Shown: positions 1 through 64,000 of the stretch, piece by piece
Position numbering within the stretch: the first letter of the stretch is position 1
How the letters are laid out: each line of letters begins with the position of its first letter
Assembly: GCA_014871385.1 (NCBI GenBank)
Contig: CM026426.1
Location: 105,125,281 to 105,189,280 of the forward strand
DNA: 64,000 nt
Source of the DNA: Ceratodon purpureus
Lineage: Eukaryota; Streptophyta; Bryopsida; Pseudoditrichales; Ditrichaceae
Direction of reading: 5' to 3'
Made by a program: the position numbers and the translations under genes
The notes under the pieces: model-generated
The model's input: only the letters and a program-made list of their open reading frames with translations
Database searches by the model: none
Told to the model about the DNA's origin: nothing

Positions 1-1
1 G

Positions 2-361
2 TGGAATTCCAAAGGGCAACTAGTTGCGGATCAGCACAAGGAGTTGCACAAAATGACTGAAGAGGAATTCCACATCGCTAATGACTTACAAGCCGCGGAA
101 TCTGAATGGGATATATTGTTCAAGGCTCAAGCCGTGGATTTCCTATGCGCACAACATAGTCTGGAGACCCTTACAATGCTCCGTTGAATGCACGACAGCA
201 ACTTCATGGAAGCAATGCTTGGAGGAGATGGCATAGCGAAGAGAACCCGTTCTGCAAAGCGGAAACTCATCGCTGGAGATGGGGCAGAAAGTAGTGCAGC
301 GGGGAGCTCTCGTGCACGACACGATGAGGGTGGATCAAGTTCCTCTGCACCGGGCTTGTGA
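2..361 (+). pseudogene. 3' end of an unknown protein gene, one in-frame stop
   Basis: One reading frame runs in from outside the window and stays open to a TGA at 359-361, apart from one internal TGA at 185-187. The first part is hydrophilic and helical (it contains HKELHKMTEEEFHIANDLQ). The part after the stop is a basic, Ser/Gly-rich tail (KRTRSAKRKL, then SSAAGSSRARHDEGGSSSS), typical of a disordered C-terminus. I recognise no domain. The frame is kept on both sides of the stop, so this is more likely a decayed gene than two genes; the TGA could come from CGA. It may be the tail of a mobile-element gene, given its surroundings. About 380 bases without a gene follow. Confidence 0.4.
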
Positions 362-670
362 CGTTGTGGATCGATGAGTGAAGACCACGTTTTTGGAAAG
401 AGATATCGGAATATAAATACATGTAGAAGGCATAGGGAATTAGATAGGTTTAGGATTACATTCACATGTTTAATGTTTGTTTAACTCAAACAATGGATGT
501 TAATTTTCTTTCCGGAATCATTGTCGGGATTTCCAAAACACTTTTATTCTCCTTGCATTGGTCTCCCGCTTTTTGATTGCCAAACGAGTTGTTCATTCCG
601 TCCGTTGTCTCTTCTCATTCCATCGTATGATAAATGTTTAAATAACTCTGGTGCACACCAAAATGTTTTG

Positions 671-730
671 CATGGTAAGTGGATTTAAGTCACGGTAAGT
701 AAATTTAAGTTATGGTAAGTGTATTTAAGG
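671..730. repeat. 20-bp tandem repeat, three copies
   Basis: Three adjacent copies of a unit close to YATGGTAAGTGNATTTAAGT (the variants read CATGGTAAGTGG, CACGGTAAGTAA and TATGGTAAGTGT). They lie just before the first GC-rich array and contain no gene. A weak inverted echo, TTACTCTTACCGTGA, occurs near 9340 beyond the last GC array. Confidence 0.7.
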
Positions 731-739
731 TATAGACTC

Positions 740-1260
740 AATTTTATGTTACGCGGATTTGAACTGTGAACCCGCCCGCATGCACGCGCGCGTTTGCGCG
801 CGCCCGTAGTGTGCGTGCCCGCGCGCACGCACACCAGTCCCTGGCGAGAACTCTCTTCTGTGAACTCAGGTACGCGCCCGTACGCGAGCGCGCGAACTGC
901 TCGCTCCCGTCATTGCACGCACGCGAGCAATACAACCGGAATAGTGCCAGACAATTTTCCCCCTCGAATTCCGTCTTCCCATTTGCACGCGCGCATACCG
1001 ATCGCGCTTGTCAAGCCACAGGCGGGTGCACGGATTCCGAATCGTGGAACTAATCCCCCCCCCTCCCCTCAATGTCTCTCGCGTTCTGCTCGCGCCCGAT
1101 GTTGCACGCGCGCGAGCACTGCAACCGTATCATGCAACTAATTTCTCCTGTCGAACTCCCTCTTTCCATTTGCACGCGCCCGTACACGCTCGTGCCTGTC
1201 AGTGCTCGCGCCCGTTTTGCATGCGCCCGAGCACTCCAACAAGATCACTGAAATAATTTG
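740..1260. repeat. GC-rich CGCGCCCG-type array 1
   Basis: A very CpG-rich, degenerate array in which short words such as CGCGCCCG, GCGCGCGC and GCACGCGCG recur at irregular spacing. Long ORFs cross it in several frames on both strands, as expected where stop codons are rare, so I do not call genes here. It is one of five such arrays between 0.7 and 9.3 kb. Confidence 0.7.
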
Positions 1261-1625
1261 TCTAATTCCACTACTCCTCCATCCTATCCCCTTATTTTTA
1301 TTTAATACTCCTACACTCTTTAATTTGTTTTTTAATTTTTTCTTTTCCCTCTTACAACACTACCTTTTCATTTAATTCCTTCTCTCATTTCGTCCGTTCA
1401 TTTTTCTAATTCCACCACTTCCCCATCCTATCCCCTTTTTTTTATTTGATATTCCTACACTCTTTAATTTGTTTTTCTTTTTCTTTTTCCCTCTTACAAC
1501 ACTACCCTTTTATTTAATTCCTTCTCTCATTTCGTCCGTTCATTTTTCTAATTCCACCACTCCCCCATCCTATCCCTTTTTTTTTATTTAATACTTCTAC
1601 ACTGATTAATTTGTTTTTTTTTTTG
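1259..1625. repeat. About 143-bp tandem repeat, 2.5 copies
   Basis: The block starting ATTCCACNACTNCNCCATCC begins at 1265, 1409 and 1551 (spacings 144 and 142). Each copy continues through a T-rich stretch, CTCTTACAACACTACC, and CTCTCATTTCGTCCGTTC. Copies differ by scattered substitutions and poly-T length. No gene is seen here. Confidence 0.85.
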
Positions 1626-1794
1626 GATTAACATTATTTTATAATTTGAATGCCTATTCGATTTATTTATTTTTATACTTTTAGTTCCACCAATCTCCCA
1701 TACTAACGAATTATATTTCACTATAGTCCATACTCTCCCTTGATTTCTAAATTTTATTTTTTTGAACTTTCAGTATGCAGGCTTTTTAACTTCA

Positions 1795-2020
1795 TTGCGC
1801 GCGCCCGTTCGGTCGCGCCCGCCCGTCCGCGCCTACAGGCGCCCGCGCGGGAGCGCTCGTGCTCGCCCCATTGGCCCGCCCACGCGCGCTCGCGCCCGTA
1901 ACTAATCGCGCGCGCCCGCCTTTCACGCGCGGTCGCGAGCCCGCTCAGCTGCTCGCGCCCAACTGCTCGCGCCCGTCCCCAACCATGCCGCGTGCGCGCG
2001 CGCGCGTGCGGTTTTGACTG
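1795..2020. repeat. GC-rich CGCGCCCG-type array 2
   Basis: A second CpG-rich stretch dominated by CGCGCCCG words in the same orientation as array 1. AT-rich sequence without a recognisable gene lies on both sides (1626-1794 and 2021-2329). Confidence 0.65.
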
Positions 2021-2329
2021 GATTAACGCGGTAACTAGAAAAATTTATCTCATAGTTTTAGTTAACTCTACCCGAGGTTAACTTAAAACGACTTACCTTC
2101 CACTGAGAAGGCAGACACATACAGAGCTAGTCGACCACTTGCTCCAGTTCTTAGACATGTGTGAATGGGGTGGGTTGTTAACTGCCTTTAAATGTGTCAC
2201 AATCTGAAATCTGAATAGGATTCCTCTTATTTTTTGTAGATGTTCACATGTTTGGAGTTCACAAAGTTTAATTTTTTTAAATTTTATTCATTTTTCCCTC
2301 TCATTGTTATTTCTTCTCAGTGAATTGAG

Positions 2330-2670
2330 CGCGCCATATCAATCTTGTCTGTCTGCTTGCGCTCGCGCGTGCGCTCGCACTCGACCGTCACTCCATTCGC
2401 CCGTCAGTGCGCGCCCGCCCCCGCCCGCTTCGTCCCGACTACGCTCGCGCGCGCCACGCATCGCGCACGCGCCCAACCGCCTTCTACCGCTCGCGCCCGC
2501 ATGCGCCTGCCCCGCCCGTCTTATCTCACACGCGCGATCCGCCACGCGGCCTGCAATCGCGCGCACCCACCTGCGCCCGCCCGTTCGCTTCCGAGCGCGC
2601 CCGATCCTCACGGTGCGCGCGAGCCCGTTGGATCGCGCTCGTCTGGACAGTACTTGCCCGGCCGAGGGCG
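2330..2670. repeat. GC-rich CGCGCCCG-type array 3, upstream of the hAT gene
   Basis: A dense CpG array of CGCGCCCG words. It stops directly at a TATA box, so it probably forms the upstream part of the hAT transposase promoter. ORFs that cross it on both strands have low-complexity Arg/Ala/Pro translations and are rejected as genes. Confidence 0.65.
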
Positions 2671-2802
2671 GCAGTATATAAACTGCCCCCCTGATTTGAC
2701 ATCCACCTTACTTCCTTGCTTATTTCATGTCCTGGGTCTCCTTGAGGGCTCCTTGCTTGAAACTGTTAGCTTGGGGAGACACTTGGTTTGGGTGGGGGGG
2801 AA
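2670..2802 (+). promoter_or_regulatory. Promoter of the hAT gene: TATA box and G-run module
   Basis: TATATAAA lies at 2675-2682, in the loop of a 6-bp inverted repeat (GGCAGT 2670-2675, ACTGCC 2682-2687). GGCTCCTTG follows at 2747-2755 and TTGGGTGGGGGGGAA at 2788-2802. The first ATG of the transposase is 2928. The same modules in the same order precede the kinase gene (7060-7198), which supports a real promoter. Confidence 0.6.
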
Positions 2803-2927
2803 TGTAAAAATTCTTCTCTCCATAAATCAATTTGTCAACAATTTTTCAGACACACTAAGTTATATCAGATAATAATCTTTTGGTTCTATTGGTCCTATTA
2901 GTCCGGAGACTTTCCTAATCATTCACT

Positions 2928-5900
2928 ATGGATCCGGTTGAAGCGGTTGAAGCGGTTGCTCCAGCTAGAGCCGTTCCGAGACTCGGTACGAGAGAGTGGG
3001 CATCATGGTTTACGGTCAAGCTCAAGGAAGGGTCACTGTCAATTAAGGAAGCCCAATGTGTGTATTGCAGGAACAAGCTTTTGTACGTGAAGTCTAGGTG
3101 CCTTCAGCATTATGGTTGGGACCAGCCCAATCTCTCGAGGGTTTGCCAAAAGGCACCTACCTTAGTGAAGAGGAAGTTTTACTTTTGCGCTGGAAAGAGT
3201 CCCGGCCCTTTGACACAGGAGGAGATGGATGGTATGAGGCCAACATACCCTGCGTCAGTTCAACGTCCGTATTCTAGTGCTTCCACACACGGCACTCTGT
3301 ACGGTGGATCCGAACCCTCGTACAATGATACCAAAGAGGACCAAAATGTCTCCAGTGCTGCACCTAGTAGGGCCGGTTCGAATACCACTAGGAGCTTGCG
3401 GCAACAGGACATGAGTGAAGCATTCCAAATCTCCAAGCGAAAGGAGCTTGACATGTTGTGGGCATCCTTCTTTTACGAAGCCAACGTCGCATTCAACGTG
3501 GCCAAGCACCCAACATTTGTAAAAGCGGTGAGCACAACGTCGGCTGCCGGATTTGACTACAATCCCCCTTCCTATAACGCGATGCGAACAACGCACATCA
3601 AGGAAAAAAAGAAGCAAATCAAGGCAAAGATTGATGAACGTACGAAAACGTCGACCGAGTTATACGGGGCTACCATTTGCTCTGATGGTTGGGATAATGT
3701 GAATTGTCGGCCATTGATGAATGTCATGCTAGTATGTCCGGCAGGCGATGTATTTCGTTGGCTCTGTTGATACGACTGGCGAGAAGTAGTCAAAGGGATG
3801 CATTGCAGGACAGATGAAGAATTATATTCGAGAGATTGGCCCTCAGAATGTTGTCCAAATTTATACAGAAAATGCAAGCAACATGCTTGGCGCCATGGAT
3901 AATATCCTAGAGGAGTATCCTCACATGTACAAGCAGGGATGTTGTGCCCATATTCTAGATCTTCTTATGGAGGACTTGGGCAAGGAATGCTTTGTGAAGG
4001 ATTTGGTTGCCAAAGCTAAACACGTGTGTCATTACATTCGGAGACATCATGTCCCTATGGCCCTTTTCCGCAAATTTGAACCCAAGTTGTCCTTGGTGGT
4101 TCACGCTGAAACCAGATTCGCTTGTAACTATCTGATGATAGCGCCTTATGGACGTTAAATTTGCTTTGGAGCAAGTGGTCATGGCAACGGAGTGGTTCGA
4201 GTATGTTGACAGTTCATTCAACCAAGCCGAGGGGGTGCGTAATCATCCACGCGCAAGCCTAGTACGTCAAACAATTCGTGATGATGGATCCTGGCATCAG
4301 TGTGACAACTTCAAGCACCTGGTAAAACCAGCCCTGGTAGCTCTCAGAACGTTCAATGGAAACCAGCCCGCAATGGGCAAGGCATGGGTTACAATGAGCA
4401 ACCTAAAGGATCACGTGTACAGTCTCCGAGGAGACCCTTGCTTTTTCCCACCAAACATGGCAACAAGGCTGGAGAGGCGATTCGACCATAGATGGGACAT
4501 GATGCACACCGATCTTCATTATGCCGCGGCGCTCTTGAACCCTTGGACCAAAGGGCATCGTGCCCTAGAAGCCATAGGAGAAGCGAAGGCGGCTCTCAAT
4601 CGGGTGTTTTGTCAGGTGGGTGGGCAAATGGGAATTCCATTTGCCGAACTCGTGGCAGAGATTACCCTGATTGACGAGGAACGTGGCCCTTACAGCCTTG
4701 AAGTGACCATCGATATTAAAGCAGCAAATCTGGAACCCCATCAATGGTGGCAAAGGATTGGGGGGGCCCGGGCCCTTGGCAATCATAGCGAAGCGCATTT
4801 TATCTCGAGTCTGCTCCGCCTCATCGTGTGAACGGAATTGGAGCATGTATTTGTTTGTCCACAACAAGGTACGCAACCGCCTGGGGGTGGAGAAGTCTGA
4901 GGCCTTGGTGTACATTTATACGAACAGCAGACTCCTCCGTGAACGCCTACAGCCCAACCCCCTCAGATGGTACGAGAAAAATGCATGGTCAGAGGAGTCA
5001 GATCCGGAGAGAGATCCAAGCGAAGAGGACAGAGATGACGACGATCATTACATACCGGATGACCACGCAGACGGTGAGGATGATGATGTCTGCGGACATG
5101 ATCACGATGACGTTAACACGAATGGGCACAACGACGGTAATGGCAACGGGCACGATGACGCTAACCGCAACAATCCTCGTGACCGCAACAACCACGATGA
5201 TAACGGTGATGCGTACGACTTCAACAATGAACCAGAATATAATCAGGGAAACCTGGACATGAACATCTATGGAGACAAATTACCCACACTCCCGGTATTT
5301 GATGAAGCGGCTAATGCAGAAGGAAGAGACACACGTGACCAAGAAGATGCTATTCCATTCCATATCAATCCCGAGAAAAATGACGGGGTTGCAGATGATT
5401 CGTCCAACGAGGACCATCTTGGAAACGATATCCATGCTGGCGATGATGACGAGGACAATGACGAAGAGGGTGATGGAAGTCATGGACGGGCTGCACATGG
5501 ACCTCATTGGACCGGCCTCGTTAGTGGGGAGGGCAACTGGGGAACCGTTCCGGCACAAGGAGACTCAAGCTTGCTTCAAGAGATTCCTCCTGCTGAGGAG
5601 AGAAGGACCGTTCACGCAATCCCCGCACGGACTGTGCCTCCATCGCAACCCACTGGTATGGGGGGTAACGAAGCAGATACAATTGTGGATGGAAGCCTGG
5701 CTCGGAGGCCCACGAGTTCAATGGGCGCAAAAATAGCTCGACTCCTTAGATCATCTGCAGCGGCAAGGCCTCCACTCAATCGAGCTGGTGGTAGTCGGCG
5801 TGGTGCCTCCACCGCCAACCAAGTCGCTGTGGCGCCAGCTATAGACGACGCCGTACAGAATGTGGCCCAACGTGGTGCGAAGAAGTCCACAGACAAGGTT

Positions 5901-6368
5901 GTTAGGAAACCACCATCACAAGAACCCCGTGGAGGAACACGAAAGTCAAGCAAAAGAACCGGACCTGATCCCCTCCCATTCTATACAGGGTACATTGAAG
6001 GTGGGCCATTTTCTGGAACTAGGGTTGTTCTTACACGCGTAATCAGTGAGGATGGCATCACAGCCATCGGTAATGGAGGAAAGGAGAGGCCTATGAAGCG
6101 CCTAGTAAGTGCCAGAGATGGCAATACGGGTGAAGTTTCCATGCAAGTGCGCAATCTTACATCGGAGGTGGAAGGAGAGGTACAAGCTCCAGTGGTCGGA
6201 GCTCCTGAGGATGAAGGTGACAACGAGCACTCAGAGGAGGAAGACCCGGATTGCGATGAGGCGCCAAATGACAGGGATGTGATAATCCGGCACGAATTGG
6301 GGCCCACTTTGGCTCGGAAAAGACAATCTTCACGCAAGAAAAAGCCTCGCAAAGCAAGGAGAGAGTAG
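2928..6368 (+). pseudogene. hAT-superfamily transposase, decayed, with a long acidic tail
   Basis: A DNA transposase gene read in pieces. The first piece (2928-3770) has a BED-like zinc-finger pattern (CVYC, then QHYGW and VC) and then a DUF659-type RNase H start (YGATICSDGWDNVNCRPLMN). The second (about 3750-4158) has QIYTENASNM, GCCAHILDLLMEDLGK and ETRFACNYL, typical of hAT transposases. The third runs to about 4760. The last carries the hAT dimerisation domain (SASSCERNWSMY near 4815-4850, then HNKVRNRL and EALVYIYTNSRLL). Frame changes fall near 3750, 4145 and a G-run at 4759-4765, and a TAG lies at 3787-3789, so the copy is dead. After the dimerisation domain a tail of about 470 residues runs to 6368. 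It is Asp/Asn/His-rich (about 4980-5230) and ends in a basic stretch (SRKKKPRKARRE). That tail is unusual for the family. I found no convincing element ends. Confidence 0.88.
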
Positions 6369-6700
6369 ACTGTGGTCACTTTTTTAGCGCGTAAAGTAGC
6401 AGTAAATCTAACCATAAAATCTACCGGCTAAAACCCCCAAAAAAATACTTGGTTATTCTTATTTTTTTATTTTTTTTGCTTGTACCTTCTTATTACGTAG
6501 ACATATATTGTTACTTAGAGACAACCTAGTTCATTATCTCACACTTGAAGGAATTGTATGGTTGTGCTCTGTATTAATTTTTGAGCGCTAAATGCGGTTA
6601 ATATATTTCCATTGAGTCATTGACCAGTGATTTTTTTTTGTATTCTATTCAATATACGAGTATACCCTAGTCGTACAGTATACTAGTATGTAACGCTGCA
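6369..6700. other. AT-rich 3' region of the hAT gene
   Basis: A non-coding stretch after the transposase stop, T-rich and without a clear AATAAA. I see no gene or repeat in it. Confidence 0.5.
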
Positions 6701-7055
6701 TATCCGGGCGCGTGCACGGGGACAGGCGCGTACTGGAAGGCAAACGAGTGCACGGAGACAAGCGCGTGTACGGTCACATGCGCGAGAAGCGAGCAGGCGC
6801 GTACAGATAACAGGCGCGTGCAGGGTTACGGGCGCGAGCACGCGGGCACGGGCGCCTGCAGCGTCGTCGAGCGTGCCCGATCTAGGCTGTCAAGCGCGCA
6901 CGCGGGCACCGGCGCGCACATGCGGGCACAGGCGCACGCAGTCTCCCCGGGCGCGTGCGAACGTGGCGGACGGGCGCGTGTGGAGTCCGTGTTCGGGCGC
7001 GTGTGCAGGCCCTGTACGCACGCGTGTACGCGCTTACGGGCGCGATCATCCGAGG
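6700..7055. repeat. GC-rich array 4, opposite orientation
   Basis: A CpG array made of GGGCGCG, GGCGCGTG and CACGCGGGC words. It is the reverse complement of the CGCGCCCG words in arrays 1-3. It ends at the TATA-like box of the kinase gene. The hAT gene is therefore flanked by arrays in opposite orientation. Confidence 0.65.
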
Positions 7056-7059
7056 GGAG

Positions 7060-7198
7060 CATAAAAGGATCTCCTTAACCCTTATTTTCTACTTTTCAAA
7101 GTCTCCTCTTCCAGGTGGCTCCTTGTCCTAGCTCGTGACTCCACGTGCTCTGCTTGGAACTGCAGGAAGTGGGAGCAATCAGATTGGGTGGGGGGGAA
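7060..7198 (+). promoter_or_regulatory. Promoter of the kinase gene
   Basis: CATAAAAGG at 7060-7068, GGCTCCTTG at 7117-7125 and TTGGGTGGGGGGGAA at 7184-7198 repeat the module order seen before the hAT gene. The 15-nt G-run module is identical in the two. The probable start codon is 7239. Confidence 0.55.
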
Positions 7199-7238
7199 CT
7201 TTTGTTTTTTTTTTTGTGTCCAATTTATTATTCCAACT

Positions 7239-8808
7239 ATGTCGGTCTCTCGTGGATCCGGGAAACGTCCCGCGTATGTAAATCTTGATGCTCCTGTAGA
7301 TGAGGTGGTGGAAACCTCCACAGCACCATCCCATATTGGCTCGAACCCGTCATCGAGCTCCTCGGGAAAGAAGAGCTGAAAACGGGCGGGTTGAGAAGGA
7401 CCCGGACTACCCACCTCCTCGGTACCAGGATTTCGTTCGAGTGCTAACATTGGATTGGTACGAATGTCATAAACGAGAGGCAATTACCCGTACATACGTT
7501 GACAAGGGAGAGTCGGAAATTAAGGCATTAAAGGAGCAGTTGGAAGAGTATTTGTGGAAGAAGCTGCAGACATCCGAGAGATATAATGATTGTATTGGTT
7601 ACTATCATTTCCCTGAGTGGATGGAGCAACAAATAATAACAAACACTACAAACATTGTGCATGGGTTTGAGTGTGTCAACAAGAAGCCAACGGAGGGCTA
7701 CTCGCAGGCGCAGAAGGAGGAGATAGAGAAGCTCGAATATGTCCAAGATTCGTGCAACAGATTCTTGAGTAATAGGACGAGGGTGAGGCCATGGCTTGAA
7801 GCAGGACTGAAAAGCGCAATGGATAAATACTTGTGGGGAGCAGTGGTCTCGGTTCCAAGAGGGGTCAAGTTGGTTCCGCTGTCAGGCACAAGGAAAGGCG
7901 GGTATGGTAAAGTCCAAAAATTACGTATTGTTGGCATGGAAACCATACCTGAGACTTGTGTCTTTGCGGGGAAGATGTCCAAGGCTACTGACGAGACCCA
8001 AGAGCGGCACGAGACAGCAATAGAAGCCATGGTTTGCAGGATTGACCATCCCGGCGTTATTAAGTTTTTTGCGGTCAATGACTGGACGATGGAAGCCTAC
8101 ACGCTTTGGTGGAATGGGGATTGCCTTCAGAATTTTCTGAACAAGTTCAATTCAAATATCTTCGAGGGTACTCAGAACCGTAACATCCACAAGCAGATAG
8201 ATCAGCCCATGGAAACACGTGAATGTGTTAAGGCCTTCGGCACCCATAGGGCCAGGCTAGCTTGGGCACTGATCTGTATTATGGACCGGGTCCATAAGGG
8301 GTATTTGTAGCATAATGACATCTCCCCGGGAAACGTCTTGCTTCACTTTCTAGAGGATAAAGTGAGCGAAGTTTACATAGGAGTATGCGATTGGGGCATG
8401 GCAAGTCGCACTTGCGAGACAACTCCTTCAAGGTACGGTTACCCAACTGCAGCGGAGCGTATGGCTGCCTTCAAGGAACGTGGTACTTTTGTCGCTCCGG
8501 AGTTGTGGTACACTTATGGTAAGCCAAATTTGGAGACCTCATATGAAACCCTAAGGAGGAGACATCTATATACGCAGGCTGCCGATGCGTACTCAGTTGG
8601 AGTGGTAGCAAATATGATTTGGAAGGACGAGGACGACTTCAACCTTTTTAAGGATGGAGCGGGGAAGGCTAGATTTGCAGTGGTGTTGAAGGAGCTCACA
8701 AATCCCGATCCCAAGAACCGCTCCACCTTGCAGTTGGCCCACGCTACTCTAACATCCCTTCCCTACAATTTCCAGATCCCAGAGTGCTGTTATCGCAAAC
8801 ATATTTAG
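7239..8808 (+). pseudogene. Protein kinase-like gene (HNDIS, DWG type), decayed
   Basis: The likely N-terminus (MSVSRGSGKRPAYVNLDAP, from 7239) is in another frame from the rest, which is open from about 7370, so one frame change lies between. The body has a helical N-terminal region (about 7400-7850), then a divergent protein kinase domain. This has a glycine-containing stretch (SGTRKGGYGKVQKL), FAGKMSK as probable ATP-lysine strand, HNDISPGNVLL as catalytic loop (Asp in the HRD position), CDWGMA in place of DFG, and FVAPELW in place of APE. A TAG at 8308-8310 interrupts just before the catalytic loop. The HxDISxGNVLL pattern recalls FunK1-type and other transposon- or effector-linked kinases. 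That family link is inference. It shares its promoter modules with the hAT gene, so the two may belong to one element or related ones. Confidence 0.72.
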
Positions 8809-8994
8809 AAGTACGCAAGTAGTGACAGCAATGTGATCTTCCGAGTTCTCCATAAGAAGGGACATTCTTTGTAAGTGGTTTACTGCCACAATTTTGCAAT
8901 ACTTTTCAATAAACATTGCACTTCCCAATTGCCCTCTCTTGAAATACATGCCCTCTCTTGTGATGTTGTCCGAGGTCGCTCTTTCCCTTCTAAC

Positions 8995-9320
8995 CTGCAA
9001 CGCTCGCGCCCGACCGTCGGCGCCCGATGCAGCGCAGTCGCGTGAACGCACGCGCCCAATACTGTACGCGCTCGATCCAGGCTCGCGCCCACATGACCGC
9101 GCCCGATAAGTGTGATCGCGACTGTCAACAGGATCGCGCCTGCCGCGACGTTCGCGCCCGTTTGCAAGCGCACGCGCGCCGCCGAAATGACGCACGCGCC
9201 CTCGCTCTCCCGCACTCCTGCACGCGCCCGTGACATCGCGTTCGCACGGATGCTCGCGCCTGTCGTACTGCTCGCGCCGACATACACTCGCCCGTAATTG
9301 CGCTCGCGCCCGCACTAATT
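8995..9320. repeat. GC-rich CGCGCCCG-type array 5
   Basis: A CpG array downstream of the kinase, with words such as CTCGCGCCCG and ATCGCGCCTG in the orientation of arrays 1-3. Open frames on both strands are low-complexity and not called as genes. Confidence 0.6.
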
Positions 9321-10468
9321 CAGCGCTAGGTAAATTCGTTTTACTCTTACCGTGAGTCAACTGGTCAACGCCCTTATGTGACTGACACGGGGTGTGTCTT
9401 GTCACCATGACGGACTAACAGACTAACGGACGGTCAGTCTGTTATGACAACCATGGCTGAGAGGTCTAGAATCTTGTTATCAACTCAGCAGAATCATTGG
9501 GGCTCCGTTCAGGTTTTGGTATTGTACTGTTTGCAGTAACGATCAACATGCGTGATATCCAATGCCACAAATTGCTAAACTGGAGCCTGTAGATCTCTGA
9601 TACTGTGCAGTAAAGAGTGTCGAAACATGCACGAGATGTAGAATGTCATAGCAATCGTTGTTAGGAAACCTTTAGCCATATATCGCTTGATGAAGTTACA
9701 GTTTTAACATGATATTAATGGACATATCCATCATCCTCAGATTTTAGTGCTGACTTACGTGCTGAATTCTGTATGTTGATTATTATTTTGGGTATCTTCG
9801 GCGGTGCTGTAGTGTACAGAGTGGGGATTCTCTGTGCACCTCGCAAACACGCTCTTAGTCTTAAGTATCTGATGTCGCTGCTTGTTCTCTTAATTGTTTT
9901 TAGATGCTTACAGTTTAGAGAAGCGATCCAAAGACCAGTTGCATTAAGTTATTCCATGTGAATTCAAGCTGCAGTGCCCAGTTTTCGCAAGGAACTTTCT
10001 ATCATGCTCCGTTTTTTTCGATTGCAGCTGCAAAATATGTTGTATGCTTTGCAAGAATCATGTTCTGGTGAGTAGCTTCTCACCTTCAAATCGGTTGTAA
10101 GTGGCCAACAGCCCAAATTCCTAATGGAACGAAATGATTCAAGCAGAGCAGCCCACGTCGAGTGCAATTTCTTCTCGTTCGGTCCTGATTTCTGGTCCTT
10201 TTCCAGTGTGTTGTCATTTAACACAAATTTGCTTAGGACAGTATCATAGACCCTCCCTTGCACTCATTTTTATCGCAGATAGCTTGAAGGATGTGAACGA
10301 ATCAGAAACTTCTTAACTACTTCATAACGCAGTCGTATGTTGACTTCGAATGTCGACGTTCCGCGTGCTAGACTGTCCGGTCTTTTGAACACACTAACCT
10401 GAACCTCCTTCAACAATCAAACAACTCGGACTTGCGCGCCAAAGCATTAACGTGGCTAAACTAGAGTT
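9321..10468. other. Non-coding interval
   Basis: No gene is recognised. A short inverted repeat (AACAGACT 9417-9424, AGTCTGTT 9436-9443) is the only structure I noticed. Confidence 0.4.
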
Positions 10469-11207
10469 GGGGAGGAGCACAATAAAGTGGACCACAAAGT
10501 GCAAAATGTGACCACTAACAAGTGAATATGAAGTGTGCTGTTTTTGAAGACTCAAAGCTGATTTTGAGGATTTTGGTGTAGTTTTTGAGCATTTTAGTCA
10601 CTTTTTAAGGTGTCATAAGGTATCTTACACTCACCTTCATGAAAAGAACATTCTGAATTGAAACTAAATTTGACAACTAGTTCTAAATCATGAAAATTAA
10701 CTTTTCCAAAGTCTTGATTTCTTCATTTGGGGCCCTCTATTGTCTTTAGATGATGTTTTTTACAATTTAAAAAACAATGTTCGGTGAAAAAAGAGTGACA
10801 AAAAGTATCGCGGAAAAGACCCTCTTAAAAAGCATCCTTGCGATACTTTTGGAACCCTAAATCAATCAATGAGTATATGAATTGATTATTTTAGAATACC
10901 TTTTAAACATACGGAGGGCCCCGCGAAATTAAAAGTGATTTCGGACAAAACCCTAAACCATTTTGTTCACTTTTCCAAATGAGCCCATTCACTTTGCCCG
11001 AGTTCAACGTCTCCGTTTTCCATTGTAAACTCAATGTCCTCTCTCACAACTTTGGGAAGTTGAAGAAGATCAAGTCTACTTTCCGTATCCCAAACTCAAT
11101 CTTGCATCGACATAACATAGATCCCACTTTCCCTAGTGTTTACAGAAGGAGCTGAAATTGGTGAAAAGATAAGCACTTTTTTGGTTCACTTTATTGTGCT
11201 TCCCCCC
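10469..11207. mobile_element. Non-autonomous TIR element, about 739 bp
   Basis: The ends are inverted copies. The left reads GGGGAGGAGCACAATAAAGTG followed by GACC in broken form; the right end, reverse-complemented, reads GGGGGGAAGCACAATAAAG followed by TGAACC. That is about 25 bp with 3-4 mismatches. There is no coding sequence inside. The flanks show no clear target duplication. The first bases resemble the ends of the giant element at 19413-49308 (GGGTGGAAGCACACTA). An internal stretch (10879-10920, containing TTTTAGAATACCTTTTAAAC) recurs near 19048. Confidence 0.7.
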
Positions 11208-11862
11208 ATACATCATCTGCAACCTCTATGTCACGGCCTGTAAAGTTAATAACGGACGTCAATGCACAGCTAGTGTTCGAAACCTCGGGGGAATAGTAAG
11301 TTTAATCAAGATCATGTAATAAAATGCAGAAACTATTGGAAAGCACTGCCATAGTTGTAACCTGTGCATGCATGTAAGAAGCCGCTGCATCAGAAGTAGA
11401 ATGTTAGGAAGGAGAAAAAGGAGCTTAGAGTATGGAGAAAGCAAGAGAAAATGGTAACCGCTGCAACATATTCAATAAAACAGAGAGAAGGTTTCCAAGA
11501 GCCTGTATTATGTACCCAAAGTCATTACAATTTCTCCAGGAGATCTCATGCCTACCAACACAGCGAGTTGCTCAATGAAATCTTTCCCTAATAGTATCTC
11601 AGTAGTAAGCTAAACCCGTGGTGGCTGCCCTTGAAAACAGTCGGCCCCTAACTAGTAGACACAATCACAAAGATGCCAAATTCTTATACTTGCAAGGGAT
11701 CAGTGGTCCAGAATGCTTTGTGACAGCACGTTTAGGTCGAGCAACCGGGCCACCAGTATTGCCTACAGGATATGATGCAGTAGCAATTTGCTTGGAGACA
11801 TTGGCCTCAATTTCATGCAACGCTTTTCGTTTTCCCCCTGCCACTGAATAGGAGCGTAGTCT
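11208..11862. other. Non-coding interval downstream of the minus-strand zinc-finger gene
   Basis: Probably the 3' flank of the minus-strand gene at 11863-14863. I see no other gene or repeat. Confidence 0.4.
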
Positions 11863-14800
11863 TCAACGACCACCCTTCTTTGGTAACTTCTGAGCTTCCG
11901 TGGCTTCAAGCTTTTCAAGGAACTCACCATCTGCACCAACTTGAACGTCTGCAATGAAGTCCTTTGACCGGAAGCCACCCTCTGCAAATTTGTCACTGGA
12001 GCACCAGTGAACAAGCTTTGATCCACTCTCTTCGTCGCTCTCGAAAACATCATCGGAGTCTCTCGCTTCCTTTTCAAATTCAAGTGCCTCAGTTGCCATC
12101 CATGGAATGGTCTCAGTTGTAGGAGCAATCAATGGATCCAGTACAGGTACAGAAGGAGATTTGATACGCTCCCAACCATTAATCTCCTCTCCACATAGGT
12201 GGCAGCAATCGAGGCCTGTGAACATTCACAACAAACAGTGTGGCCACATTTCTGCACATACGACCGTTGCAATGTGTCAAAAATTACAGGAGCTATAAAT
12301 TATACTCAAACTCCTATTTTCTATAATAAACTAAACAAAGTTCAATAAGATAAACAGTGTTTAGGCAATGTCTTACCTGAAACCTGATGCCCACAGGTTT
12401 CTTTTGGCACTGAGCACAACTCTCGGGGAGATTGTGGCGCTCATCAACCATTGAGGGGGCAGGTTTTAAAAACTCTTGTGGGCGAGTCTGGGACACATTC
12501 TCATTTGTGATAGGAAACACATTCACATATCCCATCTGTGCAGATTGTGTTGTATGAGATTTTGAGGAACTCTCGATTTCAGATTTTGCATTTGGAGGAG
12601 CCTTCCAACTTTTGACAGAATTGAAACCAGTAGCTGCTGAGGTCAGGCTGGCAGCATTTGCAGTGGAGTGCAATTCATCTGCAAGAATTAGAAACAGTTA
12701 CAAAGGAATATTATGCTCTTAGAAACGGAATTATGCCTACTGAAAAGGAATATTTTCCTAGAGTAGAAAAAAATCAATGTACTACAAAGGAACCAGAGTC
12801 CTACAAATGAATAAAGCTACTACAAAGGAACCAAAGTCCTACAAAGGAATAAAACTACTACAAAGGAGTCTGGCAAGGAATTTAAGGAATGTAAAAAGGA
12901 ATCGTCTAACTACAAAGGACTCCGATTACTACAAAGGAGTCTGGCAAGGAATATAAAGAATGCAAATAGGTATCATACAACCACAAAGGACCCCAATTGT
13001 TACAAAAGTTCTGATCAAAGAGATATAAAGGAATCACAGGATTTCAAAATTATGATTCAATACCACCTTGAAAGTTATAGAACTCCAGAGGAGCGGATTC
13101 AAGGACTGTTTGCCTCATTAGATCTCATGAAAGTTGGAAAATTAAGAAGTGCTGAACCAAGAAACTATGGAAGCTGTAAAATCTATATACATTCTGTTTT
13201 GTCACCAAGGTGGAGAACTGTTGAGACTCAAAAGCTTGAAACTAACATCATCTCCCAGCAAATCATCAAGTACAAGCATCGAAACAATGAACCATACATA
13301 AATAGAGAATGAAACATATTGCATTCACAGGCCCACCAAAAAACAAAACAAATAAAACGGTCATATATATAACTTTGAATATATCATACCAGACATGATA
13401 TCTTCACTGTTGATGCCAGCTTCAATCTTCAAAGTCTTTGAAGGGATCATTAAGGCATTTCGTCTTTGCTCCCCAGCTCCTGTATTAGCCTTGGGTCGAA
13501 TCCCGATTGCAGCCACCCATTCCACAGTGAAGGACTCATCACAAAGTGCGACCATGCACGATGATTTTGAGTGTTCCACGATGCACCATGGGTAGTATGT
13601 GTGGCCGCATGCTGCAGTAATGTAGTTGTAGCATTTATACCACAACCCACACATTGGACAAGCGTTTAAGATGCAAGCCACTCTTTCAGGGACGCGAGGG
13701 TTTTCACTGATCGGGACTGGAAACACCTCCCCCATACTCATGCACTGTAGCTGCTCATTGTATGAGCACAACATCTTCTCCGAAAATGATATCCTATCAA
13801 CAATCGCACTATGCCAGCTGGTACACTCCTTCAACTTCCCCTCCAGCGTGGACAATTCTACCTCAGAAGCTACAACTTCTGCAGCATGATGATGAAGAGT
13901 CTTCTCCTCCAACGACACCTTGTTGGCTAGACCCTCGCTTGGTTGCATTGTATTTTCTTCCTCCCGCAAACTCTCCAGCTGATGTCGGCTTTCTGCTTCC
14001 ATTACTCTCCTGTCAAAAAGCATTATTTTCCTCCGCCTCATTTCACCTTCCAGTACCTTCTTTTCTTCCACAATCGATGTAGAGTCCACCTGCATGGAGC
14101 TCAAGAGCAATTTTTGTAGCTCAAGAATCGCCTCCATGTTGCTGACGTCACCTGCAGTCCACTTGACGCCTCCAGACGTGACTCCAGATCGGCGTCCATC
14201 CTTTGCCATGCCTACGGACACACCTTCTTTCTTTAATCCCACAAAAGAGCAACTGCTAATTCTTTGCAAGTTTATCAATGGAGGTACAACCCCTCCTTCT
14301 CCAGTGCATCGTTTCTTGGACAATACGGTAACACGTTTCTCTCCCTTCCCCTCTGAAACACTTGAGCGCTGCAGAAAATCCACTTCGTTCTTCTCTACCT
14401 TCTTCACCATTTTAGTCGCCCTCACTTGGTTTCTTTTCACCAAAACCCTTGCTGCAAACTCAGCCCAGTTGACGACGTGGTTCCTAGATTGCATAACCAG
14501 CCCTCTTGCAAACTCAAGACTGAGTTCTTTATTGGGTATCTTCTCCTGCAAATAAACTCTCTGGTACAAATCAAGAATAGAAGCTGACACTTCGGCAGTA
14601 GTGTATTCTCCAAACTTCCAGCCGTTCTTCCCAAATTTCGGACCAAAAAATGTACAGATCTCAGTCTGGGTCACGTCAATGTCCGACAGCTTACTAACGT
14701 CAAGGCCTCCTTTAAGTAGCTGTTTGTGAGTATGGACCCAGCCTGCATCCTGGATTGGTCCATCCATTTGCCCCAAAACCCAACATAAAGAAAGGTTTTT

Positions 14801-14863
14801 TTCAGTATAGTTTCTTGGCATATTAAGCAAAAAGAGAGGGAAAACTAGAAAAAGACTCAACAT
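11863..14863 (-). CDS. Spliced zinc-finger/RING protein, unknown role
   Basis: Three exons fit by GT-AG borders: about 14863-13390, 12678-12377 and 12251-11863. The first join is in frame and gives Asp across the junction. Exon 1 has a folded N-terminal region (SLEFARGLVMQSRNHVVNWA), a Ser/Lys-rich linker, a coiled coil (EEKKVLEGEMRRRKI and on), then a zinc-binding module (CPMCGLWYKC, AACGHTYYPWC). Exons 2-3 add a RING-like pattern (ESCAQCQKKPVGIRFQ, then KCGHTVCCEC, then CCHLCGEEI) and an acidic tail. One base is out of phase between the last two cysteine pairs, so this copy may be damaged. The gene at 46391-48457 has the same layout and related motifs (EYQKNLVNWALY, CALCGFGF, CKHMYHPFC), so both are probably element genes. 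Upstream exons may exist; a candidate first exon lies at 15950-16144 on this strand. Confidence 0.6.
12690..13040. repeat. Intronic CTACAAAGGA array
   Basis: Within the first intron of the minus-strand zinc-finger gene, the words CTACAAAGGA, TACAAAGGAAT and CAAAGGAGTCTGGCAAGGAAT recur about a dozen times at irregular spacing. I did not see this word elsewhere in the window, so it seems private to this gene or its parent element. Confidence 0.75.
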
Positions 14864-16261
14864 AGAAGAAAACTTAAATATTGCAACATCGAACTCTGGA
14901 CTTACGTGACAATCAAATCACGTATGCATGCAGTTCACAAAATAAAAGAAAGTTAGAAAACAAATTGCTCCCAGGATTGGACTTGCCAGAGTGTTCAACG
15001 TGATGTTAGTATCCAGTTGCAAGGCATGCAGTAGTGTAGAACTCATTCAGAACTCATCAGCCTCTAGCAAGCTTCAGGTTATGCGAAAAGGATCAATGTA
15101 GGGTGGACAGATACTAAGCATCTTAGAATGTGTAACACAATCAATACTTTCATTTTTTCTCTTTGAATGTATCCAATTGACATCCTTCGGGCCTGTTTCC
15201 AAACCCACTGTTCTTGTACATAATGGTCAAGAATGAACCACCAAGTAATTTATGTAAAATTGCAATCATAGCTCAATTGCACCTCAAATATCTGTCTTTT
15301 TATGAAAGAACATAACTTGGTACACAAATCTTGGAACAGACACGTGAAGTTACACGGGAAAGAACACCATACAGTATGTTTCAAGCCGATTCTTTACAAC
15401 GTGAAAGCTGTGCCCTGTCACCTTAAGTGCCTGGCATTCTTGTCTGAAAGTAGCCATTGTGTTTCAATTCTGAAGAGCAGTATGGTACAGCACATACAAA
15501 CATGTGTCATTCCAAAAACGGGAGCTACAATGAAATTACCAACTGCACCAGTAGTCTGTGAAGAAGCAATTTTACTCAAGCTGCGGTGGACATGGATTCC
15601 ATTCTCAAAAATCATGTCAATCGCTGTTGCTCAATAACCCATGTAAAAGAAAAAGGGCTCACATCCTTAAGGTTTACTGAATGGAGTAAGACGCAGAATT
15701 GCTACAAGACCGCTACGGCATGACATTGAAAACATTGACAACCTTCTTCAGATACCATCGAAAACATTGACAACCTTCTTCAGAGCACCGTCATCATAGT
15801 AACACATGACCCAAGTGGATAACGTCAAGTTGTGCAGAAAGAAATTACTTGTTGTTCAATCCTACCCAAGAAAGCTTCCGGACAGAATCAAAAATTCACA
15901 TACGGCACGAAACGGATAATTTTTCAACAAAAGTACTACACCTTTATCCTTAGCGATCAACTAGCAACTGATCCCGAAATGATAAGTTCTGATGCTTCAG
16001 ACCAGGATTGCAACAACTGCTGATCACAAACGGAGTCATGAACAGTTCCTTTCCAATCGCCTCATTATACACAACCTCCAAAGCAACCTTCCTTGGCGCC
16101 ACTTCTTTGGCGCCTAGGGTTTCCCGCTTCTCGCTGGAACACACTCAGTACTCACACGTGGCCAACGCATCACCTCAAAACAATATTATCCACCGGCCGG
16201 AACCATTTCGTTCATCCTGATCTACTGGAACGGAAACAGATACAGGAGTCCACGCAACAGG
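14864..16261. other. Upstream region of the zinc-finger gene
   Basis: Mostly non-coding. It contains a direct repeat with AAAACATTGACAACCTTCTTC at about 15729 and 15760 (31-bp spacing). A short minus-strand frame at 15950-16144 ends in a GC-richer stretch, which could be a first exon and promoter of the gene at 11863-14863. Confidence 0.35.
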
Positions 16262-16362
16262 ATACAGGAGTTTTTTTTTTTTTGAAGCACGAAAGAACTT
16301 TCATTGCAGGAAATAGATTACAAGGCCCCCATCAGCACGAAGCTGGGGCCGAGAGAGAGAAG

Positions 16363-18460
16363 TTACCACAAGATTAGAGGCACATCCGGGGAAGCATACT
16401 TCCAACTAACTCTAAGACCATCTCTAACACAAAAGACCTCAAAAATTGTCCAGGTAGAGTCAAATTCACATAAAGCAGACTGAGCCTTCTCAGGAGACTT
16501 AGCAAATTTTAGCTTCTTAAGGGTGCGGTCCCATTCTACTCTACCATATTCCAAGAGGGAATCCCAGATGTATCTCCTACTTCTAGCATTAGACCACACC
16601 GTCTCCTCAAAGACAGCATCGTTCCTCAGAATCCAGCTACCCCACACAATTATACCACGCAACAAAGCCCAGGCCCTCAAGGCGCCCATCATCCTTAGCC
16701 TGATTCTTTTACCGAAAATGCATTGCTCGAGGGAATAGGCTTTAGCAGGACTCTGGCTTTTAGGTCCTTCAGTGAGCCAATGTAAAATGGTAAATCCAAA
16801 ATTCCAAAGCTCCTTGGCGAAAGGGCATTGAAAGAATCTGTGAGATTTAGTCTCCGGAATGCCCAAACCACAAAGAGGACAGTGAGGGCTAGCTTGGGGG
16901 TTGAACCGAGCTCTCCAAGTGTTGGTTGCTACAGCCTGGTGCAGCACAGACCAAAGGAAAGCAGATTCCTTCTTGGAACAATTGGACCAAACAGCCTTCC
17001 AGTCTGGTTTCGGTTGAAAATTCGTTTCATGCCTCCATTTCTCCGCAATAGGCTTCTTCAGTTGGTCCCTGTTGGAAAGCAATTCCTTGCCAATCTTAGC
17101 CCTGTACAAGGTGAAAGGTTCGCCATTCCTCCACTTCCAGAGGACAGGGTCAAAATCTTGTAAGTCACCAACCTTGCCATAATATGCGAAAGATTGCTTT
17201 GACTTCGATTTCTCTACCAGGACGATCCTGGCAACTGCAGTTTTCCCAGTCCAATTCCTAATTTGGTCAAAAGCATCAGCTCCTTTGGCCGGGATAAGCA
17301 TCCTTGATTGCTGGCCAACATGGAAGATAGGGTACCCGGAAGGCAGAGTTGTGAACCGCTCCATCTGAGAGGAGTCTCCGGGTCTCCAGGTCCTACAAGC
17401 CTGGACTGCAAAGATAGGCTCGTTCTGCGGTTCCGGTCCATAGCCAGCAATCCAAGTACCTGGCCCAATGCTATGATGACTAGTGCCCAGCTCCGCCCTG
17501 TACCGAGTTGAGATAGCATCAAGGAGGAGCGAAACACTCAGTAATTCCTGCTCATCTATTCTGAAATCGATCCTCAGCTCATCCAGCGACTTGAAATCCG
17601 AGGCAGCAGAGTCCCATAAGTCGCCGATCTAGCAAAGGCCACGATTGTACAAGGAAAGAGCAGTGGTTTTGGCCACGTTGAGATCACCCCCCTTGAAATT
17701 AACGCCCCACCAGAGTTGAATCTGGAGGACCTCCGCATCATTTGAGGGCGGAACTTCACGCAGGTGAGCGTTCATTTTCTTCCACGCCATATGAACTTTA
17801 CTCCAGACCTTCGAGCCGGGAACAGATGTGTGGTTGACAACGAGCCCCCATTGCGGATTCATAGGCCACCTGGTACCTTTGGCAGGACTCGAGAACCAAA
17901 GCTTGTTACGGAGCATAATCTGCAAATTGGAGTGACCAGGCAAATAGGCCAGCATCACCCACTTGCATAAAAGACTAGCTGTAGCCTCCTGAGGGTCCAG
18001 CAGCCCCTAACCTCCCACTTTCTTCTTAGCGCAACAATCGAACCAGCTAACTCGAGTTCTAGAGGAATGCTCCGATCCGGACCATAAGTAATTTTGCAAC
18101 AGGGCTTTGGCTTTCGCTAAAGCCTTCACTGATCCGTTCCACACTGAGAGAAAATACCACATGGAAGAGGACAGCACCTGCTTAATGACGAGCGCTCTCC
18201 CAGCCAAGGACAATCTGGTATTAGTCCAGTATTCAAGCTTCGACTTGATCCTGTTAACTAGGAAGCTGTCAATGTCTTCCACATCTAGATCAACCCCGAG
18301 AGGGGTGCCCAGCATCTTAGAGAGGTCTTCCTCTCGGGCCCAGCTCCATCCGATATCCCCCAACCAGGGTATATTGAGGATACGGGAGTTTGGGCGAGAC
18401 ACCCATACCGTAACAATGCCCTTATGCGTTAGAGGTATGGTGTGCATGGGGTGATCACCT
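16363..18460 (-). pseudogene. LINE ORF2 C-terminal half (reverse transcriptase end and zf-RVT)
   Basis: From high to low coordinates: LGTPLGVDLDVEDIDSFLV and LSLAGRALVIKQVLSSSMWYF (the region after the reverse transcriptase core), then a broken middle part, then 16363-17364 with the zf-RVT zinc module (HCPLCGLGIPETKSHRFFQC). The piece at 18007-18582 runs from ORF1-type sequence directly into ORF2 sequence in one frame, so the deletion fused the two ORFs. There are at least two frame changes further down. Confidence 0.8.
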
Positions 18461-19015
18461 GTGCCATTGACTGGCAGTGAATGAGGGTAATTTTTCCTTC
18501 TGTTCACCACCGTGAAGCCATCAGTATCACTCGGCTGTATCTGCTCCCTGTGAGTAGCAGCCTGCGGAGGATCCAATTGCATCCTTGAGGCATAAGGGGG
18601 CTTGCGGGGTTGAAATCTTGGACCCAGTGGGGGCCTCTGAGGCTGCTTCGCTGCATTCAGTCTGTTTTGGGCCTAACTTGTAGGCAATTAATTTGAACCG
18701 CCGGGCTCAGCTACACCATTCAGCTTCAAGGCTACATAGTTTGACACTTTGTGGTCAAGTGAGAAGCAATATCGGCAGTGAATCGGAACGTGCTCATAGT
18801 TCACGAGGATTGTGCTGCAGTCGTTGCCAATACCTTTAATTCTCATGGCAGAAGGCCACCCATTCGTGACGTCAATTTCAACACAAAAGCGGAGGTCACA
18901 CAGCTTACACTTTAGATCATCAGCTTCATACACAGGTCCTAGAGCAGAGGCAATGTGCTTGATCAAGCTTACCCATGTAGGAATTCGGAGGCCAATCGGA
19001 TTGGATCAAACCTAA
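18461..19015 (-). pseudogene. LINE ORF1 fragment with zinc knuckle
   Basis: The frame reads PIGLRIPTWVSLIKHIASAL, then CVEIDVTNGWPSAM, then VNYEHVPIHCRYCFSLDHKV. This is the plant L1 ORF1 pattern: a DUF4283-like end followed by a CCHC knuckle, here with the last cysteine replaced. After a stop at about 18688 the ORF1-type tail resumes (DGFTVVNRRKNYP near 18500). Confidence 0.75.
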
Positions 19016-19017
19016 GG

Positions 19018-19412
19018 ATTCATTCTTGATAAATGCATTTGGCTAAAATGAATTGACTATTTTAGAATACCTCTTAAACATACAGAGGGCACCACATAAA
19101 TATTTTTTCTAATGTCTAGTGCAAAAACAAATTATACTCTTGCAAAGCTTTTAAAATTCCCTATGTCTACAAAGAATTCTAGGTCTTGGCTACTGAATTA
19201 ATTGTTTTTCAACACCATGCAAGTCTTTGTAATTCAATTTTCTGTTCTTGTGGATTCCAAATTCAACTCTTATATGATTCCCTATGAGTCGACTTGAGTC
19301 CAATTCTAACAATGCACTTGAAGTAATAGGAAAGCAAAAAAATTACAAATACATTCTAATTTAGATAAATATTAACTATTACACAAACCACATGATTTTT
19401 TTTTCAATTATA
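19018..19412. other. Fragment of an older repeat between the LINE and the giant element
   Basis: About 50 bases from 19048 (GAATTGACTATTTTAGAATA, then CCTCTTAAACATAC) match 10879-10925 inside the 739-bp TIR element with a few differences. The rest is AT-rich with no gene. The element may have been cut by the LINE insertion. Confidence 0.5.
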
Positions 19413-19432
19413 GGGTGGAAGCACACTACGCC
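19413..19432 (+). repeat. Left terminal inverted repeat of the giant element
   Basis: GGGTGGAAGCACACTACGCC; TATA lies immediately outside. Partner at 49289-49308 with one mismatch. Confidence 0.82.
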
Positions 19433-19987
19433 TAGGTAAAAAGTATGTCAGAAAAGTACTTTTCAGAAAATACCCGGTAGAAAGTACTCTGTTTCCCTAG
19501 GAAAAAACTATGCAAATGCATTTCCCATTACAGAACATGATTGGCACATTGCCTAGCATTGTTGTTGAAATCCCAAGATCAGAAAAAGAGCCGTATGGAG
19601 CTTCAAAAGTAGTACTTTTCCCGAATTTAAAAGTATGTCAGATTGTCAAAAATTCCACAAAGTACAGTTTTTCTAATATTTAGATGTTATATTTTGCTGT
19701 GATATTGTAACAGGGTATGGGACTCATAAAAGGCTACGGATCCCACTTGAAAAATTTGGAAGAAATTGAAGATCCATGGAAATATTCGCTGCCTTTTGCC
19801 TTTTTTTTTCGCAGCCTAGAATTCCTAAAATATAAGCATCTTTCGTGATTTTCCTACGTAGAAGGCTTTCCGGATGTGTGCCCCATGTTGGCTAACGGCC
19901 ATTTCATTCTTATCAGTTGTTTTATTAGACATTCAGAATTTATGCGGCTGCCACTAAGAATAGTTGAAAATGTACTTCCAAAATGAG

Positions 19988-20396
19988 AAGTCATTAGGTG
20001 CAAAAACAGGTCAAGAAAAGGCCGTGTAAGCGGCACGTGAGAGAAAAAAACGGGCGCTGCCCGCGTACTTTTTGACATGGCACCGGCTGTGCCACCGTGG
20101 TGCCAGCAACCGCCACGGAGGCTCGAACTAATGACCTCCCCGCGAGGCGTGAGGAGGGCACAAGCTACAGTGGCAGGCTGACACCATCTGCCAACTTGGG
20201 ACCAATCCCCGAGCCAAGTCATTCATGTCTCAACTATTATTCCGAGAACCGTTAATCACAGTGCGCCACGCAGTTCTGTGCGGGCAGCAACTCTGGCATC
20301 AGCTGCCAGTGGCAGAGGTGCCCAAAGCAAGGGATTCACCTAGAAAGGGCAGGCTTTCACGGCCTTTTCCAGACTCCGTTTTGCACCTAATGACTT
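19988..20396. mobile_element. Small TIR element (409 bp) with a tRNA-like inner part
   Basis: AAGTCATTAGGTGCAAAA at the left and TTTTGCACCTAATGACTT at the right are perfect inverted copies. The similarity continues inward to AAAAGGCCGTG, about 45 bp in all. On the minus strand the inside has a B-box-like AGTTCGAGCC and an upstream TAGCTTGTGCC, so it may have captured a tRNA-derived piece; that part is weak. Target duplication is unclear. Confidence 0.7.
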
Positions 20397-22002
20397 AGAG
20401 CACTTTTCTGCAGAATTTTGGACCGTCCGATTACATTAGGCTCACATCTCAGCCGTACGCGTTGTTGATAAGGTCCGATATAAGTGGATCTAGCAGATTT
20501 CGAATGCAAGTGGATCTTCTGTTAGTTAATGGATGGACGTATTTTACTTGAATCTGTCCATCTAAAGTTGGTTTATCTTGCATGCGCCTACAGTGCATGC
20601 AAGGGTTGTGGACGTCGACCAAAGTTGTTTTTCGGAGTTGCAAGGAGTCTTAGCTGCGGCGCAGCCATCTCCAGGGTTTGCCACACAAATGTCTGGGGAA
20701 GGGCATCTTCCAAGCTCTACACTAGTCCAGTCCCTCATAACTTCTTACTACGTAGTGCGAGATCCTCCGCAGCTTATTCAGCAGTGAATTACCCATTACT
20801 ACCATGTCTGCGACTTTGTCGACGAAGGGATTGAGAGTGTAGGACAGCATTTCACCACCCATTCATGTGATAGTCCCTCAGATGATGTGTCTAGCAGTAC
20901 CCACATATCCGAGACACCCACTTCAAAGGTTGGAGATATTAGCTTCTACCTGCATCATTCAAACCAGGCGCTGCAGTCCCGTGAGCCCCTTGTCCAGAAT
21001 CCCAACACGTTATTTGGATCCTTCACCTTTCAGGACAGTCTCCATCGAGAAGAACTCGACAGCTACCCCAACTGTCAGACTCCTTCCCCTATGCTTCAGG
21101 TGAGTTAATCGTCAAGTTTTTCCAGAGCTTTTGAGTTTCAATTATGTACTTGTTATGCTACCCAGTTAATGTTATTTGATGGCAACATGTTGTACTTGTT
21201 CTCCACTGTATTTGCACGTAGGTCCTAGACAACGTTCTTCCAACCTCTATTTTCCAGAATGTGATCTACCTTCTCTAACCGCGTAGTCTCTTTTGTGCGT
21301 TCACGGCTCTCCTCACTTGTAGCATGGGGGACCAAGCCCAGAGACAGAGGTCGAGGCCGCGACGTGCTGGTCTTGAGGAGAGGGTGTCAAAAATGGAAAT
21401 TGTAGAGGCTGCACGGTTAGAGAAGGCAGAGCGCGATCGGCTGTACCAGGAACGCCGTCGCAGGAGAACTTCAATGGACTCGGAAGGAGGAGATATTTCT
21501 ACAATGAACAGAGCGCTTGAGAATTCAGATGTCATTTCTACACGAGATGCATCTAGGGTTGCTCAAAAAATTATGCACAGCATGTGTGATGAGCTGAACC
21601 TACTTCCTGGTCCCCATTGTCGTCAGACTGTGTTTGAGAAGGTTCTTCGACACAGTCTTGTTTGGCCTTTGTTACCTTACTATTATCCACGGCATTTAGA
21701 AGCTAAGAATATTCATTACTTTATCCAAAGTTATAGAGCCGAATTACAGTCTGTGTCCATACCGTTCTCAAATAACATGTTGTCTAGAAAAGGAGCACTT
21801 CTGGATGCTGCTGTGAGTGGGAATGTTGGGGGTGTTAGGGCTCTTTCACGTGTTTTAGGAACCAAGCCAGAAAATATTCAAGCCGCCTTGGAAAGGAGAG
21901 AGGAATACGAGGAGGGAGCTTCTTGATCTGCACCCCTTTGCAGGCAAAAAAGAACAGACAGATCATCACAATACACTCTTGCTACAGTGAACACCATATT
22001 CG

Positions 22003-22035
22003 TTATTTTGGGAGATTTATCATCTCCCAAAATAA
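22003..22035. repeat. Fold-back at the left end of the inner element
   Basis: TTATTTTGGGAGAT (22003-22016), loop TTATC, ATCTCCCAAAATAA (22022-22035): a perfect 14-bp stem. The first arm is the inner half of the terminal repeat, so the left end carries an extra inverted copy of it. The right end lacks this. Confidence 0.85.
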
Positions 22036-22509
22036 TGCATTAGGTCAGGTCGAGTTAAAATGGGCACAATGGTCCCATACTTGGCAAGGAAAAGCCTATA
22101 AGCAATTTCCATTAATTTGGGACATGATCACACAGTACTAATGGGAAATGAAAGAACGTAGTGGTTTACTAGAAATATTTGAAAAAATACAAGGTAGGTC
22201 GAACCACCCTAAATGAACACCAAACAAATAACAAGAAATGGACACAACGGATATGCTGGGAAATCTTATATTATATATATGTGTGGAAATACAAATTAGG
22301 TCGACACTCCTTAAATGTTGAATCCGTGACAGGCTCTTTCAGACCTGTACAAACAATCAAGTTGTTCGACTAACATAGCTGCCTACAGTTTCCAGAGTAT
22401 GATATGCAATCCAAGAACATACGGACTTCAGTTTAGTCCCGTGCCAACAAATGTATGTTATCGGCTCTACTCCAGAGATCCAAACTAGGAACTTCAACGC
22501 TAGATGTCG

Positions 22510-22840
22510 TTTAGGTCGCCTCGACCTAAATGGCTGTTATGTGGCAGTACATATGATATAGAATCAACGCTTTAGGGTACTAAGTAAAAATCTACACTAA
22601 GAACTATAGGTGACCTGTTGGTATCCCGCACTCGTAAAGTACGAACTTCAACGACAAATGCAGTTTAGGTCGCCTCGACCTAAACTGCGGCGTATAATGT
22701 GGTACACATGATAAATAAGGAATGGACTGAAACACTTAAGTAGTGTTCCCTCCAATTAAATATATGTAATTAGCTAGTATTCAAAACATAAATATGCTAG
22801 AACTAATACGCTATAACTGATTAGGTCGACTCGAGCTAAA
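22510..22840. repeat. Palindromes, left group A (three copies, GGTCGA type)
   Basis: 21-bp palindromes at 22510-22530 and 22664-22684 (core TTAGGTCGCCTCGACCTAA) and a hybrid at 22821-22840 (GGTCGA left half, GAGCTAA right half). Degenerate half-sites with GGTCGA lie near 22197 and 22300. They are 3' of the minus-strand gene at 23033-23550, towards the left end of the element. Confidence 0.9.
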
Positions 22841-23032
22841 CATCTAGCTTTGTCTAGAAAACATAATGTTGGATGAAGGGACGAACGAAATTCAGTTCAG
22901 TCGTCTTCAAACGAATATAAGCGATCTCACTAAATTCAGAACTTCAAGACCACCAACTTCAAAGCTACATGTTTATTCAGAATCCGGAGACACAAATCTC
23001 TCCAAGGAGGCCTTTATAATGTCCAGTTGTTT

Positions 23033-23550
23033 CTATGGGATCTTCAGCGTTGGATCCTTGCCAACGTCCCGCTCGTTGACATTTTTTTTAACTTTGGATT
23101 TCCAAGCTGTTATGACTGCATCAGTACTCTGCCACCACTCGGGTACATCCTTCTCAACTGTCCAACGAAGTCTCCCATCCACATCCCAGCCGGTATAGAA
23201 TTTCAAAACATTTTCATCTCCGGAAATTGGGCGGTAGAACTCTACTTGGAGCGTGTTCGGGAGGTCAGGGTTCGAATTAGGGTTAGTCAAGGCCCTCACA
23301 AGCCAGAAAGGACGATCGTCTTCATCGCAGGGTCGAAGCGCTAAGAAGTACCCTGCAAAAAGGTCTCGCGCAACACGGAACGACGGTCCTGGGCGATCTC
23401 GTTTGTGACCAACAGAGTGATCATCCTCTGCAAACTCCTCGCGCAAAGTTCCATCTTCCTGAAACTCGTCTTCGACGGAGTGAGCGAGCCGCGTGGATGG
23501 CCAAAAACCATGCTCCAAGGCGAGGAGAGCATCAAAGAGGATGGAAAGAG
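23033..23550 (-). CDS. Unknown protein, last exon, minus strand
   Basis: The open frame is continuous from the palindromes at 23568-23635 down to a stop at 23033; translated palindrome sequence (LARVELN) opens the frame, so the true exon probably begins lower. The protein is acidic in its first third (HSVEDEFQEDGTLREEFAED), then has a compact region with DRPFWLVRALTNPNSNPD, LQVEFYRPISGDENVLKFY, and TVEKDVPEWWQSTDAVITAW. The aromatic, beta-strand character recalls small reader folds (BAH or Tudor-like), but I cannot name it. Earlier exons are not resolved. Its strand is opposite to that of the main gene of the element. Confidence 0.45.
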
Positions 23551-23567
23551 CCGTGTGGATGCAGAAG

Positions 23568-23635
23568 TTTAGCTCGACTCGAGCTAAACTCATGCTGCCC
23601 TTTGGATGCAAAAGTTTAGCTCGACTCGAGCTAAA
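23568..23635. repeat. Palindromes, left group B (two copies, GCTCGA type)
   Basis: TTAGCTCGACTCGAGCTAA-centred palindromes at 23568-23588 and 23615-23635, next to the 5' border of the minus-strand exon, thus probably in its upstream intron or leader. Confidence 0.9.
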
Positions 23636-24232
23636 GTGCCGTCCGCAAAAAGCGGCGCTTTAATAGGTGCTTCCATCTTCGGAATTCTGAGTCGCAGACT
23701 CAGAGTACGCTTACGGTGTCCGCTCTAAAACGTCTGTAAGAAGTAAAGAGAGACACTGCAAATACACCATGACTTGAAACAATGGAAAGCATACAACAAC
23801 CAGAAATCAATGATGTGTACTGATGATCGGAGAAAACTAAAGAGAAGACGTACAAGAGAAACGGCGCAATACAGCTTCCGCCCAGAAAACAACGACCTCC
23901 AAGTGAGCGCCGAGAGCTCCTACAAGCGAGAGAAGCCAGTGAGTAGAGAAAAGACTTCGAGCGGGACGATTCCAGAGGTCATTCTCTAACGTGTGACCGT
24001 TTTCATGCCGCTTGAGTTTTGAAAATAGGCGGGAATCATGCATGACCATTCGTCCCTCCACATTTCGGGGTGTGAGAAAGCGCGGGAATTACCACTTTCC
24101 ATACTTCTCAGCCCTTTAGATAGATGCAGATGCGAAATATTTGGTGCATTAAATCAAATGGGATGGGTTGGAAGTCCCTATAGCGCCAGACAGAGTGTTG
24201 ACTTTTGGCCGCGAACTTTTCTTCCTCTATCA

Positions 24233-24316
24233 GGGTTAAGGGTTTAGGGTATAGGGTTCAGGGTTAAGGGTTTAGGGTCTTAGGTCCAGGGTTAAGAGTT
24301 TAGGGTATAGGGTTAA
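24233..24316. repeat. Degenerate telomere-like repeat
   Basis: Repeated AGGGTTAAGGGTTTAGGGTATAGGGTT with small changes: about ten units related to the plant telomere unit TTTAGGG, mixed with TTAAGGG. Interstitial, inside the inner element. Confidence 0.8.
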
Positions 24317-25072
24317 GGCATTTCTAGGGACATTAAATATCTCGTACATGGAATAAAATTAAATTGAAAATTGTTTGAACCCATTTGAATTTCGTGAGTC
24401 AGGTTGATACAGGGAAGTATATCGTTGCAAATATTCATACCTCCATTTACTAAATATGTATTTTTGCTCAATTTCATTATTATATATGATATATGAAATC
24501 AAATCATTGTATGTGAGTTGATGAATAGTTCTTGATAGACCTTGGTAGATATGTTTTTAAATTTAGAATTATTTATTTATTCTACATATTTAGTCAGATA
24601 TAATTATCATGTATATATATTCATGTACTTTTATTTATGTCTCTATTTATTTCATAATGTGTTCTTTACGCCGTGAATGGTGTAGATTTGTTCTTTCGTT
24701 TCTGAAACTCTACATCTTAACATGTATATTTTTAATATACATGTTAATATTATAATATGTATAATATAATTATATATTCATTTACAAGTAGGTACTAATA
24801 TATTCATTAACAATTTAATGTCCAAGTAAGAATAGTACGAGAATAATAAACTATAATCTAATGTATACAAATCTTAAAATGATATACAAGTATATTCAAG
24901 TATATACGAAATACATTGTTAAAAATAATAGTATTAGATTATAGAATTTAATTCATTTATCATGGCAAATTATATACGTTTTTTAGAAGATTGAATTTTT
25001 TATATTTAATCATGAGAAGCAAATATTTAAACCATGGTATGCCTTGTATGATTGGCATGGGGTGAAAGTACG
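24317..25072. other. AT-rich interval with an older copy of the long repeat
   Basis: No gene. From about 24770 to 25072 the sequence is a diverged direct copy of 25150-25440 (shared TTTAAACCATGGTATGCCTT). Confidence 0.6.
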
Positions 25073-25530
25073 TTGACCTAAATGTAAGCCTAATATTCTT
25101 AAAGTACATGATAGTATCATAATTTAATTATAATATAATAATATAGTATAGTATACTAAAGCTCTAATATATTCATTTACAATTTTAGATTTAATTATTG
25201 ATTATAATACAAGAACAATAATCTATATTCAAGTATATACAAATCTAAAAATGATATACAAATATATTCAAGTATATATACAAAGTACATTGTTAAAAAA
25301 AAAGTATTAAATTATAGAATTCAATTCATTTATGATGGCAAATTCTTTATATTTTTTAAAAGGTTTATGGTTTTTTATATTTATTCATGAGAAGCGAATA
25401 TTTAAACCATGGTATGCCTTGTATGATTGGCATGGAAATTACACAAACCTTAATCAATTCATTAATGTTCTACCTTGACTTCTATTTGTACAATTTTATT
25501 ACATTCTAATAAGAAAGTGGAATGTTTGGT
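25073..25530. repeat. Left arm of a long inverted repeat
   Basis: About 455 bp that matches 26840-27295 in inverted orientation with few differences (by eye about 95 percent). Starts ACCTAAATGTAAGCC and ends at TAAGAAAGTGGAATG. Confidence 0.9.
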
Positions 25531-25900
25531 TCACTCATTTTTTAAAAAAAAATCATAAATTATGGATTCAAATGAAACGTATTAAACCAATGATCATAAT
25601 TATAATTGTAGTATTAATATATAATATCGAGAAAGGCTCTAGATGCTTGTCTAAGCATACAATCCCATTAATCAATTCTTTAATAATAAATTAAAATGAC
25701 ACATATAAGTAAATCCGGACTTTCGAAAGCCCACATCGGTCAAAGTCCCGTTTCCGAGTCTGGTCAAAGTCCCCTTCGTTACTCTGGAACATTCGGCTTC
25801 CCGCCCATGCCGCTTCATAAGCATAAGTTCCTTTGGGCGACGAAACAGTTGTTTCATTCTTAGTTTCCCTTCTGTTTCATCTACTTGTAGTTCATTTGCT

Positions 25901-26239
25901 GTGATGAGGAGGTCGGGCGGTGGTTTGAGGGTGTCAAGTTACCCGCCAGACGAGTGGGAGGTGGTTGTTTCCCCACAAGGAGTGGAGGAGCTTCGTCCCT
26001 GGTTTATGGCTGTGGAACGCGCCCGTGGTCGCGGCGTAGAGATTCCCCCGTGGAACCTCATTGCACGCCTAATGCAGCCTGGTGTGGAGTGGGATTGGAC
26101 TATTGCACATGGTCTAGAGCAACTGGAGATTATGAACGCTTCCAACATCAAGTTTCCCCTCACCTCCGGCGAGGGCTTCTCTATGCCTGATTCTAATGAG
26201 GAGGGGAGCGTGGATTTGGGGAGCCGACCACATGAGTGA
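25901..26239 (+). CDS. Small ORF in the core of the inverted repeat
   Basis: 112 residues, no recognised family. It has WEVVVSPQGVEELRPWFMAV, an Arg-rich stretch and an acidic end (DSNEEGSVDLGSRPHE). Its GC content is far above the AT-rich flanks. A GTGAGT donor-like site overlaps the stop, so it may be a first exon. Upstream lies GGTCAAAGTCC twice (about 25738 and 25763) and a CpG-richer stretch, a possible promoter. Confidence 0.35.
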   Translation: MMRRSGGGLRVSSYPPDEWEVVVSPQGVEELRPWFMAVERARGRGVEIPPWNLIARLMQPGVEWDWTIAHGLEQLEIMNASNIKFPLTSGEGFSMPDSNEEGSVDLGSRPHE

Positions 26240-26839
26240 GTAGGTGAATTGTTATCTCCTCGGAACCTTTAACCTTGTCCTCAGTTTGATGTTTTCATAA
26301 TAATAGATTGCGTTTGCTGTATGTATTGCGCAGAATTTTAATGGCTGGATGCTGAGTTCGTTCTGATTGTCAGGAGGATGAGTCCTTGCTTTTGACATGC
26401 ACTTTTCCGTTTTAAACCCTAAACATCATACCATCTGATCCTGTTTTTCTCTTTGCTCTTGAACTTGCAGGCATCTTCGATATACTTCTACGATTTTACT
26501 TTTTGCTGCTAATCACCTCAGATATGGAATGGGGACTTCAGGAGTAGTTAGCAGGACCGTTAGATTATACAATATTTGGAAACCATAGATGTAAAAATAG
26601 ATGACTTTCATCTTTTGGTAACTTTTGCTGATGGTGTTCCCCGTGTGGATTGTAAACTATTTTTGGAATGGAATGCCTTCAAAACAGGGTTCTTCTAGAC
26701 GAAAACCAGTGTTTCATCTGATGCTTTCATATTTGTATATTTCGTATTCTAATATGTCCATGCTATCTAGTAAATGTAGTAGTAAATTTTGTTTGAATCT
26801 ATGAATTATGAATTTTGTATTTTAAAATTATGCAAATGA

Positions 26840-27295
26840 AGCTAGCATTCCACTTTCTTATTAGAATGTAATAAAATTGTACGAATATTAGTCAAGATAC
26901 AACGTTAATGAATTGATTACGATTTTTGTAATTTAATGCCAATCATAGAAGGCATACCATGGTTTAAATATTCGCTTCTCATGAATAAATATAAAAAACC
27001 ATAAACCTTTTAAAAAATATAAAGAATTTTCCATAATAAATGAATTGAATTCTATAATTTAATACTTTTTTTTTTAACAATGTACTTCGTATATATACTT
27101 GAATATATTTGTATATCATTTTTAGATTTGTATATACTTGAATATAGATTATTATTCTCGTATTATAATCAATAATTAAATCTAAAATTGTAAATGAATA
27201 TATTAGAGCCTTAGTATACTATACTATATTATTATATTATAATTAAATTATGATACTATCATGTACTTTAAGAATATCAGGCTTATATTTAGGTA
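26840..27295. repeat. Right arm of the long inverted repeat
   Basis: Inverted partner of 25073-25530. The core between the arms is about 1.3 kb. Confidence 0.9.
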
Positions 27296-28519
27296 AATAT
27301 GTTTCCAATTTGAGTATATAAAATTCATTATCATTGCAAATAGTGTATTTGAATTTGATGCTTAGTCAAATAATTACAAATTATTATTACAAAATTGGAA
27401 GAAGCATTATTGAATTGATTAAAATTTAGTTAATTCAAAAAAATCAAAAATCAAAATCTAATGTAGATTCAAAAATGTATATAAATGCAAATATAATCAA
27501 AATGCAATACCAACTTCACATAATGCAAGCATGTTTTGAAGCATTGTAAAATATTACCAATTCATCAGAACCCTAAAAAAACGAGTTCCCTATCCTGTTT
27601 TGGTTTCATTGAAACTCACATTGGGTTGGTAACCTCAACCCATTCATAGTAGACATTAAGGGTCATGGTTCTCCAATCCCATGTGAGTTATTGGAGCCAT
27701 CATGGTGAATTCTTCTTAAGGTAAGAAAGAGCAGGTTTACCAAACCATATGGGGTTAACAATATGGAGACTGAATTGCACTATCTATCTTTAAAGTAAAT
27801 TCCTATAAAAAGTTATTTTCACTTTCTCACTACCCGAATCAGGTTCATAAAAATAAAATAAAAAAAGGGCCAGTAATATTTAACTAGCAATTCTTACAAA
27901 TATTAATAATACCATTCAGTGATTCTAATTAAACTAAAATTAATATTCCATAATGAAAATTAAATTTTTAAATTGCGGCATCTATGTACATGCTTGTATA
28001 TGAATTCTGAATTACCAGAATCTTCAAAATTGCATGGAACTTATTTGGAATAGAATTCTAATTCATAATTATACTATCATGTATTTTAAGAATAATATGA
28101 TGATAACATTCACGTAAATATGTTCCCAATTGGAGTATAGTAAATTAATTTTCATTTCTAACAGTGTATTCATATTAAATGCTTTTGTAATATAATAACA
28201 AACTATTATTTAAACTCTAATCTTGTGTAATTAAAATTGAATTTGTCTTTGAACATATTTTAACTTCGTATATCTCAAAGGATTATTAATAAATCATACA
28301 TAAATATTGAAAGGATTATTTCCCAATATCATATATTAATACTACAACAATCATGATCATTGTTGTAAGTGGATTCATTTGAATCCATAGATTGAGGTTC
28401 ATTTTTTTGGAATTATATAAAAGAGTAAGAGAACTAAGTACCGTTTAAGAATTCAAAAATTCGAAAAAGTATTGGTTAAATCTAGGTTTAAATTACACAA
28501 TAAATTCAAAAATGAAACA
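27296..28519. other. AT-rich interval
   Basis: No gene seen. About 28060-28170 is a diverged direct copy of 27240-27360 (shared TACTATCATGTA and TTTAAGAATA words). Confidence 0.5.
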
Positions 28520-28523
28520 TTTT

Positions 28524-28770
28524 AACCCGCGGGGAAGGGGCATTGAACCCCGTGGTGAAGGGGCATTGAACCCCGCGGGGACGGGGCATTGAACCCCGCG
28601 GTGAAGCGGCATTGAACCCCGCGGGGACGGGGCATTGAACCCCGCGGTGAAGCGGCATTGAACCCCGCGGGGACGGGGCATTGAACCCCGCGGTGAAGCG
28701 GCATTGAACCCCGCGGGGACGGGGCATTGAACCCCGCGGTGAAGCGGCATTATACCTCGCGGGAATGGGG
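28524..28770. repeat. 23-bp GC-rich minisatellite, about ten copies
   Basis: The unit is close to GGCATTGAACCCCGCGGKGA plus three bases, alternating GGGGACGG and GGTGAAGC types, so a 46-bp higher-order unit is visible. No stop codon occurs on the minus strand, and 23 is not a multiple of three, so all three minus frames translate into one 23-residue repeat (containing FNAASPRGS and PRGVQC). I do not call a gene. Confidence 0.93.
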
Positions 28771-29250
28771 CTTTTCTTTTCGGCGGCGCGGTCACTGGTC
28801 CTCGCGAGGGCGAGGAAGAGATCCCCACCCAGACCTCGTCCACGCGTGTTTTCTCCTGCTTCTGTGTGTGTTTAGTTCTTGCGTTCTTTTTCTGTGGTGG
28901 CGGGAATCTTGTTGTTGTGGGTTGAGGAGTGTGGCGCGAAGCTTCATGGGTTATGTGCGTTGTTAAGTAGTGTGAGAGCTTGTTTACCGCGCTTCTGGAC
29001 GTCATTTTCTTGGCAGTGTTTGCCAGTGGTTTTGTTTTTGGAGGAGTGTTTGCCGCTGGTAGTATTTGCCGCGAGTTCACTTCCGTGTGCGGTGATTTCT
29101 TTTACAGTTCCGTGTATTCGGCGTCGCAATTTGATGTTGATTCCCTTCGATTTCGTCTACAGCCGTGAGCATTAGGGTTTTAGGTGTCTTGTTTGTAAGA
29201 ATTGCGAGTGTTAGTTGTGCAGATTAGGTCGTAGGTTACAGTTGCGCAGA
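28771..29250 (+). promoter_or_regulatory. CpG-rich probable promoter of the inner element's main gene
   Basis: After the minisatellite the sequence is CpG-rich (GGCGGCGCGG, CTCGCGAGGGCGAGG), then turns into T- and G-rich transcribed-looking sequence with several GT-rich donor-like sites before the first clear coding exon at 30701. No clear TATA. The assignment rests on position only. Confidence 0.35.
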
Positions 29251-29549
29251 TTATTGGTTAGGTTTTTTTGTATTCAACGCGTTATTACAAACGGAGGGTT
29301 TTGGGTTGCACGTTGAGCGAAGCGGAGTTGGTTTTCTACATCAACGCCTGCACGTCCTTAGTCCCGACGGTTCAGACGTACGAATCTGAGAATTCAGGTG
29401 ACTTCTTCTTCATTTTATCCTTCTTTCCTTCTTCAATTTTTCATTCTTTCGGTTCTGCTCTTTCACCATGTGATCTCACGCATAGGGTTAAGATGTTATT
29501 CCAAGCTTAGGGTTAGCGTGTTTTCTTCATTTTTTGTCTAGAGTTTTAA

Positions 29550-29770
29550 TGTTCCTGCTTTCGTGTCTGTCTCTGTGTGTGTGAAAGTGTGCATGCTGTC
29601 TGATTTTGTGCATTTCTACTGTGGCTGTGTGTCTAGGTCTGTGTATTGTATATGTACGTGCGTTTTTGTGTGTATTATGTATTGTGTCTGTGTTTGTCTA
29701 TGTGTGTCGTTGTCTGAATTCTGTTTCAATTGTGAATGTGTGTGTGTTTATCGGAGAATTATTGTCTGTT
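29550..29770. repeat. TG-rich low-complexity stretch
   Basis: Irregular TGTGTG and GTCTGTG words. Open frames here are Cys/Val-rich and look non-coding. It lies in the presumed 5' intron. Confidence 0.6.
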
Positions 29771-30206
29771 TCTATACATGGCTGTGTCATTATGAACTTG
29801 TATTATTAAATGCTTGCAATAGCATTTTTTCCTAATTCTGTACTACATATCAACGTCGTCTGCATTGCGAAACATAGTCTTCAAACTCTGCATTGCGAAA
29901 CATAGTCTTTAAACTTTTTTTGGATATCTATGTAGGTACAGTCGCATTAGAATCCTATTAGGGGTCTTTTGAAAGCACCGCATTAGTTTTTCTTCTGCCA
30001 TTTCCGGATACACTCTAATGGGATGGGATACATATCTTGTCTTCTACGGATTCGTGTTCTGAACTTTGAAATGCCTTCCTTCTTGCAGGCAAAACACGTT
30101 GCAGCAACTTTACAACGGAGTAAGTTGAGGAAAATTCTCGAAATGGTCGACAGGTACTACATATTTCTGCAAATTGCCCAATCAAAACCTCCAAATGCAA
30201 GGACAG

Positions 30207-30658
30207 TTTAGCTCGAGTCGAGCTAAACAGCTTGCCAAAGAGAACTACCGCTTCACAGTTTAGCTCGACTCGAGCTAAACTCACATCCACCATGCATAAG
30301 AATGACTGAAATCCAAAATTAATTATTAATTCAAATTCAGTAATTGATACAGTTTAGCTCGACTCGAGATAAATTGTAGCCAAATGCTATTCTGCACACA
30401 GAATTTAAGCTCAATTCGAGCTAGAATTCAGTGTGCAGAATAGCATTTGGCTACAGTTTAGCTCGAGTCGAGCTAAACTAAAGGTCAACCTCCCGAAACA
30501 TACCCGGGAGATCCACTTCAGTTTAGCTCAAGTCGAGCTAAATTGTGAGCGCTCCATCGTGAAGCCCAAGCAGTTTAGCTCGACTGGAGCTAAACTGTAG
30601 TGATATGTCATGTGTTATTGTTTCAATAGAACCAACATTTAGCTCGAATCGAGCTAAA
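30207..30658. repeat. Palindrome cluster upstream of the main coding exon (seven copies)
   Basis: 21-bp palindromes of the GCTCGA type at 30207, 30259, 30353 (one change), 30457, 30522, 30574 and 30638, plus a degenerate one near 30404. All are before the coding exon at 30701, so in the 5' intron or leader. Confidence 0.93.
30353..30478. repeat. 126-bp compound palindrome
   Basis: Two 21-bp palindromes flank inverted copies of TGTAGCCAAATGCTATTCTG and on to CACAC, with AATTTAAGCTC and GAGCTAGAATT at the centre. The whole can fold into a stem of about 60 bp with few mismatches. Confidence 0.88.
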
Positions 30659-30700
30659 TGGCTTCAAATTTCTCTAATGGTAAATGTCTCCTCCTTGCAG

Positions 30701-33700
30701 CGAGGAGAAAGCAAGGGTACTTGCGGCGCTACAACATTTCTTCAAGCCTGTTCCTACCTCGGATTCAGATGACGATGACGGGGATGACTCAAACACATTT
30801 GAGCCGTGGACCTTCAAAGACCCCTCGAAGGTTAGAAATTGGACATTGCGATGGGTTGCACACACACCATATCTAACGTTCGCAACCATTTTCAAGGGTG
30901 AAGTCGATGATCCCCACGTCATCGACATGGATACAAAGGTCACCGAGTTTGACCATAAGGAGAGAGATCAAATAAAGATCCTCTGCTCATCTATGGGGAC
31001 TCATCCATACCTCTTCTCCATAGTAGTAGACGTAGCAGAGAACCTCTTCGACTCCATTTCCTTAATGGAAAGTCTGTCCAATTCACCTTACGACGAGATA
31101 GTGTCCACGATGAGGCAAGAAGTACTGGACAGGAAATGGGCAACCAAAGATGGACGAACTCTCCCGGCGAAATCCCTAGCGCGGAAACTGAGGAATGTTG
31201 TCAGCACCCTTGCGCTCCGCGCAACGGAGGCAAAGGTGAAGGAGAACCTTGGAAAATCTCATATCGACGTTTCTGGAGTGACAGCAACCGGGAGCCAAAT
31301 GGGAAGCCAACAGACAAGACGCAGTAGGGGGAGAGCAATAGTTCCATCCCAAAGCCGAGGCGCTTCTGCAACTCCCACACCCCTCTCACCATTGAAGAAG
31401 AAAGGCCTCGAGAAGAAAACTGACAAGCCAAAGCCCAAGAAGGACTTGCTCTTATCTGTAGAGGACTTGGCAACAAGTTTGAACTCTGGTCTCGGGGAAC
31501 TCCCTAAGGTGAACAAGGTTGGAGAGGTCCTGGACTTCGATAACGCCAATTGCATTTACCAGAATTTCTTTGCTCATTGCCAGGACGAGTTCGTCTTCAA
31601 AACAAATGGGCAACCAAAGAAGTTCAGTGTGGACATGACGCGGTGCAAGCCCGCACCGGCCCATTGGACTATCCGTGCATATGAGAAGCGGGGCATGGAG
31701 GAGATGAAGAATTACTTGGTCAACATGCCGGATAGGACACAGAAGCAAACCCTGTGTCTGATGCTAGGCACGAAGGCACGTCCTCAACAAGAAGAGGATC
31801 TAAGGGGCTGTACATTCCACATCATCAACGGGCAACACAACGTGGCGGCGTCCAAATCTCTCATCGAGGATAACGCCAGTGAGGAGTTGGTGAGGGACTT
31901 CAGGAGGTGGGATGCGTACATCGTTTGGACGCTTGATATAGATAAGCTGCGAAAGATCTCAGCATTCTATAATCGGGTGAACCATCTCGCACCCTTTAAG
32001 CCAACTTGGGCGAGCAATATACTTGCCGCAAGAACAGTGTGGGTGAAGTATGGTAAGCCCCAAAAGAAACATGCTGCCGCTGGTGCTGCCGACCGGAGGA
32101 GTACAGGTCCAAAAAGTAATCCCGCGTCGAAGACGTACGACGTAAGTTCACTGATTCATTAGCATTGGCAGTTTAGCTCGACTCGAGCTAAACTGTCTGC
32201 AGTTTAGCTCGAGTCGAGCTAAATATTGATAATCTTCTTTGTTTTCATTATTCTGGTGTACCTCGAGCAATTTAGCTTGTGTCGAGCTAAAGAGTAGTTC
32301 CGTAACAGCATCATTTAAGGTTTCTTCCTGTGCGTATGCAGAACTTTGTGAATGCAATCAGGGAGCGCTTCGCTATGATCGATGTGGCGAAGCATCAAGC
32401 CATGGTGGCGAAGAAGGGAGGGAAGAACACTATCTCCCTAACAAACGAGCTGTTTATCATCACATCCAGTGATGAAACATGGGATCTGTGGAAGGAGGTG
32501 ATCGCGTCTGCGGCATGTGGTGGACTCATTGATCCCGACACCGAAGCTCCTCATAAGAAATTCTATGAGAAGAAGGGGTTCGTTCCGGACAAGGATGGGA
32601 CGCTTCCAAGGGAGTTCTTCAAATGGCTCAGGAACTTGACAGAGGATCACCAGAAGATGTGTAAGCACATCCTGCATAAGTCTGGGCCTAGTCGGAAGTA
32701 CACATATCCGAAGGTTACCATCAAGCAGAATACGAGTGTATTGGAGGACTGCTACTCGGTCAAGGAGTGGGCAGAGCGGAGAAAACAAAAGGCTGTAGCT
32801 CAAGCGGAGTTCAACAACATTAATCCAACGCTCCATTTATTCAAGAGAGACGGCTTTGATGTACCCACTTGGAAGCATTTCAAGAAGACTTACTATGTCT
32901 CCAAGGAGTCCAAGCACGTTCTGCTTGATTGGGGTATTCCAGACTCGTACTGGACTAACTCCAGAGCTACACAGTTCCGCAACAAGTCGGCCAAGGATCT
33001 CTCCCCATATGCGGTTGAGTTCTTCAAAACCTTCCTGAAGGTTCGACATGCATTTCAGTGTCCTTCAGCTGAGATGTGGTTCCTCCCATTCATCAGGGAG
33101 CCTCGACTCGCCTTCGGATCTTGGCCCTCCGATATATGGAGGTTGGCGGGCGGCGCACTCACATTTGGAATCCTCGACTTCCGGTTCCTCCCAACCTACA
33201 AGACGAGGCACAACTACACTTTGGAGAACCCCTTCTTCATGGAGTTCTTCAAAATGATCGATGAGTATGGGCAGCCCGAGTTTCACGATGTTCGCCACTG
33301 GCTTCTCATTTGCGGAGACGATGAGGACTTCGCCCAGGTGCTCACTTGGGTGGAGCGAAACACCTTGAGTGGTCGTAGAAGAGTCCATTCTGAGTATTTA
33401 CCCGCTCCTAACGAGCGACTGCGCGGACACCCACCAAAGAGCAGAATCGCGATGGAACCCGTCAAACTCTTGTTTCTCATTGATGATAATGTACTTGAGA
33501 GCGACGGGTCAACGCCTGAACCTCTGATCAAGTACACAACTCCGGACCACCCACTGTACAAGGACAACAGGAAGTTCAACGAAAGGAGGTACGCAATGTA
33601 TCCATCCGAGTTAAGGATGGAGTTCTACCTGCGTGTCCACGACACTTTCTGCAGTACTGAGGGGGCGGTTTATCAGCTCTATGCTGGAACGAAGGCCCTT

Positions 33701-34787
33701 ATGGCCGCCGCGGTAAGTGTTTCCACACTTTAGCTCGAGTCGAGTTAAATCGTTCTACTGTTTTGATCTTATGCACCATGTATGCATAGACTTCCACACT
33801 TTAGCTCGAGTCGAGCTAAACCTCGTTTACCTTGCCTTTGTTTTTTCAGATGCTCTCGATCTCGGCTTTCGTGGTCGCGGATGATAGTGACTCCTCTCAT
33901 ATGATCGAAGCTCAGTCACTTGGATTAACTCTGGACCCAACCGATTTTAGTGTCGACGCTTATTATGTCGATATGGAACGCTTTCCGGAATATGGCAGAG
34001 CCGTGCGAATAAGGGAAAGGCACAGCTGAGGAGGAGGGTGACAATGTTGATTTGGAGGAGGATGCCCCCACCGAGGAACAGACCCCCTCCTCCAGTGCTG
34101 CGGACATTAGCAATGAGAGCGATGCTCCGCCTTCTGATCCGGTAAGTCAGACAACATCTGAGGGTGGAGTGGGAAGAAGACTCGATTTCCTTGACGTCGA
34201 CATTACGCGTACGAACGATGAGAGACCGGGTTCTGCACCGGAGCTAGGATCCGGAAGTGGGAGAAAGACTGGCGGTGCGCGAAGTACTGGAAAGCCGGCA
34301 CAGAAGAAGAAGAAGCCCAACCCTACAGCTCGGCAAGCCTCTCCGTTAGGGAGAGCCGCTCCCTCTCCGAATGTTCAAGCTCTTATGGCAGAATTACAGG
34401 CGTCCAGGGAAAGGAAGAGAGACTTACAAGATAAGATGGCACAGCTAGAAAATGGATATAGAGAAGACTGTGCAGGCGACAGTGCACGCGGCTCAGCGAG
34501 GCATCAGTAACGTCCCTATTTTCCCGAATGCGGGTCTAGTTCTGCCCAACGTCCAGCCGATAGGTAGCGCCCCACCTTCTCCGCGAGTACTTGAGATTTT
34601 GGGATCCCCTACCAGTGGTGCAAAATTGCCAATGTCGGATCCGAGTCCCGCATCAGTGCCTGAGCCAAGCCATCATTGCACCGACCAGGTCATGCGTGAC
34701 CCTAGTCCCAGCCCACCCTGTTCTCCCTCCCACAATCAGACTCAGGGAGATGCTCCTGAGACATCTTCAGGTCCCTCCCAAACTTAG
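30701..34787 (+). CDS. Large spliced gene: ParB/DGQHR-like motif and methyltransferase-like part
   Basis: Clear exons: 30701-32141, 32342-33712 and 33850-34029, each with CAG acceptors and GTAAG donors; coding-like sequence continues to 34787 in other frames, so the 3' part is damaged or spliced differently. Exon 1: acidic N-terminus, helical domain, basic Ser/Lys linker (KKKGLEKKTDKPKPKKD), then CTFHIINGQHNVAASKSL with WTLDIDKLRKISAFYNRVNH. This resembles the GERR/DGQHR region of ParB-Srx folds. Exon 2: VLLDWGIPDSYW, then PSELRMEFYLRVHD and GAVYQLYAGTKALMAA, followed in exon 3 by SAFVVADD. The order recalls beta-class N6/N4 DNA methyltransferases (catalytic motif, then KP-L-L and D-FAG motifs), but key residues differ, so activity is doubtful. 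The end is Pro/Ser-rich with a coiled coil. All introns carry the palindromes. Both domain names are inference. Confidence 0.6.
32172..32291. repeat. Palindromes in intron 32142-32341 (three copies)
   Basis: Copies at 32172-32192, 32203-32223 and 32271-32291 (the last with changes in the centre). All lie between the donor at 32142 and the acceptor ending at 32341. Confidence 0.93.
33729..33820. repeat. Palindromes in intron 33713-33849 (two copies)
   Basis: Copies at 33729-33749 and 33800-33820, both preceded by TTCCACAC, both inside the intron. Confidence 0.93.
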
Positions 34788-34890
34788 ATTTTTTAAACTC
34801 GGAATTTTGTAGATGAGGTGTTAATACCGGAGTAGTTCACTGAAATGTGCATTTTGTACCAAAACGATTGTAATTAATACAAATGGGCTG

Positions 34891-35304
34891 TTTAGCTCGA
34901 CCCGAGCTAAACCGTTCAACTTTTTTCCAATCCCTTCTATGTCAGCTTCATTGATCATTCTCTGATGACTCTATAGTTCTCTTGCAATGCCCAGGTCACG
35001 AAGTGCATGAGGAAGTGGACGATCTTCGGATCGTGGATGATGTTGTCATGGCCCAAACTGCGGACAAGCCTGTACGCTTTTCATTCCTTTCTGATGTTTC
35101 GTTCATGTAAGTGGGTTAAGTGATGGTAGCTGCTCGCATCTGTTCTTGCCTCCTTCATGTCTTTAGTTTAGCTCGAAGCCACCTAAAATGATTGATCTTT
35201 TTCTACTTTCATCTAGGTTCGTGCTAGCTTATGTCGGCTTCTTCCTTCAAGGTCCGTTCGACCTTTACACTTGCACTCAGCAGTTTAGGTCGATTCGACC
35301 TAAA
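34891..35304. repeat. Palindromes between the late exons (three copies)
   Basis: 34891-34911 (GCTCGA type), a broken copy at about 35167, and 35284-35304 of the GGTCGA type. The GGTCGA type again appears towards the end of the element, as on the left. Confidence 0.88.
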
Positions 35305-35586
35305 CCGAAATCTCTTCCCAATGCTAATTTATCCCCTTTGCAGATGCCGAGGCTACGATCAACAACTACAGGATCCGGGGCAAGGAAGTCCGCCGACTCC
35401 CACTCTAAACCATCCAGTACCCGTCGCCACTCTCTGCCAGAGTCAAGCATAGGTGACAGGCGTAGGCAGAAGTTGCAACGTCTTCTTGATAGTCCAATGA
35501 TGCAGGTTGAGGGAATGTCCTGGACACGTCAGCGCCAACGGGAATTTGTCAAGTCAAGAATTAAGGCTTACGGAGGGACTCCATAA
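34994..35586 (+). CDS. Terminal exons, short basic protein end
   Basis: An exon at about 34994-35070 (translating HEVHEEVDDLRIVDDVVMAQ) with GTACGC donor, and a last exon 35343-35586 after TTTGCAG: basic and Ser-rich (GARKSADSHSKPSSTRRHS), ending QRQREFVKSRIKAYGGTP. AATAAAA at 35682-35688 fits a polyadenylation signal. It may be the 3' end of the gene starting at 30701 or a separate small gene; a stop at 34787 favours separation or further decay. No family recognised. Confidence 0.45.
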
Positions 35587-35891
35587 CCATATAGAGGATA
35601 CTATGTACTGTATAGCAATGGCGCAGACAATATAGACGATTATAAGAGTCCTCTGTGTTATTTCAATGTAATTATGTTTTGAATAAAACGATTGATCTGT
35701 TTGTCAAATTTTCTCGTCTGCTATTTTTGCCTCATTGTCTTGCACACTTTTTGTGTTATTCAAGTTTCCGAATGTAATTTATGTGATTGGACATTGCCTT
35801 TTATTGAAACCTTGGTTTAGAAAAGGTAATGAATAGTTACTACTAAAAATACAGGGGATGTGGTATATTCTTTTTCCTTGTTTATATTGCG

Positions 35892-36014
35892 TTTAGGTGT
35901 GATCGACCTAAATGACTTAATCATCATCTCTCTTTATACATGTTTTTAATGAATCAATGAACATTACTAAGTTTTCTCTTGTATGTTCGTGCATTTAGGT
36001 CCACTTGACCTAAA
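35892..36014. repeat. Palindromes after the last gene (two copies, GGTCGA type)
   Basis: 35892-35912 and 35994-36014, both degenerate in the centre. They are the last before the right end of the element at 36169. Confidence 0.88.
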
Positions 36015-36293
36015 TGACATGGACCTCATTGTTCCTTTAAGGTGTTTTTAATGATTCAATATTGATTTCCGCAAGATTGAAGTAAATGGGAGGGGACGAA
36101 TGTGGCCATTTCTCTACACGCTGATTTCCCAAATTCAAGAATATCTCCCAAAATAACGAATATGGTGTTAGTGCAAGCCTGGTGGCATAGTCAAACTAGA
36201 GTTTCGCCAAACAGGAAGGACGTCATCAACAAGGACGATGGGCTGAAGAGAGGTGGAGAGACACACGCGAAGCACTTTTTGACAGTCACTCAG

Positions 36294-36929
36294 GTATGTT
36301 CGAGTTACTTTGCATGAAAATTGTGTTGGACCGCGTGTACTACTGAAACCTAATGTATAATGTGGTTGTTCGTTGATGTACTTTGACTCCGTTTGTAAGC
36401 CAGCCTAATTGCAGTGAAGTACTAGTAGAGTCGCAAATATTCCCTTACAATATTTTTTGGATTTCAAAGTTCGAAAAGTATCACCCTTGATATAAACAAC
36501 TTCGGTACTTGTAATACTGCCTGTACTAGCTATCCTATAGGTGTAGTATGATAAGTACTTTCAGGGCATTGGATACATGTACTTCATATTTCTAATACGC
36601 TAAGGTTCGATGGACATGTACTTTTGAAATTAGATGTTGTACTTTATGTTGGTTGTGTTGTTCATCACACTACTTTAAGCTCAGTATGTACGTTTAATTA
36701 GTACTTGCTTCTGAAAGGGTACTTGTGGTGACTATATGAGTACTGTAGATGTATTCTGGAGTGATATGCCTTGCTTACTATTTGTACTCTATAACTGTAC
36801 TGTTTTACGATGCAGTAGTACTAATACAATGCGGTAGTACTAATACAATGCGGTAGTATTAATAATACTATGAGGTAGTACTAACTATACAATGCGGTAA
36901 TACTAATAATACTTGTATGTTGGTTGCAG
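36294..36929. repeat. Transposase intron rich in AGTACT words and a 19-bp tandem repeat
   Basis: The intron between exons ending 36293 and starting 36930 has many GTACT/AGTAC words. It ends with about five copies of a unit near AATGCGGTAGTACTAATAC (36815-36910). Similar words sit in the subterminal regions of the giant element and in introns near 45.8-46.4 kb. Confidence 0.75.
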
Positions 36930-39900
36930 ACAGCATTCTTTCTGCAAGTCAAGGAGGCTCATCCAGAGTGTAAAATTGGCCAGCGAAGGTTTGAGAACTT
37001 GAAGCCATGGTATGTGAAACCTTTGAGGGACCGTAATTTTTGCTGTTGTATTACCATGTAGAAATGTATCTCATGAGGGTAGGACTGAACACTCTCACGG
37101 AGGAGAAGAGCGGACTGCATGCATAGCAAGATTGTTCTTGTGACTGTGATGTTTGTTCTACTTTTGTGGAGGCTGCAACGGGTGAGGGTATAGGCTGTGA
37201 TGCTCATCACAGAGTATACAAGAGGATCACTCAATTGTGGGAAGCTTGTCTTTGCTCAAAGCCAAAGTTCGATAAATGGCACAAACTTGATTGTCTAATG
37301 GGTGACTGTCTAGAGTGTGGCGTAGATACTCTAGGTTTTTGCCCACAGGAGATGTCTTCACTAGAGGAACCGAAACTAAGGTGGAAGCATTTCTCGTATG
37401 TTACGATTGGCACTGACCGTGAGAGAGGGAAGGTGAAGAAAAGGCTGCAGGAGGTATATCAAGAGACTAATCCGTTGGAGTTTGTTATGTACCTGAAACC
37501 CAAGGTAAAGGCTTTTATCAAGCATAATTTTATTGCCAATTGGCAGGATTGGCAGTGCAAGGAGATGATGGAAGGTTTGCCCGAGGGAGTTCTAGTTTCC
37601 CACATCGATTTTGCAGAGAACTATGAGTTCCAGATTCAAAATGAAGTCCAGAGCATGTATTATATGCCTGAGTATGTGTCCCTATTGGTCCACATCACTT
37701 TGCAGAGAGTCCGTGATGTGAGTGGTGATTTGATTACCATAAAACATACACACTACTACATTTCAGACGATAAGAAACATGATAGCTTGTTTGTTCAGCA
37801 TTGTCTCATGCTTCACTGGAGGTGGTTGGTTGCTAACGTGGAAAAACCGAGGGAGCATTGGGTATTCTCTGATGGCTGCGCAGGTCAGTTTAAAGGAGCT
37901 ACTGCAATGTATTTTGTTGCTCGATATCCTACTCTTACTGGAGGCTGTTCCATGACCTGGAACTATTTCGCAACAGGACACGTGAAAGGTACTTGTTCAT
38001 CTGTACCTTTGTACTTATGTGAGTGGATTTTCTGTACTCTTTGTACTTTTGAAGTACACATTATGTACTCTATGTACATCTGCAACTAGAGCATACTGTG
38101 TATTATGTAGGGGATACGAACGATGTGCTATGTTGTGCAATATGGATTCACGAAACATTTCTGGATGCAAATGCAGGGGAATGGGATGGCGCAGGGGCAG
38201 TTGTAAAGCGTGCATTACGCATTGAACAAATTCGGAATCCTGACAGGCAGTTGCAGAACGCACTCCAATATGTTGAGTTCCTCCAGCAAGGTTTCTCTAC
38301 TAGGGTCCCTTCTTTGTATGTTGGGACCAGAAGTAGAGATATTCACCGTACCTTTTGGCACGTGGGTGAAAACGAGATCAGTAGGGATTCACCGATGGCG
38401 TTCCACACTATTTCTGGTTTGAGATCTCTTCATTCAATTATGGAGAACTCTACCACAAATAATACATGCTTACTAGTTAGACCACTATCATGCTTCTGTG
38501 TATCATGCATACAGAAGGATTGAGAGAATTGTGAGCAATCCTCCCATGTTCCTCCATGGCGTGCAGTACAGCTGCATCCTAAATCCCCAACAGAAGCGCT
38601 TGACTCCCTCGATGACGATGCTGTGGAACAGGTATTGCCATATCCGTGTATTTTTCTTGTAAAATTCTATTTTGCTTCATGTTAAAAGTCTGTAACGTTA
38701 ACTAGATGGCTGCAGTAATGTAGAATGATTTTCTACTGTCTGTCTACTTCCTATTTCTAGGTTCAGCAGGGTGAGAGGCTAGACGACGTCATTGACATTG
38801 GTGACAATTTTGTGGTTCCCGCGGAACAACCAAATGAAGAGGGTGTTGACTTCTATGTACTGCAATGCCAACAACAAAAGTATAAACTACGGGCTCCTCT
38901 TGCGTGTCCTTGGGGGGCCGAATTTGAAGCAGGGGATTTTGTCATTGCCGGCACTTATTACAAAAAGTCTAGCCGGGGTGATTACACTTACACATATCTT
39001 GAAAAGTCAGTCGTAGCACATGTTTCATCGCACCTTGTTATGGCTTGCAAGTTTCGAATGAAACTCGCCCCATACTGCCTTAAAGGTGGGGACCTTGTTT
39101 ACAAGATATCTTCTGAGGTGGTCGAAGTTGTGAGGCATGCTTTAGCTCAAGTATGGGAAAATAGTGACGACAAATAGTTCAAAGCCATAACATATCCCTT
39201 GAGAGACAGAAGACTGGACCCATCTTTATACTATACTATAAGTTATATCATTTTTAAGTGAGTGAATGTGTTATGCTTCATATGAATTTGTATCTACTGT
39301 GTCCGGAATATGCCTTGTTGTTGTCCAGGCCTCATGTCTTTTCCTGCTTGTCGGTTTGTCGCATCCCATTACAACCCCAGTGCCTAAGTATTTGAAAAGG
39401 TCTGACTGAACATAGTTTAAGCAAAACAACTAAACATAGCTAGAAAAGATTGATTCATATAAATGCACATTCCGCTCCAGGATTGACATCGACTCAGTAA
39501 TGGCAAAAGAACTGCTTCAAAGTTCCCGCACAGTTGTCCGGACCTAGTTACCAACAATTGTAGTACCTTAATAAAGAATTGTCGCGAGCTGTTGTTTTGT
39601 CGTGGGTATAATAACATTAATCCCCCTTTATTTTGGACCTAGTACAGACATGCCCCTTTTGCAAAGTTAGAGAACACCGTTCGCTTTCTCCAAGTGGACT
39701 AACGTCAAAAGATAAAAATAACAAAATAAGAGATGTCTAGGATCTCGGCTTGTTCTCTGCTTAGGATTCTTCCTCAGCAGCGCATACAGTGGATCAGTAA
39801 ATACATATAAGACCTCGTTGATAAAGACATGAACCTACATCCAGCGAAGCAAGGTTTTCTAAGAAATATGTGAGTGCTCACTTAAAATATCTTTAACATT

Positions 39901-39950
39901 CTAAGATAAGAAAAAAATAACTTTGGGAATGGAAAAAAATCAACTATTTA

Positions 39951-39993
<43 letters not shown>

Positions 39994-40769
39994 ACAAAAA
40001 ACATAAATTACCAACACTATTCATTTACAATCTCATATAAATTACGGACACTATTAAATAACAATCACATATAGTTCTTCAATGAATTTGGTACACATAC
40101 ATTTATATATGTGTGAACAGTAATAGGCTAATATCATATGTCAATTCAAGTGAACCCCGAATGTCCAATTATAAGGCTAAGAATAAGTATGAGAATATTT
40201 AGTGTATAACATCCCCCTTATGACCAAATATAACAAAGGTATGTCTAAATATTTGGACATAACCTTTTAAAATTAAAATAAGAGAGTGTGAGGGTGTTAA
40301 AATAACAATACAAAAACAGATAATGGCATACTCTTTATTTTCCCAATATTCTTTCTTTCCTCCACCTTTATTATTAATTTATTAGTTTATTTAATGTGTT
40401 TTCCGTCACTTTCTTCTTACTTTTCAATTTCTATTTTCTATTTCATTCACATTCTTCTATTTTTCCATCCCAACCTCCAACTATTCTATCTTCCACTATA
40501 TCGTCTTGATTTTTTATTCTTCCAATCTCCTTCCATACTATCCTCTTTCATATTTTACTTTCTCAATTCTATTTTTTTTTAATTTTTTAATTTATTTTTA
40601 ACATTCCATCTTCTTGATTTTTAATTCTTCCAATCTCTTTCCAAAATGTCTTCACAACTTTTTATTTTTCCATTATCCTCCCACTATTATTATTATTATT
40701 ATTATTATTATTTTATTCTTCAACTTGTTTCCCATTCTAATCCTTTTTTTTCCCCCTCTATTCTACTAT

Positions 40770-40910
<141 letters not shown>

Positions 40911-41356
40911 TTGTTTTCAACCATTATGTACGTTCTTGATTTTTTATTCTTCCATTATTTTTCCATTTTTATTAGTATTTTTATTTAATTCTTCAACTTT
41001 TTTCCCATTATGTCACCATATTTACTTTTGGCATGATTTTTAATTCTTTCAATCTCTTTCCCAAATGTCTTCTTGATTTTTTATTCCTCCATTCTTCTTC
41101 CATGATTAAAATTGATATTTTTTAATTCTTCAACTTGTTTTCTTTTCTATCACATTCCCCCCCCCCCCCCCCCCCCCCCCCCCCCATTCTTCACATTTGT
41201 TTTATTAGTATTATTTTATGTTCCATCCATTATGCAATTTTGATTTGTTATCCTTTCAATCTCTTCTGTTATTATTATTTATTATTTTTTTTAATTCTTC
41301 CACATGGTTCACATTCCGATCATCTCTTAACTTTTAGTTGTTCCATTACACTAATT

Positions 41357-41401
<45 letters not shown>

Positions 41402-41509
41402 CACTATTTTCTTCCATATTGTCTTTTATTCCTTTTCTTTTATTAATTTTTATTCATTTGTTGCTTCCAATTTTTTTCCATTCTATTTTTTTTTTTTTTT
41501 TTTGAAATT

Positions 41510-41550
<41 letters not shown>

Positions 41551-41737
41551 CAGTTTGATTTCTTCCCATTCTACTTGTTTATTTTTTTCTCTTATCTAAC
41601 ATTTATTTCCAAGTCTGTCTTTTATATTTTAATCTACATTTTCAACCTTTTCTTTTTTTGGGGGGAGGAGTCGAAAGGGCTAAAACCTACATGAATAGGG
41701 GATCTGTAACGGCTCACTAAGGCGGGAGAAGCTAAAG

Positions 41738-41816
41738 CGAGAAGGATTCTGAATGGAGGAAAGGATTCCGAATGGAGGGAAGGATTCTGAGTGGAGGGAA
41801 GGATTTTGAAGTCCGA
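41738..41816. repeat. 18-20 bp tandem repeat, four copies
   Basis: Units near AAGGATTCTGAATGGAGGG, the fourth diverging into AAGGATTTTGAAGTCCG. Confidence 0.85.
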
Positions 41817-42547
41817 GAAGGACTTAGCCAAGGGAGAACTAGTTCCCTCCCAACTGAGTCTGTTTAGAAACATATGGTCAATTGAGGGTCGTTCAGGGCA
41901 TGCCATTGCGTTTGAGTCTCTTTCTAGTCATGTAGCTTTGATGGCAACATTCTAGCCCAGTGGCATGAGTTACTTGCTTCCGGCATGTGTTTCAGTTCCT
42001 TCTTTCTTCGACCGTCTTTCTACGGCGTAGGTCATCATCAATTTGATAGTGCGTCACTTGCACGACTGATTAAGCTTTTTGACGCGTCTATTAGAGTTAT
42101 CCATGTCAAAAGAGAGCGGTGTCTCTTCTAGAACGAAAGCTCTGTCGCTGCGCAGGTAAGGTTGAAGACTTAACAAGTAGTCGCCAGTTGGTTCTGTTCA
42201 TTAAAGTAGTGTGAAGTTCCTCCATTCCGAGAGTTGTGTGGTTAGTTTATTCTAATGGTTTTGTTTGCAGTGTAGGTGTTAAGTGAATTAGAGGAGCACT
42301 GTGTTTGTTGTTTTTTTACTAAATTCTGTGCTACAGCCTACAGAGAGGTTTCTAGTCTAGAACTGGCATTCTGGACTAAGCTCTTTAAGGTAGGCAAGCA
42401 TTCTTAGTGTAAATTCAATGTAAGCACAATCTAAAACTGAAGCTGCACTGGTTTCAATTCATACTTTGAGGTTTTGAATTTACATAGAGTTCTCTTCTCT
42501 CTGCTCCATATGTTCTTTGTATGATCTTACAGAATAGTGAAACTATT

Positions 42548-45456
42548 TTACTTGCGCCTCTTCAGAGTGTGTTTAGATGAGGAAGGATGCATTTTCGGTT
42601 GTGTACTGCTTCTCAACGACCTAGCTCGTTTTCCCTTGTTTGTGTTAAGTTTCCTGCCCCGTGACGACCTCAAAGGCTTTTTCCGGCCCAACCGACCTCT
42701 CATCTCCCGACAGTTTTTACTCCCACACTGACATTTGAACCTGGGGATATCCTGGTTATCAGACTTGAAGTCTTCTCCGTAGTCCTGCCATGTCCATTAC
42801 CGCTGTGCTAGGGGAGAGGGGTCTATGAGGGGAGAGGTGCTCAAAGGAGCAGATTATTTTTGAATTTCCCACTTATTAACAAGTCAATGACGAATCACGA
42901 TGAACTTACCCGCGTCAACTCTTCTCGTGGGTTGATATCTCTTGAGGCAAAGAATGCTACATGGTACATACGGTCTTCTCCTGAGTCAACTTGTGCCGGC
43001 ATATCCACCATGTTGGCCCCTTCACACCTGAAACACCGCAAGTACTTAGTTTGAGTCTACGGTTTACTCTTTTTTACTATACTGATAGATCATGGACATT
43101 GAGTTGCAGTGGTCCATGCCTGTGATTAAGAAATCGTGCAACATTGCCATAATGAGTGGCATCGATACACAAGGAGTTCTTGTCGTTGGCCATTACTTCG
43201 GAGCGCCATCAAGCATTGAGCTGTAAAGTGTACGTTTGATGAAACCCGACCAGTCTGTGGACGAGGTGATTTCGCTCGATGAGTTCATTATTAGAAACAA
43301 TCTCCCAGCGAGCTCAAATAAGAACTTACCCGCCTGAATGTGCTCCACTGTCCGGACACCCCAGCCTCGAGCCGAAGTCCTGAACATCTGCCAAGCATAA
43401 AGTAAATGTAAAATACTCATCGGAATTATTAAAAAAAATAAAAAATTACGATGTACATGCACCGCCTATCTTACCTGGACTTTCACTGTCATGCCATATT
43501 ATATCACACGGTTGCCACATTTGGAATGACAAGCACACATAGAGTTGCATTCATTGATAAAAGTCCTTGGCCGGTGGCCCTGACAAACTCCATCTTCATC
43601 TGTGGTACTGTCTTCACACGGGAGATTCGCACAATAGCAACCTGACCCTTTGTTACAAAATTCCAAAGGTAAGTCGTCATCCAGTTGCTTTATGACGTCA
43701 GCCTGAAGGAGCCCTGTTTTGGTGTAGGCAAAAGTCCCGGATAATAAGGCGCACTTGCACCCAAAAGGATTATCCCTTATACAATTTTTCCCACAACCAG
43801 AACACCCTGGTCTGGGTCCGATTGCTTTTCCCACCGTAGTCCATAATTCACCATCACTAGGCTCTTCGACTAGCACCATATTTTCTTTTGTGTACCAAAA
43901 CCGAGGAGGGGAGATTGGGGATTGACCTGGAGCAACCACTGGCACAGAATGCCGCTCCTGGCCATACGAAAGATCCTTAAGTAACACATATTCCTGTTTT
44001 GTCAAGTAGATAAATTCACAATTTAAAAATGGGACACATGTCTGCAGTCTGAATTGCTTGATTGCAAGACAGAAGACATATAGAATGTATTGTGGCAAAA
44101 AAAAAACCACAAACCCGAAGAAGCTCCAGGTATGTACATTACATGGCACAAAACAAGGTGAAAGCATATTTTGCTCCCACTAAAATCCGGGCATCACAAT
44201 TCTATTGCATCGTACACAATTCTACTGCATCGATTAGTTAGAGGCTTCCAAAACAGACTTAACCGGCTTAAGTTTCTTTCCGCTTAGGCTGCCTCCGCGA
44301 CTTGCGAAGTTGGGGCCACTGCGCAGAGTTGGGCTTTCTTTTGACTTCCTTTTGCCACCTGACTTTGATGCCGGTTTTTCCACCTCCCTCTTCTTTGGTT
44401 TCCTGTTTTTGGCCCTTCGTTGGCCCTCACCTTCGTCTTTAGCTTGAGTCCCGTCGTCCTCTCCGCCAAGTGATCTCCTACTCGCCCGAGTTCTTTGGGC
44501 TGGCCCTGTATCCGCAACACTTAGTCTTCCAGCCATCCTCTAGCCTTCCAACTCCTCCTGCAGCCGCCTTCCCTCCTCCGATTTCCTCTTTTCCTTCACT
44601 TGTTTCCTGACTGCAAGAGCTTCCACCACTTCATCTCCCTCGGATCTCTTCACACCAGGAATGACTTCATTCTCTCCCCGATTATGGTGACCGTCTCGTG
44701 GAATTGACCGTTCCATGCAATCATCGAGATTGGTGGTTTCAGTCACTGCCGCCATGGTCTGCACCAACGAAGTCCACGGCCTACCCCATATCTCCAGACT
44801 GTCTTGATTCAGTACACCTTCCTGCTCGTCATCTAGCCCCTCAGATTCCACAACCCCCATTCCCTTCCCCTTTGTTTCGCCTTCACCCTCCACTATTATC
44901 TGCCGTTCCACATCAATCTCCATGTCAGAGGTTGGCTCGCCATTACCTTTGGTCTCAATGACCTCGGCCGTAGGGGTTTCTTCATGCAGCGTCGCCCCAG
45001 CCTGGTCCGCACCTGCAACACATTGATCTCTGTGGTTAGTTTTGTCCACCTGAGTAGACAAAAGGTTGGTGTTCTCTTTCCCCATATTTTTTGGTTCAGA
45101 TCCGTCTCCATCTTCCTCTTGATGGCTACGTCTATGCCCACTTTTTCCCTCCTCTGAGTCAGCATCACTATCTTCGTCTTCGCTGCCGCATACAGCAGTC
45201 CCACAGCTCGACTGCAAGTCGGGATCATGACCAGTCAAAATTAGCACTCCAACAAGTATTAATTCAGCAAGGTTCATGTGAGACCATTCACTATGGTCAA
45301 TAGCACCCCAAAATATACAAACATATACTGCCTATCACATTGTTATAGTCGGCAATTACAATGAGGGAATGGCATACCTTCACTTTCGGAGTCTTCCTCA
45401 TCCGATTCCTCTTCTAATTCGGTCTCCTTCACTATTGATCCCTTACGTGAATCCAT
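42548..45456 (-). CDS. SUV39-class SET-domain histone methyltransferase carried by the giant element
   Basis: The C-terminal four exons are clear: 44041-43475, 43387-43120, 43027-42910 and 42784-42548. In order they give a SUVH/SUVR-like lead (KDLSYGQERHSVPVV), a pre-SET cysteine cluster (GCSGCGKNC, CKCALLSG, YCANLPCED, INECNSMCACHSKCGNRVI), the SET start (MFRTSARGWGVRTVEHIQAG), CIDATHYGNVARFLNHRCEG, YHVAFFASRDINPREELTRD then YGEDF, and a post-SET FKCQCGSKNCR. Such enzymes methylate histone H3 lysine 9. The usual NHSC reads NHRC here, and the donor after it reads AG|GCATGG. One frame change (about 43195) and an in-frame TAA just after GNRVI show decay. Upstream, 45211-44234 encodes an acidic then a Lys/Arg-rich region with one in-frame TAG, probably the N-terminus of the same protein. 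The start at 45456 is a guess. No SRA domain is visible. Confidence 0.82.
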
Positions 45457-46390
45457 CTGAAGGCATTCAAATACCATTCATGGGGCTACCTGCAACCCAC
45501 CCTGACATTTGCATCCCCCAGATTTTCCCAATGACGTGCCCGGCTTCGAGGCTATTGGGTGCACCCTCTGTGGACTACTAAATCTCTCACCTCTGTCATC
45601 CTCCCGGATTTGCATGAGACTGCTAGTGATAGTGTCTCCAGCCGCTGAGTCCCTAAATCTTGTTGAGCAAACAACTTGACTTTGCTCTCCTAAACTAGCA
45701 ACGCCGTGAGAGAGACACTACATCGGCTTCAATGACGAGTCTGTCATCACAACAACAGAAATGAATTAGTCAGATGATCATGATTACATTAGGTATTTAG
45801 AAGTACGTCTAGTAATACATAACATACTATTGGTACATGTGGTCTAAAAGTACTATGCAAGTGGCTACAACAATCTGCTACTGATACATCCTAAACCCAA
45901 TACTGTACTTTTTTGTTGCCAAAGTACTTTCACTTCTATTAGAACTACATTAGAGAACTACATTTACAGAATGTACTACCCTTCACGTATTTTAAAGATT
46001 AAGGTAAGTACTGTATGTACATCATCCATACCGTATCAATGTACATTCAAATTCATCTGAGGTACTTGACATACACATTGTACAATGTAAAAGGACAAAC
46101 ATATACACCACAATACGCAGAAATTCCAAAGTACAAAACAAGTATTAAACACAGAGTAACGGAACACGGCTTGAGTTACTAAAAGTATAAACAGTGTCGG
46201 AGAATGTATTTTTCCTTGAGCCTCTCCGATACAAGTACTTTTGATTAGTGACTCTAGAATACAGTGGAAAAGGAGAAACACCACAAAGTACTTATGTCCT
46301 GAAACAAGGCCTAAATAAACGCAGAGAAGTAGTGTAAGCCAAGGTACATGAAAAGCCCAAGTACTTTTTGGAGATGATTCAAGTACTGAC
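45457..46390. repeat. Non-coding interval rich in AGTACT words
   Basis: Between the zinc-finger gene exon ending at 46391 and the SET gene. GTACTT, AAGTACT and GTACAT words are frequent (45780-46390), as in the transposase intron. It may be an intron joining the two minus-strand genes or an intergenic region. Confidence 0.6.
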
Positions 46391-48457
46391 CTGTGTTTGG
46401 ACATTGTAGACAAGCTCGTTCAGCTCGATTACCAAGTAAGCGGGCCACTTCCTCGTTGCATACGGTCATCTGAGCTGCAACATCCTCGACGACAATTGTC
46501 CCTGGACCTCCCCATCTGAAACTACGATGCCAATCTGGATCCACTAACTTATCACTACAGTTTGCGGCTGCACACTTGTAACCATTCTCGTAGGTCACTT
46601 TTGCACAGAATGGATGGTACATGTGCTTGCAGCTAGCAATAACGATATCACTCTTAGGAAATCCAAATCCACAAAGGGCACACGTGGTGATTTTTAAGAA
46701 CTTGCGCTCAGGAGACGTATCCTCTCCAAATGCGCTGTCCGGGTAGACTAGTGGTACTGGATTGAGGCTTGCCGAGTGCCTCCCATACTTAATACGATCG
46801 CATTCGGTCTTCACACCTTCACACAAACAAATCTTCTGTTCCAGCAGCCTTCTACACTCTACTACCCCTAAGTCCTTCTGTAGAGCCACACTCTGCTTTG
46901 TTGCAAGCGACTGCTTCTGCTCCTCGAGAAGCTCCACGAAAACACCCCGCTTCCCCTCTAAACCAGGATTTCCCCCTTCGCCCCTTGGTATTGAAGCCAG
47001 GTTAGCTTCATACGACTCTACCATCAAAAGCGCAAGACGCGTGTCCTGTGCAGCTGACTCCTTTGCCTTCAACGCCAAGTCCTTGTCGAGCTTCAACCCT
47101 CAAACTCCATCAGCAGGATCGTGTGCATCGTCTGGAAATATTCGAGCTTCGACATAGATGCTATCCCCCGGTCCTCTACCTTCACCGACTGGTTGACACA
47201 ATCTGCCTTTGTTCCCACCTTCCAAGTCGTCGGTACATTGCTCGGCGCAGGCACTGACCTACGCTGCTAACACAAAGAAGGTAAGTTTCACATGTTAGAA
47301 AACAGTCCAATTTCAAAGACTTAGCCAATGGAAACAATGCAAGTTACAAGCAACATAACAACTTATAGCAAAGGACAGGTTGTACAACATAGCAAAGAGA
47401 TACAATTTGACCCTGAAGTGGAAAAAGACTGATTAAGGCAGGATGATGCAACCCCAAGTCTAAACGAATTTTCTATGTGTCATTAAAAGAAACTATTGAA
47501 TCCTAAATTCTCAATACAGTTAGGAGCAAAACATTTTATGTAGAATACAAGCACCATTTATACCCAAATCGCATCCTAAATCCTTATCACAAACTGAACC
47601 TAAATCACAACCTGACCCTGAATCACAACCTGACCCTGAATCACAACCTGAATCTGAATCCTAATTACAACCTCAACCTGACCCTGCATCAATAAACCTG
47701 AACTTCCCAATCAAAAGAACCGCAAAAACACACCTTTGTGGGCGTTGAAGAATCTCCCCCGACCATGAGCTCCAACTTCACCGCTTAGTCGACCTTCAAA
47801 GCCCTCCATGTCCGTTTCGTCACCATCGCCCCGGTGTTGATGGCGTACTGAAGCTTTCCTAGATCCTGCTCAAATTTTCTTCTCTGGCTATGGTTTGTCT
47901 CCTGACCATACAACGCCCAGTTTACTAGATTCTTCTGGTATTCTAGAACTACGCCCACAGCAAACTGCTTGGTAATACACCGGGGTATCTCATCTGGACC
48001 GTGCTGATACACTATAGGATGCAAGTACCTGATGCGATTGACAATGTTCCTATTGTTGCAATCTGCCCAAGAGTATCCACCGCGACCTCTAACACCCTCC
48101 GGCCTCAACCCAAACTCCTGCATTGTCTTGTCCGAAATCTCCTTGTCCTTCCGGCATTGATGCGGGTTGATAGAATTAGACCCACACTCCAATTTGTATC
48201 TATCCTAAAAGTCCTCCCAGTTTAACAAATCTGGAGGAGACTTCAAGCTAGAAATGAGCTCCTGCAAATCCTCGACATCTAGGAAATGGTCGTCCTCCTG
48301 CTTCACACCTACCCCAACTACATCACTTCCCCCTGACTTGGTCTTCCCGACTTTCACTCCCACAGCAGATCCTACATTTCCTTTGGACCTACTCTTTCCC
48401 ACCCTTCGAACTAGTCCGAGCACCGTCTCCACTCACAGACTTCGACCTTGACGACAT
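46391..48457 (-). CDS. Zinc-finger protein with coiled coil, relative of the 11.9-14.9 kb gene
   Basis: Exon 1 48457-47734 (start MSSRSKSVSGDGARTSSKGG, donor GTGTGT), exon 2 47263-46391 (acceptor TTAGCAG, donor GTCAGT). Exon 1: basic Gly/Ser start, acidic stretch, then a folded region (FAVGVVLEYQKNLVNWALYG) matching FARGLVMQSRNHVVNWAEF in the other gene. Exon 2: coiled coil (LKLDKDLALKAKESAAQD and on) and a zinc module (CALCGFGFPKSDIVIASCKH, then MYHPFC, then CAAANCSDKL). In-frame stops near 48190 and 47780 and frame changes near 48400 and 47100 show decay. The function is unknown; the zinc module could be RING/PHD-like. It opens the right-hand, minus-strand transcription unit of the giant element. 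Confidence 0.62.
47590..47685. repeat. 18-bp tandem repeat in the intron
   Basis: AATCACAACCTGACCCTG repeated about four to five times, within the intron 47264-47733 of the minus-strand zinc-finger gene. Confidence 0.85.
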
Positions 48458-49288
48458 TGTACAATGCCCGCGACAAACCAAGACCCTAAACCCTAAACAG
48501 TTGTTGTCTAAGAATCCTCCCCTAACACAGAAAGTAACAAAACCTCAACCCTAACTTGCACTCTACACAACACTCATAGTCTACAGAACTACAAAGACAC
48601 TAACAAGACCTGTAACCCCAACACTCCATCAATACTACCGCAACAACAAATGATATTCCCTAAAAAACTACAAGGCGGAGAAGATAAGGCAAAACCAGGA
48701 ACTTTGAAACCGTTATTTACTCTAACCCTGAATACCCATCTCAGCAAGCACACCCTAAAGCAACACTCCTTCCCAAAAGACTAAGACCTAAACAATGACG
48801 CAAAGACACCTGAAACTCCGACAATAAACAACACCCTAAGCACAACACAAGCATCTCACAGAAACTCTCACCCTCAATATCTCTAACCCCCGTTTCTTCT
48901 ACTCCCTCAATCCCTCTATCCTTCAATCCCTCTAACCCTCCATCTGAACAAACAACAAAACAAATAAACCTCTTCACATAAACTCCCAAGTTTTAAGCAA
49001 ATTGCAAAATCCAAAAACACTACCGAGACAACATTGACACCAGTAAGACCAACGAGACCAGAGTGACTAGGAGGTGCGAGACGGTGACTACCGGCTACAA
49101 CAAGTATAACCAAATCTGGTCACCTAGAACCACCGGTCACATGTTTCCTGATAGGTCAATCTGAGCATGGGCGCAGGTGGATCACGGTCATGATATCGAC
49201 GGCTAGGATTATCCCAGAAAAGTACTACACTTACATACTAGCAGAAAAGTACTCCAGAAGTACTTCCAAATTTGCCCAAAGTGTACCC
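48458..49288. other. 5' flank of the zinc-finger gene and right subterminal region
   Basis: No gene. It contains CCCTAAACCCTAAAC near 48483 and, close to the end, AGAAAAGTACT twice (about 49212 and 49242), matching words at the left subterminal region. Confidence 0.5.
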
Positions 49289-49308
49289 GGTGTAGTGTGC
49301 TTCCACCC
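49289..49308 (-). repeat. Right terminal inverted repeat of the giant element
   Basis: The reverse complement reads GGGTGGAAGCACACTACACC. TATA follows at 49309-49312. Confidence 0.82.
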
Positions 49309-49312
49309 TATA

Positions 49313-52272
49313 AAGTGAACATAGAGCTTCAAATGATTGTTTTAAGAATGATGTATCATCTTATGTTTGATTAAATTCAAAAATAAATACCATCAAATAT
49401 TTTAATAAAGACTTGTATAAATCAATAAGAGAATTACGTAACCATGGCATCCATTACATAAAGACATTTTATCCATAAAAAATATAAAATTAATTTATTA
49501 CTCAAGCCCTCGACCATTACCAAAGACCCAATCCCTTTCCCCCAAGCCCCAATTGCTACCCCAAGCCCACTGGCCAGCTGAGCTCTTCTGCCTCATACCC
49601 CATGCCACTTGACTTGCCTCACACCTCATTCGTCATGTCCTATGGCATCCATATTCCATCCCTATGCTACATGCCCCATGCGGCAATCAAGATCTGTGAC
49701 TGTTCACAAAATCTAGTGAATGCACTCACCGTTCATTGTTCCTGGGTCCCTACCTCAGGCCATGAACGGTGGAGATGATTCAAAGGAGATCGACGGCCTC
49801 GATCGCCGTAGCCAAACCTTGATTTCGAGGCTAGCTAACGACAAGGCCATGCCAAAGCTCTCACGAAAGAGGGCTTCTTTGTACGTCTTCATCTGTTTGG
49901 GTCAAGCTACACATCTACCAAGTTGCTCATGCAACGGAAGAAAATTCTACATGCAGCTGCTAAATATAGGGATTACGGTAAACAGGATTAGGTTTAACTA
50001 TTTGTGTAACTTTTGGAGTTTGGGGTTTATAATGTGTCTAGTCCGTTGAGAAGACATCTCTATAGTCTCTATTGCTACGCTCAAATTGCATGCTTTGCGA
50101 TGACAATGTATAAGTGTTTTAGCAAAAGCTAGAAGCGATCAAGTGATAAAGTTGCTTGCTGGCGTCACCGGGCTAGGAGCTTATTAGAAAGTCCTATCAG
50201 TTCTAGTTTTCATCCAAATGTGGGAGGGCACCTACAGGTTTATAGATATCATGTATTATAACACCTCTCAAATTTGATGTACTTCTACAGATGTAATCTT
50301 TTAACTATAAAATATGAACTATGTAGACTTCATCATATGCAAATCATATTAATTAGCAAAAAAATGCCATGAGTTAATTTTCATTATTTATTAGTTAAAA
50401 TAAAATACCATACTTTGTATACAATTATACATCATTCATTTGCCTTCAAAATCATTCAATTTATTGTTTAACCCATAAAGTTCCTTCACTACGTTTCTCA
50501 AAAAAGCTCTTTAAAACTACCATTTCTAATGTAAAAATCATGAAAGACTAAAACACCATTATTTTTCAATTCTAATTGTGATATCTTCAACTACATTTTT
50601 GTAGTGAATAGCTCAAAAACTTTCATCATAATCATCCAAAGATATTAGAAGATTAAAGCAATTGAAATTCATAAACAAATTTTTTGACACAATTTTTAAC
50701 TAGGTTGACAGACTCCAACTTTTTATCCTTAGGATTTTTGCTGTATGGATTTAAAGGGTTTTGGTGCATGAAAAAGAAGACTAAGTTAGTTTATTGCATA
50801 AAAACAATTACACACAAAAGACAAATGAAGCATGTTGAATAAATTTTTTTATTAAATTAAATACACGAGAATATCAATTAATATTTCTTTCCTAGAATTC
50901 CATTATTTTTGGTACATTGCCCGAAACGGTGATGAAACTTTTAATTTTTGTGGAATGAACATTTTGTAGTAAAAGAAGTTTTTCTTGGAAATCTCAAAGA
51001 TGACAACATTAAGTATTTATAGGAAATATCTCAAAACTAACAATTGTATTTAGCATGGCTGCCCAAATTGTCTATCAAATACAATATTCCTCTTTCGAAA
51101 TCATAACTAATTTTTCAAATGTCTAAATAAAAATAAAATTAGATTTCCTCAAAGTTCTTGTTACGGCAGACATTCACCAAAAATCTCAAAAGAGTATATC
51201 TAAAATTGACATCACGAGTACAGGCTTGAACCTTAAAAAGCCCAAATGTGGATGATTGTCCTTCAGTTGAACTTTTTGAAAGATTGTTATAATTGTATTT
51301 ACCTTGCTTATGATGACACCACACTTTTCACATTGTCTAAAGTATTTTTGGCATTCACATTTATTCTAAATTTACAGGATCTTGGAGCATGTAATGAAAA
51401 TATATGAACTGAACTCTCCTGGGCTTTTCCGATTCCTTGTACTATTTTTAAATAAAATTTGCAATTTAGGTTGAAATATTATATGATTTTTGCAATTTAG
51501 TTTCTATCCTGTTAGATATAATTCATCTATTAAAGAATCTTCAACCTTCTATGTGACAATTACAATGAAGATAATTTTAGTAACAAATTGTAATTGTTAT
51601 CATTCGGTATGCTTGTAATAAGATGATTACTGTAACACCATAGCAGATTCGCCACTTAGCAAACAAATGTTTATTTTTCATGAAAAAATAAGGTTTGCCT
51701 CCTAAAACTAATTTTTTTAATTTTAGCAAAAACAAATCAGCAAAAATGACGTTAAATGACTTAGAAATATTAAAACATTGCAAAAAAATAATTTATTCTT
51801 CTTTAGTTTTTTATCTATATAACTTTTTAATTATTAGGTTTCATATTTGTAAATTATTTTTGTACTACGGTAATTTTAGTATTCCATATTCACAAAAATT
51901 CAAACCTTACAATGTGTAGAAATCAAGCTAATGAAACATATATTATCCTTTGTTTTTCTTTTGGTATTATTTATATTATTGTAAAGACAATACATTTTAA
52001 AGAATTTTAAAGTAAATAATGGATATAAAAGAAATATCACGTATATGAATTTAATTTACATGTGTTTAACACACAAATTATATTTCTACGTGAGTGTTTT
52101 ATTTATATGGTGAATTTATATGTTATAAATATGGAAAGTGAAATTCTTGAAGTTAAAAATATATGCAAATCGATTTCAAGATTAGTAACCTAAACATAGT
52201 CAAATTTAAAGTAGTTGAAAGTTCACATCTTATCTTTCCATCAAATTGTTAATAAGATACTTTTGACAGGCT
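49313..52272. other. AT-rich host sequence, probably dynein intron
   Basis: No convincing gene. A frame at 49720-50049 (starting MHSPFIVPGSLPQAMNGGDD) has no recognised domain, and its second half looks random. At about 50115-50235 a degenerate tRNA-like pattern (AAGTGATAAAGTTGCTTGCT, later AGTTCTAG) could be an old SINE; this is weak. Confidence 0.4.
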
Positions 52273-52470
52273 AAAGCTGGAGGTTGGGTATTCTTGGCAA
52301 ATTGCCAACTCATGACAAGTTGGCTTCCAAAATTAGAGAAGATTATTCAAACACTTGAAAAAAGCCATCCAAGCCCTGAATTTCGATTATGGCTTTCAAG
52401 TGTTCCAAATGATAAGTTTCCAATTGGAATTCTTCAGCGGAGTGTAAAAATGACCGCGGAGCCTCCAAAA
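52273..52470 (+). CDS. Axonemal-type dynein heavy chain, one exon
   Basis: After a GACAG acceptor the frame reads AKAGGWVFLANCQLMTSWLP, KLEKIIQTLEKSHPSPEFRL, WLSSVPNDKFPIGILQRSVK, MTAEPPK and then GTAAGT. This is the conserved C-terminal segment of dynein heavy chains (consensus GWVLLQNCHL, SWLP.LEK, FRLWLTS.P, FP..ILQ..IKMT.EPP). It is intact as far as read, 66 residues, both borders in phase 0. The gene moves microtubule motors, most likely in sperm flagella. Flanking exons were not found within the window, so introns must be several kilobases; a solitary pseudo-exon cannot be ruled out. It is the only host gene I can name. Confidence 0.85.
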
Positions 52471-52734
52471 GTAAGTCAAGTCTTTAATTTTTCTATTTTA
52501 GTTGGTTCTTGTATCCATTTCTAGCTCCACAAAGATAAATTATACTGTCAAGTTACCTCTAATTCTAAGCTGAAGAATACAATTTTTAATAAAACTGTCA
52601 GTGATCACAAATATCAGTAAGTTTGTTCTTTTGATCTCTTACTACATAAATCAAAGATGTTGAAATACACATATTGAATATTTCATTTTTTGGTACATTT
52701 CATATTGAACTAAATCCATTCTAATCTATTTTAA

Positions 52735-53663
52735 CCCCTAAGGGTTCTAGAAATCCAAAATGGCTCTCGGCTGTTTCGGGCAGCCTAAGTGAAGGGGTTA
52801 AAAGTAATATTTTTGCCTAAGAATTTTACTGGATGCTCCCTACACCGCAAGGTGTATGTGGTAAAAATTTCAAAGCCAAATTTCACTTTTAGAACCTTCA
52901 TCTAAAAATTTTAGATTTCAAGTCTAAAACGGGCAGTTTAAAATTAGGTTTTTTTCGAATTTTTTTTGGAAATGTGTTCATAACCAATTCACTACTCAAA
53001 ATCCAAAGTGGCCTATGTCAAAAAGTTTATCAATTTTACAAGGGCAGCCTCCAAATTTTACAAAAGCAACCTTTACAGTTTTTGGTAATTTTACGATTTT
53101 TTCTTTCAAAATTTGTCAAACTTTGAGATTTAGGAATTTGTCAAAAATTATTTTTTTCAATAATTCAAAAAATCATAAACGTAACTTTCAACCGTTCACT
53201 TTTTTTAAAAAACCAAACAAATTTAACGTTATTTAAGCTTTACCATATTGTGGTTTTTGTAACTCCTTCTAGAAAATAATTTGCATGAAGACCTAAAAAG
53301 CGTAATGAGACTCTAAAATTCTGCATGGAGGTGCCCAACTTAGTTACCTACATGGAAAAAAATATGATCAAAATGTTTGGGGTAACGATCATCAAGTCTC
53401 CCTTGGCACCATTTAGAGTATGCCTTTCACGCAAAGCCCCCCAAAAAAAAAACATTAAAATTCAAACATTATAATCTCACAAATGGTAAAGATCCAACCG
53501 TTGAAATCTGACACGGTATTAGTGCAGGTAGTTAGGTTTAAGATCTTACGGTTGAATGTACCAAAAAAGTAAAAAAATAAGAATCATACCCCAACTTCTA
53601 CAATATTGTTAAAAATCACATTTTTTGGTTTTGGAGGTCCGAAAACGGCTTGAACCTTTAGGG
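52735..53663. mobile_element. piggyBac-like non-autonomous element, TTAA sites
   Basis: TTAA at 52731-52734 and 53664-53667 flank ends CCCCTAAGGGTTC on the left and, inverted, CCCTAAAGGTTC on the right. TTAA duplication with CCC-starting ends is the piggyBac hallmark. No transposase inside; 929 bp. It lies in the presumed dynein intron. Confidence 0.68.
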
Positions 53664-53667
53664 TTAA

Positions 53668-54600
53668 ATTCAAATGTCAATATTACTTGTATACCATACT
53701 AACTAAGTCATTATTACACATTTCCAAGAATGTATTCATATAATGACAAGGAATGTTTTCAAAATGTATCTGTTGTGCTAGTAACAGTAACAAAATGTTG
53801 CAATAGAAGAATTATTCTTCACAATCTACAAATGTTTTCTTCAATTACAAGTCAAATTAAGTAATGGATATTGTATAGCTTTTTAATAATAAAAATATAT
53901 AATTTCTAGAATTTATATTTCATCTGTGCTTCTCGTTTTCAAAAATTGAATCAATAATTGCCAAGTCCTGTACAAAACATTCCATGTTTATGATCTATAT
54001 TACTGACACATGTGAAAGCATTATTGATTTAGCGAAGTATTATTATTCTTTCTTACTGAAATAGCCAAGAATTATTGATTTATTACTCCCATTGTATAAA
54101 TTAAATAGAAACATGAACTTAGAATGTAAAAGCTCAAAATACCACATTTTTAATATTAGGAAGTAGGCATTAAGAAGAAAAAATAAATTAAAAATAACAC
54201 ATTCTGAATACAAAACTTTGTTAGATATGCTAAAATCATTTTCATTTTTAAAGTTGAGAAATTGTATTTAAACCACAGTCTTTAAAATCACATTTGACAT
54301 TATTTCAAACATCTTACAAGGGAAATTTAGCCCTTAAAGATCCTTGGCTCTCTTTAATGAAAACACATTATTGATTTTAAAAAGCCATAGGCATAAATTA
54401 TGGAAAGTGGGATATGAAAATTTTAACCATATCATTTTGTAGTAAATTTCTTGTAAATCCCATAGATTTGAAGATAATAATCTATCCATATTTTTAAGAA
54501 TCTAAAATTGGTTGTAGGCGGATTGAAATTGAATTCATATGTGTGGTAAAAGAGATATTACAAAGTGGTTTTTTTATTTTTATTTTTTATTTTTATTTTT
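53668..54600. other. AT-rich interval
   Basis: No gene or repeat recognised, other than T-rich runs towards 54600. Confidence 0.5.
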
Positions 54601-54621
54601 TTTTATTTTTAAATTTTTTTG

Positions 54622-54668
<47 letters not shown>

Positions 54669-57600
54669 TTTTTGAAACAAGAGGGTGAAACCTCATAGTA
54701 TTAATGAAGAAACACAATCCGCGAAACCAAGAGAGACATGCCTCCCTAGCGAGAAAATATTTTTAACAGTTTTCAAAATAGACACCAGTTCAAAGGAACC
54801 ATCCAAAGATGAAGCTAATAGAACCGACCCGGCTTTGGCCGCGTCAAGTGCCACTTAACAGTGGCCTCACTCCAAACTCCCAAGGAGTTTTGCATCCAAA
54901 GTGTATCAAAGCAAAGAAGAAACCAAACAGCTTGGGCAGGGTAAAGATCAGTGAGAGTTTGTATACGAGACCATGCCGCACGGCCATGGTCCAAAAAATT
55001 CTCCCACAGAGCTTGCTCAATGCGAGTAGCTGGCCAAAGCTTCTGCTAGAAGCAGTAAGCATTCCTCAAGATCCAGCAGGTCCATAATGTTGAACCGCGG
55101 AAAAGAGACCAAAGGGTAGCGACCGGTTGGAGCTTGCGGGGGAGAGTGGATCCGAGAAGGCATCGTTGCCATGTAAACCTTGGCCACCCATCAGTGTCAC
55201 GAGGGATTAGAGCAATAAGGTAGAGCACACTACTAGCGAATTGCCATGCAGTTTGCGCTGCGGCACATGAGAAGAACCGATGAAGGATTGTCTCGTTAAG
55301 GGCGGCGGGGCAAACCTCACACATAGCCGAAGTCTGCGGGAAAATAAGAGAGGGCCACGAGTTCATCGCAACCGCGCAGTGATATATACTCCAGATAAAC
55401 GCAGCCTCCTTATGAGGCCGGGTCTTTGTCCACAACTCTTTCCACTGTGGCTGAAAGGTGGCCGGAAGGAGGCCGTGCCATTTGTCTAGTATGGACTTAG
55501 TGAGGCCAGTACGCGGGTGGAGAAGTTTCCGCCCTTTCTTGGCGGTGTACGAGAGAAGGGGGCCTTCAGCACCCCAACACCACCGTCCCGGGTCAAAAAT
55601 TAGCCTTGATATGATGCCGACGAAAAGAGGTGGATCTGTTCCGGGCCGGACCACGCGCACACGTTGCATGAAACCGTCAACGACTTCAGTGGTTGCGAGT
55701 GAAGCCTGGGTCCTGAGGTAATGGAACATTGTCTCTGCGCTGACTATGAAGCTCGGAAATCCCGCAGAGAATTCGAGATACATATGGCCTCTTTGGAGTT
55801 GCGGTTTGAAGGCGCGGGTGGTCTCAAAGATGACAAAGGGCAAATCATCCTCGAAGGTGTGGAATAATCTGAGGAATTCATTCCGCCTGGTTGTTTGGTG
55901 GGTGTATGTGAGCATGGCGCGCCACTGAGGGGGGAAAGACTGCTGCATGGTAAGGTAAGCGCGCCTTTCCTACGGTTGCAGTGTATAGCGTTGTATGACG
56001 ATCTCCCAGCTGAGGAACTCTGAGGTAGCGGAGTCCCATAGATCGCGTACGTGTGCAAGACGAGCTCGGAGGAGAAGCGCCGCACGTTCAGGTGAAAATC
56101 CAAAATTTTGCCCTATGAAGTGCGTGGACCACCAAAGCACTGTAGAAAGTACTTTGTCATCGTTCTTTGGGGCGACAAAGTCAAGAGCACCAACGATCTT
56201 GCGCCAAGCTTGCACAATGCGGTCGTAGACTCTGGATCCTCTGGTTGCTCGGAAGAGATGCAGCAAAATCCATCGGGCATCCGGTTGCCAGTTGCCCTTC
56301 TCCTAAGGCTTGAGGTGAAGCAGCCGGTATCGCAAAATGAGTTGCACGGGTGTATTACCAGCAGTGAGAGCTTTGAGCACCCATTTGGCGGCCAGAGCAT
56401 GAAGGGCTTCTTCGGAGTCGACTAGATTTAAACCCCCTATGGATTTGGGTGCACAGACGTCCACCCATCGGACCCTGGAGCGACTATTATGCATGGAGCC
56501 AGACCATAGGAAGTTGCGAAGCAAGACCCGAATCCGACGCATACACTGCAACGAGCCACCTCAAATGCCAATGAAGTACCACAGAGTGGACAGTAGAACT
56601 GAGTTGACGATAACTGCTTGTCCTGCGAGCGATAAGTGTATCGACGACCAGTAGCAAAGTTTACGAGTGATTTTAGCTTCCAGGAAGGAATCAACATTAG
56701 CCACCGTGAGGTCAATGCCGAAGGGTGTTCCAAGGACTTTGGCAAGGTGGCGCTCCATGGCTACTTGGCATCCCAAAGCGTCCAGCCAGTTTGGAGTGGC
56801 GAGAGGGGAGAACCAGAAAGCAACGCTCTTTGCCCAATTCAAAGGGCCCGGAGGCTTCGCCAAAGGAGTCCAACAGGAGCTTGATACGCTGCACATTAGC
56901 CGGCGTGCTCTGGAGCGCAAAATCAGTATCGTCTGCATATAGAAACATAAGGAGCTCCCCTGTTCGTGCCGGCAGCTGAATGCCTTCGAGCTCGCCAGCA
57001 CGAATGGCCGCTTTGGCAGCAAGGTTGAGCATTTCCCCAACAAATAGGAATAGATACGGGGCAAGTGGGCATCCTTGTCGGACGCCACGCTGCACCGCAA
57101 AAGGGGTTGACTCGCCTCCATTCAGGTTAACCGTAGCCTCTGCGTTGACAAACAAGACTTCCACCATGGCCATGAAGTGCTCAGGGACTCCAAAGGATTG
57201 CATGGTTCGAAATGGGGAAGGCAGCGACAACGTGTCGTAGGCTTTCTTGAAGTTGAGTTTCAAGAGAAGCAGGTCGTGAGCAGATTCACTTGCCCAAGTG
57301 ACGAGCTCATGATGGAGGAGAATGTTGTCCAAAATGTACCGAGTTGGGAGAAAGGCGGTTTGGTCGCTACTAATAATGTCGAACATGAGCGGTTGGAGTC
57401 TGCGTTGGAGAGCCTTGGCCATGATCTTGTACGAAGTGTTAAGCAGTGAAATTGGACGCCAATTGGAGAGGTCTTTGCAGTCTCCAGCTTTAAAGAGGAG
57501 GGCAATGAGACCCCTGTTCATGCCTTGAGGGAGGGCTCCATGCTGAAGGGAAGATTGAATCATTTGAGCAAACTCGGCACCTATCAAGGGCCAAAACTTG

Positions 57601-58384
57601 ACATAGAACTGAACATCTATACCATCAGGCCCGAGACTCTTCTCATTTGCCATGGCTTTGGCGGCGGACAGCAGCTGAGTTTCGGTGAGGGGTTGTGCTA
57701 AAGCATGGATAGCTTTGGCCGGAACTGGCGGTGGGGGATTGACAAGAACTCCTCCATTGCAATCTCCTGGGCCAACGAAGGCGTTGATCGGCGGTAGAGC
57801 TGGCCAAAGAAAGCCGCGGCTGTAGCTCCGAGCTCCGACGGGGCTGTGACTGAGAGCCCCTGCTCAGTGCAAAGGCTGGCGATAGCGGTTGAGGAGGAGC
57901 GCTCTTGGACAGCGCAAAAAATTCCGCACTCAGCATGTCTGCCTTAATACGCCAACGGATGCAAGCCCTGAGCCGTTTCCCCGCAACCTTTCGGGTGAGC
58001 AAGGATTGGAGGTTTTGGCAAACGGTGCCGTGCTCGGACTGCTTGGCTTCGTCGAGGGGGTCCTCATGGAGAGCCGCAGTAGCTGTTTCAAGGGTGGAGG
58101 GTAGAGAGAGTTCCTCCTCCTTAAAGCTGCGGGCCTTTCTTTTGCAAAAGGTTCGGTAAATGTGAGTCATCACCTTGAGCATGGAGAAGAAAGGCTTGGT
58201 AGCGCGTTGACGACGCCAAAGGCGTTCAATGTCTCCCCTGGTTGCTTCAAGCCACTAAGGATTTATTTTCTAGCGACTTTTTCGAACGCTCTCAGCTTCC
58301 AACTGAACACTTAGCTCGACGGGACAGTGGTCACTCCAGGCACTGTTGCCACGTATCAAGTAAGAGAGAAGCGAGCGGGCCGGG

Positions 58385-58880
58385 TCACCTGGTGGACTTT
58401 GTAAAGGGTGAGCCGTAGGGCAAGGGCGAAGCCCGGTCCGAGGCGTAGGGTGCTCCCATTGCGTGAGCCCTCCTGCGGGTGGCTCACCCTTCATAACCTC
58501 CGTTGGGAAAAATTGTAATCGGGGCAGCTTGTGGAAATCAATATTCAAGTTCTGTCATCCGAACATGAAAAGTAGGCTTCGTATCTATGGATGAGAAGCC
58601 TGGGAGACTCATAGGATCGTTCGCGGGTGGTGGCGAATTTGAATCTCGCTGGGACACGGCTCACTAAGCTGCCCGGTAGCAAGAAGAAAATTTTGCCCGT
58701 TCCCGAGCCCCGTGGGCTTTTTGCCGTGGCGGGTTTGTTGCCCCCACAAACCCGGGAGGCCAACCGCCGCAGGCGATATCGCGGCGGGAGGTCCCTTGGG
58801 ATGAGTGCAAAAAAAACCAAAAGAGGGTTATGGAAAAGATAAAAACGGTCGAGGCGTGCCAGAACCTGGGCGGAGTCACC
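58385..58880. mobile_element. Hairpin-rich insertion in the LINE endonuclease
   Basis: Unrelated to the LINE. It begins with an inverted repeat (AAGGGTGAGCC near 58405, GGCTCACCCTT near 58482). It contains CGGGTTTGT, seven bases, ACAAACCCG (58728-58752), a B-box-like TTTGAATCTCGC near 58640, and ends in an A-rich run near 58808-58820. It is possibly a SINE. Borders are approximate. Confidence 0.45.
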
Positions 58881-59164
58881 ATGATAGTTGTCCTAAGAGA
58901 ACCTCAAACTGGTTGGGGATTGGGGGTTGTCAGAGACTCGAAAATGGTGCTTCAGAGCTTGGAAGAGAATACGTTCACTAGTGGGGATGAGACGGCCGCA
59001 AGGGTTGGTTTTATCTTGGCTGACTTTAACCATGTTGAAATCACCCGCCAAGATCCAGCGGCATGTCATAGGTAATTGGGCAATCATCAGCTCCCATAAA
59101 ACGCAGCGGTCGCTCGATTGGTTGGTGGCATAGATGTTAGCTACATCCATTAGGAGCAGTTTGG

Positions 59165-59581
59165 GGTCTCCAACGGGCCTTTTCCATGCTTTCCGTGCCA
59201 AAGTTTTGGGCATGCCCGTGCACTTTACCTGCTGGCACCAACTGTGCCAGCAGGTCGCCAAATGCTGCCAGCAGTGACAGCAGTTGGCATTTGGGGGGTC
59301 CAGCCAATCGCTTCCCTTCTCCACCCCACCCCACCCCACCCCCCCATTGGACAATATAAGCAGTAATGACACTGTCACCGACCGTGTGCCCACTGCTATC
59401 ACCCCATTGGACAGTACCGGATCCTGTTGTCAGCGGATCCTCCTGTCAGCGAATCCTGCTGTCAGCGAGGCGAATTTTGTTGTCAGCGGGCAGGATATCG
59501 ACCAATGAGATTTCGAAGAGAAGTGTCAGCGGGCAGGAAGCTCACCTAATCCGGGCTGTCTTACAAGGCCCGTTGGAGACC
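59165..59581. mobile_element. Small TIR element (417 bp) in the LINE
   Basis: GGTCTCCAACGGGCCTT (59165-59181) and its perfect inverted copy (59565-59581). Inside: a perfect hairpin CCTGCTGGCAC-loop-GTGCCAGCAGG (59228-59254) and TGTCAGCG five times (about 59428-59545). No clear target duplication, no coding sequence. The ends resemble hAT-type small elements (CTCCAACGG), which is only a guess. Confidence 0.8.
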
Positions 59582-59945
59582 TGATTTTTCCCCTAATGAA
59601 TGTCGTCACCCGGAAGTCCTCGCATAATGATCCATTGAACTTGATTGCCCATTACTGTACCAGATTGGACAACAAGTTGGGAATATCGAGGGTGGATCAA
59701 AACTGAGACGCCTCCGCAGCTTGCGCCATTGTCCTGGTCGTCATGCTTATAACTAGGGCTAGCATCCTTGGTCCATGCTCTAGCTTGGAGCCAAAGAAGT
59801 TTCCTGAGAGATGCTGCTGCGGCCTGACAAAGTTTATGTTCTTGTAGCACAGGAATGTCAAGTGCGGGTATTGCCCTAATATAATGTTGGATCAGAGAAA
59901 TTGAGGCTTTATCGTTCAAGCCTCGAACGTTGAAGGAGAGAAGTT

Positions 59946-61590
59946 TTAATTGCATCTTGACACTCTTTGGGTGGAGGGTTTAGAAGTGCCCTCAGCGCTA
60001 GGTGAAGTCGAACTGCGACGGATGCCCCATGCATCAAAGCCGGGAGAGGAGGAAGGAAAGAGGGGGATTGAGGGGGAGGAGCCCTGGCTACGTGCAGAGG
60101 CTTTAGCTGCTCTCAGAGAGGAGCTGCCAATGGATGCTCCAGCGGGCAAAGAGGGGCTGGATTGCTTGGCCGTTAGAGAGCGAAGATGCTGAGCAACCCG
60201 TTCATTATCAAAATCCTTCGCTGATTTAAGGCGGAGGGGGCGTGGAGAATGAAGGGGAAGGGGCCGGGGAGGGAAGGATAGGAGGAGAGCCAGAACCACT
60301 GATCTGAACCTGGCCACCGGGAAAGCGAATGGGTGAGAATTGAGTCGCTTCAACATCTTGAAATGTATCTTTGGCGTCCAGTAGATCTTCTATCTTATCG
60401 TCAGAAACCGGGTTAAAGAATATCCACCCTTGCGGAGGTTGGAAGATGCCTAGCAATGCGAGAGGTCGTTCAGTCGGTTCCAAGCGTGTGTCAGGCGGTC
60501 TGCTGGAGGAAAGCTCCAGAGGTGGAGGCTGCGCGTGCGAGGGCACAAGACGCTCAGGACTCGGCTGTGTACCTGCTTGCACCGCTGATAACCATTTCTT
60601 GCCTTGCATGGCTTCCCGCAATGACGACCAAGTGGGATTAGCGGGCAGAGGAATTGGAGGTGGATCAGGTTTCGGAGCAGGGGGTGTCACAAGGTGCTCG
60701 ACACTGCTAGTGGGGAGAAGCTCAGCTTGATGGAGAAGATGAAGATTTTTTTGCAATTTTGGGTGGACATCCAAGTCCATGTCAACCATAATGGCCAAAA
60801 CTTCCTCATCTTCCGTGTCGAGGTAAATGGTTGGTGTACAGGTGGACAAGGTAACTGAAGAGGGTGCTTGAGGGACTTTCAGGAATAGGCTCAAGATGTG
60901 CAGTGGGAGAAACCCTGGGCAACACGATGCCGGGGGTGGGGGGAGCTCTTTTGGTGCAGCCTCAAGAGGAAAAGAGGGCGGCCTTTTCCATTCGTGTTCA
61001 AGGAGAGGCGCCATGTTTCGGGGTCGAGCAAAGGGTCCGGGCATGGCTACTTCGACCTCCATATCTTCAGGGCCTCTTTATACTTACAATCGAAAGGCCA
61101 AAGGCTGTATGATAAAAAAAATTTGAAGGTTGTGATTGGCTAGAATTAAGAAGCCATTGTATTTTGGCTTTAAACTAAGAAAATTCAGTCCAAGGGACAT
61201 AGAAGAAGAAAGTGAGGTGGCAAACACTTTTTTCCTACATGGCACCGAAATAGCTGGAAAAAGTTATTGGGCATTCGGCCTTTGGCTTTTGGGCATTTGG
61301 CTTGGACCTCCAAGTATAAAGAAGCCCTCAGGCTCAGAGGTAGAGGCTCTGCAAATGCGACGCTCCTCACTACATGCGAGCCTGACGTTTTTCACTGCCT
61401 CAAATAGCATAAAGTACGCCCTGGCGACAGTTTTTTCACGCTTCGACGTCGTTTGGGTTCGAGGCTGCCTTCCGCGGATTACTGAGTGCTCGAAGTCACA
61501 TAGGACAAGGTGTGCCCGATTAAACAATTGCACCATCGACCGGCGATGGGCTTCCCAGTGCACCATGATGTGCGATCTCGATTCTCCCAT
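59946..61590 (-). pseudogene. LINE ORF1 region
   Basis: 61590-61264 reads KREKTVARAYFMLFEAVKNV, which looks like an ORF1 nucleic-acid-binding start. 61062-60226 is Pro/Ser-rich with an acidic patch (YLDTEDEEVLAIMVDMDLD). 60356-59946 is basic. Broken into frames; no zinc knuckle seen. Confidence 0.5.
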
Positions 61591-61750
61591 GGCCTACGTG
61601 GACCTTCGTGCTCCAGCGTGGCAGTTCCGTAGCAAGTGTTTGTACTTTGAGAATTACTTTCACTCTGGTCCCGAATGGATTTCTGCGGGGTTTTGCATCC
61701 GTTGGATTTCAGAACTCCATTCAGCACCCGATTGGCCAAAACGGAGCGAA

Positions 61751-62859
61751 CCCGGGAGGATAAGAGGAAGGGGACCTCGAGTTTTGGTAAAAACTCGGGC
61801 GACGACGTTTGAACACGTGGGCCAATACTACGTCGGTTAAAAAATCGCAGGCAATTTAAGTTTTCACTTCTGGGTAAATTTATGTTTCAGTTTTAACCCG
61901 GATAATTGGACAGGATCCGTTGTTTTAATGATGAATGTTTTGCGGATGAATTTTCTAGAGATGAATGTTTTAGGATGAAAACAAGTGGATGAAATTGCAT
62001 GTTCATCAATTTGGGCTTGTACTCGATGTGCATAGCCGTTGCTGTTTCACACAATCGTACTCCTTTGTTTAATCATAAATGACGATCAAAATAAACGAAT
62101 GCATCCGTTTTCACGATTTTTTATTCAAAACATCGACGTCCAATTCGGTGGTTTAGGGTATATCATAGTGTGTTATTCTTTGATACTCCCCATTTAACCA
62201 CCGAGTGCATACAAAACAGTGCATTACAAGGCATATATATCATGGTACCAAAAAGAGTCGATTAAGTGGCATTAAACTGTAACTGTAAGGAGACACCTCG
62301 GCAGGTGTCGCTGACCACGGAGTTTAGGAATTCAGTCCTCCCGACTGTGCACAACGCCGTGGAAGTCACAAGGATTCAAGCTTTCTTCAGTAGAAGCTAA
62401 TGTCTTTAGAGAGAAGCTATGAGGAAGGTCGGTCTTGATCGAGATTGTGGTTGCCCTGGCGTTAAGATCCCTGGAAGGTCGTACTAGAAATCGCAAGCTG
62501 CACGGTGTCCCTAACTGAAAGTAATCGCACAACGCTCCGAAGCTTTGGAAATCTGTAGTTATCAACGACATTTTTTAGTAATTAGCGGATACACGGGGTG
62601 TATCAATCCCTTTCTGTCATGAAGTAGTGGAAAAGACGACTATGGTGAAGCTAAACAGTGAAGGGGAACACTGCCTACCTACCCCGTCACTTCTCCTCTG
62701 CGTATTTCCAAACATTTCCAAGAAAGGGTAATTTAAACATCAGAGCAAATGAATCCAGAAAAGATGTTAATGGCAATTCAATAATTGAATCACACTGTGT
62801 CGAATGTTGAGTTCGGTAGTGCAACCATGCATGTAGTTTACAGGCAAGAAAACCTCATC
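61751..62859. other. Non-coding interval
   Basis: No gene or element recognised. ACACCTCGGCAGGTGTCG near 62291 forms a short hairpin. Confidence 0.4.
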
Positions 62860-64000
62860 TTATTTCAGTTTGCTGACCTCCACAAAGTTTAGATACCTTG
62901 ACTGCCACATAATTGTCGCGTCCTCCGCGAAGTCGCCCTTCAATGCATCCGACACCATCTTTATGCCTTCACGCTGGTGATCTGGATATAAAACAAGTGT
63001 ATGTGCCCATTCAAGGCATACATGCTCGATTGTAACCTGCTGCATCCCAGGTTCCTAGAGCACGCCCTTTATGTTCGGAACTGACTTCTTTTTGTTAGTA
63101 CGCCAATGGGATCCGCATCGACCCAGTGCCACGGTTTTGTTCTCGTGGTCTGGATGGAGGACCCAGATTGCCTTGTTTACAGGCTTTAGGGGATCGCACT
63201 GCGGTACACATAGGCAGAGTTAGTTCAGACAGATTTGAGAGAGGCCCCTTATCCAGTATGTAGCCTGACGAATATGGAAGGGATCAGCTTGCTTACCCCC
63301 TCTGCTCGCGGCTTGTTTTCGGAGGGTGGAACGTAGTCCAGAAACTTTGAAGGCCTTTTACGTGCACGCGCTGGTCGCGTCACAGTGATCGACTCTGAGG
63401 CCGAAGGTAGCTCTGTAGTCTTTGCACTTCCGGTGTTTGTTTGGTTAGGGTCGCCCTTTCTGAGGGTCAGTTTGGCCTTTTTCGACACCAAATCTTGCGG
63501 GGCTGGTTCCGAGTCCACTACATTGCAGTACATATTAGTATTACTTAGGACATTGAGAGATTTTTTGGTCATAGACAGGGTGTACAACTCATTAAAATGT
63601 GTCACGTTAGTTACAAATGGCACGGTGAGGAAACGCCAGTGCTTACTTGTCTTGAAGGTCCTCTTCGACGGCAGTAGGTTCTCCCTGCTGTCCGTGATAC
63701 CGAACGCAGCTTGGAGGCTCGTCATTTGATTAACGCCCTCACCAACCGATGTACACCCAGGAGCTGTATGTTGTTCGTCGCCTACGCAGGTACCGTCCTC
63801 TGATTGTACCCTTTGATCTTCAAAGCATGCCAATAACATCAAAGTTAAAATTAAATAGGTGTTATCGGAATTGATACAGGTATTTCGGCATGGTAATGTG
63901 AAACTATGGGGCTTGAAGGTCTTGCGGAGGATATCTCCGTTTAATTAGGAGTCGTACCTTGAGGGAATCCTTGTTGGACTATGCGGCACACCTCCTCTGA
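62860..64000 (-). CDS. Spliced gene of unknown function, partial
   Basis: Exons by GT-AG borders: from the window edge to 63958, 63817-63647, 63517-63297, and 63198-62860; the joins I could check keep the frame. The first exons are acidic to neutral and Ser/Thr-rich. The third has a basic stretch (KKAKLTLRKGD, RPARARKRPSKFLDYVPPSE). The last exon is compact and looks folded (CDPLKPVNKAIWVLHPDHEN, ALGRCGSHWRTNKKKSVPNI, EHVCLEWAHTLVLYPDHQRE). It has one in-frame TAG near 63058, so the copy is probably dead or the last part is untranslated. I do not recognise the family. Given the pattern elsewhere, it may be cargo of another large element that continues beyond the window. Confidence 0.5.

Follow-up and report, generated by a model that had tools for sequence, protein, structure and literature searches.

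A moss transposon family carries a conserved 21-bp palindrome outside its mapped coding DNA: candidate parS-like sites for a ParB/methyltransferase-like protein that the element itself encodes

The window, a 64,000-nucleotide stretch of Ceratodon purpureus DNA, holds a transposable element at 21990–36169 whose ends form a perfect 27-bp inverted repeat and are flanked on their outer sides by AGTG, a 4-bp target site duplication. It belongs, as a decayed copy, to a family of 18.5 kb that makes 4-bp target duplications; in other copies these read AAAT (C4), CTTG (C6) and TTGT (C1). In genome-wide scans of 362,488,568 bases, which include the 110,524,308 bases of contig C6 (presumably a sex chromosome), the terminal repeat was matched 192 and 200 times at up to three mismatches, vs 0 in the control; these 392 ends correspond to at most about 195 elements. 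'Lanisha' transposons were reportedly named from this moss by Carey in 2021, in which case the present family may be one that is already named. Long copies, of which four (including those on C1, C4 and C6) are used for comparison throughout, encode a DUF7869 protein (PF25273), presumed to be the transposase, another protein whose predicted folds are ParB-like and N6-adenine-methyltransferase-like, and a NIF phosphatase. The element also carries the palindrome TTTAGSTCGANTCGASCTAAA, whose copies are termed G-type (G/G), C-type (C/C) or mixed by the base at the G/C position of each half. The features are:

21990–22016, plus strand: left terminal inverted repeat, 27 bp (100% complementary to the right end)
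22039–22840: left terminal palindromes, G-type or mixed, at 22039, 22510, 22664 and 22820, with weak ones at 22193 and 22295 (counterparts in the four long copies)
23036–23547, minus strand: 3' portion of the gene for the DUF7869 protein (presumed transposase), in the window copy without its N-terminal part (homologs P0054–P0060, longer copies)
23568–23635: two palindromes (23568, 23615) left over from a 47-bp array that precedes the transposase gene
25904–26239, plus strand: 111-aa ORF (matched in 4/4 long copies, in two pieces in C1)
30143–30153, plus strand: probable start of coding (ATGGTCGACAG) in the ParB/methyltransferase-like gene (splice context)
30207–30658: intron-1 array of eight palindromes (30207, 30259, 30353, 30405, 30457, 30522, 30574, 30638); an array in the long copies also
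30701–32141, plus strand: exon with ParB-N/Srx-like predicted fold (residues ~287–443 of the translation of 30702–32144, motif IINGQHNVAAS; fold matches, homologs)
32172–32291: intron-2 palindromes (32172, 32203, 32271; same intron in relatives)
32342–33712, plus strand: exon with beta-class N6-adenine DNA methyltransferase-like predicted fold (residues 241–461; fold matches, homologs)
33729–33820: intron-3 palindromes (33729, 33800; same intron in relatives)
33850–34029, plus strand: start of exon 4, with an early stop here, the C4 frame running from stop to stop over 321 codons (copy comparison)
34891–34911: palindrome downstream of the ParB/methyltransferase-like gene (pattern match)
35167–35304: one mixed (35167) and one G-type palindrome (35284), ahead of the small 3' exon (pattern match)
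35345–35587, plus strand: small exon-like frame close to the right end (counterpart in 4/4 long copies, 92.5–95% identity)
35892–36014: right terminal palindromes, G-type (35892, 35994; counterparts in the four long copies)
36143–36169, minus strand: right terminal inverted repeat, 27 bp (pairs with the left end)

The window has no Rfam match at gathering thresholds. A foldback at 24.8–27.3 kb was considered as a nested insertion and rejected; the 111-aa ORF inside it is matched in every long copy, and the foldback thus seems to be part of the element family.

Copies of the palindrome in the window number 24 at up to four mismatches and 26 at up to five, all within 22039–36014 and none in the remaining 49.8 kb; simulating the element 100 times with a first-order Markov model gave 0.02 sites per run at the four-mismatch threshold. 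The sequence-only reading had listed 21 positions and restricted them to the stretch between the element's ends; both statements hold, every listed position being a palindrome with 0–3 mismatches to TTTAGSTCGANTCGASCTAAA. Its distinction between GG cores towards the ends and GC cores inside is likewise real, with 16 of the 26 sites being C/C and forming a contiguous block (23568–34891), outside which all seven G/G and three mixed sites lie. It had also proposed a test for compensatory changes between half-sites; of the 26 sites, 23 have the same base at the G/C position of both halves, an agreement with a permutation p of 0.00034. Such matched changes are seen only at one position pair, ±5, the other stem positions being nearly fixed: the outer TTTAGST is nearly invariant, positions −1 and −2 are less conserved and the central GANTC is retained in 13 of the 24 window copies.

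None of 128 sites in the four long copies lies in mapped coding DNA. For the window alone, the exon avoidance proposed from the sequence is weaker than it looks: coding DNA was also avoided in 2020 of 14180 cases when all sites were rotated together over the element, which keeps their clustering, and in 66 of 4722 when the rotation stayed inside the ParB/methyltransferase-like gene. The avoidance becomes strong because other element copies and relatives show the same absence. The accompanying claim of palindromes in every intron is true of all three introns of the ParB/methyltransferase-like gene, and its scope is that gene only. The list itself required one correction, in that 23568 and 23615 fall within a stop-to-stop ORF; the window transposase gene is cut short at this point, and the same stretch is upstream of the gene in the long copies.

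Genome-wide, the palindrome was matched 4669 times, compared with 21 for a reversed control. Clustering inside elements with AACACCATATTCG ends, a check suggested earlier, is borne out on contig C1, where 39 of 40 exact sites fall in two stretches bounded by terminal inverted repeats; the remaining site lies outside any recognisable element and has a half copy ~70 bp away. The long elements carry two regular arrays, one of 8–9 copies spaced by 47–48 bp upstream of the transposase gene and one of 5–12 copies, mostly spaced by 52–54 bp, in intron 1 of the ParB/methyltransferase-like gene, the latter being the larger in two of the four and more than 7 kb from either element end. These counts refer to the scanned ranges and to sites located by pattern match, such that badly decayed units could escape, although the spacing is so regular that few can have been missed. 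The earlier suggestion that whole palindromes are kept up is supported by only 2 changes in 1360 non-central array positions, with spacers ~80% identical, and other copies and relatives agree.

Introns 2 and 3 hold the palindrome in distant relatives as well; it occurs in 24 of 36 read-through tails vs 0 of 36 exon bodies, a set that shares ancestry. Protein identity to the relatives is 26–94%. The exact palindrome also occurs in three GTDB contigs. One of these, L001, is a relative of the window element whose DUF7869 frame has palindromes to either side, outside the coding parts; this frame gave no PDB match by sequence. The other two, L002 and L003, look like a single locus in two Rhizobium genomes. 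IMG/VR contained no exact palindrome and no match to the window exon, and the candidates from pattern searches there (13 and 145 stretches) were rejected as relatives by two alignments.

By predicted fold, both a ParB-like and a DNA methyltransferase-like domain appear to be present, and we infer that the two exons encode one protein. No Foldseek match reached E 0.001 for either exon (best 1.6e-3 and 3.2e-3), and the model of the ParB-like exon has a low mean confidence of 66.4. Neither Pfam nor PDB sequences gave a believable family or match for either exon, and nor did NCBIfam for the ParB-like exon. With motif places assigned by fold and motif order rather than by residue-level superposition, motif IV ([DNS]PP[YFWH]) is found at its aligned place in 0 of 32 sequences, DFR or DLR occurring instead of DPPY, and motif I (FxGxG) also in 0 of 32, one of which ends before the place. 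The absence of these canonical motifs makes methylation doubtful.

These observations lead us to propose, with a probability of roughly 55%, that the palindromes are parS-like binding sites of the element's own ParB/methyltransferase-like protein. They would be sequence-specific DNA sites of one transposon family, maintained by selection at the level of the element. Each element would fit two to three dozen of them into space not needed for coding: near its termini, ahead of the transposase gene, and in the second gene's introns and 3' flank. The most likely reader would be the protein that joins a ParB/sulfiredoxin-like to a DNA-methyltransferase-like domain, sitting as a dimer on the two 10-base half-sites. 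An array could then load many copies of the protein along the element, as bacterial parS loads ParB, and the bound protein might act as a mark against host silencing or pair or condense the ends for transposition.

Protein binding, methylation and recombination had all been offered as functions, and binding fits best. It is possible that the palindromes are methylation targets, but this fits less well because GANTC is kept in about half of the window copies while TTTAGST is nearly invariant, and a strict GANTC (CcrM-like) or TCGA target was rejected on the same observation; CcrM is one of several tied fold matches, and its GANTC specificity is therefore no argument. Recombination between palindromes probably happens, as the array spacers are present in both orientations, yet it need not be the function. 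The sites could instead be self-propagating recombination or template-switch sites, multiplied and homogenized by copying and inversion with little further function, which would account for the spacer orientations, the varying array copy number, the isolated exact site with its half copy and a window inverted repeat whose 62-nt arms are built around palindromes; tandem-array turnover by recombination could itself favor whole palindromes. We regard this as improbable, since copying alone poorly explains drifting spacers beside constant palindromes, or the same sequence in introns of relatives at 26–94% protein identity and in L001, outside coding DNA.

A stronger competitor, albeit one we still think unlikely, is that the DUF7869 protein, as an equally element-specific candidate, binds the palindromes as spread-out subterminal repeats for end synapsis or for repression of its own promoter. 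This is consistent with the sites near both ends, the 47-bp array directly upstream of its gene, the flanking of the L001 frame and an outer G-type class that is distinct in 4/4 long copies. It does not readily explain why intron 1 of the other gene, far from the ends, has another array that is about as large, nor why introns 2 and 3 contain single sites, for which the transposase has no obvious need. Least probable are host-factor sites or RNA hairpins acting in splicing or as small-RNA triggers. Many intronic copies could fold, with the variable −1 and −2 falling in the loop, but matched changes are confined to ±5 among nearly fixed stem positions, and sites also lie near both termini, outside mapped coding sequence; a hairpin as the main function was rejected on this single symmetric variable position in the 21-mer.

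Binding by the ParB/methyltransferase-like protein could also be elaborated, rather tentatively, into a parS-like self-recognition code, in which non-coding DNA, introns among it, would serve as arrays of ParB loading sites, the protein would coat the whole element, G-type ends would be told apart from the C-type interior and, together with the NIF phosphatase, transcription might be sustained despite silencing; here the methyltransferase would probably be catalytically altered or dead and used as a DNA reader. A jumping element could thus be tagging its own DNA, in which case introns would give room to the DNA sites of a mobile element, and the question of whether eukaryotic transposons mark themselves would become testable. 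A limited literature search, over titles and the starts of abstracts, found no report of palindrome site arrays of such kind.

Bacterial parS is a 16-bp site, TGTTTCACGTGAAACA. The moss system resembles ParB–parS in its ParB-N-like predicted fold and in having several palindromic sites clustered on an element with a ParB-like gene, whereas its sites differ in sequence and length and lie in transposon introns and gene flanks. The TNPA motifs of plant CACTA elements are subterminal transposase-binding repeats and similarly provide many short element sites for the element's own protein; here, however, the sites are palindromes across 18.5 kb, including introns, and partly in regular arrays. CACTA/EnSpm elements have CACTA-type ends and 3-bp duplications, unlike the AACACC ends and 4-bp duplications of this family, while Sola1 elements have 4-bp target site duplications, as do all four insertions given above. 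The same length is stated for Sola2 (PMC3627910). The predicted fold of residues 241–461 is like that of the beta-class N6-adenine DNA methyltransferases CcrM, M.BceJIV and M.RsrI, which differ in having the DPPY and FxGxG motifs. ParB–methyltransferase proteins of algal transposons are already published: Sola1-1_Ec32 of Ectocarpus has a ParB-like and DNA methyltransferase accessory protein, with similar ones in green and red algae, that is proposed to bind the element's own DNA, and the consulted part of that account describes no cis sites (PMC12477816). Likened to it by description from that part rather than by sequence, the moss element is also a large DNA transposon, with the transposase on one strand and, on the other, a ParB-like and a methyltransferase-like domain that are apparently joined. 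Its methyltransferase-like domain is without canonical motifs, and what the moss element contributes is the sites; the family may supply the missing half, a defined site of high conservation that one genome contains in thousands of copies.

All 21 palindromes listed by the sequence-only reading are present at their positions, and the pattern TTTAGSTCGANTCGASCTAAA finds 24 sites (up to 4 mismatches), all inside 22039–36014, with none at this threshold in the remaining 49.8 kb of the window. Eighteen sites in the window element lie within 1 mismatch, against 0 in 100 simulations, and the half-site TTTAGSTCGA (up to 1 mismatch) occurs 45 times inside the element, with 1 of the 45 unpaired, and 9 times elsewhere in the window. 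Among 48 window half-sites, A-7 and T-4 are retained in all, TTT and G-6 in 45–47 and the inner G and A in 41 each; base losses in this decayed copy fall chiefly on the inner three positions. The proposed test for compensatory changes between half-sites finds them at position 5, which varies on both sides together, and at no other position within the 21-mer. Paired change at position 5 alone is as predicted for sequence-specific dimer binding, whereas a pure RNA stem permits matched changes anywhere.

Features of the window element and of four long copies

Window element, 21990–36169: perfect 27-bp inverted repeats at the ends, AGTG on both outer flanks
Three long copies with both exact ends: 18,507, 18,509 and 18,938 bp; 4-bp duplications AAAT, CTTG and TTGT
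Fourth long copy, C5: 18,869 bp, measured to the end of its stretch; exact right end not found
Long copies, sites: at the termini, in introns 2 and 3 and in the 3' flanks
Long copies, array 5' of the transposase gene: 47–48-bp spacing, 8–9 copies
Long copies, array in intron 1 of the ParB-like gene: mostly 52–54-bp spacing, 5–12 copies in the scanned ranges

The genome that carries the window (362 Mb, 151 contigs) contains 392 matches to the 27-bp end (192 + 200, up to 3 mismatches), and the reversed control has 0; that many ends would suffice for at most some 195 elements. Within this family the window copy has been shortened and has decayed: the greater part of the transposase gene is gone, along with other stretches, and exon 4 has an interrupted frame where copy C4 has an open one. 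The DUF7869 protein of C4, the presumed transposase, has 955 codons (Pfam DUF7869, E 1.5e-42); 47 of 1763 candidates from a DUF7869 protein search were scored, all 47 matching L001, a 4.3-kb public contig, at 67–68% identity, and 34 of the 47 lack an internal stop. C4 also carries a NIF/FCP1-type phosphatase frame (L009, 7051–7875; PF03031, E 1.3e-13) in a region absent from the window copy. Contigs C1–C5 hold 40 of the 100 exact terminal repeats listed (out of 392); the other 60 fall within the initial 57 Mb of contig C6 (110.5 Mb), and the family looks enriched on C6. We take 'Lanisha' to be a possible name of this Ceratodon purpureus transposon family. The window further holds a GC-rich 23-bp tandem array 5' of the ParB-like gene (28472–28820, 11 overlapping register copies) and, at 2919–6365, 16366–17628 and 55049–57863, hAT-type (DUF659, Dimer_Tnp_hAT) and LINE-type (zf-RVT, RVT_1) matches.

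The palindromes had also been read as avoiding exons. In the window alone this does not reach significance across the element as a whole (coding is avoided in 2020 of 14180 rotations) and is modestly supported within the ParB/methyltransferase-like gene (66 of 4722). The four long copies, with 33, 28, 35 and 32 sites (up to 4 mismatches), bear it out: 0 of 128 sites fall in mapped coding DNA (25.7 of 74.8 kb; tblastn-matched stretches, excluding the NIF frame and the remainder of exon 4), where the nearest approach to the palindrome has 5 mismatches, and none of the listed C4 sites lies within the NIF frame or the remainder of exon 4. Relatives found by protein search number 31 for the methyltransferase-like exon and 22 for the ParB-like exon (26–94% identity), and some of the predicted proteins read through the conserved donor site and on into intron sequence. 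Of these 53, 36 have read-through tails 9 or more residues long and were kept; the 17 with shorter tails were dropped. The palindrome is encodable in 24 of the 36 tails (2 mismatches or fewer; 15 of them without a mismatch), in various reading frames, and in none of the 36 exon bodies, whose average length is about 15 times greater. Controls gave a mean of 0.06 (maximum 2) for 200 scrambled palindromes and 16 of 7200 for shuffled tails. Five of the 12 palindrome-free tails end in LDSS and may be cut-off palindromes, which were excluded from the count; another belongs to P0035, which was predicted from a public contig and represents a rearranged copy, its ParB-like exon reading directly into an inverted transposase region.

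A relative at the DNA level is L001 (CADCWO010000071.1), a contig filed as part of a 'Synechococcales' cyanobacterial MAG. Its DUF7869 frame spans 963 codons, and the contig has 6 sites (up to 4 mismatches, where shuffling predicts 0.015), none of them within that frame; it is most likely eukaryotic contamination, since it encodes the DUF7869 protein of this transposon family. An exact palindrome also occurs in two Rhizobium genomes, seemingly at one locus (L002, 914–934; L003, 567–587), perhaps by chance or as an operator.

The proposed genome search for the 21-bp pattern (up to 3 mismatches) returned 4669 matches against 21 for the reversed control, and the exact sites listed cluster inside elements. 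These 50 sites span contig C1 into C2, apparently completely for C1. All but one of the 40 on C1 (39) fall within a pair of TIR-bounded stretches (56.8 kb out of 29.0 Mb); the longer stretch, at 37.8 kb, exceeds a full element. The ten listed C2 sites lie within a copy that has the right-end repeat and is 92% identical to C4 across 7.3 kb. No sites were found in the flanks beyond the elements (0.8–0.9 kb left of four copies; 45–412 bp right of three). As a counter-example, one exact palindrome on C1 (4583 of L016, C1:15612000–15621500) stands alone. Roughly 30 bp of its flank resemble the arrays, and a half copy lies some 70 bp upstream; no element remnant was found around it in 9.5 kb, and the unit may move alone or as filler DNA.

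Within the two arrays, 68 palindromes show 2 substitutions in 1360 non-central positions, a count biased to good sites by pattern-based choice (up to 4 mismatches), with regular spacings leaving little room for missed units; equal-length spacers have mean identities of 0.78 and 0.81 (better orientation). Spacers of a single array occur in both orientations, individual calls being soft because spacers are partly self-complementary, and their order, number and pattern vary among copies C4, C6, C5 and C1. Such an arrangement would fit recombination among palindromes, or template switching from one to another, and the recombination may help to hold the arrays uniform.

Our results establish the palindrome as an element-owned, sequence-specific DNA site, kept across deep divergence and absent from mapped coding DNA. 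The ParB/methyltransferase-like gene accompanies the sites in each of the four long copies; DNA identity points to the same for a further stretch (L017). The predicted ParB/methyltransferase-like protein is our preferred binder, because bacterial ParB-type proteins act from clustered palindromes and because the introns of its own gene hold sites across the family. The preference also draws on algal transposons whose similar ParB-methyltransferase fusions are proposed to be capable of binding the elements that encode them (PMC12477816). The main rival is binding by the transposase, the DUF7869 protein. Palindromes with G/G at position 5 lie at the termini and those with C/C in the interior, an order that each of the four long copies repeats (they share ancestry), one interior C4 site being mixed; conjecturally, the two types may distinguish ends from interior.

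Large transposons that encode a ParB-methyltransferase accessory protein have already been published as a kind; as far as a limited literature search could show, the intron-housed arrays of likely target sites are novel.
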